Of a stretch of DNA of 64,000 nucleotides, positions 1-64,000 are shown one piece after another; positions within the stretch are counted from its first letter, which is position 1, and every line of letters starts with the position of its first letter. Source of the DNA: Agarophyton chilense (taxonomy: Eukaryota > Rhodophyta > Florideophyceae > Gracilariales > Gracilariaceae); the NCBI GenBank assembly GCA_030374765.1, contig JARGXX010000117.1, forward strand, positions 682,001-746,000. The letters are read 5' to 3'. Under the pieces are notes generated by a model that saw nothing but the letters and a program-made list of their open reading frames with translations, was not told where the DNA came from and did not search any database. Position numbers and translations under genes: made by a program.

Positions 1-1
1 G

Positions 2-880
2 GGGGTGGGCGGGGAGGTGGTGTTTGCGGAGAATGGGGTGATGAGCATTAAACGGGTGAAGGGCAGGTGCGCGGGGCGGGAGGTGTATGTGAGCGGTGAC
101 ATGTTCTTGTCGGAAAGCCAGCGGGAGCAAGTGGAGGCGGAGTTGATACGACTGCAGGAAACGCAATTGACGAAACGTAGTGGGAAGCGGCGGGGCAGGA
201 GGTCGGGGGGGGCGGTGGCGGGCAAGATCAATTTGGCGAAAAGTTGTCTCAGCAAGGCATCACGTGGGGTGAAGGTGGAGCTGAACGAAGTACCGATTAA
301 CGTGGAGAGGGCGGTGTGGGGGCGGGTGAGCGGGCGAGTGGAGGTGACGGGGACGTTGGCGGCACCGGTGGTGGGCGGGGCGGTGAGCGTGTCGGGTGGG
401 GAGCTGTTGCTGAGCAGTGGGGCTTGGCGACGGAGCGCGGGGGCGGGGGCGGGGGCGACGGAGGGGGGAGCGGGGAGGCGGGGCGTGGAGATGCGCGGGC
501 TGGCGGTGAGTGTGGGGGGGGGGATGAGCGTGGTGGAGCCGCTGGTGCTCAAGGTGGAGGTGTCGGGGACGATGGTTGTGGACGGGAGCCCGGAGGAGGG
601 GGCGGCGCGGGCGCGGGGGGAGGTACGGCTGGGGGGGGGGACGGTGAACGTGCTGGGGTGGCGCATGCGCGTGCGGCGCGCAGAGCGCAGCTTTGTGCGG
701 GTGAGGGGGGGGACGGCGGCGGTGCGCGTGGCGCTGGAGGACGAGCGGTATGTTGTGCGCGTGGGCGAGTGCGCGCCGCAGCAGTGGCTGCGGCACTTGA
801 CGGTGGAGGACAAGCGGCGCGGGGAGGGGGGGCCGGGAGGGAGCGGCGGCGGCGGCGGTGGTGGCGACGAGATGGTGGTG

Positions 881-929
<49 letters not shown>

Positions 930-1399
930 TGATGACGACGATGACGATGACGGGGGCAGACGCGGAGGCGGCGCGGCGCGTGGGGCGCGCGCTTCTGCGA
1001 CGGTGGGCGCGCGCAGTGGCTCGCGACATGCTGAGCGCTCGCGGGGGCGCCGGCGCGCTGCGCTGGCGACTGTGGCCCGCGGTGGTGGAGGGGCGACGCG
1101 GCGGCGGCGACGCGACGGGGGCGGCGGCGGCGGCGCTTCACGGCGAATTGCGCGCGCGCGCGCGCGCGCTGGCGCTGGTGCTGGAAGCCGAGCGCGACGT
1201 GCGCGGCATTCGCGCGCTGCGCCTGTCGGCGCGCTCTGGCGCTGGCGCTGGCGCTGGCGCTGGCTCTGGCACCGGCACCGGCACTGACACGCGCGCGGGC
1301 GCGGGCGCGCGTGCGCCGCGCGTGCGCGCCGCCGCGCAGCTGCTGCTGGAGCGCGCGCGCGTGCGTCTGCGCGTCGTGCTGGCACTACGCGCGCGCTGA
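2..1399 (+). CDS. TIC236/TamB-like translocation protein, C-terminal part (5' end outside window)
   Basis: The frame is open from the window edge to TGA at 1397-1399, so this is the 3' end of a longer gene. The first ~240 residues show the repeated beta-strand pattern of TamB/TIC236 (DUF490) proteins, for example TGTLAAPVVGGAVSVSGGEL and later a VSGTMVV...GEVRLGGGTVNV stretch. The family links outer and inner envelope membranes; in plants TIC236 bridges TOC and TIC for plastid import, and in bacteria TamB serves outer-membrane assembly. A run of about 15 Asp (GAC repeats, about 884-928) and Gly runs interrupt the domain. After it, an ALRWRLWPAVVE segment and a hydrophobic/basic tail fit the end of plant TIC236. 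The family assignment rests on pattern rather than on strict motifs. Codon use is extremely GC-rich. Confidence 0.6.
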
Positions 1400-1463
1400 C
1401 TCTGCCGCTGCGCCGCTGCCGCGTGTGCGACACGCCGTGCCCTTCAAAAACGCCCGCGCCGCT

Positions 1464-1575
1464 CCCCCCCCCCCCCTCCCTTTTTCCCCCCCCCCCCTCC
1501 CTTTTTCCCCCCCCCCCCCTCTCTCTCCCCTCTCTCTCCCCTCCCCTCCCCTTTCCCCCCCTCCCCCCCTTCACC
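1464..1575 (+). repeat. Pyrimidine (C/CT) tract upstream of the homeodomain gene
   Basis: Runs of C broken by CCT, TTTTT and CTCTCT fill almost the whole stretch between the TIC236-like stop and the homeodomain gene start. It is probably 5' UTR or core promoter. The frame of the homeodomain gene happens to be open through it and would encode Pro-rich sequence, which I do not believe is translated. Confidence 0.7.
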
Positions 1576-1707
1576 TTCATCCGTCTTGTTGTTGTTGCTG
1601 TCGTGACGACAATCTCTTCTTCCACGCACACAACCCCCCCGCCCCCCACCGTGCCCGCCGTGTCGCCCGCTCCCGCCGCGGCGCCATGCTGCGCGAAGCG
1701 CATCGCG

Positions 1708-1914
1708 ATGTCGCGCGACGACCGCTACGACGCCCCGCCGCTGCGCGCCCCGCGCGCGCCCTTCTTGCAGTACGCCATGGACGCCCCCGACGCTTACCCT
1801 AGCGCGCCGCTGCCGTTGCCGTTGCCGTTGCCCGCGCACGACATGCTCGCCGCGCCGCCCGCGCCCACCATGGGTGTCCCCGTTCACCACCACCACCATC
1901 ACCACGCACCACCA

Positions 1915-1945
<31 letters not shown>

Positions 1946-2364
1946 CACCGCCGCCGCTGCCGGCCGCGCCCCCCCCTCCGCCGCCTCCTGGCGCTGCGGC
2001 CGCGGCCGCGTCGGCGCTGGCGCTGCCGTTTCCACGCGACCGCGCGCTGTGTGACTTTTCGGCGCAGCCGCACGCGCTGCAGTCGCATCATGTGCACGCG
2101 TTGTCGCACCACGCGCTGCCGCCACCGCTGCGCGTGGCTATGCGCATGGGCGCCGTGTCGGACGCTGCCGTCGGTGCGTCGCAACAACACCATGTAGATT
2201 TGCCGCTGCCGAGGTCGCGCCCGGTGGCGGGGTCGCTGCCGTCCCCACCGCTGTCACACTCGCTGTCGCACTCGCTGTCGCAGCAGCAACAGCACCAACA
2301 ACAACACCAACACCAACAACAACACCAACAACAGTACTCGAGCATGGAGCTCGGCGGAGGTGGT

Positions 2365-2402
<38 letters not shown>

Positions 2403-3382
2403 CGGCAGTAGCAGTGGCGGTGGCGGCGGCGGCGGCGGCGCAGCGCTGCTGGGTATGGATCACGGCGATAGCTTCGCGTCGCTGGTGGGGTGGGTGACGC
2501 AACAGCCGTCGTTTCTACTGCTGTGGAAGCGCGTGTTTGCGACGAGCGGACTGTTTCCGCTCGACGCGCACGCGCAGCTTGCCGACGCGCTGGCCGCCGC
2601 CGAGCGCAAGCACGAGGCGGTGCGACAGTGCGCCGATGTGGGTGGCGTGCAGCGTGCGGCTGCGCACTTTTCCACCGTGGAGGTGGTGCTGTCGGCTGTG
2701 CTTGCCGCGCTGGCCGACGTGAGATGCGGGCTGACGCCCGCAGGCGGCGACGGCGCCGCGCTGAGACAGGCGCTCGACTCGGTGTCGCTGCTCTACTCGC
2801 AGCAGCAGATGCAGCGCGTTGGTGGTGGTGGCGCTGGTGGCGCGGCGGCTGCGGCGGCTGCAGCGGCGGCTGCGGCGGCGGCCGGCGCATGCTCGCTGGG
2901 CGTGTGGCGCGACGAGCGGCACATCCACAAGGGCTTTGCGGGCGGTGGCGGTGGTGGCGGCGGCGGCGGTGGTGGTGGCGGCGGCGGCAGCGGGTTGGCG
3001 TCGTCCGGGCGCACGCCGCTGTCGGAGAAGGCCAAGGCGGCGCTGGAGCGATGGTTCCACGACAACGTGGAGAACCCGTACCCGACGATCGAGCAGAAAC
3101 TGCAGTTGGCCACCATGTGCTCCATGAGCCTCAACTCGGTGAACAACTGGTTTGGCAACAAGCGCATGCGCATCAAGCGAAAGATGCTCAACGTGGCGGG
3201 CGGCGGCGCGTTTGGCGGCGACGGCGGCGACGGCGGCGGCGGCGGTGGCGGCGGCATCTCGGATAAGGTGCTGGCGCCGCGCTCCAAGTGGAAGGCCGTG
3301 GTGGTGTCCAAGATGAACGGGCGCGCGGGACGCGAGGTGGTGGCGTCGGCCACGGGGCGCGCCGGCGCTCGCGGAGCTGCTG

Positions 3383-3429
<47 letters not shown>

Positions 3430-3636
3430 GGAGGAGGTGGAGGTGGAGGTGGGAGCGTAGGAAGCAGCGCGCTGGGCGTTGCGCTGGACGCGCTTGGCGA
3501 CAATGGCGAGGGCGAGGGCGATGGTGGTGGCGGTGACGCGCGTCACGCGCGCGCGCGGCTGCAGCGGCTGCAGCGGCTGCAGCAGCAGCAGCACCCGCTG
3601 GAGCGACTGGAGCGACTGGAGCGTCTGGAGGAGTGA
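1708..3636 (+). CDS. TALE-class homeodomain transcription factor, PBX-like type
   Basis: This encodes a 642-residue nuclear DNA-binding protein. The homeodomain lies at about residues 433-495 and has the three-residue TALE insertion (ENPYP between helices 1 and 2) and the recognition-helix motif NNWFGNKRMRIKR. The WFGN form is typical of the PBC/PBX class and of the PBX-like red-algal TALE group, not of plant KNOX (WFIN). About residues 258-385 form a Leu/Ala-rich helical region (FASLVGWVTQQPSF onward) that is a candidate for the heterodimerisation domain (PBC/MEINOX-like). The rest is low complexity: His, Pro, Gln, Gly and Ala runs, with a GCT-repeat Ala tract near 3375-3425. The Met at 1708 was chosen because further upstream the frame only reads the C/CT tract; Met at 1777 is an alternative. 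TALE factors control haploid-diploid transitions in algae and plants; that role here is inference. Confidence 0.85.
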
Positions 3637-3778
3637 GTGGAGTGGAGTGGAGTGGAGTGAAGTGGAGTGGAGTGGAGTGGAGTGGAGTGGAGTGGAGTGG
3701 AGTGGAGTGAGTGAGTGAGTGGGTGAGTGGGTGAGTGAGTGGGTGAGTGGGTGAGTGAGTGGGTGAGTGAGTGAGTGA
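3637..3778 (+). repeat. GAGTG / GTGA minisatellite after the homeodomain stop
   Basis: Tandem GAGTG pentamers (about 3637-3703) pass into GTGA/GGTGA repeats up to 3778. The array starts directly at the stop codon of the homeodomain gene and ends before a T-rich stretch (3785-3840). It is likely 3' UTR or intergenic. Confidence 0.85.
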
Positions 3779-4044
3779 TGATGCCTTTTTTTTGACTTTT
3801 TTTTGGCTCTTTTTTCTTCTTTTTTCTTCTTTTTGGCTCTGTTTTGCGTGTGTGCGTTAAAAAGTGGCTTGCTGCTGCTGCTGCTGCTGCAATCGCGCGC
3901 GCTGAATTTGCGCCGCTGCGCTTTGAGAGTGGCGCCCGCGCGTGGCGTGCGTGTGCGTCGCGCGCGCGCGCCTTCGTTTCCGTCATCGTCGTCGTCGTCG
4001 TCCTCCTCCTCCTCCTCCTCCTCCTCCCCCTCGTCTTCGTCAGC

Positions 4045-4800
4045 ATGGCGCGCGGCGCCGAGCACCGTCCCGACGTCTACTACCGCGGCGCCAAGGCCAG
4101 CGCGCTGCGCGCGCGCTCCGCCTTCAAGCTGGCGCAGCTGGACCGCCGCTTCGCCCTGCTCGATGCCGCCGCCGCCGCCGCCGCCCCGCCGCCCTTCGCC
4201 GTGCTCGACCTGTGCGCCGCGCCCGGCAGCTGGGCGCAGTACGTCGCGTCGCGTCTCCCTCCGTCCGCGTCCGCGGCGGCACCCGCCATCGTGTTGGCCA
4301 TCGACCTGCAGCGCGTGCGTCGCATCCCCCGCGTCGTGCCGCTGCAGCTCGACCTCACGCGCCGCGACGCCCCCCGCTGCGTCGCCGCCGCCCTGCGCTC
4401 CCTTTGTTCGCCGCCTTGCGTGCCGCTCGCGCTCTGCGACGGCGCCGCCGACGTGGCCGGCCTACGCGCGCTCGACGCCTTCGCGCACGCCCCGTTGCTT
4501 GCCGCCGTGTTGCGCGTCGCGCGCCGCACTTTGCGCCACGGCGGCACGCTCGTTGTCAAGCTGTTTGTCACCACACACGCGCCGCATCGCGCGTTGGTGC
4601 TGGCGCAGTTGCGACTGTTGTTTGAGCGCGTGCAGCTGGTTAAGCCGCGCGCTAGCCGCGTTGCGTCGGCGGAGACTTTTGCCGTGTGTCGTGGTTTCAA
4701 CGCGCGTTGCCCGCCGGACGCGCCGGCACGCTTTGACGCGTTTGTGCGCTGTGGTGACTTGGGCGCGTGGGATGTGCGCTTGACGCCGCTCTGTAGCTGA
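4045..4800 (+). CDS. TRM7: tRNA 2'-O-ribose methyltransferase, TRM7/FTSJ1 type
   Basis: A 251-residue RrmJ/FtsJ-fold methyltransferase. TRM7/FTSJ1 enzymes methylate the ribose of anticodon-loop positions 32 and 34 in tRNAs using S-adenosylmethionine. Family landmarks in order are VYYRGAKASALRARSAFKL with catalytic Lys28, the SAM-binding loop VLDLCAAPGSW, LAIDLQ, LCDGAADVAGLRALD with catalytic Asp, GGTLVVKLF with catalytic Lys, and KPRASRVASAETFAVCRGF with catalytic Glu, so the K-D-K-E set is complete. The VAGLRALD segment matches TRM7 better than SPB1 or mitochondrial MRM2. ATG 4045 aligns with the family start; the frame extends upstream to 3844 only through CTG and CCT repeats. It is shorter than human FTSJ1 (329 residues), ending soon after the last motif. 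An Ala run (GCC repeat) lies near 4165-4185. Confidence 0.93.
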   Translation: MARGAEHRPDVYYRGAKASALRARSAFKLAQLDRRFALLDAAAAAAAPPPFAVLDLCAAPGSWAQYVASRLPPSASAAAPAIVLAIDLQRVRRIPRVVPLQLDLTRRDAPRCVAAALRSLCSPPCVPLALCDGAADVAGLRALDAFAHAPLLAAVLRVARRTLRHGGTLVVKLFVTTHAPHRALVLAQLRLLFERVQLVKPRASRVASAETFAVCRGFNARCPPDAPARFDAFVRCGDLGAWDVRLTPLCS

Positions 4801-4922
4801 CATAGCACACACACACCACCACCACCACCTCCACACGGAGAGAGACGCGCGACCGCCACCGCGCAGAGGCTGTCCATCGTGTGCGTGCCACGCCGCCGCC
4901 GCCTATTGGCTCGTGTGTTTTA

Positions 4923-4947
4923 GTGTGTGTGTGTGTGTGTGTGTGTG
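4923..4947 (+). repeat. GT dinucleotide microsatellite
   Basis: About twelve GT units lie between the TRM7 gene and the bZIP gene. A CT/CCCT-rich tract (4980-5090) follows up to the bZIP start. Confidence 0.9.
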
Positions 4948-5094
4948 CTGGCGTTCTGCGCCCCGTCTGCGTGCGCCGTCGCTCTCCCTCCCTCCCTCCC
5001 CTCCCTCCCCTCCCTCCCCGCGCTCTTCTCCCGTTTCCCACCCCCCACCCCCTCCTCCCCTCCTCCCTCCCTCGCGTTTCCCCCACCCTACCCC

Positions 5095-5647
5095 ATGGAC
5101 CCGCCGCCGCCCGACCTCGACTACCTGCTGGCCGCCGCCGCCGCGCGCGGCCCCGCGCGCCCCCCCCCCCTCCCCGCCACGCACCTCGCCGCGTCGCGCG
5201 TCCGCGCCCGCGCCGCAGCACGACGAGTCCACCACCACTACCACCACCACCACCACCACCACCACCGCCACGCCGCGCGCGGCGTCCGCCACCACCAACC
5301 AACAACTCCCCACCCCCGGCGTCGGCGTCGCCAACCCCAAGAAACGCGCCCTGGACGACAAAAAGGCGCGCGACCGAAAACGCGTCCTGCGCAACCGCGA
5401 ACTGGCGCGCGTCAGCAACGAACGCCGGAAGGGTCGTATCAAGGCCATGGAGAATGAACTGTCGGAAACGCGTAATACCGTCACCACGTTGGAGGAAAGC
5501 ATCCGCTGTCTTGAGGCCGAAAATAATGAACTTCGTAACCTGTTGCAACGAAATTCTAACCCCTTGTCCTCACAGTCGCAACAACAACAACAACAACCTC
5601 TGCCGCAGGCTGGCGCCTCTGCCGCCGAACACCACCACCCCCGCTAG
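5095..5647 (+). CDS. bZIP transcription factor, apparent frameshift in a C11 run
   Basis: ATG 5095 opens a frame reading MDPPPPDLDYLLAAAAARG, but the bZIP domain (about 5341-5545) lies in the next frame, which has no credible Met before it. The frames join at a run of 11 C (5160-5170), so one base too many there (sequencing error, polymorphism or mutation) is the simplest explanation. The basic region reads RKRVLRNRELARVSNERRK. The zipper is canonical, with a-positions I, L, V, I, N, L at seven-residue spacing and Leu at three of the d-positions. Counting from the invariant Asn, the usually invariant Arg eight residues on is Asn here. A Gln run and His-rich end follow, and TAG is at 5645-5647. 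His/Thr repeats (CAC, 5231-5270) lie between the ATG and the domain. The bZIP call is firm; the gene's integrity is uncertain. Confidence 0.8.
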
Positions 5648-5696
5648 ACACAACTTATTGTTTTGCTGCTGTTTCATGGTAAAACCACTCGCTTTT

Positions 5697-5737
5697 GCTT
5701 GTGCTTGTGCTTGTGCTTGTGCTTGTGCTTGTGCTTG
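5697..5737 (+). repeat. TTGTGC hexanucleotide repeat
   Basis: Six to seven near-perfect tandem hexamers just downstream of the bZIP stop; probably 3' UTR. Confidence 0.9.
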
Positions 5738-5885
5738 GTATATACTACTTTGTTTTGTTACACGCTTTGCGCCCTGAGCGTGAGTGGCGCGCCACGTGGC
5801 GCTGAAATGCACCGGTGTCGCCGGCACCAGCGCCGGCACCAGCGCTTGGCCATATGCGCCGCGCTGCCTCAAGCCGCGCTGCCTT

Positions 5886-5903
5886 CCCCCCCCCCCCCCC
5901 CCC
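5886..5903 (+). repeat. C18 homopolymer
   Basis: Eighteen consecutive C followed by T and C5. Such runs make indel errors likely in this part of the assembly. Confidence 0.95.
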
Positions 5904-8336
5904 TCCCCCTTCATACACGCGCCTGTGCGTCCGTCTCGTGCGTCGCTCGGCCTGTTGCTGCGCGCGTGTGTGCCTTTGATTCAGCCGTCGTTTCATTCAC
6001 ACTCTCTTACTCATTCACTCTCTCTCTCTCTCTCTCTCTTACTCACGCAACTTGCTTACGTTTGCACCATCCGTTTGCGTGTGCCTGCGTGTATGTGTTA
6101 CGTATGTATCATTCTGGTGTTGTGGTCCCGACTGAATCTCGTGCCTGTAGGTTACACCAGTAGTGCAACGAAACATTCGTTGCAAAAACTCAAACAAACC
6201 GCACCTCTCTCACCTCACGGCTGGCCCAACGCCAGTTGATGTGACTGCAAAGTGTTGTGAGCACCAAATTTTGAATCAACCATTGAACAATATCTTTCTA
6301 ATCACCTCTCTTTCATCCTCATACAGCTTTTCATCACCTAATAAACGTAAACTACTCTTTTCCTGCTCTTCCAATCATATCGTGTCCTCACCCATTGCTA
6401 ACCCAAACACTACGGGTCACTGCAATCCATAAAAACGTTACACGCTCAATCTGCCACGATACTTGTACTTTTTTTTTTTTCTTGCCTGGACATACAAAAG
6501 TCTGTGAGCTTTGGTGCATTCATAGAAAAAGTATACAAGTACTTGTACATTTCTGCACCTTAGATGGTCTGTAAGTCACACCATATGGTGTACCAGCCAA
6601 ATGTCGCCAATGTAGACCGTGAAAATGAGTTTCGCAATTGTGAGCCACCGCCAACACCCCCTACGCTTTTGCCTTCATCTACCTGTTCTTTTACCGGATT
6701 TATGTGCAATCTGTATAATGTTTGAGACGTGGTGGAGCTTTCTAGTAGACATAGCTGTGATACAGTAGTTTCGACATAATGCTCCTTACGTCACTTACAA
6801 GCATTCAAAGTCACATGTTTGAAAAATGTCTTCTACACAGCGTTAATGCCCGTAAACAACGTCCTCTCTTCATTCTTGTCATTTGTAGGTGTTCCAAAAT
6901 GTCCATTGTACTCTTTTGCTTACGTTTTGCGGATGCACTGTGGTGAACGCATCTCTCGTTTTCTCCTGCAAAAAAGACTAGGCCACTTTTTGTGCGATTT
7001 GCCTCTAACACCAGAAAAACAAAACTTTTCTGGTTTTTGTCATGTCATATCACGGCAAACTGTTTTGCCCATTCGTTTAATGAGAAAGTACTAATTCCAT
7101 CTTATTGCAGTTTGGATCGAAAACATTCTCGATTTGGATCTATCGACTTGGTGGGAAGACATAAAAGTATTCGTAGATAGAGATAGAGTTACCCCTTCCT
7201 TCGAAAAATCATTCCTCCAAACAATAGTTACCAAATTCGAGAAACGTTCTCGGGACACTGCAGTGCATTTTCTTTGTGTCCTTTTTTCTTTGGAGAACAT
7301 TTATGGTTTTATGCAGCAAAACGGCAACCGTTTCTTCCATGGCTTTTATCCTTATCCACATTCCGCTCAGAGGCATGCCATTTTGTAGAGCAATGCCCGG
7401 CAACGGAATGTGCTCTGTGTCACATTCAAACCCCACTCTAAAAGAGAGGCAGAAGAGAGGAAATAGTCCTGGTGACTCCACAGATGTGGGCATAACTCCA
7501 CTGGAAATTGAAGTAAACCGAGGAAATTGAAAGAACAGGCCAGTAATGCGTCCAAAAATGGCGCCGGTGTATCGGTATCGAGGCGTACACCAAGTAAACC
7601 GGTTTCGGTAGATCCGGTGAACGGAAAAAAGTGAAAAGTTCCAAAGAAAGATGAATGTAAGATTCTTGGTAGCAAAAAAAAACCCAAAACTGGGGCGGTG
7701 GTTGTATCGGGTCAGTTAAAAAATACAATAAATAAAAAAACATAAAAAAGTGAATACCAATAGTTGTTATGCACTACAGTGCACTTTTATGAGAACAGTT
7801 GGATAAGAAAGCCGTACTCACGGATAATTCTCCAAGAAGAAAATAAAGCTGTCGCGCAAGCGAACCAAGTTTAGAGCCTGCTTCTACCAAGTATTGTACA
7901 ACAGAGTGGCTGTGTGCAAATATATTTAAACATATAGAATCCCACAGGTGGGCTGTGTCACTCCTGGGACTGTTAGCCAGTCAAAATGGGTACTAAAATA
8001 TATAAAATATTTTGTAATTAAAAGGTCGCCATTACAGTTCGACAGTTCACGCCATACTCATATTCTGAGCCATTATTTGCTAGAAGAAAATCACAAGAGA
8101 AAGCGGCCTTCGGCCGCAGGCGGCGCTGCGCGCCGCGGTCGTTCTGCTCGACTATTTTGTTTCTATGAAGCTTATTGTACTATGCTTGAGCTTTTAGTAG
8201 CGTTTGTAGCTCTAAGCGTAGCGTTTTGCAGACATATAAGGCCAAGCTTGCTGAAAAATCTATTATTGACAGTGTCGACGTACAGTGATGGATCATAGCA
8301 GGTTATCGGCTACTAGGAGCGCTGTGCCGTTTAGAA

Positions 8337-8371
8337 TTAGCTGGTGCACGATATATTAAATATATATCGTG
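8337..8371 (-). other. Candidate Helitron 3' terminus: AT hairpin plus CTAA
   Basis: On the - strand a hairpin with 10-bp arms (8347-8356 and 8362-8371, 5-nt loop) is followed six bases later by CTAA (8340-8337) and then T. Helitrons end in a short hairpin followed by CTRR and insert before T. The hairpin lies downstream of the RepHel gene in the right orientation. It is AT-rich rather than GC-rich and slightly close to the CTRR, so this is a weak call. Confidence 0.3.
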
Positions 8372-8453
8372 AAACGAGCTCTAAAATGTATGGTGAGCTT
8401 GGTTAAGGACATTTTATTTTAAAAACAATGGGGCAGTTGTAGCATATTATGCC

Positions 8454-8688
8454 GTTCAAACTGCCTCCGAAACTGTAACTTGCAGTGTCGACGTACAAGA
8501 ACGGACTTAGCAACTTGACGGCCGCTAGCGGCGCTGCGCGCCTTAGCAGCGGCCGCAGCACGCACATATTTCCGTTTGAACTGCCGCCAATACTATAACT
8601 TGCAGTGTAGATTTCAAGTGACGGACTTTGCAACTTGACGGCCGCTAGCGGCGCTGTGCGCCTTAGCAGCTGCCGCGGCACGCACAGT
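8454..8688 (-). repeat. 120-bp tandem repeat, about two copies, beside the Helitron gene
   Basis: The segment from about 8454 repeats at an exact offset of 120 bp: the block at 8471-8550 matches 8591-8670 with few differences. Each unit holds the palindrome GCCGCTAGCGGC followed by an imperfect hairpin GCTGC...GCAGC. A partial third copy of CAGTGTCGACGTACA occurs near 8269-8283 and the GGCGCTGCGCGCC core recurs near 8122. Subterminal minisatellites are known in Helentron-type Helitrons, and this array lies just 3' of the RepHel stop. Confidence 0.8.
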
Positions 8689-8878
8689 GGCGCCAGATAT
8701 CTCTTTGTAGCACAAGAATGCATTGGTTTCAAACTATCTTGGTGATTTGGCTTTTTATGGCTCCGTGCGTCTCTAATCCGGAATGGGAAAAAGATTGAAG
8801 ATCAAAACAGGTTTACACGCAAACAAATAGAAAAGCATAACATTTTTTTTGGCTGAGTGTTTGAGCACTGATGCATAT

Positions 8879-11800
8879 CTACGTAGTGGGGTGAGGATTG
8901 CAAAACTCTATAGCCTCAGGAAGCACTGAATTGATTAGTGAAACTGGCATCGGATGTATCGTCTGTGGATTGTCAAGCGTAAGGCTAGAGTCGTTCAGTA
9001 ACAACACATGTTCGTTCCTTCGCACTCGTGACAGCGCCACATACAGCTGACCTGCACAGAAGAAATTTGATCACACATCCACAACTAAACCGTTCAGAGT
9101 TTGGCCCTGTCCTTTGTGAACTGTTGCTGCAAATGCAAGTCGAATGGGGAACTGTCTTCGAATCATAGGAATGTCTGCAAAGGAAAACTCAAAATCAATG
9201 CGATGCAGCACTTGTGACTCGATTACTTGACCGTTTTCGTTGAACCTTGCCACATGCATCGTAAACTGATCCACACGAACTTCGACAAACATTTTTCCAT
9301 TTACCAACACTGGATGCAGAACGTTTCGAATAACCATCACAAGAACACCAATTTTGAGGCACAGGTTGTGTGGAGGGATGCCAGTAGGAGCATATTCATA
9401 GGCAAACTCAGGCACAATAGTGTCCGAAATATCCGACTCGGCAGTCTGCGCTCGAAGTGGCTGTACTGTAGTTGCGGATTGCAAAGTGATTTGCTCACCC
9501 GGAAAAAGATTCAGGGCAGCAGTATTGTGTTCATCCACCAAATGATTTGTGGATGCCATTATCATTTTGCTGAGATCTACATCTTCTTTGCGCCGCGTCG
9601 TGACCCACTTCCACACAAACGTATATGCGGTTTGCATCACTCCAGTAGACTGCAGTGGAAGTGGTATAGTACTCGAGATGATGTTGCGCGCAACGGCACG
9701 CAAAAAAGCCGCAAACCCCGGATCATCTTCTTGGCGAACTTGTTCTGTGAGATAAAGAACTTGCACAGAGGAATCTGTCCAGAGATTGCTTTTCCATGGC
9801 AGCTTGTTCAAAATGTTTGTATACACTCTTCGAACGATCCCACCCGCCTCAGGCTCCATGTACGACTGAGGCACAACAGGAAGCAACTGTGAGTAGTCGC
9901 CGGTGAACACTATAGACAGTCCACCGAAACATGGCGGTTGCATTTGTGTTTGAGAACTTCGCAAGTCTTTGACTAGCACGTCTATGAGCTCAAACAACCT
10001 TCTGGAGAGCATCGAAACCTCGTCAAGTACGAGTAGCTGTAGATTGCGCAAAAGTTCCGCTCGTTGAGACCGAGGACCATACTTGGACAACAGTGAAAGT
10101 TGTGTAGTAGTACTGTCTTTATCTCCCACACCCAAACCAAGCAGACTGTGCAATGTGCGACCTCCCTCGTAAAGGGATGCAGCGATTCCAGTTTTAGCTG
10201 TCAATTCAACTAGCATTCCTTTTGATTCACATATATCCCGCAACAAATTCAACATACACGTCTTTCCAGTGCCTGCAGATCCTTGTATAAAGAAAACGTT
10301 TCCAGGAGTGGTCAGACGATCTTGATCGGATTGCTGTCGGAGTTCTAAAGCATTCACAATCGTATCCAGGACGTGTTTTTGTGTTGGTTTCAATGTATTA
10401 TACCTGGATTGCAGTGTGCTTGCATTTCGCACCACTCTTAATTGGCGAGTGACTACTGCACGATCAGTCTCAGTTTGGTCCTCATTTTGCTGGATATATT
10501 GAACAAAGAAGCTATGCTCACGGAGCAAACGACCTCCATGGTGGTCAGATATGCTAATAATTCGTCGATACATTTCCAGCTTTCGCTGTTGTTCATCCCC
10601 GGCGTGAATATCGCTGCACAGCGCCTCCCAATGATCAACAACCATTTTCTCTGCATCTGCGCCTTGCTGATACAGCGTAACTACCAACCGCCGCAGTTCA
10701 GATGAAGTGCTGTATATTTGAACTGCCTCTTCAAACGCAATGGCAAACTCGGTACCGTCACTGAGCAGCCCGCTTGCGATCGCTTCTTCCCGAAATGTGG
10801 AAAGCTGCTGTCCGTCAGTGGTCCTCGCATCTTCGTAAGAACTTGAGGCGCGCTTCATAAGTAATAAGCGCAGTGAAAAAAGCTCTATTTCGGCAGGAAC
10901 GACGGCTCGAATTCTGGCGACGCACTGATTCTCTTCTGACCTCTCCACGCCATACATCGACGGATCACAATCGTATCTCGGCACTTGAGTACTGTCTCCA
11001 TCAAACTGATTGAGTACACTAGTTAGGAGGGTTCGATACAGGCGCACCTTTTCATAGTAGGAGAGGTAATCAAGACTGGCATATGTCTCAGGTCTCTGAA
11101 AGTACCGTTCCAGTGTTGATGGCTGTGAAGCCGTGTGAATGTCATTAGGGCTGCGATAAACAAAAGTTCTCTCTCCCTCCAAATGTATTGCAAGTCGCTC
11201 CACAGTGGGCACAATGGAGACGTGACGAAACTCAAAGATTCGCCAAACAGCATTCACGGCACCCACCACACGTGCCCGCATGTAGGTACGGATTTCATTC
11301 TGCACCACAGCTGGTTGTTGGGTATCTGTACCCGATTCATTCTGGTTGCTAACATTCAGAGCAACTTCTTGTGCTTTGGGCTGCTTAAAAGCATACTTCA
11401 TGAGGTACGCTACCGCTCCTCCACCCTGCGTGCGCTCTACATTGATGTGTGAGCGGTACTTTTTAGTGAGTGTAGGATTGTATGGCACGATTTTGAGATC
11501 TTCTTCATTTCTTCTTCGGTAAACAACACGGTTTGTTCCTTCTTCGATGTATGTTTCTTGGACAATCATTGTGCTATCAAACCCAAATCGGCAACCACCT
11601 GCACGATTACGACAATATGAAGAGTGGCGGTGGCGGTGCATAGATAAAACGAGGGCGCGCAGTTCGTCATCTTCCCCTGGACTTGGTACTTCGGCTCGAA
11701 TCATCAGACTGTCAATGGCATCTACGTCTTCTATTACACTTCCTTCTAACCATAGCAGGATGTGATGGTGCGGTACGTTTCGTTCTTGAAACTCCAGCTT

Positions 11801-13937
11801 TGCTGCAAGTCCCAAGCACTTGGACCCAAATAACTGTTCTGAATTCTTTTCGAGGTCTTTCACAATATCGTTGATGTACTGGTTGTAAACTCTGGCAATC
11901 AAGTCTGGGCGGTCAAACGGGCGTGGACGATTAGCTGGTGCTGTGAAAGCACTCCGATGAGTCGTATCCATGCCTAAACGCTTCACATCCGCTCGCCATA
12001 CGTTCATTGTGACGGTGATGAATAGCGAAGGGGATCCTTTTCTTGCCACAATCGATTGCACATCCTGTCGTTTACTTTTCCAGTACTTAGAAGAGTTCAC
12101 TGAGTCATCAGGAAGCAAAATGCGTCCCATAAGCCTGAATTGTGCGTCAGTCATTCCGCCAGTCGATTGATTTTGCGCTTGAACGATTTCCGTCTCTTGA
12201 ACTATGCGTGCTTGCTGCTGCCGTTCTAGGTATTGAAGTCGCATGTCTTCAATGTTCGTTTGTGTGCGAAGCAACCACAATTGCATTAATAGACCACTAT
12301 TAAGCAAAAAGTTATCTGAATACAGTCTACGCTTTGCATTTTGTGCTCAAGTAAGCTTCTGAAGATTCCACTGATCGAAACCGAGCCCTAAGCTTTCTTG
12401 CGTACCATTTCGTGCTTGCAGATACCAACGCAGGTCAAACGGTTTATGCTCGTCGCCATACGGGTACAGAAGGGGAAATGTACCTCTCTCTGCTAGCATA
12501 GAAGACGGTTTCAGCAATTTATACCACACTCGGGGGTTGCTGTTTGAGTTTACTGCAGCCCCTGCTTGCTCCGTGTCGCCTGTGATAGCTGCGTGTTCTT
12601 CCGTAACTGTGCCCTCAGTCAACTGAGGCACCTGGGCCTCGACATGGTACAGACCGCCTGGATCGACTACGAAGGTTCTCATCATGGATTGGCCCAGCTC
12701 CAGGAGAATCTTCGGACATCGGACCTGCACCTACGTTGTCACCAGACACAGTTGCAGTTCTAGTGCCCTCATATCCGCGCACTATCACTCCCTCGTTCGC
12801 AGCTTGCGAGCTTACGTCAACCGTATTTTCTTCTTGTGCCTGCATTTGCTCCTTTGTCAGCATCGCTCGATACCGCTCTCGCACCACATCAGGTTTGGGC
12901 TGAATCACCGCGTAAAGTCTCGGAACCATGTGTTTCACGTTGATGTCTTGGATAAACGCTCGCAGGTTTGCTCGTGTATAGGGAGCAGGATCCAGAGAAG
13001 GAGGCCCTGCGGCCCAAAGAAAACTATACCGCGTGCTGCTCTCTCTGTGTGCCGGGAGAGCGAGTGCTGCAGTTCCTTCTAGTCTGAGAAACGAAGAGCC
13101 ACATCCTGTGACATAGGACATGTCCATAAACGCTTGAGTGGTGGCAAAAAGCGTATTCAAGTTTAAGGAGTTCGAGTGGAATGCTCTTGAACGCTATATG
13201 CTTCGTATTTCTTCATTAGTATGGCGTCTACGAAATGTGACCCCCCATCCTGAATTTCGTTTCATGCCACAACAGACCCCATGTACCTCTTTTCCTAAAA
13301 GCACACACCCACACCACTTGCAACTATGAATTCGTAACGTCCAGTCTTCGTACGGACACGAACCATAGGTGTGTGAAAACTCACCGCATCTTCTGCATCT
13401 GCGGGTTCCTACGGTGGACAACGTCTCAAACTCAGGAATGTTTGCACGAGTGGCTGGATCAATCCATGCTTGAGCAGCATCGGAATCCCATGCGTAGTAA
13501 ACGCGATACAATCCACGATCTGGACGTCCGGCAAACAGCATGACGGTCGAATCAAGCTCTTGGAGCGATTGTTGTTCTTCTGAATGAATAGCAAAAGTAG
13601 GAACCTGCTGAAGCTCTGACTCAGCGGATGGTGCGGGAGCTGGAGTGATTTCATCTTCGTTCAAATCCGCTACGACGACTGGATATTGCACATGCTGACC
13701 AGTTTCGTTTACTTGTACTTCTTCTGGAGCATCTTCGACAGTAACCGTTACTCTTTCGGGTCCTTCCACTCCTGCGATTGTCGCGCCTCTGTTTTCTCCA
13801 GAACCTCTTCTTCTTCGTCTCCATCTCACGCCTCCATAGTTTTGTCTCTCTTCTTCTTCTTTATTCATTTTATTTTGAGCTTGTGCTAGCTCTTCGAATC
13901 TACGACAAAGTTTATGTAATATAAAAAACAAACACAA
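8879..13937 (-). pseudogene. Decayed Helitron RepHel (HUH endonuclease plus PIF1-like helicase)
   Basis: One long coding region read on the - strand. The N-terminus (13937-13194) has paired Cys motifs and an H-G-V-C-C-G zinc-finger pattern. Next come a LNTLFATTQAF segment (13160-12615) and GTFPLLYPYGDEHKP (12730-12347), then the Helitron Rep domain with SPSLFITVTMNVW, the HUH-type motif NVPHHHILLWL and the two-Tyr motif AYLMKYAFKQ. The PIF1 helicase follows with Walker A GSAGTGKT, Walker B LLVLDEVSML, GGLSIVFTGDYSQLLPV and ATVHKGQGQTL. Lesions are TAG at 13194-13196, a frameshift between about 12615 and 12730, TGA at 12347-12349, and TGA at 9071-9073. Downstream of the last stop the same frame continues with GQLYVALSRVRRNEHVLLL, the conserved helicase end, to TAG at 8879-8881. 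About 1,690 codons are represented. The protein would nick, unwind and transfer Helitron DNA by rolling circle; this copy cannot be read as one chain. Confidence 0.88.
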
Positions 13938-13960
13938 CTAAACCGTGTGAAGAAAAATGT

Positions 13961-15489
13961 TCGATCTTTGGTTGCAGTTTGTTGCTTTGCATCCACCGGG
14001 GCTGGTTGCATGCAGCTGTCTTAATTAAAAAAAAAGCTGCAAGACTTATATTACCCAATGCAACTCATGCGCAGCACAGGGACTCTCGACACACTTCTGT
14101 TGAAAAGTGACGGACGAAGTGTGCCCAGCCGGTTTTCAAGCCGAATGCCGTTTAACCCGCGTCCGGTTGTTGGGATGGGTTTGCTATTACTCACGGCAAT
14201 ACTCCCTGACACGAAGTGGAGCAAGCGCTTTCCAGCCCCCAGAGGTACGAAACTGCGGCCGCCCCAGACCTTATACCAGCAAGGTCTGCTGGTATAAGGT
14301 CTGGGAAACCCTCAAGACTTCCTGAATCGCCGTCAAACGATCAGTGTACCACGCAGCACCTGACTTTTCCCAGATCCGTGGTACTCAGTGGGTTACTACG
14401 ATGGCGGCCTGCACACGAGCTCGGCCTTGCCTAGGTCCCAGGGCAGTCACAGCACTCAGTCTCTTGTCATAGAGTGCTGTGGCCCGTGCCTGAAATTTGG
14501 AGGTTTTTTTTGTGGTTAGGTTCAAGAGCCGAGTTGTCTGACCCGGTTCATCATCATCAGTGCACCATATATGCTGTTTTGGAGCCTGAGGGTCGGAGGT
14601 GTATAACGTATTCTGATTGGTCGGCACTTGGGCAGCGCACGGCACTGTAGCAAAGTGCACTCGATAATTATTGGGTGGGAGTGCATTTGCGTGCCACGGG
14701 TCAGACGTGTAGGGAGATTTGGCGCGAAGGGGCCCCCCCTCATACTGATGACAATCATTATAAGGGAGATAAGTCATGCAATGCATAATCTCTATCAAAG
14801 CAATCAAAGTGCATTGCTCTACAATATTGAGCAAATGAGCATGATTTTTGTGAGCAGCCCAAAGAAGTGACAATAGATAGCACATATCCATTTCATGAAT
14901 CATCTAAGGAGAAAAGGCTCTGCTTCAAACAATCTCTTTCGTAAAACCACTCTTCAGCTACGCGAAGAACATCACCAAGTATCATATCGGAGAAACCGAC
15001 ATGGGTCAAGACTGTACTATCAAGAAGGTTTACAAAACTCAATAGCAGCCCAATGATGGCGACGATTCAAAACTCCAATTCAGCTGCAGGGAGAAAAAAA
15101 ATAGACATTGATGTACCTGAATCATTTTTAATAGATCTACAGTTCCGCTTTATGAACGCAAACAAGGTTTACGCTCAGACGCAGCCCTTTGAATATGAGT
15201 CAGACTTCTCAACTCGCTCTTAACTAAATCTAGACCCCATTCAGAGCTTCAATATAGGTGACAAGCATTTTAAAACTCATTTTGCCGGTGCCAACTTCGA
15301 AGATAAATACTAATATCGCTTTCATTTTGAGAAAATCGTGGTGGGTTCCAAAGTTTCGGCGTGGGCTCAGAGAAACAGACAGTAGATAGACTTCTTCTTC
15401 GAACATGGTAAGACACAAGCAGTTATGCATGATATTCCGAATCTTATTCAGGTATCATACAAGTGCTGGAAAATAGTCATCTCTCACAT
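13961..15489. other. No recognisable gene; repeat-like DNA with a strong palindrome
   Basis: A - strand frame (14903-14385, 172 codons) has no recognised motif and no plausible context, so I do not call it a gene. A long inverted repeat lies at 14263-14305, and CCACG/CGTGG inverted motifs flank about 14346-14383. The rest (14900-15489) is AT-richer with no coding signal. Confidence 0.5.
14263..14305. repeat. Perfect inverted repeat, 19-bp arms and 5-nt loop
   Basis: Arms 14263-14281 and 14287-14305 are exact reverse complements around AGGTC. The transcript of either strand would form a very stable hairpin. No gene ends nearby, so it is more likely a transposon-related structure or a short foldback element than a gene terminator. 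Confidence 0.85.
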
Positions 15490-17499
15490 AAAGATGGTGT
15501 CTGGAATTAATAAAGGAAAGACATCTTTTGCAAGATTTCCTGGAAGCATGTGCTTCTACAACGAGTTCATTACGAAGTTCTAGGTTTTTGGAACATCTCT
15601 ATTATTACCTGAAATCTAAACTGAGCCAACTTTGTCGTGGATACCTCTTAAACAGAATCGGCAGTGTATGTTTTCGTATAAAGAAAAATGCGAGAGCCTG
15701 TATGAATACTTGGAATAGCTGTAAACGGGAACTAATTGGTAAAAAATTCGAGGCTTATTTCACACAGATTTTTTCGCATAGATTGCGGATAAGTCAAAAG
15801 GAAGAGATGAAATCAAATATGATCTGTTTCTATCGGTATCAACTGATGGTTTCCAAGCTATTCGAAAACGAACATATGATATATGGCCGATCGCAGCAAC
15901 TATCGGCAACCTGGACCCAAACAAACGATTCCTCTTAAAAAAACGTCATACCCTTCACTTTTATCCTAGTCCCAAACGAGTCCGTGAACCTCCAGTCATT
16001 CGCTGCTGCACTTCTGAAGGAGATCGAGTCGCTAAACATGGATGGAGTTGGGACAGAATTTACGTTTCATGACGGATCATCTCTCATGATTCGAGCTCAT
16101 ATGATGTGGTTTACAGGAGACCTTCCAGACCTAGTTGAAGGAGTAAAGGGCCATAATGTCAAGCGACCATGTCGCTTTTGCAAAATCGAGGGTGTGCTGT
16201 GAGCTTCAAACCGAAATTACTACTACCACATTGCAATACGAAAATCTGATCGAACCAGTACACTTTTCGATTCCTTTAGTCTTCATCTGCGTTCTATTAA
16301 TGAGACTTTTCGTACGGTTCGAAGGCTAGTAATGTTTGAACGGCAAACGAAGGTCAATTATGCAAATAGAATCTGGAATGAACGAGGACATAGTCGTCTT
16401 CGCTTTTCCGAACCAACTGCGGTACAAGTCGTTCCCGATTTATATAATGCAATTGTTCTACAATATTGCAAAAAATGTGATTTTCTTGAGGCTTAACACC
16501 TGCGAGCCATAATCACTGAGAAAGGTCTCAAAAAAAACGGATTGATGAAGAGCTCAAATGTTACGGAGCAGTCATTTAAAATAAAATTGGAAGTCTTCCA
16601 AGACCTGTAAGTAAACTTTCAGGGAGGAAATCGGCCGAAATTAAGTCGTTTATTTTGTTTAATAGTCTCATTGTACTGGATGGACATCTTTTTCACGAAT
16701 ATCTGTCAAGTTGGAGAATTTTCGTGCAGTTAGTTGACATGTGCTGGCGTCCAGTGCTAACAAAGATGATTCTGACGCATTGCATCAGTTTTTAATTGGT
16801 TTTTATCGTCAATTTCAACGACTCTATGTCAGAGAAGATCCTGAGTGAATTCAACTCTGTAAGTATACTTTTCATTTGCTCCTACATCTTGCTGAGGGGT
16901 GCATTGAAAGCGGTTCACCTCCAGGGTACTTTCGGTACTGGATGTAGCGATACATTGGGTGGGTTTTATGTCACATGAACACAAGAAACCTTGCAGCGGC
17001 ATCACTACTGAACGATGCAAAATTTGTTGAAGCGTACAAGGCTTTCTTCCGGATCTCTTTACAGAGCAATGGAATGAAAAACTTTCAATATCTACGAGAC
17101 AGAGGAGGATATGATCTCAGAGGTCATGCACAGACCTACTGGGTGGAAGGCAATACTGAAATGGACGGTTTGCTTTCTTCGTGCACTAAGGGGTACTTTG
17201 TGCGCAAGTATGATGGTTTGAAATCTTCAGAAATTCTTGATATTCTAGATAACATCGATCACGTTAAGTTCAGATCTCGACTACGTTTTGTTTCCAGATG
17301 TACAAGGCACGATAAAATGGCAAGGCTTCGTCCGGAGACTGCTAACAAGGTTCAATGTCGTTCCTGTCAGAACAGGCATGTAGCATGTGAAATGGAGGAC
17401 GAGGAAAGTGTTCAAGTATACCACGGCCATGTGCAGATGCTTTTTGAGTTCGAAGTGGACATCGCCGGCATTGAATTGTCTCCAATATTAACTCTCTGA
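15490..17499 (+). pseudogene. Decayed Tnp2-type (CACTA/EnSpm or Plavaka-like) transposase
   Basis: Pieces of a Tnp2-family transposase appear in order across shifting frames. The segment at about 15812-15940 reads DLFLSVSTDGF...WPIAATIGNLDPNKRF. After a one-base slip in an A run (about 15936-15942) the frame at 15984-16203 gives SFAAALLKEIESLNMDGV and a zinc-like PCRFCKIEGV, ending in TGA. Reading on past this stop gives NRNYYYHIA. Around 16860-16970 LLLHLAE and GCIESGSPPGYFRYWM match the C-terminal His-rich part of the family. The last open stretch (16975-17499, 174 codons) includes ESVQVYHGHVQMLFEF. Such enzymes cut and paste CACTA-type elements. There are several stops and frameshifts and no terminal repeats could be identified. 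Confidence 0.65.
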
Positions 17500-18517
17500 A
17501 AGAAGAGGTATGAGGTGGCTCTCATAAAATGGGCGACAGTTCTCGAGGTGAGTGTAACGCAATGACTGGTGGGTCAGCGTACTGGTCTCAACCTGGGGTA
17601 CCGTGGTAGAGCGGGTCCTAAGGTTCTTATCCTTGACGGGGGCACTCTCAGAGTACTTTGTGCAATGGGCTGGCGTTTACCGCGTAGTCTTAGAGGTCGG
17701 AGCTACGGAAACGATGGCTTGAAGACCAATTGGTGGAAATAATGTACCAAAGGAATTAATTTAGTATCCTAACGGTGCCTGCCTTACTTTAAGGGAGAAG
17801 CGTCATTTGAGCAAAGTAAATATCAATGGCGAGGCGCTGGGATCTCCCTGGCCCTGTAGTGCTAATCTACTACACTTATTAAAATAAAATAATTATCTAA
17901 ATGAGTCCAGCTGAGGTCGGCCAGTCCACGCGGCATTTGTAAGATACCTCAGGCCCCGGCGGCTTACAGGACTCAACCGTTATCGTTGTTTCTTCACATA
18001 CCTCCCTCCTTAGGATTCGATCGTCTCGGTTAAGTCCAAATTGCCTCATGATTGACCCAGGGGACGTAAGCAATTAGTGGCTCCCATTACCATTTGGTGC
18101 GACAGGACGTCGCGTCGTTATCACCTGCGGGGGTTAGAGGAAGCATGAGCTGACCATTGCCGTCGGGGTGGCAAATAATTTGCCTAAGGACTAAAACTCA
18201 AGCGCGACGAAAGCGCTGGCCATAGGTGCATCGCCGGCGTATTCCTCGTGTCGCGTTGGCGAGATGGTCCCTTGGCTTCTTCACCCATGATGGTCTTTGG
18301 GGCCTTCCTTAGTCTCCGCTATTCCGTTGGCGATCCTCCGCGCTTCGTCCACCGTGGTTTACATTTGTCAGTCCGCACGGGTCAATTCCGTCATCTCGTC
18401 TTCCCATCGTGGTACTTTTTCATTGGTAGCGCGCGATGCCGAACTCGCCTGATAAGCCCATCGGATACACCATTCTCCCTCCGGACTTTGTCGCTTCCGT
18501 CGGTTTCCCTATCCCTT
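17500..18517. other. Likely remnant of an older LTR element (3' LTR edge plus polypurine tract)
   Basis: No intact gene is present. At 17998-18013 the + strand reads ACCTCCCTCCTTAGGA, which on the - strand is the purine tract found next to the 3' LTR of element 2. An A/T-rich stretch of TAAA/AATA words precedes it (17880-17900), as in element 2's LTR. This suggests a degraded relative in reverse orientation, with its LTR to the left of about 17998 and its interior to the right, later cut by element 1 at 18518. Confidence 0.3.
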
Positions 18518-19184
18518 TGTAGCATTCTACTATGTCGGGGAATCCGATAGGATGATTTTTCGCGAAGTCGCGGTTGGAACTCATAAGTGAGTGATGTCAT
18601 CAAACTTGTGATATGAAACGGCATACCGCGTAGGATGCCAGGAGGCAGGGTACATTAGTGGAACACGTGGTATCACGAGTGGACTGGCTTGCAACGGCGC
18701 ATATAGTGGAGATCCACGTGGCAGGTTTTACTACCCTTTGTAGCTAGACGTCCATTAGGGACCATACCCATACAGTAGTTTGGCTAAGTGGCTGACCACT
18801 GGGTATTATTTATATATTTATTTGGGCACTCACTCTGGCACACAGTATATAGGGCACCAGATGTGAGCGCCGACTCCAAGTAAAGGAGACAACATGGGCA
18901 TCATGACTATCCTGTTCTTCGCTTAGGGTTCCTTAACCGGAGATCCGGACAAGCTATAATAGATAGTCAGCCCCCAACCACTTCACGAGCCGTCTCGTAC
19001 CTACGTTCCCTCAACGTTTTACAGTTGCACTGTTCACCCTCGCTGGCGAGTAGTGGCCTTACACCCCACTTCCAGCTCGCTGGTGTTGTAGCTCTACCAC
19101 CCCTTTCCCTTCGCCGCAAGCGACCCATCGGCAGTCCGAAGGCTGTCGCAGATGTCTGCTCTCTCCATTAGAGCGGATACTACA
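18518..19184 (+). repeat. Element 1 left (5') LTR, 667 bp
   Basis: Starts TGTAGCATTCTACTATG and ends GCGGATACTACA. It pairs with 28500-29166 at equal length. A shared block, GTGAGCGCCGACTCCAAG then TAAAGGAGACAAC, also occurs in the solo LTR at 33578-34230, marking a family-conserved LTR core. TATATTTATTT (18808-18824) and TATATAGGG (18846-18854) are possible promoter elements. Confidence 0.95.
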
Positions 19185-19186
19185 AG

Positions 19187-19204
19187 TGGTCTCCCGACTT
19201 AGAA
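19187..19204 (+). promoter_or_regulatory. Candidate primer-binding site, element 1
   Basis: TGGTCTCCCGACTTAGAA begins two bases after the 5' LTR; TGG at the start is the expected complement of a tRNA CCA end. The last 15 bases (19190-19204) recur with one difference directly inside the 5' LTR of element 2. The primer tRNA was not identified. Confidence 0.5.
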
Positions 19205-19399
19205 TCACTGTGGTCAGCTGCACTGAGCAATTCGTTCCTGGAACGTGGAATCGATATCGATACTTGGAAGAAGTGGAATCACTACAGTTATTGTTTATCA
19301 AACCACCTCCGACAATTGCGGAATTCATAGTGGTTGAACACGTGGTCGAGAAGTCGAAGACACCATTTGGTTCGCACTTGGACTCAGGTTTGGGCTAGG

Positions 19400-21553
19400 A
19401 TGCCGAAGACCAGAAGCCAGTCGAGTACTGGTCGCCCAGGTACTGCGGGACCACCCCCGAAACCGAGGCTCGCCTCATCTGTTGAAGCCGGAGAGCAGCT
19501 GTATCGTCAAGCGATGTCGCGCTCACGCTCGGTGAATGATGAACGAGATCTCTCGGATGTACCGGCCCCTGTGGCAGCGGCAGTCACGCCCACCACAGAA
19601 GCCGTAGTTGACTCTAAGGTCGTCGGACTTCAAGAAGAGGATGGTTTGCGCAGGGAAGTGCGTCGTCTCAAGTCTGAGTCAAGCGCTTCGCGTGTGCGCA
19701 TGGTTGCGTTGGAATCGCAGATCTCTGCTCTTATCGCTGATGTCGAACAATTACGCAGTGCGCACCAAGCACTCGTTCGTCAAGACGATGGGAAGCAGGT
19801 CTCTGCATCAGTGAAAACACTACATGAGGATTTGAACCATCTAATGGAGAGGTACGGGAATACGCCCGATGCGCTACCCGGCTTAACAGTGGATGTAGAG
19901 GAAGTCCTCACTCGAATTAAACCTCGTTTAGAACGCCTGGAGGCGGCAGTTCATGCGCAGACTGCTGCTAAACCAGTCGTGCTGGAAGAGGAAGGAGCAC
20001 CTTTGGAGGAAGCTCGTTCGAAGAAGTCGAAGTCACGACGTAAGAAGCGGAAGTCCGCACGTGATTCGAGTGATGAATCGTCAAGTACGGAGGGTTTCAG
20101 TTTCAGTACTGATGATTCTGATGATTCAGATACGTCAGATGACAACGACAGTGATGATGGTCATCGAAGGTCCCGATCTCAGAAGAAGAACACGTCTTCG
20201 TGGTTAATGAGAAAAAAAGGCTCACCTTACAGAAGATTGAAGGTGCTCCTGTGCACGAATCCGCTTTATCGGAAGGTCCTGAATTACAGGTACTACCGTC
20301 TGAACGTGAAGAGCAAGAAGCGCTCAGCACGCGAAACCGCGAAGGTGAAGGATCACATCAAACGATTGAAGATCGGCCTTAATGATTTAACATTTGATTG
20401 GAAAACCCCCATTCTTGTTATCGAGTTTCTCACTCGATTCGTTGCCGAAGCAGACACTCTAGAGATGAGTGAACCACAGGCATTTGTGTCATTACCACAC
20501 TTCCTGAAGGGTTCTGCTTTAGAGCAATATCGTTCCATATGCGGATCATTGACAGCCGATGAAGGCGGCGTTACCTCATGGCCAGAGACGGTGCAGTATT
20601 TGCTGCGCAGTTACGCGACTTCAAACGCGATACGTCAGGCGATCCTGGACCTAAGGGATGTAACCCAAAAGCCTGAAGAGGGCGAAGCTGAGTACAGCTC
20701 AAGGCTTAACAAAGCTTCAGTCCACTGTGGAAACGTCCACTCGACGGAGGACAAGATTAACTTGTACATCGACGGGCTGGACCCGAGCATCATGTCGTTG
20801 GTAGCTCGATATCGAGAGAAGCATGGAAGAGTCTCCTTTTTGGAGTTAGTTCAGTTTGCGAAAGCTGAAGGAGACGCAGCCAGAGCGCGTGGTAGCCCCC
20901 GTCATTCAGTGGCTTTTGGAACCTCAATGGGTAAGGAGAGGATCTCCGCCAGAGTTGATCAGCGCAGCAAACTGCTACATCTGGAATCTCCAGTTGACTC
21001 ACGAGATTTGTCGTTGGCACCCAAAGAGAGTGACTCGCATGAGGAGGCGGTCCATTTAATGGAATATACGGACTCTTCTGTACCTACAGTGGATCTCCTA
21101 CACTCGGAGTCTCAGGACGAGGCAGCCCTAATGGCTATGGAGGGCCGTCGCCCTATGTACCGTCCCTACACGGTTCCACCAAAAGGAGGTTTTAAGAACG
21201 GGAAACCGGGGTGGGTGGATACTCGCACGGCATACCGTTCACAACCTATGTTGACCAACCGTCGTGACGGTTTGATTTGTTATTCATGTTATGGAAAACA
21301 CCATTTTAGTGCAGAATGCACGCTTCCTGCAAAGGATCTGAGTCGTATCATGAGGAATTATGAAGCACTCTCAGAAGAGGAAAGGAGCCGCGTACCGGCG
21401 GGCATGTATTGGAAAGCCAAAAGTTTGTTTTCTCAGACACCAATGCGCCGGACGGACAAGCCGGTTGCTCAGAATGCTGAAGTGGTACAACCCAGAACCC
21501 CGGTAGGAAGAGGCGCCTCTGAGGCGAATAAGCCGGTGCAACCGGAAAACTAA
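19400..21553 (+). CDS. gag: Gag polyprotein of element 1
   Basis: An intact frame of 717 residues. ATG 19400 was chosen because the product then begins MPKTRSQSS, matching the start of the element 2 Gag (PRTRSQTG); an upstream in-frame Met at 19334 also exists. The N-terminal third is Ser/Arg/Lys-rich and acidic with possible coiled coil. The retroviral-type Gag core follows at about residues 290-490 (RYYRLNVKSKK, then ILVIEFLTRFVAEADTLEM and YLLRSYATSNAIRQAI). A CCHC zinc knuckle, C-YS-C-YGKH-H-FSAE-C, lies at about residues 628-641 for RNA packaging. The stop is 21551-21553; pol starts in a different frame 224 bp later. It is the only intact sense gene of this element. Confidence 0.9.
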   Translation: MPKTRSQSSTGRPGTAGPPPKPRLASSVEAGEQLYRQAMSRSRSVNDERDLSDVPAPVAAAVTPTTEAVVDSKVVGLQEEDGLRREVRRLKSESSASRVRMVALESQISALIADVEQLRSAHQALVRQDDGKQVSASVKTLHEDLNHLMERYGNTPDALPGLTVDVEEVLTRIKPRLERLEAAVHAQTAAKPVVLEEEGAPLEEARSKKSKSRRKKRKSARDSSDESSSTEGFSFSTDDSDDSDTSDDNDSDDGHRRSRSQKKNTSSWLMRKKGSPYRRLKVLLCTNPLYRKVLNYRYYRLNVKSKKRSARETAKVKDHIKRLKIGLNDLTFDWKTPILVIEFLTRFVAEADTLEMSEPQAFVSLPHFLKGSALEQYRSICGSLTADEGGVTSWPETVQYLLRSYATSNAIRQAILDLRDVTQKPEEGEAEYSSRLNKASVHCGNVHSTEDKINLYIDGLDPSIMSLVARYREKHGRVSFLELVQFAKAEGDAARARGSPRHSVAFGTSMGKERISARVDQRSKLLHLESPVDSRDLSLAPKESDSHEEAVHLMEYTDSSVPTVDLLHSESQDEAALMAMEGRRPMYRPYTVPPKGGFKNGKPGWVDTRTAYRSQPMLTNRRDGLICYSCYGKHHFSAECTLPAKDLSRIMRNYEALSEEERSRVPAGMYWKAKSLFSQTPMRRTDKPVAQNAEVVQPRTPVGRGASEANKPVQPEN

Positions 21554-21746
21554 GTGAGAGAGCCCCTAGAGGGTCGGCACTAGTCGATCCCGTAGTGCTG
21601 ACCAGGGAGAGCTCGCCTCCCTGCTCCCGAGTTTGGAATCCCAAGATTCTCTTGAGGCCTCAGAAATTTCCGCCGTACGGAATCAATCCGCCGGACGGAA
21701 AGCGAGTACAGTTTGACTGTGAGTTACATCGTCCTTGGAGACGTTA

Positions 21747-21772
21747 AACTTTCCCGTCAAAACGGGAAAGTT
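21747..21772 (+). promoter_or_regulatory. Hairpin just before the element 1 pol start
   Basis: AACTTTCCCGT and ACGGGAAAGTT form a perfect 11-bp stem with a CAAA loop, ending five bases before the pol ATG at 21778. Smaller inverted repeats of TTCCG...CGGAA type lie just upstream (21667-21702). It may act in pol expression by reinitiation or bypass; this is inference. Confidence 0.45.
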
Positions 21773-21777
21773 ACCTC

Positions 21778-24700
21778 ATGGTAGTGTCTAAAAGAAACTA
21801 TAAGGTCTATTCCGACATCGGCTCTGACAGGAATCTGTTATCTCGTCGATTGACTATCCTGGACACTGGTGCTGGTCCGAACTTTATACGGGAATCGGAG
21901 CTCGCTCCTGCTGACTTAGAACGTATTCGATACGGTCCTTTACCGGACATCCGGGATGCCAACAAAAATGCTGTGAAGACACTGGGAACAGTTCGACTCG
22001 TGGTGCGTTTGGGACGCTTTGTAGTCCTAGTCGAATTCATCGTCTGTAAGACGTTAGCTGCACCTGTGGTACTGGGATGTGATTATTGCCACAAGTTTGT
22101 CGAAGCCATTCGCCAGCGAAGAAAACTAGTGGAACTAGATGATGGATGAATGGTACCAATTGTTCGCAAGCCAATGCGTCGTTGCCCCCAAGCACCTCCA
22201 CTTCCACCATCTATGGAATACGGGAAATCCCGAGGACGTGTCTCGCCGAGGATTTGAATAGCGAAGAGTGCCATGCTGAAGGCGCAAACCCAAACTTGGG
22301 TTCAAGTAAGAACAGAACGACACGGACTCATGGTAATTCAACCGAATACTCGGATGTACGAATCCCGTGGATTGCTAGTCGCTAACGGCATTGTTCAGGT
22401 TGATCCTGGTAGCCCCTTTTGGATACAAGTGAGTAATTTCACCGATAACGATTATCAGATACCGAATAATCAGGTTGTTGCAACAGCTTTGCCTCATCCC
22501 ACAGTGGTGGTCCTTACTTATATTTCTACTGCAGAAGTATTGGGATAAGCCCATGTCGGTGACACAGACGAAGAACTGCAAACTCCGTCTGGAGATCAAT
22601 TGCAAACGGCAAAGGATCCAGAGAGCCTGGTCGATGAGCTAGACTTAGCACATGTGTCGGAACACTACAGAACGAAGATCAGGTCTATGCTGAAGAAGTA
22701 TACATCCATGTGGAGTGGAAAACTAGGCGAGATCTCCGCTACGGAACACCACATTGATTGGGCCCCAGGTTCACGACCCATCTCCCAACCGCCCTACAGA
22801 GCGGAACCGCGAACTCGCCAAATCGAGGAGGAGAATGTCAGCAAAATGCTAGAAGAAGGAGTAATAATCTAAGCGGCTCAATCTGCTTGGGCCTCAGCAG
22901 TGGTGGTGGTTCCAAAACCGGAGGTTTCTTTACGATTCTGTATCGATTATCGAAAACTGAACGCAGTTACAGTTCGAGATACATACCCGTTGCCTCGGAT
23001 GGACGAATGTATTGACAGCTTAGGAGAAGCGAACGTGTTCACCACGTTGGACGCCAACTCTGGCTATTGGCAGGTGCCTGTAGCGGAAGAAGACCAAGAT
23101 AAAACCGCATTTGCGTGTCACGCCGGTTTCTACCGTTTCAAAAGGATGCCGTTTGGCTTAACGAATGCACCGGCTACTTTCCAGCGTACTCTGGACATCT
23201 TGCTCTCAAGATACAAGTGGAAGACTTGTTTATTCTATTTGGACGATGTGATCATCTTTTCCCAGGATGTGGAAAGCCATTTACGGCATGTCGAGGAGAT
23301 CCTCAAAGCACTACATAGCGCATGTATCAACTTGAAGTTCAAGAAATGCGAATGGTTCGCTGGCACCGTCCGGTACTTAAGACATTTGATCAAGCCGGGA
23401 CAGCTTGCCATTCAAAAGGCACAAACAGCGGCTCTCCGTGAAGTACAACCTCCGTCGACACAGAAGCAATTGCGTTCTTTCCTCGGCTTGTGCAACGTCT
23501 ACCGACGATTCGTGCCGCGATACTCGCATATAGCGGCACCGCTCAACGCAAATCTGCATACAGGGCAACCAGTACAGCTAGAACAATTCAGACAAGCTGA
23601 AGCGGAAGCGTTCGACACGCCGAAGACAAAGATTATTACAGCCCCAGTCTTGGCGCTGCCCATCCCCAACCCGACATACTCAGTGGATACCGACTCTGGC
23701 GAGTACCAAGTAGGGTTTGCCCTTTTTCAAAAACACCCTGATGGTGAACGAAAACCCATTGGTTACTGGTCAAGATCGCTGAACGCAGATGAGAAGAAGT
23801 ATTCAGTTCCAGAAAAGGAATGCCTTGCAGTCGTTTGGGCTCTAACTACATTGCGACCGTATCTCCAAGGAGAACGTTTTACCGTCAACACGGATCATTC
23901 GTCTCTACGACGGTTACTGTCCATTACAGACCCGTCTGGTCGTCTCACACGATGGCGCTTACGCCTTTCTGAATTCGATTTCGAAGTGAAGTATAAGAAC
24001 GGATTGGCCAATGGCCAAGCTGACGCGCTATCGCGACTCAAAACACTGGGCAAAACCGAAGGCGAAATCGATGAAGAGATACCTTGCTTCTACATGGAGA
24101 CCCATTCACCATCTTTTGAAGAAGAGGAACAAGAGACCCTTGATGATTATTCGGATGCAGACCCGTTACTTGCATTAGCAGACACTGACCCTTCAGTTCA
24201 ACTCGAGCGAATCTCGGGCACTGAGCTCCTCAATGAGCAACACGCCGATACGTTTTGTGCGTCGATACGCTCTCGTCTTAACGGGAGGGAGGAGCTCCCC
24301 TTTTCACTCGATTCACGAGGAATACTGTTAAGACATGTCGAAAAGCATGATCAAATCGTGATTGCACACGTCTTGAAGAGTCGAGTACTCCATCTGGCAC
24401 AAGTCAGCAGATTGTCTGGTCATCCAGGAGGAACGAAGTTGTTCATGACTCTAAGAAGAGATTTTTACTGGCCTACTTTGGCAATGGACTGCCATGCTAC
24501 AGTGAGGTTGTGTACAACATGTGCGAAGAATCGCGTGAAGCTTTACAGGAAGCGGAAACCGATGAAGTTATTCCAGGCGAAAGCGCCTTTACAATACGTC
24601 AGTATCGACATCCTAAGGGAATTGATTCGCTCAAGGCGAGGTTATCGCTACCTATTGGTAATCACCGACCGCTTCTCGAAGCAAGTGCCGACTGTGCCGC

Positions 24701-26376
24701 TGAAGCGGATAACCGCAACCGTAATCGCACAGGCGTTTATCAAACACTGGGTATTTATATACGGACCACCAGAAGTTCTGTTATCAGATAATGAGAAGCA
24801 ATTCGTTGCGAAGTTCTTTCAGAATGTTTGCCGCATTATGATCATTCGAAACGTGCTTTCCACGACCTATCATCCGCAATGCAACGGTCAGGTGGAGCGT
24901 CTCAACCGCACGCTGATAGCAGCAATACGACACTACATCGCGGACCACCCGAAAGAATGGGACATGTTTACAGATACTCTGTGCTACGCGTACAATACGC
25001 AAGTGCATACCTCTACAAAGACGGCACAGTGCGACCTCGTGCTCTCACGTAACCCTCCGGCTTTACCGTTTGCGCTCGACGACGAGATGAAATTGGACGC
25101 GCCGACCCCTGCTAAGTACCATCTGAAATGGAGGAATGACCTGAAGGCCAGAGCGGAAGAAGCTGCTAAGGAGTTATCAAAGACGTAAGCTCGCTATAAG
25201 CGAAACTATGACGCCAGAAGGCGAAGAGGAAATACGGCACTCCGAGTAGAAGGTCACGTCTTCGTGCGAGTCGAAAGACCTGACAAACAGGAAGAATCTC
25301 GTCATAAGTTGTTGCCGATAGTTGCTGGACCCTTCAAAGTGGTGGACCTTAATGAAGACACAGTGGTCATCAAGACAGGTGAGGACGTTGAACGTGTATC
25401 GCCCGATTGCGATGAAGTCACGACTGACCCGCAAGTGGAAGTCCAGGTATCTTGTAGAACTAAGGAGGCAAGTGCGATGGAACGTCAAGGCAAAAGCCCA
25501 AGTGACTCTGGGGAGAGTGAACCGCCACCAATGGCTCGAGCGGAGGAGAAAGCTCCTGATCTCCCACCGCCGGCGGTTGCGTACGCCAATCACGGACAGC
25601 TTCCGAAGTATCGGGATACCCCCCGTGGCACGCACACACCCGTAAGTACAGAAATGGAACCTGAAAGCAGGAAAGATGTTTTGGACTTTGGCCCCAAGGA
25701 CTTGGAAACGAGTACACGCAAAAACGCGCCGTTGCCGCTTCAGGCTGAACCGTCAGATGAAGCGCCACTCGCTGTTCCGCAGATATCGGCTCCCATCCCT
25801 CGTGGGCAGGAAGAAGAAGAGGTATCGCCTCCTGTCGTGGTGCAAGCACCATCGTCCACCGAACAGCGGTCAGAATTGGAGAATCCGAAAGAATTTCATC
25901 CAAGAATAAAATTGAGAAGTAGCAAGAAGTACGCTTCTATGGAACCTGTAAAACAGGATAGCTCTTTATCTGAGAAAGGTTTTCAAGGAATGAGTACAAT
26001 GCCCCTGCGGGCAGAACGACAGATAATCGACGAGCGAACGCTTAGCGACGCTGAGACTGCTAACATAGAGACGCTTGGGTCAGCCTTAAGGCATTTCAAA
26101 CCTGTTAACAGGAGTCTCGCGCAAACAGCGAAAGCATTCGGAAACGCCCAGGAATATGTTATGGATCGCATATGTGAACATGGCGAGCATGAAGATACTA
26201 GAAAATTACTGTATCGAGTCCGTTGGTACGGTTTTCTTCCGGAAGCGGATACGTGGAAACCTATGGCTCATATCCCCCGTTCGCAGCTCGTGCGATATCA
26301 TCGACGCATGCGATTACCACTCCCCAGGGAGATCAACTCCTCGATAGTCGGGCTCATGGGCACATCCGATTTCTAA
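21778..26376 (+). pseudogene. pol: Pol of element 1 (protease-RT-RNase H-integrase-chromodomain), broken by stops
   Basis: All domains lie in one frame with no frameshift. The protease has the active-site DTGAGPNF (about 21859-21882). RT has FCIDYRKLNAVTV, the catalytic FYLDDVIIFS and LRSFLGLCNVYRRF. RNase H has VDTDSGEYQVGFALFQ and KECLAVVWAL. Integrase has an HHCC-like region ending CTTCAKN, then YVSIDIL (Asp), VLLSDNEKQF (Asp) and NGQVERLNR (Glu), so the DDE set is retained. The C-terminal chromodomain (about 26145-26310) reads YVMDRI...LYRVRWYGF...ADTWKPMAHI. In-frame stops are at 22147, 22255, 22546, 22870 and 25186; several sit where element 2 has a sense codon (at 25186, TAA replaces what looks like a Gln codon). 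Chromodomains direct integration toward marked chromatin in related elements. Confidence 0.93.
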
Positions 26377-26648
26377 GTATGGGCTACAAACGTAGTAGAA
26401 ACTCGAAAGGAGAGAAGAAAACAAGAAATCATGAAGAGGAAACGTGAACACACGCAATCAAAGGACATTTATTGATTATCACCTATGACGGACTCGAGAA
26501 GAGAGAAGAAGGATTGAAGAACTCGAGAAGCGAGAAGAGATGAAGACTAGAAGATAAGAAGGGAACGTGAAGACACGAAGTCACCGGAGTTTTATTGGTA
26601 TCCAGATACCACCGCAAGGGTGTTGACTAGGATTCTCTTCTAGGATCA
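26377..26648. other. Convergent gap between element 1 pol and the antisense gene
   Basis: Purine-rich, with a local duplication of ACTCGAGAAG.GAGAAGA (about 26493 and 26521). TTTATT occurs near 26467 and 26590, which on the - strand is AATAAA, a possible poly(A) signal for the antisense transcript. Confidence 0.4.
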
Positions 26649-28331
26649 TCAAAGCGACGTGCGAGCACGCAGGTTCGCAAGAAGCTGTGCGCGATAACCC
26701 TCAACTTGGTCCACGGGAAAGCCCGCATCTAAGAGGAACTTCCTCAGCGGATCCGAGCCTGGATCTTCGACCGGCAATGCACTCGGCTGTTGGGTAAACC
26801 CATGAAAGTTCCCTTGGGCAAGACCCGCCGCTGCGGATTGATCGACGGAAGTCGCTACGCCTGCCAGCTCTGGCTCGTTCTCGTAACCGAGTTCAGCCTC
26901 AGCTCCCGGCGCTTCCTCATACGATTCCTCTCCGTTATCGGATGGAGTAGCATCGTACACGTATCCAGTAAGCTGGTTCGGTGGCATGTCACGCGGGTTC
27001 TCCCGAAGAAAGCGAGCCTGCTCGGAGGGGATCAACTGGCGCGTCCAGGAATCGTACCAAACGAAATCTACAGCACTTGCTGTTCGTCAAGGAGAATGGT
27101 CGTGGTGTCTTGCACGGGTTCCGCGAGCGGATTGATCAGCTGGCACTCCAGACCAGTCGACACTGTCGATCAAATCCGCAAGATGGAGGAAGTCGGCATG
27201 GATCGCCTGGGATCCCAGAACAAGGGAAAGATCGAGTTCTCTCGCATATTATCGCGCTGTGGGAGACATGTATCAAACTCTTAAGGTATCATAAGCATCT
27301 CACAGGAGGACGACGGCCATCTTGCCGATAAACTCGGTATAAAACACCGTCCATTACCCCGAGAATGGGTCGTTAACCAACGCGGACCCGATGTTGGAGA
27401 TCGCCGGTGGGAGCTCCACAGGGATAACACAAGGACTCTCGATCGCCGCCCAATGCTCCGGAATACCAATGTAGCGCCCTAAGCGCGCGTTCCGCCGGAT
27501 GCGGTCAATCTCGATCATTTGATACTGCTCCAAATAGCCCAAACGTGATCGAGTACGACGTTCCCGCCGGGTATAATCCCAATAGTGAATGTCACTCTTT
27601 CGAAGGCAGCGGAACTCCGCAAGGAGAAGAGGTTGCTGAAAGCAGAGAGCTGCATCACGCACAGCGTGCACACCGCGCCAACCGCTAACATCGACTTCAA
27701 CGAGTGTCTCGATATACGAGTAACCGTCACCGTCGGTACGGGCTTTCCAGATATATAGTTCCCAGTCCTGCGGGAGGAGAACCGTACTGATGAATCGGTG
27801 AAGACGCTGGTAAATCAGCTTGGTGAACCGCGTACGGGCTTCGGACAAGGTTTCCGTTGAATATCGCGCAATCGCGTTGTCTGGTAAAGCAATATGGCTC
27901 GCCCAGTCTTGGCTATAAATCACGTGTTCCGGAATACCGTCAGGGAAGTACCCACCGTGTACATACTGTTGTATTAACGCGTCATCGCGGATAGCAACTG
28001 GATCAAACCAGGGCGCTTGCGCGAAAAGTTCAACGTTGTCGAGAGGATCTCGTCCATAGAAATCCGCAGGGTGCGGGTAGCTCCGCTGAGCACGACAAGA
28101 AGGAGCTCGTATCACACCGGCAGAGGCGACGTAAGCCGCGTTCGGAATCTGAGCCACGGTTGGCTGAGGTAACGGTACCGACCGGAATCCGGTGTACGAT
28201 GTGGGGAACGAACGGTATGGACCGAGTTGAGCAGTAGGCTGCGACGCATAACCGGCAGTGTTCGACGGAGCCCCACAAGGCACATCCTCAGAGGAGGGCT
28301 GAAACGGGTTGGACCCGGCGTTCGGATTCAT
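26649..28331 (-). pseudogene. Antisense gene of element 1 (aORF), unknown family, 560 codons with five stops
   Basis: Reads opposite to gag-pol, starting 169 bp inside the 3' LTR. The open parts are 28331-27354 (325 residues) and 27035-26649 (128 residues), in the same frame. Between them stops occur at 27354 (TAA), 27300 (TGA), 27273 (TGA), 27249 (TAA) and 27087 (TGA). Translation straight through these stops stays collinear with the antisense protein of element 2, for example LIDSVDWSGVP here against IIGRVDWAVVP there. Other paired landmarks are APWFDP/ASWFHP, LLAEFRCLRK/LRAEFRHLRR and YQMIEIDRI/YQNTEINRI. The N-terminus is Ser/Pro/Gln-rich, the middle basic and aromatic, and the C-terminus acidic then helical (KFLLDAGFPVDQVEGYRAQL). 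There is no signal peptide, membrane segment or known motif that I recognise. Homology between the copies is clear by eye; function is unknown. Confidence 0.75.
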
Positions 28332-28488
28332 CGCGAGAGATCGAGCTGAAGAGCGGTGAGGAACAGAATGCTGTTGAGAACTGTAAGAGTTGGTCGGGCG
28401 GCGAGGAATTCGTGATGACGATGAGTACCCGGAACACCGGTCCGACTACGTATAAACGCTTCTTGCGTCCCCCATGGTTCGCGCTTAA

Positions 28489-28499
28489 CGAGGGGGGTA
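28489..28499 (+). promoter_or_regulatory. Polypurine tract, element 1
   Basis: CGAGGGGGGTA abuts the 3' LTR start at 28500, the expected place for the plus-strand primer. Confidence 0.75.
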
Positions 28500-29166
28500 T
28501 GTAGTATTCTACTATGTGGGGGAATCCGATGGGTTGGTTTTTCGCGAAGTCGCGGTTGGAACTCATAAGTGAGTGATGTCATCAAACTTGTGATATGAAA
28601 CGGCATACCGCGTAGGATGCCAGGAGGCAGGGTACATTAGTGGAACACGTGGTATCACGAGTGGACTGGCTTGCAACGGCGCATGTAGTGGCGATCCACG
28701 TGGCAGTTTTTACTACCCTTTGTAGCTAGACGTCCATTAGGGACCATACCCATACAGTATTTTGGCTAAGTGGCTGACCACTGGGTATTATTTATATATT
28801 TATTTGGGCACTCACTCTAGCACACAGTATATAGGGCACCAGATGTGAGCGCCGACTCCAAGTAAAGGAGACAACATGGGCATCATGACTATCCTGTTCT
28901 TCGCTTAGGGTTCCTTAACCGGAGATCCGGACAAGCTATAATAGATAGTCAGCCCCCAACCACTTCACGAGCCGTCTCGTACCTACGTTCCCTCAACGTT
29001 TTACAGTTGCACTGTTCACCCTCGCTGGCGAGTAGTGGCCTTACACCCCACTTCCAGCTCGCTGGTGTTGTAGCTCTACCACCCCTTTCCCTTCGCCGCA
29101 AGCGACCCATCGGCAGTCCGAAGGCTGTCGCAGATGTCTGCTCTCTCTGTTAGAGCGGATACTACA
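28500..29166 (+). repeat. Element 1 right (3') LTR, 667 bp
   Basis: Direct repeat of 18518-19184; by eye about 12 substitutions and no indels (about 98% identity). Starts TGTAGTATTC and ends GCGGATACTACA. Confidence 0.95.
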
Positions 29167-31649
29167 GTGTGTAAGGCAGTAGGACACTCAGAGGTGAAGA
29201 AAACTACCACGGACGCAATGGGAGTGCAAGACCTGATGTCGCACGCAGCGTTACGACATCAGCAGTAAAGCAAATGCAATGCTTCGATTCAGCCTGCGCG
29301 CCACGACTGAAAGGGCAGAATGCAACTGCGGTAACAGCTCGAGTGAGCGCGTTTGAAATGCAAAGGTCACGAGCGTAATGAAGCCAAAGCGCGTCCGAAG
29401 CGAATGGACTCGGGGAAGCATATATAAGAGGACGGAGCGAACAAGTCTTGAAGAAATAAAGTAGTCGCGGGAGGAGAGACGAACGCGCAGGCAACTTGAG
29501 TCCTGAAATTGTTTATCGCCTCCGTATTCGAACCACACTTCTCGCCCTGTGTAATCATGAGTGACAGCTTCGGTAGTCTCACAACAGTATTGAAGCAAAT
29601 CGCAGTTGTTCTTCTTCCGATGGGTTCCCAGTAAGTTGCGTACCTTTGAATCTTTTTACAAAGGCGTGTAACTTGGAGTATTCCCTTCGAATGATGTCAT
29701 ATTGTCCCGGACCTGCTCGCACCGAACGTCCGTTCCACCTGCCATACTCGTGATCGCCCTTTTTTCTTGGCGATGCACGCTCCAGTTGCACGCTGTAAAA
29801 CCTTATTGAAACCCGCACGCTTTCTTCTCACTTTTTCAATATTGTTCATGCCAGAATCAATCTCCAAATCTTAAAAGACTTTTAGAACCGCACGTGAGAG
29901 GGCTGTGTTCTCTAAATCACTCCAAACCAAGCTCTTGCCACCATTCTCTTTCTTTCTGCGTTCCAAATGCTTCATCTCTGGTATTCTCTCTTTTGCGTTC
30001 GCGTTATTGTGATCCATTGCAAATCGTTACTGTAGATAGAGCGGTTGGTTAATTGCATTCCATTGATTATTTGTGTACAACCTTCTGATTGAAGCTCAAG
30101 CGCGAATGTCACGGCGCTTTTTTTTTAGATTAATGGAACATGTTTTTTGATGGTTCGTTTTGTTGCGATACAAGAGTTTCTCCGTACAATGCAGTGATTT
30201 TGAGATTCTCTACTTGCTAACATTTTGTTAGTAGTAAAGAACTGTTGAAATTTTTTAGCAAACGGTATTTTCAAAACAGAGTGATCTTCGTAGTCGTCGT
30301 GGTCTGATACTTTGCATGAGTTACTTTTACGTTGGTATAGCTTTATTGGTTTTTTGGTCGTGGCGAAGGGGCAAAGCAGGGTCGAGAACGGATTGAAATG
30401 ACAAGACATGGTCTTTACACGATGCAGTGCTGTCGTATCATTTTGCCTTCGTTGTTATTCTTCATGAACGAAACTATGCTTTTTTAACTACAAACAGTCA
30501 CTCCGATGCTGCATGCTGACCTTCTTGAATAATAAGTAGCTTGCCGACCATTTTGGATTAATCCAACTCCACGCTTGCGATTGTGTGGCATGTACGAAGG
30601 TTTTTTGTAAAACAACACGCGTTAGCGTCACCACAAAATTTTGCGTGCCATTTTTACGTTGCAGCGATAATGGTAGGGGCAAGGTAAATCCTTATATCTC
30701 GCAAAAGCCCAAAATATATACTTAAGGCCGCATCTTAATGTGCGATAATATGCACATTAACTTTATGCCCTCATAACTAAGCCCCTCTCGAGACAAACAA
30801 AAACCTGAAAGTACTGGGGCCTTCCAAAAGATGTTCTGCGAGCTGTGACTGAATATCTTTCATATCAAACAAATAATGAGACTGTTACAATGTCACTAAT
30901 GTACACCCTTGAAGAGGAGTTTTACTTATCGAAAAAGCCCAATTGTACAATAAAACGCACAGAAGGACAACCAGTTTAGACACAAAAGAAACAACCTCTG
31001 CAAAAAAGCAGCCCATCAACCCGTATTAATGAGTCCGCCTTCATTTTTAGCTTCCATGTGAGTTACCATTAGATAAATGAGAGCGCTACAATGAGGAACG
31101 CCGAAAAACCTCTTTTGTACGAAGAAAAAATATTAGTGGCGTTCCTTCATTCTCGAACTCATTAACAGCGTTCTCATTTGTTCCTTCTTCCAAAGGAGGT
31201 TCTAATGAGCTGTTTTCTCCATTCTTAGATGCACTCCGCTCTCCGTTTTTGACCATTCTGGCTTTTGAGGTGAATTTAGAGGGTATTCTGCGCTCCTCCA
31301 AATGCTTCACACTGTGTCAAATGTGTGAACAGCGTTTGCGAAAGCCAGGCGGAACATTAATGCAAAGATTTACGTTGCACATGCTACATTTGAATGTTGC
31401 ACGGCAACCTCTATACCCATTTGTGTTCTGTCGTCATAACGAACAATGCTTTAGAGTCGTGTTGTGATGCCCCCTCTCAGAAAGACAAAGTGCTATACCG
31501 TCTGGCGAGTTAAAGAAATCGATTATGTTGCGCTTCCTAATTTTTGCAATGGCGACAAGGTACTTTGCTTCATCGTTGGCCATTTATGGCACTCCTTCGG
31601 TAGCAGATTGATTAGCCGACTGAATCTGAATAGTTGCAGCGTGGCTCAG
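29167..31649. other. No confident gene; possible NAM/Myb-like fragment
   Basis: The region is mostly non-coding. A - strand stretch (29818-29579) reads EYGRWNGRSV...YDIIRREYSKLHAFVKRF and then NPSEEEQLRFA, which resembles the second half of the NAM/Myb-like DNA-binding module found in PIF/Harbinger-type elements. It is short and isolated. TATATAA occurs at 29420-29426. From 29830 to 31649 I see AT-rich DNA without coding signal. Confidence 0.3.
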
Positions 31650-33346
31650 CATCTATTGTGCGACATCAAACATGAAAGTGGCGGTGACTTGTATCTTGTT
31701 CAAGCACTCGCGGTAATTCTCGACAAACCAGAACAGTTCATCCGATTCAAGAAGGTCCTGCCTCTGGAACATTCGCAAGCTACAAACGCATTAACTGCTA
31801 TTGTCTTGATTTTCTGAGAGACCATCTTCTGCCTTCATTTGAAGTGCAACGTTGAGCTTCTCATGATAGCACGTTGTAATGGCGCCCCATCCACACCTGC
31901 CTTTCTTTTTGAATAAAAGCTCTGAGCGGCATGTTTGAACAATTTACGAGGAACCAAACAACCGTTCGTCTTCAAATGCCCGTCGATTATCTCCCAGAAC
32001 TTTAGCCTTGTGTGTAATTGCTCATGATCTTCACCCTCGATGAAAAGGGGAAAGGATTGCTACTCGCCGAATGCCCATTTCCCGAGGGGCTTGAAAAGTT
32101 CATTGATCCTTCTTCGAAAGAGTGCATGTTTTGTACTCTGTATTCTTATCACAAGAACTTATAGCACGCCAGTGTAACCAGGCGCTACATAAACGCAAAA
32201 CTCAAGCTGCAAGACCAACGACTGGTAAACAATCTGTCCCATGTGCTCGCGAGGCACTTATTCCTTGAACGTGTCGTCACCAACCTCGCATCGCAAAACA
32301 TCTGCAGAAGAAAGCTGTACAGCTGCACCAAGTGTATTCTCGGCAACTGTGGTTTTGATCTCTGTAGATTCCAGCACCAGTCTTTCGTCTTCGAAGTCCT
32401 GTAGCACTTCTGCAGTTTCCCACTCGTCAAACGCTGCTATGTCCAGGAATGCCACGCCCTTCGGAGAACATGCTATTTACCGCTCATCTTTCATCGCCAT
32501 CATACCGAGCTGAAAAACAGCTTTGATTGGCACCATCCTCCCAAATGCACTAATAAGAGCGTGCTCGTTAAAGGTACATCTCTTCATCGCTTCAGTTGAA
32601 GCTTTGGTGCCAAACCATCCGTTCCGCAACAATTTGAACCAACCTCTACTTTTCTTCTCCTCAGAGGCCCTTCTTGAATAGGCGTCCTGCAGACCCATGT
32701 GATCCCTAACAAAAGCACATGACAGCAACAGAAATCCAGCGTTTTTGCAGGTCACCCTGAAATTACGGAGCACAAACCAGTCTGCGCAACTCTGGCCTAG
32801 TGTCAACAAATCGCAGACACGGCAAATTGTGGCCTCTGATCCCCTTTGCATTCTATGCAAGACCTCATTTTCATGTTTCGCACCGCTAAACAGAGTTTTA
32901 CCAAGAGAAATGTTTAAATGGGCACAGCTACCCAAATGTTGAAACCTCCCTGAAAGTTTGGTGGGACAGTGTACGTGAATCGTAGCACTTTTGGAAAAAT
33001 TGTTTGTGCCATGCTCTTGCACGGCGACAGAAGTAATAAGGTTGTTGCCAATCGGTTTTTCGTTTCCCGAGATCGCTTTTGAGGCTAAAAAGACTTCCGG
33101 ACCCTTTTTTGGATGATCATCCACCTCAAACATCTTCCGCCGAACATAACAGTTTACGTTGCCCCTCCGCCATTCTCGGACTCCTGAATCCGGTACATAT
33201 GACGATTGATCATCCCCTCCGCGCGAATTGGGGCCCGCTACGGACGCTGTTGGAATTTTGTCAACTGTTGCCATCTGTCCGGGAAGCTGCAAAAGAATTC
33301 GGGTTCTCCTGGGACTGCTCCGTCTGCCAATGAGCCCTGACTTCAT
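31650..33346 (-). pseudogene. Decayed YqaJ-like PD-(D/E)XK nuclease with a transposase-like tail
   Basis: A single - strand frame runs from 33346 with several nonsense codons but no frameshift. The first 289 codons are open. The segment DWFVLRNFRVTCKNAGFLLL, then AMKRCTFNEHALISAF and FQLGMMAMKDER, followed by a TAA at 32477 and IACSPKGVAFLD, matches the YqaJ exonuclease pattern (Arg/Glu helix, SPDG with the Asp changed to Lys). ESTEIKT supplies the ExK motif and EHMGQIVYQSLVL the Gln helix. Further stops follow at 32258 and beyond. The tail (about 32020-31780) reads FYSKRKAGVDGA...RAIMRSSTLHFK and KMVSQKIKTIAVNAFVA, recalling the GVDxxDQ...VNAF end of PiggyBac/IS4-type transposases. The nuclease call is reasonable, the tail call weak. 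Confidence 0.5.
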
Positions 33347-33577
33347 TTTTCACGATTTCAGCGTTCCTTCCAATCCCACCTTTCCCTTCGTCCTCTACAT
33401 TCTTGCGGTAACGATTGAAGTACGACTTTGCGACAAATGGATTGCAGAGCAAAATGTTGTTCGGCAATTCAAATACGGAGCAAAGACTGAATCCCATCAA
33501 CATTTTAGGTACAGTATCCTTCGCCTACCCTCTGTCTGCAGTTATGATGCATCCAGTTAGTGCTTCCGCACTGCATC

Positions 33578-34230
33578 TGTAGTATCCGCTCTGATGGAGA
33601 GAAGAAACACCTGCGACAGTGGTTGGGACTACGAAATGGGTGCTTTCGGCTAAGGGGAAGGTGTGCTAGAGCACAAAACTAGCGAGCTAGAATGGGGGTG
33701 GTAAGGCCCCACTCGCCATTGAGGGTAGTTGGTACTATTGAAACGGACAACTACTTGTTGTAGCTCGTCCTGATCTCCGGTCGAGGAATCCTGAACGAGG
33801 AACAGGACAGTTTGTAAACCCGTTGTTGTCTCCTTTACTTTGGAGTCGGCGATCCCCTCTGTGCCTTAAGTAGTGTGCACAGGGGTGAGCGCCGCACATA
33901 ATAATATCTAGATATAAACTTGGTTAGCCGACTAACCCCTCTACAGTACCGGATATCTAGCTCTAAATGGGCGTCCGCCTACGAAGGGTAGGCCAGAATG
34001 CCACGTGGCTACCAACTATATGCGCCGTTGTCAATCCGGTATTTCCCGAAAAAGGGTCGAATCGGATGCGTCGTTGCAGACCGAGATCCCACGTGTAACC
34101 GACCACCTCACGGACTATCTGCGGGGTGCCGTTTCATAACTTCATCCTAGCCGTTGCACTCACTTATGAGTATCATCATACATAGCCAAAAAATTCTTCC
34201 ATCTGCATTCCAACAGTGCAGAATACTACA
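33578..34230 (-). repeat. Solo LTR of the element 1 family, reverse orientation
   Basis: Reverse-complemented, this 653-bp block begins TGTAGTATTCTGC and ends GCGGATACTACA, and shares the core GCCGACTCCAA...GTAAAGGAGACAAC and ACTCATAAGTGAGTG with the element 1 LTRs. Flanking pentamers are GCATC (33573-33577) and GCGTC (34231-34235), one mismatch apart, consistent with an aged target duplication. No internal sequence is attached, so it arose by LTR-LTR recombination. Confidence 0.85.
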
Positions 34231-36125
34231 GCGTCTGTAGCATTCTGGATGCGCCTGAGCTCGACCGTTCGAAATACTACGAAGTGGCCATGCGGAATTC
34301 ATAAGCTATTGCTTCGGCTATACTCGATTACGAGAAGATATGAGAAGAATCACTTGATGGAAAGATTTGGACAGGAGAAATTTAATTAGGAAGTACTGTA
34401 TTAGTGCACACTGTAAGGTGCCATCATCAAATATTTTATTTGGTATTATTTAGATAATTATGTGGTGGCACGCTACGTGTATGCATTACTGCACAGTACT
34501 TGCTTTGCCTCTTGGCACATTAAAGGTCGCAAAGCCCAGGTGAGGACGGCAAAGGCCAACCAACAACCAACCAACCTAAACAACATCTTGGTGAGTCCTG
34601 GAAATCGTAAAGTAGTTCACCACAAAAGGACATCTATAGTATCAGTTCTTAACCGTTCTTAGCTATAGCTCTTGTTCCGAGGATCCCCTCTACTGTTGCG
34701 CATTTACCGCCCTTTTCCTACAGCTGTCTGTGTGTGTGTTGTTTCTTTGTTGTTTTCTCCACTGTTACCTGGTTATTTGTGTTGTCAAAAGGGTTGTCGA
34801 GCCGATCTCGTGGGCATTACATACCACCGTATTCGGACATCCGCGTCGTGAATACACGTCTTATCCCCATTGTTCAGGCACAACTGGGTGCTTTCCGCAC
34901 ACTCTCTTCTTATCTAAGAACCGTCGCTCGAAAGGTGACACCCGCTCTTCGCGGTTATTTTTGTGGATACCCACTGCACTGAGACCTCTACAATCTTCAG
35001 TGGAATACCACAGCGTCCATCCAGAAGAGTTTTGAACAACTTTCTCACAGAATCGAACTGGGCTTATCTCCTTCTTCTATACTGCAGTGCGAAGATCACC
35101 CGAAATAAAGCATCCACAACAACATCAATTGAGTGCCCTTCCTTATCAGCTTTGTGGAAGCTAAGAATTTTTACCTTGTTATCAGCTGCACGCGTGTTAA
35201 ATAAGTCGTCATCTCGGATAGGGACTTGACGCAAAGGAACAAAAAAGATCTTCCTGGTCTGGCGAAACGCAATTCCTTCAAACTCTGTCGAAGTCAAATA
35301 TGATCTCGTTGCGCAGCCCAAGTTCTATGTTCATCGACCTCTTTTCCAGCGGCAGAATACGCGCGAATGTTTAACGCAATGTATCAAATTTGATCTAGAG
35401 ATGGTGGGTTTGATCCAGTTTGACGTAGCACAGAAATGGCTTTGTCAAAGGTGAACTCGGTAGTATAAGAAACCAAGAGTATGGCGACACAACGATACAT
35501 CTTCGAAAGACTGAACAGCCTTCTGAGAGGGTTTGAAAGCTGGAAAGAAGCCTAAAAAATTCATTCAACCGTTCCAGTAACTGCTGAAGCAACCCGTTCA
35601 TAATAAAAACAACAAAACAGCACAGAGTTTGAGAAAGCTCTCTCAATTCAGTCTCAAATTTCAAATTATTTACAAAATAGCCACAGAAAAGACGCACCCG
35701 GTGCTCTATAATACTATCTAATAACTTTTTTCCATCATCAGATGAATGCTTTGTGTAAAACTCATCTCCCACCCTTTACTTGCATTTCAAACAAGTCGGA
35801 TAGATCTTGACTGACATTTCCCGCGACCTCTTTCTCTACTACTTCCACAGGTAGAAAGTGCTCAAAATCTCTTTGGAGGTGCAAATGGTCTTATAGCTGC
35901 CTTGCGAGCAGCTGTGGTAACGTCGTTGGCCAGTTGGCCACGATTGTGGCATCGGAAGGTATAAAAACCTGTTTGGAGACATTGGAAAACGTATTCCCAG
36001 TGCCTTGAGTTAGATTGGGCTCAAAAGATGGCTCCATATATCAGTGATGGCAATTGACGGACATTGCAGCGGGTACCGCAGGATTTACCAAGGTGCTGTT
36101 GACCACGAACGTCCTCATCTGCGAA
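34231..36125. other. Unrecognised degenerate coding-like DNA (mostly - strand)
   Basis: On the - strand, between about 35800 and 34800, several short stretches read like real protein: TEFTFDKAISVLRQTGSNPP (about 35460), YSAAGKEVDEHRTWAAQRD (about 35350), VPLRQVPIRDDDLFNTRAA (about 35230) and LFKTLLDGRCGIPLKI (about 35020). Stops and frame changes separate them. I do not recognise the family. The + strand frame at 34730-35035 overlaps this and looks like a shadow. From 34231 to 34700 and 35830 to 36125 I see nothing. Confidence 0.25.
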
Positions 36126-36130
36126 GATTG

Positions 36131-37016
36131 TGTAGGACAACGCTTGGAGCGGAGATACCACGAAGATGTTCGGGATCTTCCTCTCTTGAGAGACACGCCT
36201 CAGGCGGAGGAGACGCGTCCCAGCGTAGCACAGAAACAGAGCCACTCTGAAAAGGCACGACGAAGTCGGGTGTAAGACCGAGGCCAATCCGGCGGGATAT
36301 ACCTAGAGTGTTTAGGTGAGCACTGCACAGCCCGGGGTGTGACCAGTCCTAAGCGGAGCGGTACCACGGCGATCGTCGGAAAAGGAGCGAGGAAACACTC
36401 GTATGAGGTGGACGAGAGGGGTGAGTGGTGCGGCCACTCACGAGAGCCAAAAAGGAGAACGAGAGAAAAACGGGGTCGAAACCCTATACAGGGGCGAGAC
36501 TACGACAAGTGTCGGCGATTAAATATGAACCCACGGTGGTGGTAGCACTCTGGTCGACAGAGGGATGGATGAACTAACGTGCAACGAACGGTCACGCAGT
36601 ATGCGGTGAAGACGCGCCGAAGGCGAAAAGTTCAGAGCCAAGACTCCCTCCTTGGGATCCCAAGAAGGTGTTTACTGGGGAGCAGTGCTCAATTTCCTAA
36701 GTAGTGTGGCGCGCGGCCCCTGACAGTGGGCGCGCGCCCGAAAAATAGACACTAAATAGCGATAGCGTAGCCAAATAAATACTAAAAATTACTAAATAAT
36801 ACTAACCATTACGTAGAATCTGGGCCACGTGTGGCACGCCTCGTACTCAAGCGTTGGCATCCGTGAAGTCCACGTGTTCCACCCGTGTGCACGTCTGGTC
36901 CTAACCGGCCGTCAGCACGCAATAGCGGTATAGCTTGTCATAGGCCAAGCTAGTCCTCAAGCGAGCGAACTTCCTAAGTCCTTGGAAGAAACCCCCCTGA
37001 AGGGCATTGTCCTTTA
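36131..37016 (-). repeat. Element 2 3' LTR, 886 bp
   Basis: Starts TGTAGGACAACGC and ends ATTGTCCTTTA on the + strand. Direct repeat of 46363-47247. Confidence 0.95.
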
Positions 37017-37017
37017 T

Positions 37018-37031
37018 ATCCCCCTCCTTAG
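37018..37031 (-). promoter_or_regulatory. Polypurine tract, element 2
   Basis: On the - strand CTAAGGAGGGGGAT lies one base inside the 3' LTR. The core CTAAGGAGGGGG recurs exactly at two internal sites (40023-40034 and 43160-43171). Confidence 0.8.
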
Positions 37032-37051
37032 GTGACGAACACGCCGTCGAT

Positions 37052-38920
37052 ATGGCGGGGAGGCAACGATCCAAGCGGCATAAGAGCGAGCCGCGTAACG
37101 CGTTCAGCGACCACTCGACTGTCGAAGACAGAGCTGCATCACCGAACGACAAACGCAACAAAGCGGTAACCACTCCTCGAACTTCGAGCGCTATTCCTCA
37201 TCGTACGCCAACTTCCAGCGACCACATCCCGATACCTCGGCGAACAGCACTCCCGATGAACGGTGGTGACAATCCCCGCCGGGGTTACTTCTCCGGTTTC
37301 TATTCAGCTCTCCTTCCGCGGGAGAGTGCCTCCTCAACTGCGCCGAGCCGATCCCGGGGTCCCGTTGAATCTTCAAGCCACATCACTCCTGCGGAGGGCA
37401 CTTGGCCCAGTTACGACGAACTCGTCGGGTTAAACCCGCGTCAACATGCGGGGATTCTCCGGAGAGCTTCGTGGTTCCATCCGACAGACGTCTTCGACGA
37501 AGAACTCGTGGCCGCGTATGCTGATGGCAATGCGCGTCTCCCGGGCGAGCTGCCGGCTTTTATCACCACTTTGTGGGACTGGCGACGCCGTGTGGCGGTT
37601 CCCATTCACGCGATTCTGCGGCGAAGGCGCGAGTCGGCGGAAGAGGCACATTGTACCTTCGTCCGCATCGGCTACTCACGGATCAACCGGGCAAACTTTC
37701 AATACCCCATCCCCAATGAATTCGGCTTTGACCTACGGATGTACCGAACGCAGGGTGAGATCGGCTATTGTGACCGCCTTGCGGCGTTGGAAAGTTACGC
37801 ATGGCGCGGTTAACCGCGAGCGCGTCGAGAAGTGATCTGCTGGGTCCGTCCGATCCTTCGTGCTGAGTTCCGTCACCTTCGCCGTGAGTCCCGATATCGG
37901 TGGTTACAGAACTTCATCCGCGAGGAGCGTCGGGGCAGATCCCGCTTTGGGTTCTTTGTCCCTTATCAGAACACGGAGATAAACCGGATTAGTCCCATCT
38001 ATCAGTTCGGGCGATACGTTCCCCTGCCTGGGTGGTGGTCCTCTGTCGAGGTGTGCCGGGGATGCTACGTGGAGTTGACTCTAGTCGTCTCCTATCTGGG
38101 CTCGTACCTCATCGAGGATCCGCACTCCGGCTTATGGTCCGTGGTCCTAACCGAATGGGCAGTCCGCGCCGAGGCGTACATCTTGTGGGAAGCCTACGAC
38201 CAGTATCGACTGTGGTATATTCCTCTGCGCTTACGTGGTCACATCCGGCAGCTGGACCTTCAACTTCCTCTTGGAGGTGTCAATAACGCCGATGAAACTC
38301 AGGAGCTCATCGACATCATTGGGCGTGTCGACTGGGCTGTTGTGCCTGTCCGGCAGAGCGACCGTGGTCAAGAAGCCGGTGGGGCTGATCGGTCTCCGGG
38401 GCGTCGCACGCCGTTGGCGAAAGATTTCATCTTCTTTAACCCATGGGAGCAGCAAGAGATTTCCGAGGCGGAGGCGTCGGCACTCCGGATGGCTCCGCGA
38501 GGCATACCATACGGGCACCCCGTGGGGTTTGTCAACTCGGGTGACTTCTACTACGCCTATGGCGGTGATGATCTCCCGGAGGAGGAGGGCGAATACCGTG
38601 GCGAAGAGTTCATGGAAGACGTTGGAGATCCCGATGGTGCCGATACTACGGCGCAGCCGGCGCAGGGAGCGACTCACGCAGGTGCGGTCATCGATCCAGT
38701 GGCGGCGGCGTTGCCGGACGAACCGGAAGTGATCAAGGTTCCCATACGCCCAGAGGCGGTCGTGATCTCACAGTTCTTTCGGGGTGTTGGACTGAACGCG
38801 CAAGCGGCAAGTGGCGACATCGGTGCGATGAGAGACGCCCTCGTGGCACGCCTGGCCGGCGGGAGTAACTCCGCTAGCGATTCGGCTGGCGCGCACGGTA
38901 ATCCGGGTTCTTCCAACTGA
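37052..38920 (+). pseudogene. Antisense gene of element 2 (aORF), 622 codons with one stop
   Basis: Reads against gag-pol from just inside the 3' LTR. ATG 37052 (MAGRQRSKRHKSE) is the first Met outside the LTR. The frame is open except for TAA at 37811-37813, which aligns with a Val codon in element 1; both sides are in the same frame. The N-terminus is basic and Ser/Thr/Pro-rich. The central region contains ASWFHP, LRAEFRHLRRES, SRFGFFVPYQNTEINRI and RVDWAVVP, all matched in element 1. An acidic stretch (YGGDDLPEEEGEYRGEEF) and a helical C-terminus (VVISQFFRGVGLNAQAASG) follow, again as in element 1. I recognise no catalytic motif, signal peptide or membrane span, so an envelope role is unlikely. 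It could be structural, regulatory, or a once-captured host gene. Confidence 0.8.
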
Positions 38921-40022
38921 TCCCTTGGGATCTTGGTTAGTATATCCCGCTGTGCGGTAGTGTGTGCAGCAACTTCGAAAATAGTAAACTGCTTCCATCT
39001 ATGACGTATTTGTTTTCTTCCTTCTCTTCCACTTCTTCTGAGTGTCCCTCTCCAGGTCTTCTGTGCAGCTTCTCCTTCTTCCAAGGGTCCTTATCGAAAT
39101 CTTCTGTTCCTTTATCCCCATCGGGTGTATTCCTATCCCACTTGGGCTCGGTCTATGGTAGCTGGCAAAGCCGTGACAGTACGACGATGATACTGTACCA
39201 CCTTTGACCGAGGTAGGTGCTCTATCGGTTCGTCTGAATCCCATTCGGGGCCGTACCCGTTCCAACGGACCAAATATTGGATATACCCCTTTGGGTGGTA
39301 GGAGTGCTTCAAAATGCGCCCTACCACGAACTCTTGTCGGTACACTTCCCGGCCATCCCGTATGACGGTGTCGCTATTTCCGGGTGGTACCCGTCCTAAG
39401 CCAGGAGGTAGCTAAGTGATCACGCGTTGGGCGGCTTCGCTCCGGTCGGACCGTGTAGCGCGCGAGGCAGTCCTCGGCTGAGTGGAATGTCGACCCGACT
39501 TCGGCGGTTCATTTTCCCCAAGTGCCGGGCTTGTTTCGGCGCTTCCCACTCCGGTTGGAGGGCCCACACCAGCGGGTAACCCGGGTGGTCGTTCCGCTAA
39601 TCGGCATGGTGAAGCTCGCTTCGGCGGTAAGATTCGCTGGGGCGGTGGCGCATTGGCGCACCTCTCTGTCCCACGGCGAGGTTCCGTGTAGTCAAATGAG
39701 GGTTCCAATGGCTGGCTGTCCGGCGTCGGCGCCGTGGATGTATCCGCCTCCATGTGCGGGGTACTTGGTGGTGCGTCGTCCACTCGTACTGTATCAGGCT
39801 GCGGTGCGTCGAGCGCATTTGCATTCCGTGTTGCACGTGTGGTGACACCTCGGCGAGTGTTGGTGGCGTTATCCGCAGCTGCGTTCTGAGGCTCGGATAG
39901 CGACTGAGTCGAGTCGTGGAAGACGTCGGTATCAGGCACCCCTGATGGGCGAAGAATGACATGCGACGGTGCAGCCTTTCCAGCAACGGTATCGACCAGA
40001 TTACGACGGCTGTCGGGCGCTT

Positions 40023-40034
40023 CCCCCTCCTTAG
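40023..40034 (-). promoter_or_regulatory. Candidate central polypurine tract 1, element 2
   Basis: Exact copy (12 bases, CTAAGGAGGGGG on the - strand) of the tract beside the 3' LTR. It lies in coding sequence, read there as S-K-E-G. Confidence 0.45.
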
Positions 40035-43000
40035 ACGATGCACCGGGGTTGGTGTCCGTCGGGTGGACTGGGGAGGAGCGACGGATGCGCGACACGATTC
40101 CTTGCGGGTTGGGCGCCGCGGGTAGCGGAAGGTCAAACAAACCCCGAGATGAGTGTGGTAAGGCGTAGGCACGCGGGTGGACCTGGGGTAAGGGGGTCGA
40201 GGAATCCGTTTCAACGGGAGCAGTAACACCAGTAGGTTGGGAGGTTAACGGCGGAGGAGCCGATACCACGCGATCGCGGGAGATGCATTCGTGATTACCA
40301 GCGAGGTCAAGAACGACAGTGTCGGGAGCCACCGAAATAACCCGAAAGGGGCCGTCGGCAACGGGTGACAGCTTGTGGCGTTTCTCCTTCTCTGATTCCA
40401 GTACTCCTTGCGGATGAATACATAACCGTCGGGGGCGAGACGTGGCGGCGAGCAAGGGGCTTTCATATCAAAGTCACGCTTGTAAGCGGCCTGGGCTCGG
40501 CCCATTGAACGCCGTGCGGCGGGAACGAGCTTCGTGAGCCAAGTTTTCCACGCTTCGCAGTGAGCAGTTGGTGACGGAAAGGTACCCAGCGTGGGCTGTG
40601 GTTCCAGCGCTACGGGCGGTGGGGTACGGGACAGTACCAGCTCGAAGGTCGTTAATCCAGTTGTCCTGTGCACCTGCGTATTGTACGCAAAGGTGAGCGC
40701 ATCAGTGAACAAGTCCCATTCTTTGGGGTGGTCTGCAACGTATGAACGTAGTGTCGCAAGTATTGTCCGGTTAAACCGTTCGGCCTGCCCATTAGTTTGG
40801 GGGTGGTAAGTGGTCGTGAACAGGTTCTTAATGTCCAAGATGCCACACACATCCTCGAAGAAACGAGAGGCGAAATGTCTCCCGTTACCGGAGAGGAGGT
40901 TGACCGGTGGACCGTCGACGAAGACCCAGTGTAGGACGAAGGCTTGAGCCACGCTCATAGCCGAGATCTTCCGTAACGGTACGGTCCGGACCAGCTTGGA
41001 GAAGCGATCCGTAATTACGAGTAAGAACTTGTAATTCCGCTTAGTGGTAAGGAAGGGACCGAGTATATCGATGGCCACAAACTCCAATGGAGCGCGAGCT
41101 GGAAACAGCTTCAACTTCGTCGCATGGCGGCGGAGTTTGACACGGTTCCGAGCGCAATCGGTACAAAACCGCACCGTTGCGTAGCAGTCCACTGCCATGG
41201 CAGGCCAGTAGAAGTTACGGCGTAGGGTGAGGTATTGTTTCCGTCCCCCGACGTGGCAACTCAGTTTGGAGTAGTGCGACAACCGCAAGACTCTCGACTG
41301 GAGGTTATGTGCTACCACTATTTGTGGGTGCGATCCAACGGTCCGTACACGGTATCCGGCGTCATTCACCTGAAAGGGGAGAGTACCTCCTCCATTGAGT
41401 TGAGCGCGGGCCTTCGCGCAGAACGGGTCAGCGAATTGCTCCCGTATCATCTCCTCTGGAGTAATAGGCACGAAATGCCCTGGTAATGGTTTCTCGGAAT
41501 CTTCCAAGAGAAGAAAGTCGTCCAATTGGGAACCGGAATCTGAAGAGTCCGTGTCTCGTTCCTCGTCCTCGATGGTAGCGTCGTCACCATTCACTGCAAA
41601 GCAGGGTATTTCATTGTCTTTGACGGGTAGTGCTTCGCCAGTAGTGACCAGGCGGGAGAGAGCATCGGGTTGGGTGTTGCACGATCCTTTTCGGTACTCC
41701 ACGTCAAAATCAAATTTTGCTAGACGGAGACGCCAACACATCAAGCGGCCTGGAGGCTCCGAGATGGAGAGTAGCCATCGAAACGATGCGTGGTCCGTGA
41801 AAACGGTGAAGTGATTACCCATGAGATAGGGGCGCAGCGTTTGTAATGCCCACACTACTGCAAGGCATTCCTTCTCCAAGAAGGAGTAATTTTTCTCGTG
41901 GACGTTTAGCGACCGGGACCAGTACCCTACGGGGCGTCTTTCCCCATTGGTTGCAGTTTGAAACAGTGCACAACCTACTTGGTAGTCGCTGGCGTCCGTA
42001 TCTACGGTGAAGGGCCTTCCAGGCTTGGGCAACGAAAGGATCGGGGCTGAGACGACAGAATCTTTAAGAGAGTTGAAAGATTCCGTTTGAAAGGGGGTTA
42101 AGGGGTCCAGTTTTGGTGGTTGGCCTTTCCGTAAAAGCGCTTTTAACGGTGCAGCCTTGTCTGCAAAGTGCAGGATGAATCGTCGGTAGCCGTTTGCGAG
42201 TCCGAGAAAGGAACGAAGCTCGGTTTGCGTCCGCGGTTCTTTAGCCTCTTTGAGTGACTTAACACGAGTCTCCTCGATTGTAACACGTCCTGGACGGATA
42301 ACATGGCCGTGATCCTTCACGGTGTCCGTGAAGAAGTCACATTTCTTCAACTTAAGAGTGACACCCGCATCTCGAAGCGTGGTCATGATATCCCTCACAT
42401 GAATGAGATGTTTGTCCAGATTTTCTGAGAAGACGATTATGTCATCCAGGTAGACCAGGCAGGTACGCCGTTTGAAGCGGGCCAATAGGATGTCGATGGC
42501 TCGCCGGAAAGTAGCAGGGGCGTTGGTAAGACCAAAAGGCATCCGTTTGAAACGGTAGAGACCGGAGTGACACGCGAAACCGGTTTTATCCTGGTCTTGC
42601 TTCCCTACTGGAACTTGCCAGTATCCCCAATTGGCGTCCAGGGTTGTAAAGACGGTGGCGGTGCCCAGCGAGTCAATGTACCGTCCATTCTTGGGATTGG
42701 ATATACGTCCTTGACGGTAACGGCATTCAACCGACGGTAGTCGACGCAAAACCTCCAGAAACTGTCCTGCTTTGGAGCCAGTACTACTGGAGAAGCCCAC
42801 GGCGACTGAGCCGGTTCAATGACTCCTGCTCGAAGCATTTTATCCACTTGTGCCTTTTCCTCCGCGCGGGCGGCGGGTCCGACACGGTATAGGTGCTGAG
42901 AGATGGGGCGGGTGTCCGGTAGAAAATCAATCCGGTGTTCCGTAGTGGCAATCTCACCAAGGGAGCCGTCCCACATAGTGGCGAAGTCCCTTAACAGTTC

Positions 43001-43159
43001 TCGCAATCGATGGCGGTATGACTCCGGGACGTGGGTGAGATCCAGGTCCTCGAGTTCTTGGACTGGATCGGGGCGGTCACCACTCGTTGAAACGGGCTGC
43101 GTTCTTAATGTTACAGGTTGAACCCCGGGTACCGATAATAAAACGGGTTCCCGGGCTGT

Positions 43160-43171
43160 CCCCCTCCTTAG
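43160..43171 (-). promoter_or_regulatory. Candidate central polypurine tract 2, element 2
   Basis: Second exact copy of the 12-base tract, read in a different frame (T-L-R-R-G), so protein constraint does not explain the match. Confidence 0.45.
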
Positions 43172-44140
43172 AGTGAACAAGTCCGAGAACGTCAACTGTG
43201 GTCAGCTTTGTCGGCACCATAGCAATGGGGTGCGGCATGACGGACCCTATCACTTGGTTCTTCACCAGATACTGGGGTACAGTGCCTAGATTGGCGATCA
43301 GCACGTGAAACGGTTGGTTTGGCTCCACATAGACGATTACATTCGCAATTGCGAGGCTGTGCCTGTCATAAAGTGACAACAATGGTTGCAAGACCCGGAG
43401 TGCTGGTTGACGGGAGGTTACTTTCACCATCATTTGGGTCTCAGTTGGTACTCACAACGACGCTGCGACGCGGAGCTTATTAGATTCACGGTTATTCGGT
43501 CCAGGTTCCTGTGCTGCCGGTAGCGGGACATGCTTCGTCGTGGCACGCTTAAGCGGACGACAAACGATCGGAGTGGACAATCCATCCACCATCTCGACAC
43601 GCCGTTGGCGGGGGAAGATCGCTTCGACGAAGCGGTTGCAAAAGTCGCAACCCACGATGACTGGGGCGGCTAATTTCCCACATACGACGAAGTCGAGTTT
43701 CACCACGCGAGCGCCAACGAGGACTACCAGTTCTTTGAACCCCACCGTATCCAACGGTTTGTTGGTCGCGTCAGCGACCTCCGGGACGTGGTAGCGGCGA
43801 ATTATAGACTGCAATGCAAGCGGTAACACTTCCTCCACGACAAAGTTCGGACCGGCACCGGTGTCAAAGACGGTAAGGTGCCGCACCATAAACTGGGGTG
43901 AAATGCCAAGGTCAGCATAGACCTTGTAGTTTCTCTTGGCCATCACCAGAACTCTATCCGGGAACCGGTTATGCGAAACACGTTTCCACGGACGACGCAG
44001 AACACGAAAGTGTTCCGAGTTCACGTCATTGACGGCCTCTTTCCTTGAAAGGATTTTGACCGGGGAGCGAGGCTAGGACGCCTCGGGCGCCGTCTACCTC
44101 GACTCTGAGGGCGCCCCTCCTTGAGAGGAGACTCCCACAT

Positions 44141-46202
44141 TTAGTTTTTCTGGGCCTGCTCCGCCGGAGGCGGCTGCTCAGGGCGTTGAGCGGGCAACGC
44201 CTGGGCATCAGGTCCAGAAGGTACCGCAGAAGCGGTGGGGTGACCGACCACGTCGGTGACACGGGATTCGGGTGCAGGTACCACCCGAGCTCGGGGAAGC
44301 GACACGTGACGTGGAACATCCGTTCGAGCACGGGTATACGATGCAATCGGAACAGCTGCTTTGTCCTCCAGGGATAAGGCCTCGTAATTGACTACGACTT
44401 GTGCCCATTCTCGGAGGGACAACACACATTGTGGAGAAGTATGGCCTGGTTTGTAGCAGAGATGACAAATCAGACCAGAAGCCCGTGTTGGATGGCGAAG
44501 CTCAGCGAACTTCACCGCGGGGCGGGTATCTCTCCAACCAGGACGCGAAAAGCGGACATTACCACTCTCGTGTGGGACGCGTGGCGCACGGACGCGACCA
44601 TTATCCGCATAGAGTAGCGTGTCATCCTCAATCACGCATTGTGATTCGTCCAAGGTTGAGGGTAACTCCGTTGTCGGGATGGAATGAACGTCGCTATGGG
44701 CCAGCTGCACGTTATCATAATACCTTCGAGAGGCCTGTTCGTCGATCATCGAAGCTGAAGGGGTACCCGGTTGTAACATAAACGCTTTTGCAGACCTACA
44801 CCTGGAGCCAGGAGTGCGTGCGCGCAGGGCTTCACCTTCTGCACGAGCGAACTGCACTAGTTCCAAATACGTGGCTTTAGGTCTATCTTCTCGACGTCGA
44901 GCAACAAGAGTCCGGATCGCCGGGTCCAAACCATCGACAAACATGGTACAACGCTCTTCAGCGGGGTAAACAATTGCCACAGCGGTGGAAGGCCTTGTTA
45001 AGGCGCGACGAATAATCGGTTTCCGACTCGCCTGGACGTTTGCGAGTGTCCCGCAGGGCGCGTATCGCCTGCTGAGTGGCGGAGCTAGTAGCATACGACC
45101 TCAGGAGGTACTGAACTGCTTCGGGCCAGCAGGTTACCCCTCCTTCGGACGCGCGTGATGTACCTCTGACAGAGTGATACTGGTCTTCTGCAAGCCCACG
45201 TAAGAAGTACGGTAAGGCAATGTAGGGCTGTCCCTCGTTCATTCCAAGGATGTCAGCTTCCGCGACAAAGCGTGCCAAGAAATCCAACACCAATATTGGG
45301 TCTTCTCCAGAAAACGACTGGTTTCGTAGTGAGAGCTGCATTCGCTTAATGCAGTCCTTCACCCTTCCCGTACCACGTGGTGTATGATCCAAAGAGGAGT
45401 CCTTCAAACGGTAGTACCGGAATGATAAGAGCTTCTTAAAGAGCGAATTGGTCGGTTTCAGCTCCTTCAAACCTGTGGGCTTCCTTCCCTTCGTGCGGGC
45501 GCGGATCACACCATGGGTGGCTGTTGACCGCTTAGAGCGTGAGGAACGCTCACGGCGAGCCACTTCCACCGATGAATCGGAAGAGTCGGACTCCGAAGAT
45601 GAGGAGTCTGACGGTTCGGGATCCGTGTTCCTTCGCTTCTTTCGAGCCTGGCGGTTCTCTTCCTTTCTTTCCTTGTCAGATACTGCAACCGGCTCGGTCG
45701 GATCATTCCCCGACATCAGGGTTTGTTCCAACGTCTCGAGACGGCTTCGGACGCGCGAGAACTTGTCCGCGACGTCCTTGACAAAGGCCGAGGGTCCACC
45801 AAGGGACTCTAGAATCGAGTTCACATCCGCACGGAGGACACGGAGGTCCTCAGAAAAAACCTGCGTAGCAGTGTCATCCACCTTCTTGCGAAGGGAATCA
45901 AACTCCTCTGCAAGTATGACTTGAGCTTCCTGCAAAGAGCGGAGTTGCTCTTCCACAGCTGCAAGGCTGGGATGGGGGGTGACATCCCTAGCAGGGGAGA
46001 GCATCTGGGCGGCGGCAAACGCCGGTCCTGCTCCACTTGCTGGGGGTCTCGAATCAGAGACAGGAGGTCTCGAGGTCCTTCCACCTGGCACGCCAGTCGA
46101 TCCACCGGTATGAGACCGTGAACGGACCGGGATACGGGATGGTTGCGATGGTTCCGGTGCACCGGTTTGACTCCGCGTCCTCGGACGATGTTTGGACGAC
46201 AT
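44141..46202 (-). pseudogene. gag: Gag of element 2, one frameshift
   Basis: Starts MSSKHRPRTRSQTG at 46202. The N-terminal half is Ser/Arg-rich with an acidic Ser/Asp cluster (DSSSSESDSSDSS). The Gag core (FRYYRLKDSSLDHT, ILVLDFLARFVAEADILGM, YLLRSYATSSATQQAI) aligns with element 1. The frame shifts near 44960-45000: LNKAFHRCGNC in one frame continues as CTMFVDGLDPAIRTLVARR in the next. The C-terminus keeps a CCHC knuckle, C-HL-C-YKPG-H-TSPQ-C, and ends at 44141. Confidence 0.9.
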
Positions 46203-46346
46203 GAGATCAGAATCCGTTACACGTGAGTATCCAAACCCGATCGGCTAGTGGGGCCAAGAAACTTCCTCAAAGAGGGCAACTGAGATCAACCTCAATTTGT
46301 GAGTCCTCTTTCCGATTAATCGTGACTGACTGTGCCCGACTCAAAC

Positions 46347-46361
46347 TTCTAAGTCAGGAGA
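46347..46361 (-). promoter_or_regulatory. Candidate primer-binding site, element 2
   Basis: TCTCCTGACTTAGAA on the - strand starts one base inside the 5' LTR and matches element 1's 19190-19204 at 14 of 15 positions, but without the leading TGG. Confidence 0.4.
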
Positions 46362-46362
46362 T

Positions 46363-47247
46363 TGTAGGACAACGCTTTGAGCGGAGATACCACGAAGATG
46401 TTCCGGATCTTCCTCTCTTGAGAGACACGCCTCAGGCGGAGGAAACGCGTTCCAGCGGAGCACAGAAACAGAGCCACTCTGAAAAGGCACGACGAAGTCG
46501 GATGTAAGACCGAGGCCAATCCGGCGGGATATACCTAGAGTGTTTAGGTCAGCACGGCACAGTCCGGGGTGTGACCAGTCCTAAGCGGAGTGGTACCACG
46601 GCGATCGTCGGAAAAGGAGCGAGGAAACACTCGTATGAGGTGGACGAGAGGGGTGAGTGGTGCGGCCACTCACGAGAGCCAAAAAGGAGAACGAGAGAAA
46701 AACGGGGTCGAAACCCTATACAGGGGCGAGACTACGACAAGTGTCGGCGATTAAATATGAACCCACGGTGGTGGTAGCACTCTGGTCGACAGAGGGGTGG
46801 ATGAACTAACGTGCCACGGGCGCTCACGCAGTATGCGGTGAAGACGCGCCGAAGGCGAAAAGTTCAGAGCCAAGACTCCCTCCTTTGGATCCCAAGAGGA
46901 TGTTTACTGGGGAGCAGTGCTCAACCTCCAATGTAGTGTGGCGCGCGGCTCCTGACAGTGGGCGCGCGCCCGAAAAATAGACACTAAATAGCGATAGCGT
47001 AGCCAAATAAATACTAGAAATTAATAAATAATACTAACCATTTGGTGCAGTCCGGGCCACGTGTGGCACGCCTCGTACTCGAGCGTTGGCATCCGTGCAG
47101 TCCACGTGTTCCCCCAGTGTGCCCTTCCGGTTCTAACCGGCCGTCAGCACGCAATAGCGGTATAGCTTGTCATAGACCAAGCTATTCCTCAAGCGAGCGA
47201 AACTTCTGAGTCGTGCGAAGAAACCCCTTGAAGGGCATTGTCCTTCA
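46363..47247 (-). repeat. Element 2 5' LTR, 885 bp
   Basis: Starts TGTAGGACAACGC and ends ATTGTCCTTCA on the + strand; pairs with 36131-37016. GATTG follows at 47248-47252. Confidence 0.95.
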
Positions 47248-47252
47248 GATTG

Positions 47253-48213
47253 ATGCAAACGCCATAGAGTAGAATCTTTTGCTTATACTTCGGATCTGAA
47301 AAGCCTGAAATACTTCAGAAAGGATCTAAAAGATAGAAGTGGTCTCGATTTGTTTCAAATGCAACAAAGAAAAAGTAAGGGCACGGCTGCCACAGCCTTC
47401 TTAATGGCTGTAAAGTCCACTTTAACGCACATAAAAGCATATCTCAGTTCATTCTAAATATTTATTATATCTTTTTTTTGGCACATAACGGGCATTAAAT
47501 TGTTTAAGATATGTTGCAGATCTCAGGGTGAGTTTGCCCTGAAAAGGTGAGTTTTAGTCGAGAAGTATGCATTTCTGTTAAAGTGTTTAAAGATGATACT
47601 CTTTGTTGGGTCTGTCCTGTCTTGTAACAATTCCGGAGAGTTTTGAAGAGACAAATAAGCGTGCTGGGCCCATGATTTGTGAAAAAGACAAATGACCAGG
47701 AATGAAAGAAGATGGGGGTTTTGGTTTCTTTATGTTATACGGATAGAATATTATTGGGGTGTGTGTGTTGTTCAAGTGTGGGAGTCGCTACATTTTTCGA
47801 AAGCCTGTCACGAAAACCAATTGTAGTTTCCATGACCTAATAGCATCTTCACCGGGCACTGTTATATTATCAAATGATCAAATTTGCTTAAATGAATCTG
47901 CCTGGTCGACCGCATTGGTCAACAAAAGCGTCAAATAAAATAACAACAGGAGAATAAAAGAGTAAAAATCGAGCGAATTGGCTTCTTTGCTCTTTGACCT
48001 GGTGCTATCGAAGCAAAAGTTTGCAAGCTGTTCATTGGTTAAGATTTAGTACCTTACGCGGCAAAATCCGTGATGCAAGGAAACCTCATGCTCTTTGAGA
48101 TACATAAATGCAAGTGATCTATCACGAATAGTTCTTTCAAACACCCTTCTTGCCGTTACATCACTTTTTCATAATTATGGAAGAGCCCGTCTCCGTTCGA
48201 CTGTACTCTCTCC
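47253..48213. other. AT-rich intergenic DNA, nothing recognised
   Basis: No coding signal, repeat or RNA gene seen. It was the right flank of the site where element 2 inserted. Confidence 0.5.
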
Positions 48214-48483
48214 ATGCGCGCCAGCACAAACAGCAAAAAACCAGCGATCAAGTCACGCAAACGAAAGATAGCTTCACGTGGAGCAAATTTAACGCTGCTA
48301 GAAGACGCTGCCATTGCAAAGACGTGGATCATTGGCCTGCTCTCGAAACCATATGTCATCCATGTCGTGCGTGCAACAGCGGGGGTTAGCGTTGATGAAG
48401 ACTGTACCCGTGCGGAAATCGCTGAATTAGGCCAATCAGCAAATCAGCAATTATACACCTTCCAATGGGAGACGAACAGGTAG
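48214..48483 (+). pseudogene. NAM/Myb-like (Harbinger-type) DNA-binding fragment
   Basis: An 89-codon frame reads KRKIASRGANLTLLEDAAIAKTWI, close to the first helix of the NAM/Myb-SANT-like module (RGxNxTxxED...AKAW) encoded beside PIF/Harbinger transposases. The following residues do not continue the domain, so it is probably a remnant. Downstream, AATCAGCAAATCAGCAA (48433-48449) and TTTGCTGATTTGC (48500-48513) are inverted relative to each other, and GGGGATGCTCTAAG (48526-48539) resembles a reversed Harbinger/MITE terminal sequence. Confidence 0.35.
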
Positions 48484-48765
48484 ACGCCTAATTTGCTATT
48501 TTGCTGATTTGCACCTAGCACTGGTGGGGATGCTCTAAGCCTACCATAAAACTGTCCTTTCGTCGCACTCCCGTAGCGCAAGCGCTGGCCCACATTTGCG
48601 TTAACCAAATGTGCAACGCCGCCCGGCCAGAGCAGTAACGAGTGTGGGGCCGCTCACAGCCAGCCCGTCCACTCTACCACGCGATGCCGCCGATGACGCC
48701 GTCCGCAGCGGCGACTCGCCCTGGACGGCGCTGCTGGACGCCTCTGCGCGGCGTGCGTCACAACG
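48484..48765. other. Intergenic / 5' region of the glycosyltransferase gene
   Basis: GC content rises from about 48600. No separate gene seen; it likely holds the promoter and 5' UTR of the next gene. Confidence 0.4.
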
Positions 48766-50646
48766 ATGCCCTTGTCGTCCACGACCACCAGAATAATGCT
48801 GCCTCCCCCCGAGCCCTCGAGACGCGCCTTCCGTCAACACCACCGATGGCTGAAACACCTGCAGCTCGTCTTGGGGCCAAAGTTAGCCACCAGGAAACAC
48901 CTCCTGCTGTTCGTCGCCTGTCTGCAGGCGGTGGCCGTCGTGCTGCTGTGCACGGCGCTCGTGGCGAGGCACCACGTTCTCCAGCAGCTCCGCGCCTCCC
49001 CCGCCGCCTCGTCGTGGACGCCCCAGCACGGATCCGGGCAACACTTGCTTACGCACGAGCCTAACGAACGCTTCGTCGCGCGCGTCGAGCAGCGCGCGTC
49101 TGGGGGGCCTTTCAAAGCGCTCTTCCTCGGTCCGACGCGCCGTTTTGCCGCGTTTGGCCGTTCGGCGGCTTGTGTGCCGCAGGCGTGCACGCTGGACCAT
49201 TGGGCTGCGCTGGGAGAGCGCGCGTGTTTTCTGCGAAACGACCGCGCAAAGGATCGGCGCGGCCACAACGCCACCGTGTGGCGTCTCGTGCAAAGCGAGT
49301 GGTATTACTCGGAGGCTAACGATTTCGCCTGTCCTGCCGTCGTTTGTCGAAAACAGTGGCTTCGCGAGCTCAATCTCACGAAAACTCTCGCCTATTCCGT
49401 GTTGGATGAGCATTTCAAGAATGAGACCAATTCAACACTCGTCAGTCTCGTGCTGGGGAACTCTTTCGTGCGTCTCAACCCGTTCTGGGGGCTGGAGTAC
49501 AGACTGAACGGCGTCCTCACGCTCGAGACTCCGCGCGGTGCCGACACTTTGCGCGAGTCCCCAAGAAGGGCATCAATCACGTTGCGCAGAGGTTTCACTC
49601 AGAAGTTTTGCGACGTTGCACTGCACGACAGCGTTTTGGCGGAAGAACAACCTGTGTACGTCATTGTGCCTTACTCCGGGCGTGTTGGTATGCTTCGTAA
49701 ATTCCTTGTCAACGCGAAGAGTTTGCTTGATGACGGCGTCGCCATGCGGGTCGTACTATCGGTGTTTGGTGGTGAAATGCATGTCCAAGCAGCCCATCTC
49801 ATCCTCAATGAGCTTGGCATCGGTACCATGGTCGGGAATTTGTCGGATGGCAACGTCATTCAGATTGTCGAAAGCCGTGGCGATTTCCGTGGTAACTTCT
49901 CTAGGTCTCAGGCGCTGTATGAAGGATCTACTCACGCCCCGGCCGAGGGTCTGCTCTTCTTTTGCGATGTTGACGTTGAAATTCACAAACAGTTCTTCGA
50001 TAATTGCAAATACAATACAGAGAAGGCCCACCAGGTTTACTATCCAGTCTTGTACAGCCTGTATCCGTATGGCACAGAAATTTCCAAGGAGCACGGCTAC
50101 TGGCGCAACGGTGCCTACGGAATGGTCTGCGTGTTCAACAGCGATTTCAGAAGTCGAAAAGTGTGGGGCACGGAAAGTAGACGAAAGGCCTTCTCGGGAT
50201 GGGGCATGGAAGGTGTGGCTCTCTACAAGGAATTCGCAAACGTATGGCAGTACACCGTGTTTCGAGCGGTGGAACCGAATTTACTACATCGGTGGCACGC
50301 GCAAGTGTGCGACTTCAATGGAAACATAGCAGCATGCCTTGATACAGTTTTGCAGAATCTCGGAACGCAGGCCTTCTTGGCCTCAGTGATAGCTGGCCGG
50401 GGGATTGATGTTCGGAAAGAGCCATATTTTCCTGAACCAATTGATTTTGAGGAATACAAGAACGATTCAGCTGGTAGTCAGCGCCGAAAATTCGAGATTC
50501 CAGTTCCCGAGTCTGTTTCTGATACATCGAAACTGAAGCAGCTGGAATCCTTCTATCAGACTGGGATCCGAAAATCAAATCGAGACCGCCTGCTTCGATA
50601 TCTTTCAGAAAAGGCACTGCAAATCTTTGACAGGGCAACGGGCTAA
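48766..50646 (+). CDS. Chondroitin-synthase-type (CHGN) Golgi glycosyltransferase
   Basis: A 626-residue type II membrane protein. Met 48766 is the longest start; Met 48796 is equally placed. The single membrane anchor (about residues 45-66, LLLFVACLQAVAVVLLC) follows a basic N-terminus. The C-terminal catalytic domain (about 300-560) matches the CHGN family: YVIVPYSGRVGMLRKFL, then LFFCDVDVEIHKQFFDNCKY with the DxD metal site, VYYPVLYSLYPYG, GYWRNGAYGMVCVFNSD, FSGWGMEGVALYKEF (equivalent of WGxED) and LLHRWHAQVCD. In animals these enzymes transfer GalNAc or GlcA in chondroitin. In a red alga the donor and acceptor are unknown; sulfated-galactan or other matrix glycan synthesis is an inference. 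It lies convergent with KIN17, 585 bp away. Confidence 0.85.
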   Translation: MPLSSTTTRIMLPPPEPSRRAFRQHHRWLKHLQLVLGPKLATRKHLLLFVACLQAVAVVLLCTALVARHHVLQQLRASPAASSWTPQHGSGQHLLTHEPNERFVARVEQRASGGPFKALFLGPTRRFAAFGRSAACVPQACTLDHWAALGERACFLRNDRAKDRRGHNATVWRLVQSEWYYSEANDFACPAVVCRKQWLRELNLTKTLAYSVLDEHFKNETNSTLVSLVLGNSFVRLNPFWGLEYRLNGVLTLETPRGADTLRESPRRASITLRRGFTQKFCDVALHDSVLAEEQPVYVIVPYSGRVGMLRKFLVNAKSLLDDGVAMRVVLSVFGGEMHVQAAHLILNELGIGTMVGNLSDGNVIQIVESRGDFRGNFSRSQALYEGSTHAPAEGLLFFCDVDVEIHKQFFDNCKYNTEKAHQVYYPVLYSLYPYGTEISKEHGYWRNGAYGMVCVFNSDFRSRKVWGTESRRKAFSGWGMEGVALYKEFANVWQYTVFRAVEPNLLHRWHAQVCDFNGNIAACLDTVLQNLGTQAFLASVIAGRGIDVRKEPYFPEPIDFEEYKNDSAGSQRRKFEIPVPESVSDTSKLKQLESFYQTGIRKSNRDRLLRYLSEKALQIFDRATG

Positions 50647-51231
50647 ACACACAAGGCACATCCAGTACCCCGACGTTGCTTGCTTGCATCACAGAAGTGA
50701 ATACGCTTTGCGCAGATACGCTGCAGATTCCGACGCTCACGGAGGAGAATGCTTTCAAGAGTGCGCAAAGCTTTCCCAAACGCATGTAGACATGTCCTCA
50801 GATCAACCAATACCCACAAACCTTTCGCGAAGAATATAGTAATGTCGTCTTTTGGGTTCTGGTCTATTTGTATGAATGATGTCCGATAGACTGTGCTTCG
50901 AGACAAAGGGTTACGCGTGCACGCTGCTTTATTTCCAACTCGGTTCTTGTTCTGCTCAGTTCTTCCAGTTCTCGATGGTCTACAATTTTGTGGTTGCCGC
51001 TTTCACAGCCGATGCAGAGCACGAAAAAGACATACGTTACAGTAGGAACGCATTTTTATATTTTGAATATTGCTCCGTTTGTATCTTAGTTACGGACTGT
51101 CCCCTTGCTCGCGGATGAGCAGAAGACGTTGATCTCTCATGAACTACGAACTACATATACATCGTAATTACCATCGGTACGATGTACATTTGTGCCAAGG
51201 GAACAGTCCCATCCTTTTTTTTTCGTAGAGC
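50647..51231. other. Intergenic between convergent genes
   Basis: 3' regions of the glycosyltransferase (+) and KIN17 (-) genes. No gene, repeat or structure stands out. Confidence 0.5.
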
Positions 51232-52425
51232 TCAAGCCGCTCGGGACACCGCCTCGTACTCAATTCCTGAGAGCTCCTCATTGGTGTCAAGAAGCTCAAC
51301 ACGAACGCTGAATTTGTCTATGTCTATAGATCGCACAACTGCTTTCTTTCCGCGATGCGTACCCCGTAGCAAGTAAACTATGCCTCCTGGTTTAGGGATC
51401 ACGGTCTCAAGGTCGTCTTGGTCCAGTTCAAGAACTGTATCAGAATCTACAAGTTGCACTCTCGCTCCAAAGTCTTCTATGATCTTTACGACCCGTCCCT
51501 TTTTCCCCAGGAACCCACCGTTCGCAAGGTCTTTGTTGGTTATCTTGACAAGGGTGTCCACATGAAGCCATGGGACTTCAGCTCCTTCACCTTCTACGCC
51601 TGGGGGTGCATTTTCGCCATCAAGCTCGTTTTCTTCGGATGTGGCATTCTCAGGTTCTGCGTCTTCAAAGCCCGTCCATTTTCCAGAATGTGTTCCTCTT
51701 TTCCCCGCTTCTGATGCGTTTTCATCGCCTCTCGAGAAGAAATGAGATTGGAAGGCACCGGGAGGAGCCTTCTGATCAGTAACTTTTCGCTTTCCAACTT
51801 TCCGTGACAACGTGATGCTTACGGGCGTCGCATTCGCAGCGTCGGAGTCTGTGACATCGACATGTCTTTTTCGAGTTACTCCTATATTCTTCGCGTGATT
51901 GACTTGCTCTCGTAAAACTAAAGCAGCTCTTTCTTCACTTTCTAGAGTGTGAGAACGGATTTCTTTTGCCCTTCTTTCCTTTTCAAAGTGCTCTCTCGCA
52001 AGGTACGCGACCCACCAACCGTCTTCTCTATCCTCCACGCGACAGTGACCTTCCTTCCCCAATTCTTTTATAAAAGCGGTGAGAGTAGTCCACTTTGTAG
52101 CATTCATATGTACATGATCTCGATCTTTGATATACTCCTGATAGACAGTGTTCGCGTGAACAAAGTTTGTACCGTACCTCTGTCGAAGTACGAGCAAAAA
52201 CTCTTTTCGAAATGTTTCAGAAAACCGACCAATGTACTCTGATGGGCTTTCTGCAAACATTGTAAGTTGACGCTGATGTCCGGCACTTTTTGTGTGACAC
52301 TTGAAGCCATTTTCATCTCTACATTGCTTTTCACACATTTGACAATACCATCTCAAGCGCCCCAGGCCTTTTGCTTTGATTCGCTTGGATATTGCCTTCG
52401 CTGTCAAGAAACCATCGTTTCCCAT
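51232..52425 (-). CDS. KIN: KIN17 DNA/RNA-binding nuclear protein
   Basis: A 397-residue protein without introns. N-terminal residues 1-60 (MGNDGFLTAKAISKRIKAKG, then WYCQMCEKQCRDENGFKCH) form the C2H2-type zinc finger of KIN17 with the CHxxxxxH end. The winged-helix region with YIGRFSETFRKEFLLVLRQR, VYQEYIKDRDHVHMNATKW and VEDREDGWWVAYL (about 60-165) is strongly conserved. An acidic, low-complexity linker follows, then tandem SH3/KOW-like domains (about 290-397: VKITNKDLANGGFLGKKGRV and PKPGGIVYLLRGTHRGKKAV). KIN17 binds curved DNA and RNA and is linked to replication, repair and pre-mRNA processing. The gene is head-to-head with the IleRS gene (481 bp between starts). Confidence 0.96.
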   Translation of the reverse strand: MGNDGFLTAKAISKRIKAKGLGRLRWYCQMCEKQCRDENGFKCHTKSAGHQRQLTMFAESPSEYIGRFSETFRKEFLLVLRQRYGTNFVHANTVYQEYIKDRDHVHMNATKWTTLTAFIKELGKEGHCRVEDREDGWWVAYLAREHFEKERRAKEIRSHTLESEERAALVLREQVNHAKNIGVTRKRHVDVTDSDAANATPVSITLSRKVGKRKVTDQKAPPGAFQSHFFSRGDENASEAGKRGTHSGKWTGFEDAEPENATSEENELDGENAPPGVEGEGAEVPWLHVDTLVKITNKDLANGGFLGKKGRVVKIIEDFGARVQLVDSDTVLELDQDDLETVIPKPGGIVYLLRGTHRGKKAVVRSIDIDKFSVRVELLDTNEELSGIEYEAVSRAA

Positions 52426-52906
52426 CTTATTCTAGAGAGAGTGTTGTTCTTACGACCTTTTTGAAGCACGGTGATAGTTTTGAACCGAAGCGGGACACAT
52501 TCGGATTTCGTAGAGCGGCTTGACGATTTCTGCAGATTCTTTATGTTTCTTTACCGGGACGTGAGCGGCGCTTCGAGCTGGAAGGTACGACGCAGAAAGT
52601 TGCTCCGCTACCGATGTGGCACTAGCATCATTGCAGACCCAGACAAGCAGGTGGAGCGTGCCGGACACAGCGTAGCACAAGTAAACGGATTTGTCACCCA
52701 TCATAAATTAACAATTTATTGTACACAATTTGCTCTTTCCCGAGGCATTTGGCATGTATGGTAGAAATCTGGTGGTAATGGTGTGAGATCATTCGACGAG
52801 ATCCGCTAACGTTTTCACAAGTTAAGTCTTCCGGGGCAACCCCCCAAGCCCTGCTCGTCGTCCAGATCTGCAGGGGAATAGAGTCATTCGACTGCCAACA
52901 ATCAAG
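52426..52906. promoter_or_regulatory. Shared divergent promoter region of KIN17 and IleRS
   Basis: 481 bp between two divergent start codons. No clear TATA box or other named site could be assigned; the call rests on gene orientation only. Confidence 0.45.
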
Positions 52907-55900
52907 ATGGACCGCATCGCTTTTGTCAGTGCCTGGCACGGAGCGGCGTTAGCCGCATCAAGATGGAGAATGCCAATTGCCAGAAGACACTCTAAACTGT
53001 TTTCAAATCCTCTAATCTATGCACCAAGTCGCCGGATTTCCACCGCCTCTGTGGCTGCGACAGCTCAGGATTCGGGAAAGAAGCAGATCCGAAAACGCAA
53101 TCACGAAGTCAGTCCATATTCCGCGACTGTCAACCTCCCACAAACTACTTTTGAACAAAGAGCAAATGCGACGAAGAAAGAACCTCAGATTCAACAATTT
53201 TGGAGCGACAAATCGGTCTACGAGAGGCTTTCACGGGAGAACCCTGGAGATACATTCGTTTTGCATGATGGTCCTCCGTTTGCCAATGGACCACTTCATT
53301 GTGGCCATGCTCTCAACAAGATTTTAAAAGATATTATTAACAAATACCAACTTATGAAAGGCAGAAAAGCTGTTTTCGTTCCCGGTTGGGATACTCATGG
53401 TTTACCGATAGAACTTAAGGTTCTGCAGAGTTTGAAGGGAAGTGAAAGAAAAAACCTAACTCCGGTTGATTTGCGAAAGAAAGCACGCGCGTTTGCTTTG
53501 GAAACTATAAAGAATCACATCCAAGGTATGAAGCGATTTGGCGTGTGGGGTGATTGGGATGATCCCTACCTCACTCTGAGCCCTGATTATGAAGCTGCGC
53601 AAATGGAGGTATTTGGAATTATGTATGAAAAGGGGTATGTATTTCGCGGAAAGAAACCAGTACATTGGTCCCCTTCAAGCCGCACCGCTTTAGCAGAGGC
53701 AGAGTTGGAGTATCCAGAAGGGCATACGTCACGAAGTTGTTACTGCGCTTTCAGAGTTACTAAAATTCCTGAAAGATCTCCGAAGTCTATAGCGGAAGCG
53801 ATTAGTTCAGAGAGCGGTCTTGCTCTATCGATTTGGACCACCACCCCATGGACAATACCTGCGAATCGTGCTGTTGCAGTAAACACTCGACTAGACTACG
53901 CTTTAGTGAAAGGGCTCCATCCGAAGCAACCGGAGCTGGTAGTTGTGGCGGCTAGGGACCTAGTTGATTCTATTGCCTTGAAGCTCAACCAGAACGAAAA
54001 AGTCAAAGTTTTATCTGTTGTGAAGGGTGACGAACTTTTAGGAGTAGAGTACAATCATCCTTTGGAGGAGAACAAAATATGCAGAGTAGTCGAAGGCGGC
54101 GATTACATCACGACTGATACCGGAACCGGGCTCGTGCACACAGCGCCTGGTCATGGCCAGGAAGATTATCAGACCGGACTGCGAGAGGGCCTCGATATCC
54201 TCTCACCCGTAAACGATGCCGGCAAGTTCACGGAGGAAGCTGCGAATGGGCGTTTCACTGATTTGCCTGTACTTGGAGAGGGAAACCAGGCCGTGTTGGA
54301 TGCGTTAGATGAATCAGACGTTCTTATTCTGGAAGAATCGTACTCTCACAAATATCCCTATGATTGGAGAACAAAGAAACCAACAATCTTCCGCGCTACA
54401 GAGCAATGGTTTATATCAATCGATGGCTTTCGTGAAGATGTTCTCAATGCTATAGAGGAAGTCGAATGGTTTCCAGCTGGAGGTATTAAGAGAATAAGGG
54501 GTATGGTCGAGGGTCGAGGCGATTGGTGCATATCAAGGCAAAGAGCATGGGGCGTTCCGATTCCTGTATTCTACGATGACACTACCGGTACGGCATTGAT
54601 GTCCCGCGAAATTGTAAACTATGTGAAAGATATAATACACGAACGTGGTACAGACGCCTGGTGGGAATTAGAGGCTGATGACCTTCTCCCGGAGAAATAT
54701 AGAGGACGCAATCTTCGAAAAGGTCGTGACACGATGGATGTATGGTTTGACTCCGGCTCTTCATGGGCCGCTGTGGCTTCACAAAGAGATACTCTGTCCT
54801 ACCCTGTAGATTTGTACTTAGAAGGAAGTGATCAACATCGGGGCTGGTTTCAAAGCTCCATCCTGACTTCTGTAGCAACGATGGAAAGAGCCCCATACAG
54901 AAAGGTCCTGACACACGGCTTCGTGCTGGACGAAAAGGGAATTAAGATGAGCAAAAGTGTTGGAAATGTCGTTGACCCTATGAAGGTAATCTCTGGTGGG
55001 AACAACAAGAAAAAGGAACCTCCGTATGGGAGTGACGTTCTTCGCTTGTGGGTGTCTTCTGTGGACTACAGTTCTGACATCATGATCGGACCCTCAATTC
55101 TCAAGCAAGTGGCTGATGTCTACAAAAAGCTCCGGAATACTCTAAGGTATATGCTTGGGAACATTCACGACTTCAACCCTGTTGAGCATGAGGTTCCTTA
55201 CGACTCTCTGCCTTCCTTAGACCGATATATTTTGACAAGGATGATGTCTTTGGCAGATGAAGTTGAGGCAGCCTATGACTCTTTTTCATTCTTCAAGGTG
55301 TATCAAGCTCTGCAGAGGTTTGCTGTCGTTGACTTATCGAACTTTTATTTGGACATTGCTAAGGATCGCTTGTATGTGTCCTCTCCGGATTCCTTCAGAC
55401 GCCGGTCGTGCCAAACAGTGATTGCATCCGTGTTGGAGAACTACGCACGCGCGCTAGCCCCCATAGTTTCTCACACTGCAGAAGATCTTTGGCAGAACAT
55501 GCCGTACACCCCTAGATCTGCGAATTCCAGCTTTCCAGAGGCTTCATCAGTTTACGAAGCTGGATGGTTTGAGCGACGGTCTGAGTGGATGACTACGGAT
55601 AGAGAAGTCACAGATGACTGGAATGTTGTGCTTGAAGCAAGGGATGCTGTGAACAAGGTGTTGGAGGCCGCGCGAACGTCAAAGACTCTTGGTGCGTCAA
55701 TGGAAGCCTCTGTAAAGATCTTTGCTGCAGATCCAGGGGATGCGATTATTCTGCAAAAAATGGTGGCATGTCCTGATGACGTGGATAGTCTGAAGCGAGC
55801 ATTTATTGTTTCAAATGTTGAGGTCACAACAACTGCAGACGTTGTAAGGGAGTGTACGCACGTGAACGCGGACGGGAACGAGGAGGAACTGCGCTTTGTT

Positions 55901-56065
55901 GTAGGCATAGACAAGGCCGTAGCTTCGAAATGCGATAGATGTTGGCACTATGACCACACAGTTGGGACTCATCTTGAACACCCTTTGCTTTGCAGTCGAT
56001 GTAATGAAGCGGTGTTGGAAATGGGAATTTCAACGGTTCCTGCAGTACAATCCGAAGCCGTCTAA
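52907..56065 (+). CDS. ileS: Isoleucyl-tRNA synthetase, organellar (bacterial-type)
   Basis: A 1052-residue class I aminoacyl-tRNA synthetase that charges tRNA-Ile with isoleucine. Residues 1-65 are rich in Arg, Ser and Ala and poor in acids (IARRHSKLFSNPLIYAPSRR), a plastid and/or mitochondrial targeting peptide. The catalytic domain has the HIGH-type motif GPLHCGHALNK (near 135), VPGWDTHGLPIE, the CP1 editing domain (WTTTPWTIPANRAV, TGTGLVHTAPGHGQEDY), WCISRQRAWGVPIPV and KMSKS at about 681 (GIKMSKSVGNVVDP). The anticodon-binding domain follows. A C-terminal zinc-binding motif, C-x2-C near 1009 (CDRCWHYD) and CSRC near 1030, is typical of bacterial and organellar IleRS. It is complete and intronless; an extra N-terminus accounts for its length over bacterial IleRS (about 940). 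Confidence 0.96.
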   Translation: MDRIAFVSAWHGAALAASRWRMPIARRHSKLFSNPLIYAPSRRISTASVAATAQDSGKKQIRKRNHEVSPYSATVNLPQTTFEQRANATKKEPQIQQFWSDKSVYERLSRENPGDTFVLHDGPPFANGPLHCGHALNKILKDIINKYQLMKGRKAVFVPGWDTHGLPIELKVLQSLKGSERKNLTPVDLRKKARAFALETIKNHIQGMKRFGVWGDWDDPYLTLSPDYEAAQMEVFGIMYEKGYVFRGKKPVHWSPSSRTALAEAELEYPEGHTSRSCYCAFRVTKIPERSPKSIAEAISSESGLALSIWTTTPWTIPANRAVAVNTRLDYALVKGLHPKQPELVVVAARDLVDSIALKLNQNEKVKVLSVVKGDELLGVEYNHPLEENKICRVVEGGDYITTDTGTGLVHTAPGHGQEDYQTGLREGLDILSPVNDAGKFTEEAANGRFTDLPVLGEGNQAVLDALDESDVLILEESYSHKYPYDWRTKKPTIFRATEQWFISIDGFREDVLNAIEEVEWFPAGGIKRIRGMVEGRGDWCISRQRAWGVPIPVFYDDTTGTALMSREIVNYVKDIIHERGTDAWWELEADDLLPEKYRGRNLRKGRDTMDVWFDSGSSWAAVASQRDTLSYPVDLYLEGSDQHRGWFQSSILTSVATMERAPYRKVLTHGFVLDEKGIKMSKSVGNVVDPMKVISGGNNKKKEPPYGSDVLRLWVSSVDYSSDIMIGPSILKQVADVYKKLRNTLRYMLGNIHDFNPVEHEVPYDSLPSLDRYILTRMMSLADEVEAAYDSFSFFKVYQALQRFAVVDLSNFYLDIAKDRLYVSSPDSFRRRSCQTVIASVLENYARALAPIVSHTAEDLWQNMPYTPRSANSSFPEASSVYEAGWFERRSEWMTTDREVTDDWNVVLEARDAVNKVLEAARTSKTLGASMEASVKIFAADPGDAIILQKMVACPDDVDSLKRAFIVSNVEVTTTADVVRECTHVNADGNEEELRFVVGIDKAVASKCDRCWHYDHTVGTHLEHPLLCSRCNEAVLEMGISTVPAVQSEAV

Positions 56066-56175
56066 CGCTGAATATATGGGAGGAAGACAGAGATGGGTTT
56101 CAGCAACGACGATATACAAAACAGAACAATCAGTCAATGTTGCAGGTGTAGGGCAGGTGCAGGATGCAAGGTGCT

Positions 56176-56528
56176 TTACTTGGCAACACCGGCAATAGTA
56201 GATGAGGAACCAGGTTCAATCAAAGCTAGCAGTGTACGGCAAAACGAGAGAGGCGAAATGGGTTGCAACGAGGATTCAAGAGTTGACGAGTTAGTGAATT
56301 CTGTGTGAGTTACAACGCTGGATGTAAAGAATCGCAAGTCTACCGTGAGAGCCACTTACTTCTTTGAACAATCTTTCCTTTATCCCAGTCACCTCTGACC
56401 ATAGCATAGCCGGCGCGATTGAGAATTTGAGAGCGAATGGGTTCCTTCAAAGCCTGGCGAACAAGTTCTGCACATGTAGTAGAATACTTAAGGTAGGTCA
56501 TGCCTGCCGCACGCCAGTATTGCACCAT
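56176..56528 (-). CDS. ATP5F1E: Mitochondrial ATP synthase F1 epsilon subunit, two exons
   Basis: Exon 1 (56528-56360) encodes MVQYWRAAGMTYLKYSTTCA and on to DWDKGKIVQR, matching the eukaryotic epsilon subunit (consensus start M-x-x-Y-W-R-x-A-G, then Y-x-x-Y/R-S), a small central-stalk protein of F1-ATPase. The exon ends at a GTAAGT donor (56359-56354). The inferred 134-nt intron has a CTAAC branch-like site (near 56293) and an AG acceptor at 56227-56226. Exon 2 (56225-56176) keeps the frame, adds sixteen residues ending GVAK and stops with TAA. The product is 72 residues, the usual size for the family. Exon 1 identity is firm; the intron is inferred from splice signals and frame. It is convergent with the IleRS gene, 110 bp from its stop. 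Confidence 0.72.
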
Positions 56529-57136
56529 TCTGAAGTGGATCGAAAAGTCGGAGTCGATGAATGAGGGGAGGAGGGGAAAAAGTGCAGAAAGGAAGTTGGT
56601 TGGCGCGATCGTCAACCATGGCAGACCCGTTACCTTTCATACCATCGGTGATCAGAGGCGGAGGGTTATCGTTTTGGAAAAGGATAGCGCTAATTTACCC
56701 CCCTTCATACAAGAACACGAACAACAATTTCTTTTAGAGCTCAGAACGCTGACAAATGACAAAATTAGAAAGTGTGGTTCTTTTGATGCATTTTGGCTCG
56801 AAGCAAAGGTCAGCTGTCGTTTGAGTTCCGCAGTTGGACCGAAACCGCTACCCCTCTTGACTCGTAATTTGCATATGAGCAAGATTGAGAAGCATCGACT
56901 TTGGAAAGTGTAAGCGTCCTTCATCAATTATCATGCGAGACGTTACAGGCACCGGCCAGCTTCTCCGGGCAAAGGCGCTGCGATGGATTAGATACTGCTA
57001 ATTGAGACTAGCACTTTTTCTTTTTTCTCGTTAAGCAAATTCACGATGAGAGCAGAAACCCGCTACGTTAAGCAGAAGGAATAAGCTTTCGATTGACCAA
57101 ACTGGCCTTACAAGAAATACTTCATAGCCCTATGAT
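56529..57136. other. Intergenic between the divergent epsilon-subunit and ceramidase-like genes
   Basis: Likely promoters of both genes. A + strand frame at 56500-56913 overlaps the epsilon gene's first exon and shows no family resemblance, so I do not call it. Confidence 0.45.
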
Positions 57137-58642
57137 ATGAACCGCCCCGGACAAAGAACGCTGCACCGCAAACAAAGAACAACGAGAGCGAAGGACCTCT
57201 TCTTTCACCGCAAACGCGATGTCTCGCTTTTCCTCCAAAAATTGTTTTTAGAAAACAAACTAGTAGTCTTCGCCGCCCTAGCTACTTTAGTTCTCTGTTA
57301 TGTATTACTTAGAGGGCAAACAGTGGGCGAAAGAAGTGGGGAGAGCGTATGGACAGTTAGTATTTCCCGAGTGGACATCACTCCAAAAGAACTTGTATGG
57401 CTATCAGGTTTTTCATCTCGCAATCGTACTGCAGAAAGTACTCAGCCATTACTGCCTGATTTTCCTTTGTTTGCTCGAGCCATAGCTATTCGGAATCAAA
57501 CAGGTCGTGCAAAATCGCTGCCTCTTGTTGTCGTATCCCTTGATGTTATTGGATTCGATCACAAATTTTCTGCCTCTGTTCTGCGTGAGGTTGAGAGAGA
57601 GTTTGGCATTTCTAGAGATCGACTTCGGTTGTGTGCTACCCATACGCATTCCGGTCCGGTGGTGAGGGGGAACCTGGCTCCTCTGATGCCTCCTGACGAG
57701 AAAGAACAACAAAAGGTAGCGAGATATACTGAATGGCTTACCAAAGCTGTGCTACAGGTAATTAGGGGATGTGTCGAGGGTCGACAGGAAACGGTTTCTA
57801 TGTCATTTGCAGAAGTTACGGTCCCACTCGCAACCAACCGGCGTCAGGTGGTGGAGGCGGAGTTTCACGGAGAGCGGGGAACGACAGAAGATCGAGTTCC
57901 CATCATGTGGTTTGCAAAAGGAAGTAGAGTTGTTGCGGGTTTATTCGGGGTGGCTGCACACGCGACAATCCTGACTTCCAGTTATCGCTATTCCGGAGAT
58001 TATCCTGGATATGCAGTGAAAAATCTTCAGGATCAAACTGGGGGGATGTGGCTGTTCCTCGCTGGGTGCGGCGGTGACCAAAATATATACCCACGAGGAA
58101 GTCTGCAAATGTTGCAACACCATGGATCAAACTTAGTCAACAGTATTCTGCGTGCTATTCGTGATGGTGGTACAGAAGTGAGGTCCGCAGCAGTGGCTAC
58201 TGATGCGTATATTGACCTACATTTCGCGAGACGATATAGTGCCTACGAACTCGCCATCCGAGCGCGATCGAAAAACGCGGTGGAAAAACGTTCCGCTGAC
58301 CTACTACAGACCAAGGGAATCGGAACTGACGGAAAGACGAAAGCCATGTATCCTTTTCCACTCGGTGTATGGAGGTTGGGCGATGTCAGAATTGTTTTTC
58401 TAGGTGGTGAGCCAACTGTGGGATATTGCCATGATATGAAAAAAGCGGGCGCTACTTGGATCGTTGGATATTGTCAAGATGTAATGGGCTACGTCGGAAC
58501 TGCGGATGTAATTAGAGAGGGTGGGCGGGAAGGAGGGGAACGGGCAGCTTGGTATTACGGTCTGCCTTCTGCTTGGTCGGCGGATACTGAGCGCCGCATC
58601 ATGAATAGCGCACATTCGATGCTTACTAATCTTAATATCTGA
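57137..58642 (+). CDS. Neutral/alkaline ceramidase-like membrane protein
   Basis: A 501-residue protein with a basic N-terminus and one membrane anchor (about residues 43-59, VVFAALATLVLCYVLL), then a lumenal or outer domain. The domain matches the neutral/alkaline non-lysosomal ceramidase N-terminal family: SRVDITPKELVWLSGFSSRN, LVVVSLDVIGFD, LCATHTHSGPVV (zinc His pair), AAHATILTSSYRYSGDYPG, AGCGGDQNIYPRG and FLGGEPTVGYCHDMKK. Neutral ceramidases cleave ceramide to sphingosine and fatty acid. It ends at about residue 501 without the C-terminal immunoglobulin-like domain of classic neutral ceramidases, and such short versions are common among poorly characterised bacterial homologues, so the substrate is unproved. 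Intronless. Confidence 0.8.
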   Translation: MNRPGQRTLHRKQRTTRAKDLFFHRKRDVSLFLQKLFLENKLVVFAALATLVLCYVLLRGQTVGERSGESVWTVSISRVDITPKELVWLSGFSSRNRTAESTQPLLPDFPLFARAIAIRNQTGRAKSLPLVVVSLDVIGFDHKFSASVLREVEREFGISRDRLRLCATHTHSGPVVRGNLAPLMPPDEKEQQKVARYTEWLTKAVLQVIRGCVEGRQETVSMSFAEVTVPLATNRRQVVEAEFHGERGTTEDRVPIMWFAKGSRVVAGLFGVAAHATILTSSYRYSGDYPGYAVKNLQDQTGGMWLFLAGCGGDQNIYPRGSLQMLQHHGSNLVNSILRAIRDGGTEVRSAAVATDAYIDLHFARRYSAYELAIRARSKNAVEKRSADLLQTKGIGTDGKTKAMYPFPLGVWRLGDVRIVFLGGEPTVGYCHDMKKAGATWIVGYCQDVMGYVGTADVIREGGREGGERAAWYYGLPSAWSADTERRIMNSAHSMLTNLNI

Positions 58643-59304
58643 AGTGTTGCTGTCTTTTTGTTCCCAGTTCGTTCCCAACTCATATGATGTTTGTGTGCTG
58701 GTTTCGGCTAAATTGGTACGAAGCTTGCGTCCTCAAGATCTACATTTGTGTATGAATGAACCTGGGTAGAATAGAATGTCTGGAGAGAGAGAGTTCCATA
58801 CTGCGTACCGAAGTTGACGCAATTCTTCGTTGCCCGAGATTGTGACATGCTGTGCTGGGTTCCAACCAACGAGTCTACTGTACTTGTCCATTGAACATTT
58901 CTGTCCAGATTCCTGACTCGCCGAACAACAAAATATCCACATAATTTCCCATGTTTTCCCAAATCCAAAACGCTATATTTTGCTCCCCGTCACTGTCTTT
59001 CCACCTTTGCACCATCTTTCCCCTCGGCGTTCCCACAACCTGCGTGTTGGAGGCAAAGTTCAGGGCATCGCCGTCACAGCCTCATCGGCTTCCATCGTGC
59101 TGCGGTCTTTTTGCGCAGAACTTTGAAAGCTACACCAGCACAAAATTTGAAGGCAAACAGCTTTCTGTTATTTACATTCCATGGGTTGAAACCCCCAACA
59201 CACTTCTTCTACCATATCTGCGAACCGAGCGCCATACCTGTATCCACCTTCATCAAGCGCCACCCACATTCCTCTTACCTGTGAAGGCGGAAAGTGTGCC
59301 TAAC
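58643..59304. other. Intergenic and probable 5' UTR of the HECT ligase gene
   Basis: No gene is seen on either strand. The + strand is open from 58951 into the HECT gene's first exon, but the sequence before Met 59305 has no family resemblance and is more likely promoter and 5' UTR. Confidence 0.45.
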
Positions 59305-62300
59305 ATGGTCCTCGTCAAGCCTAGACGGCCATTGGTACCAGTACGTTACTTCCGTTTCTAGAAAGATGCAAAGAGTTTTCCTCACTCTCTGAACTTCTAT
59401 TCCACTTTTCGTTTCTTGTGATTCTAACCCGTACATCAATATCATGTCGCTTATATTTCACCGATCTGTTTCTATGCATTGATCTGTGTCTTCTTTACAG
59501 GTTCAGTTCCTGCAAGAAACTATCTCGCAAATTGTCAATGCACCGGATGATGAGGCGCTCACCAAAGCTTTATCCCATTTCGATGCACCGAACCATTTTG
59601 AACGTCCGGAGGAAAGAAATCTTACAAATTGGTATATGGTTCTAAATCGTTTCGATGAGCTCCTGGAGCGCTATATTTCCGAGCATGATATCTTCAAGAA
59701 AGAATCAAACGTTGCCTCGAAGGACCAAACAAAGAATTCCAATCAGTCGTTTCGCCCTTCCTCTCATCTTATCCCGTCTAATTCACCTATGACTTCACGA
59801 GACCCGTCTCATCCTTCCACTACGACATCTGGACACGACTCGAAAAACGTAACCGAAGTGTTTCGAACTGTACCAGAGTCTTCTCAAACACCGGAACACA
59901 ATGAAAAAACAGACGCGAAAAGTTCTGCTGCATTGTTTACGCCGTCTGCCGACTGTGTGCGTCTAATGCTTCGACAAACCCGCGAGCTCATCCGAAATGC
60001 ATCACATGATTCAAGGCACGTATACAATTCCGTTGAGCATCTAACTGCGCTGCTTGCTGATGGTCATTCCGCAATTGTATTACTTTCACTGGAAATTTTG
60101 CACTTGTTATACCAGAAGTTAAGCAAGTTTAGATCTCCGCGTCCTGGGGGTACAAATGAACTTGTTGAGCGTCTCATGGAGATTTCTAATGGTTGGGGCG
60201 GAAGGGAGCGAGGACTAGGACTAGTCGAGTGCTGTCGACGGACTACAAATAAGCCCTTGCCAGCAGATGGAAAGCAGCTACAGTTCAAGTACTCGAAGTC
60301 TTCTTCTGGATCTTCTACGGATGCGTTGGTGCCTGACAGAGCTCGATGGGAATTTTCTGCTTCAGTCTATGAGTCTGCGGGGAGAAAAGCATTACGGGGG
60401 GGTGGAAACGCTCGATCATCATCCTCATCAACCCCTCTGCCATTACCACTGTCTAAGCCCGTCGACAACAGCGCTCAGTCATGGGGACCAGCTGTCCGCA
60501 CAGTAGGGGAAGTTGCAACAGTTATTATTGACGATGCAGCCTCTTTCAGCTTAGATGAAAGATGGCTGCTCACAGTATTTGCAACCAAGATTGGGGTTCC
60601 GAAGAATAGAATTTTCTCTTTGCTCTACTCTTTTCGAAGGGCTCGAGCATTCGGAAAAGGTCGTGTGGAAAGGATAGAAGCGTGTCTTTTACGGATGTAT
60701 GCTCTTACGATCCTATTCCTCTTTAATCCAATGAACCCTAACAAACGCGACTTAGCAAAGGAAACCGAACTCTTGCAAGACGTTATCACTGTGGCACGGG
60801 CAGAAGCGAAGGATGGTTTGAATGATATTCCTATATGTTTGCGTAGCATATGCATTCGCCTTCTCAATGCTTATACATCCGATCGAAGAAGATTCAAAGT
60901 GGTTCTAGCGGTTACTGGATTAGACGTCCATCATGGTCCTCTCACTACCCTGTTGCGTAGTGAGGTCCGCAGCGTTTTGGATACCTCACGGAATGAAGAT
61001 CCGTCTACTATGGACTGCAATATGGATCAGGAGGGCACTCCACTAGCGTGTCCTGAAGACTTGCCATTCTTTCGGTGGACTTCGGAATCTAGTACGCTGT
61101 CTGCTGCATCGGAATGCATGAAAATGAGTTTAAGTGCAGAACGCTTTCAAGTCGTTGAATCACTTCTCGCATTGATACAATCGCTTGCAGTACCAACAAG
61201 CTCGTCGAACTCAGGCCCATTCACTGCGTCCGGGGTGCTTAACATATTAATTCCTCTGCTTGGTGATCAGGATGCAGCCCATTCACGAGTTGTGAATCGA
61301 GCAATTAGAGCTATGCAAGTAATAATGGAGAGCTCCACTCACAGCTCTGGGACTCAAATTTTCAGAGAGCAAAACGGGCTCAATCTACTTGCTGACCGTA
61401 TAGCTGCTGAAACAAATGTTGAAGTGTTGGCCAAAGGTGTTGACTTCTCAAAGGAAGACGAAGAAGTTGAGGTCCGTGCGCTAGAAAGACGAGGTGAGTC
61501 TCGAGAGTTTTACAGACTTCTCAGGGAGAACCAGATGACCTATGCTGAAGCGCTCCAACACCAACCCCCGAGCTCAAGTGCAACTTCAAGAGGACAACTG
61601 CCGCACTCCCAGTGGTCACTGCTGCGTTCTTTACATCACCTTCTGGTTCCAGCTCTTGGTTCGGGTGGAAGTGAGGTTAGAGAACTAGTGGCGACTTCTA
61701 ATCTCCCACATGCATTGCGAAAAGTAATGGGACAACCGTTTCACTATGGTGGAAGTCTCTTTCAATCGGCAGCATCGATCACCACAAATATTGCTCATGC
61801 AGAACCGACAGCTACGGTGGAATTATTTGACGCTGGAATTGCATCTACGGTACTACGTTCCATCGAACTTGGCTTGCCTCCATGTGGTGAAGCCATCAGA
61901 TGCATTCCCGATCTTCTAGCGGCTTTATGCCTTGCTCCAAAAGCCCGAGACGTTATCGTGTCACTGCTGCCGCTCAAGGATTATCTCCTTCGTCTTGCAA
62001 CCCCTTTTTACACACGAGCACTTCATGGTGATATTCCAGTTAACATCGGTAATGGTCTCGATGAGCTCGTCAGACATGTTGAGGCTTTAAGAGAAAGCGG
62101 GAACGAAGCGATGGAAGCATACATTCGGAAGGCAGTAGAATTCATTGATGACGACGACGAGCGAGAGTCGCAACGAGCCTTGCGTTCAAAGGAAAACTTG
62201 GAACTGAAGAATACAACAACAGCAACAACAGCAATAGCGACTGACTCCAAGACAGCTTCCAAAAACGTCAGTGTTTGTGGTGATGGCATAAAGTCGCCTT

Positions 62301-64000
62301 TTGAACAGATTCTACTCGACAAGATGAAATTGGCCATTGCCAATAATACGTACAGACTTGCGGGCATGTCTCAAAACAGCCCCGAGCACCAGGAGCGGCT
62401 CGTAAAAGGAACTGGCCTCCGAGCTCTGATCAGGATGCGGAAAGCAATGGCATATGCTTCTGCTGAAGCAGCCATCCGCGATGGTCAAAACTTCTCACGG
62501 CATTATCCTACTCCAAGCGCTGTATTAACTTCCGCGGTTGTATCTCTGCGTGGCATCAACTCCCGTCATCCATCATATGTTCTTAAGGCTTTATTCTCTG
62601 TTATTTTGGAAGATTCTTCTCGAGCACTGAGTGCCGCAAGTAAGCTGGGTGATATCTGGCTTCCAGAAGAAGAATCGAGAGAACAAAATAGTGCTAGTGT
62701 GTCGCATGATGGAGAACCGTTGGAAAGTGAACCGATAGGCTGTTCAAAACTTCGGGATGACTTGAAGATGTGCATCAAAATACTTCGACTTGATATTGTT
62801 ATGTTAAATGGGCTCCTCCGCGGAGCTCTCGGGTCGACAACAATTATCTGGGGCAGCTGTGGAGGCGCAGAAGTTGCGGCCGTAATCTCTACTGTTGAAA
62901 GAGCTGCAAGATATCATCTTGCAAGGGCGTATACCGGCCTAGTTCTTAGTGCCCCCGACGGAGACCTCACTATTGCCGCCGTAACAGCTGCAGCAAATCC
63001 GGCAATGAAACATCTTCAACCCTCTTCTGTAAATAGATATGTTGGGAACGTGGAAAAGCTTTTTGGTATGGCGGTATCCAAGAGCAAGAAATTCGAAGAA
63101 GCGTGCAAGAACTTCCCTGTGCCTCCGCAGCCGAAGACGTCCTATCGTCAAAGAGTGAAAGGCATGGCGTGGCATTTAGTAACATATGCTGTTGCTGCTC
63201 AGAATCTGTACTTGACTCTCTCCAAGGGGCTATCTCATACCCTTCGTCGAAATGCGAGAAGCTCGGTTACGTGCGCTGCACGGGCAAGATCTCTATCGGC
63301 AACGATCGGACGTATATTCGTGCTTCACCTTAAAGCCGCTGAGCCTCTGTGGCAAGTCTATGTCGCCAACATGGGACAGACCGGAATTGTGGCTGCATGG
63401 GACTATATACGTGGCGTGCTTATTGAAATCAAAGGAGCTATCTTCGACGAGCATCGACGAGGAACGCAGTCAATGATATTGAAGGCATTTTTTGAGGCTG
63501 GAGGCTTTGAAGTACTGCTTTCCGTAACGAAACCGATGGAAATTGCGAAGGTGGTAGCCAAAGGACTCGGGGAAGGGCTTGAGCTGCCTGACATACGTGA
63601 AGCGCTCAATCGCAATTCTGGAGACGATCCTATCACAACAAGTTCGTACATTCTTGCTCTCGCAGAAGTCTTACCTTCCCTGCACGTTAAAAATCAGTTG
63701 GGGTCTCGCGAGACGGCTGTTGCCACGGAATCGCCAGAACACGACAAAAATGAAATGGAGATGTCCTCTGACTCTGTGACAAATCAAGCAAAGGGCATAG
63801 CCAAGATTGCTGTCACTGATTCGAATACTGGTCCAGACGTGCCATCAAAAACTTCTGACGAGACGCTTTGTGCCCTTTTGCGAGACGAAAAAGCGTTAAG
63901 TCAGCTTCGGTGCCAGGTTAAAGAGCTGCGCTCATTGAGTCTGAACGCCCATATCCGTTTTTCAGTGCAGAAGGTGGCATCGGATGTTTGGAATTCGTTT
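59305..64000 (+). CDS. HUWE1: HUWE1/TOM1/UPL-type giant HECT E3 ubiquitin ligase, N-terminal part
   Basis: Exon 1 (59305-59340) encodes MVLVKPRRPLVP and ends at GTACGT. The intron is 59341-59500, ending TTCTTTACAG. Exon 2 starts in phase at 59501 and stays open to the window edge, giving about 1,512 residues; the HECT domain must lie beyond. Matches to the DUF908/DUF913 N-terminus are LTNWYMVLNRFDELLERY, VYNSVEHLTALLA, SNGWGGRERGLGLVECC (WGGxExGxGLxECC in animals and yeast), REQNGLNLLADRIAAE, and a long stretch from LPHALRKVMGQPFHYGGSLF through PDLLAALCLAPKARD to IGNGLDELVRHVEAL that aligns well with human HUWE1. Such ligases ubiquitinate histones, ribosomal proteins and stress regulators. 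A short poly-Thr/Ala insert occurs near 62210-62240. Confidence 0.92.
59341..59500 (+). other. Intron 1 of the HECT ligase gene
   Basis: 160 nt, GTACGT donor and TTCTTTACAG acceptor, pyrimidine-rich near its 3' end; joins two exons in phase 0 between family-like sequences. Confidence 0.75.

Follow-up and report, generated by a model that had tools for sequence, protein, structure and literature searches.

An accessory gene antisense to gag-pol, kept through the split of four Ty3/gypsy families in the red alga Agarophyton chilense

Introduction

LTR retrotransposons with antisense genes have been described in flowering plants and in a fungus. Among retroviruses, HBZ and APH-2 are the antisense proteins of HTLV-1 and HTLV-2, respectively; the HTLV antisense promoter is located in the 3' LTR and the product is nuclear. 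Both proteins are described in PMC11963269 and PMC7264820. PMC7264820 further places antisense open reading frames (ORFs) between pol and the 3' LTR in maize Grande (gene23), rice RIRE2, Silene Retand, PvRetro13 and the fungal element Boty. For Retand, PMC11963269 reports that 97% of clusters carry antisense ORFs for the TRP28 protein (Transposase_28, PF04195), and suggests that TRP28 is a DNA-binding regulator.

An earlier examination of a stretch of A. chilense DNA (here called the sequence-only reading) proposed that two different Ty3/gypsy elements carry related antisense genes at the same place, and noted that antisense ORFs occur in some plant LTR elements, a precedent that Grande, RIRE2, Retand and PvRetro13 bear out (PMC7264820). 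Searching titles and the opening lines of abstracts, we found no paper on antisense ORFs in red-algal retrotransposons. Here we report that an accessory gene of about 610-660 codons lies antisense to gag-pol in chromodomain-type Ty3/gypsy elements of this alga and has been kept through the split of four families.

Results

Within the window, that is, the whole stretch of 64,000 nucleotides that was analysed, two Ty3/gypsy elements face opposite ways: E1 is on the forward strand at 18518-29166 and E2 on the reverse strand at 36131-47247. E1 begins with a 5' LTR (18518-19184, TGTAG...CTACA, with ends read in the sequence), for which blastn returned the partner 28500-29169; the 3' LTR was placed at 28500-29166 on the same strand and the pair is 98.1% identical (blastn). 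Between the LTRs, also on the forward strand, are a gag frame (19331-21553; Retrotrans_gag PF03732, E 7e-08), a pol segment with reverse transcriptase, RNase H and integrase (22873-25188; PF00078, PF17917, PF17921 and PF00665), and a C-terminal integrase part with a chromodomain (25189-26376), whose match to Chromo PF00385 (E 3.1e-05, 24.3 bits) is marginally below the 25.1-bit cut-off. The antisense accessory gene occupies 26646-28475 on the reverse strand, and a purine run at 28490-28497 (+), a putative polypurine tract, separates its start codon from the 3' LTR.

E2 is read on the reverse strand, from a 5' LTR (46363-47247; paired by blastn, with ends read in the sequence) to a 3' LTR (36131-37016, matching 46363-47245), and its LTRs are 94.5% identical (blastn). 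The gag region (44141-46244) consists of two frames, 44958-46244 and 44141-45100. Pfam returned no gag-family match there, and the assignment was made from position and a weak, sub-threshold CCHC zinc-knuckle match in the second frame (E 0.027). The pol region (39412-42815) consists of two overlapping frames, one with reverse transcriptase, RNase H and integrase (40245-42815) and one with the C-terminal part (39412-40467); a Pfam scan of the E2 frames found the first three domains and no chromodomain match. The antisense accessory gene lies at 37052-38920 on the forward strand. As the sequence-only reading had stated, the two elements differ in pol: identity between the pol proteins is 53% across 735 aa, and at the DNA level blastn aligns the elements in just three short stretches of pol.

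A target-site duplication, GATTG, was found for E2; the same scan found none for E1 (18513-18517 against 29167-29171), despite its 98% LTR identity, and recombination between elements is a possible cause. Other features of the window were recorded as well. Its first 6 kb (1-6000) is 68-74% G+C, compared with 42-59% in the rest, and encodes a KN-type homeodomain protein at 1288-3633 (+) (Homeobox_KN, E 2.7e-14). Since this G+C-rich part is the homeodomain-coding one, genes and repeats may have markedly different base compositions. At 8442-8681 there is a tandem pair of 120-nt units with 82% likeness, and a Helitron-type helicase frame of 1091 aa is open at 9071-12346 (-) (Helitron_like_N, E 7e-26; PIF1, E 9.2e-37). 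A chondroitin N-acetylgalactosaminyltransferase-like gene (48697-50643, +; CHGN, E 7.6e-46) adjoins E2.

In both E1 and E2 a frame runs counter to gag-pol in the interval from pol to the 3' LTR, so the coordinates confirm that the two antisense genes occupy the same place. The E1 frame, read from 28445 to 26646 (-), contains APWFDP, LLAEFRCLRK, SRLGYLEQYQMIEIDRI and LIDSVDWSGVP; after these come an acidic stretch and a terminal segment that the structure prediction models as helical. The E2 frame (37001-38920, +) contains ASWFHP, LRAEFRHLRR, SRFGFFVPYQNTEINRI and IIGRVDWAVVP. The motifs on which collinearity had been claimed were thus recovered from both frames, and the proteins of open E1 and E2 copies share 37% identity across 419 aa (E = 1e-84).

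Both window copies are broken, a point that the sequence-only reading did not make, and open copies exist elsewhere in the genome. The E1 window copy has five in-frame stops ahead of its terminal stop pair, and a sixth (TAG) is counted if the true start is the upstream ATG at 28475; the E2 window copy has one. Twenty E1 and 20 E2 copies were fetched, all of them picked because the part that matched was free of stops. Open E1 copies of 607-611 codons were found at 16 of the 20 loci (L019-L034), and the longest frames among the fetched E2 copies are 613-667 codons, with copies open for longer than that in the window among L039-L052. The 79.8-Mb genome contains at least 112 scored copies of the E1 protein and at least 111 of the E2 protein, these being the best 112 of 1498 and the best 111 of 1617 first-look candidates. 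Seventeen of the 112 E1 copies listed are open over at least 607 codons (16 were checked on fetched sequence).

The E1 antisense ATG is at 28475, in the context ACCATGG, with a second possible ATG at 28331; that of E2 is at 37052. The upstream ATG is present in 13 of 16 E1 copies, while among 14 E2 copies the start stretch is inside the open frame in eight and the ATG is present in seven. In the one copy inspected for each of the families E1-E4, a C/T run, the complement of a polypurine-tract-like run, is found near the frame start. Because the ATG is only 25 nt (E1) or 36 nt (E2) from the LTR edge, the transcript would have to begin inside the 3' LTR or right at its boundary, and this distance points to an antisense promoter seated in the 3' LTRs of both elements (28500-29166 in E1 and 36131-37016 in E2).

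A genome search with a distant relative brought to light E3, with a frame of about 652 codons, and E4, with one of 640-650 codons, as additional families. There were at least 98 matches, a mixture of E3 and E4 with some E2 copies; among the 98 listed, 62 are stop-free over the part that matched, and 47 combine this with a frame of 636 codons or more. A single copy was fetched for E3 and for E4, and in both the setting is a neighbouring pol: integrase matches lie on the strand opposite the accessory frame, in E3 together with a chromodomain match, and the chromodomain part of E3 is 44% identical to that of E1 over 86 aa. The gene runs from the 3' LTR edge towards pol in E1 and E2 and lies antisense beside pol in E3 and E4. 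The four proteins are 40-64% identical over about 300 core residues. In E3, the 273 bases upstream of the frame (copies L071 and L073) are 97-99% alike across 39 other matches listed, which suggests a young family that has spread recently.

The association with pol was also followed across the genome. Among the E1 pol matches listed, 35 of 58 places have an antisense-frame match 3' of pol, on the opposite strand in all 35 listed pairs and separated from it by 1694-2387 nt. From the remaining 23 places, three were inspected over 2 kb each, and two hold remnants of the antisense frame and one holds none. Furthermore, the six family pairs fall in the same rank order of identity for an integrase piece of 154-156 residues as for the accessory core, as expected if both travel together, although four families make this a weak test.

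To chance, such frames owe little: in dinucleotide shuffles of one locus per family (E1-E4, 4 x 300) the longest frame never exceeded 385 codons, against observed frames of 611, 667, 651 and 650 codons. As none of the 1200 shuffles came near the observed length, a chance frame was rejected. In a six-frame test over 341 core codons, the antisense frame was the best conserved in all six family pairs, and codon position three was the most variable in all six. For E1-E2, the mean BLOSUM62 score per residue is 2.01 in the antisense frame and -0.32 to 0.58 in the other five, and the proportions of differences at codon positions one, two and three are 0.45, 0.41 and 0.70. Between E1 and E2, synonymous change has reached saturation, with a proportion of 0.77 differing, against 0.49 for nonsynonymous sites, or 0.44 when the core is taken by itself.

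The sequence-only reading had asked whether the similarity might be explained by constraint on a sense-strand product. Two observations lean that way: opposite the gene, E1, E2 and E3 copies contain sense-strand ORFs, examples being 271, 283 and 298 codons long, and one reverse frame, rev1, is the second-best conserved, reaching 2.27 per residue (E2-E3), as mirrored codons can give. However, rev1 carries 13-18 stops within the 341 core codons, and the long sense-strand ORFs sit in another reverse frame, rev0, where identity is 19-36% compared with 41-64% in the antisense frame. These ORFs are also placed differently, at gene codons 384-666 in the E2 copy (283 codons) and 169-466 in the E3 copy (298 codons), and no sense-strand frame of more than 180 codons was found within the gene span in the E1 and E4 copies tested. 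Since only the antisense frame is conserved between families and its third positions are the most variable, a sense product does not explain the similarity, and sense-strand constraint was rejected on the six-frame comparison and the differing places of the sense frames.

Within families the picture is more mixed. A dN/dS near 1 across many copies had been named as evidence against retention, and the medians go part of the way towards it: 0.785 in E1 (117 of 120 pairs) and 0.595 in E2 (91 of 91 pairs), computed on 16 E1 and 14 E2 copies with L035-L038 and L053-L058, most of which have shorter frames, left out. Ageing copies would give such values in any case, because copies drift after insertion. 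Nonsynonymous to synonymous ratios are lower for shared than for singleton differences (1.59 against 2.36 in E1; 1.34 against 2.62 in E2), a pattern that is not specific to the frame, since other frames have shared ratios of 1.51 and 1.62 (E1) and 1.41 (E2). This comparison used 40 E1 and 30 E2 loci, reduced to 36 and 26 after near-identical ones were dropped; the A2 set was without L043.

The proteins of all four families are built alike, with a head rich in Ser, Pro and Thr whose first 60 residues are basic, a core, an acidic segment and a short tail. The net charge of residues 511-590 is -17, -18, -18 and -10 in E1 to E4, respectively. In the predicted model the head is unstructured, the tail is helical and the folded core is about 380 residues long and mostly helical; the core model, built on 21 aligned sequences, has a pLDDT of 84.8 and a pTM of 0.85, and the full-length model a pLDDT of 68.8. 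The core contains conserved motifs rich in Arg and aromatic residues, and a 16-sequence alignment showed no invariant Cys or His in it. A rough hydropathy-window test revealed no clear membrane segment in the E1-E4 proteins: the highest 19-residue mean is 1.07-1.57 in E1, E3 and E4 and 1.74 in E2, where it falls in the C-terminal extension of one long copy.

The view that the protein belongs to no known family stands for Pfam at its cut-offs, for PDB sequences and for PDB and viral folds. Pfam gave no family above cut-off in the antisense proteins, no match to bZIP families, and nothing for ten of the proteins even at a maximum E-value of 10. Hints were seen only far below the cut-off: three members matched E3_binding within the core (best E 0.029), and P0007 matched Ish1 in its tail (E 0.092). 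The idea of a DNA-binding tail was dropped, as the E3_binding hint sits in the core and the weak Ish1 hint in the tail of a single member. Among PDB sequences a single row appeared, at an E-value of 0.43, and a profile search returned none; the full-length and core models had no PDB fold match at E <= 0.001. Against viral folds the full-length model had no match at E <= 0.001 (a spumavirus gag row reached E 9.9, TM 0.07), and among IMG/VR contigs 19 stretches fitted a search pattern, of which none was confirmed as a relative. Homology to the E1 gag was rejected on an hhalign probability of 0.5%.

Protein searches covered about 5.8 billion proteins, with the roughly 8000 candidates sharing the most words scored for each query, and relatives among these best candidates came only from A. 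chilense, Gracilariopsis chorda and unnamed sources. The E1 protein is 88-89% identical to A. chilense database proteins, which is the level seen among copies within the genome. A tree was built from 19 proteins, namely 15 of P0001-P0019 and one copy each of E1-E4; P0002, P0003, P0004 and P0017 were left out, the rows of P0018 and P0019 fill less than half of the columns, and the drawing leaves six of the 16 inner forks open. E1 clusters with A. chilense members (100/100) and, at a deeper fork (100/100), joins a group (96/94) that includes a G. chorda member. E2 and E3 group with another G. chorda member (100/100). Because relatives from A. chilense and G. chorda lie on both main branches, the accessory gene is old. 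The E1 and E2 kinds both predate the split of Gracilariopsis from the alga of the window, unless they have moved between species. The long retention proposed for two elements thus extends to four families and to relatives in two red-algal species.

Discussion

Together, the results leave us with very little doubt that the antisense frame is a real, selected accessory gene. For its product, the likeliest of several readings, which we hold with roughly even confidence, is action as a nuclear regulator. Under this proposal, transcription would start from the antisense promoter in the 3' LTR, and the protein would work in trans within the nucleus as an accessory factor that regulates the element, at the level of transcription, RNA export or the returning pre-integration complex, much as has been suggested for GENE23 of maize Grande and for retroviral HBZ. 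By analogy with these systems, the protein would be located in the nucleus and would bind nucleic acid. The order of head, core, acidic linker and tail, together with the lack of a clear membrane segment, fits a regulator of nucleic acid or chromatin better than an enzyme or an envelope protein.

An antisense gene could also serve defence. Antisense transcription across the element would be expected to yield double-stranded RNA, and the protein might counter the host RNA or chromatin silencing provoked by the element's own convergent sense and antisense transcripts. The many scored copies of E1 and E2 (at least 112 and 111) and the recent spread suggested by the E3 upstream likeness are both compatible with such a role. 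Abundance alone, however, needs no suppressor, and the lack of any Pfam match above cut-off extends to the described silencing suppressors. We therefore regard this role as unlikely.

The mostly helical, folded core of about 380 residues, with no invariant Cys or His, and its long retention with pol would also suit a structural or transport part of a particle or nucleoprotein complex, such as an added capsid, nucleocapsid or movement-like protein. Such a function seems improbable to us, given that there is no profile similarity to the E1 gag (hhalign 0.5%) and that the full-length model matches no viral fold. Moreover, the sense RNA would supply a structural part more easily, whereas antisense expression would be dosed separately.

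A captured host gene, whether a chance rider or one kept for a benefit to the host, is brought to mind by the G. chorda relatives, which are annotated as hypothetical proteins and were seen here at the protein level. Yet among the best candidates of about 5.8 billion proteins the relatives are confined to two red algae and unnamed sources, the gene lies beside pol in the same antisense orientation in the places examined, and a chance rider would decay across families, all of which makes capture a very poor prospect. Finally, that the frame is a by-product of a conserved sense product or of base composition is hardly credible in light of the stops in rev1, the low identity and inconsistent placing of the rev0 ORFs, the variable third positions and the 1200 shuffles.

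We tentatively advance a wider hypothesis, which may well prove wrong: that the protein represents a retrotransposon-specific family with a fold not seen before, expressed antisense from the LTR, which regulates or shields its element and arose in red-algal chromodomain Ty3 elements independently of the plant antisense proteins. A bolder version would derive both from a common source before the red/green split. A second protein family at the same place and in the same orientation in red algae, one that bears no recognisable resemblance to the family already described, would mean that such genes were gained or kept more than once, and repeated gain or retention would argue for a general need, whether to regulate the element, to enter the nucleus or to evade silencing. 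Four diverged families are present together in this one genome, and near-identical copies occur in at least one of them.

The algal gene is comparable to the env-like sense ORFs of plant and insect LTR elements in being an extra gene between pol and the 3' LTR (PMC7264820), but differs in its antisense orientation and in having no clear membrane segment. Like HBZ and APH-2 it is an antisense gene, with the 3' LTR promoter here deduced from position; unlike them, its product is larger and has a folded core. Identity with plant TRP28 was rejected, as Pfam showed no PF04195 match in the 18 different proteins scanned; a genome-wide PF04195 search was silent, but its 14 controls were equally silent. 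In addition, Retand belongs to a non-chromovirus lineage of flowering plants, whereas E1 has a chromodomain match just under the cut-off.

The closest resemblance is to the plant antisense ORFs of the aORF-3R kind, which share the antisense place between pol and the 3' LTR and a proposed nuclear or regulatory role, and probably also the retention in many copies and several species (PMC7264820). Plant aORF-3R lie inside LTR elements with gag-pol, and likewise E1 and E2 have LTR pairs and pol domains, with a gag match in E1. The algal gene is set apart by its red-algal host, by a protein with no recognisable domain, compared with the plant aORF-3R proteins solely through Pfam, and by the chromodomain match of E1. 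It also differs from Grande gene23, for which a promoter is reported in the upstream region (PMC7264820), in that the E1 and E2 frames start 25-36 nt from the LTR. Since plant and fungal antisense ORFs have already been described, the arrangement itself is of a known kind. As far as our searches show, the protein family, the host group and the presence of the gene in several diverged families of one genome are new.
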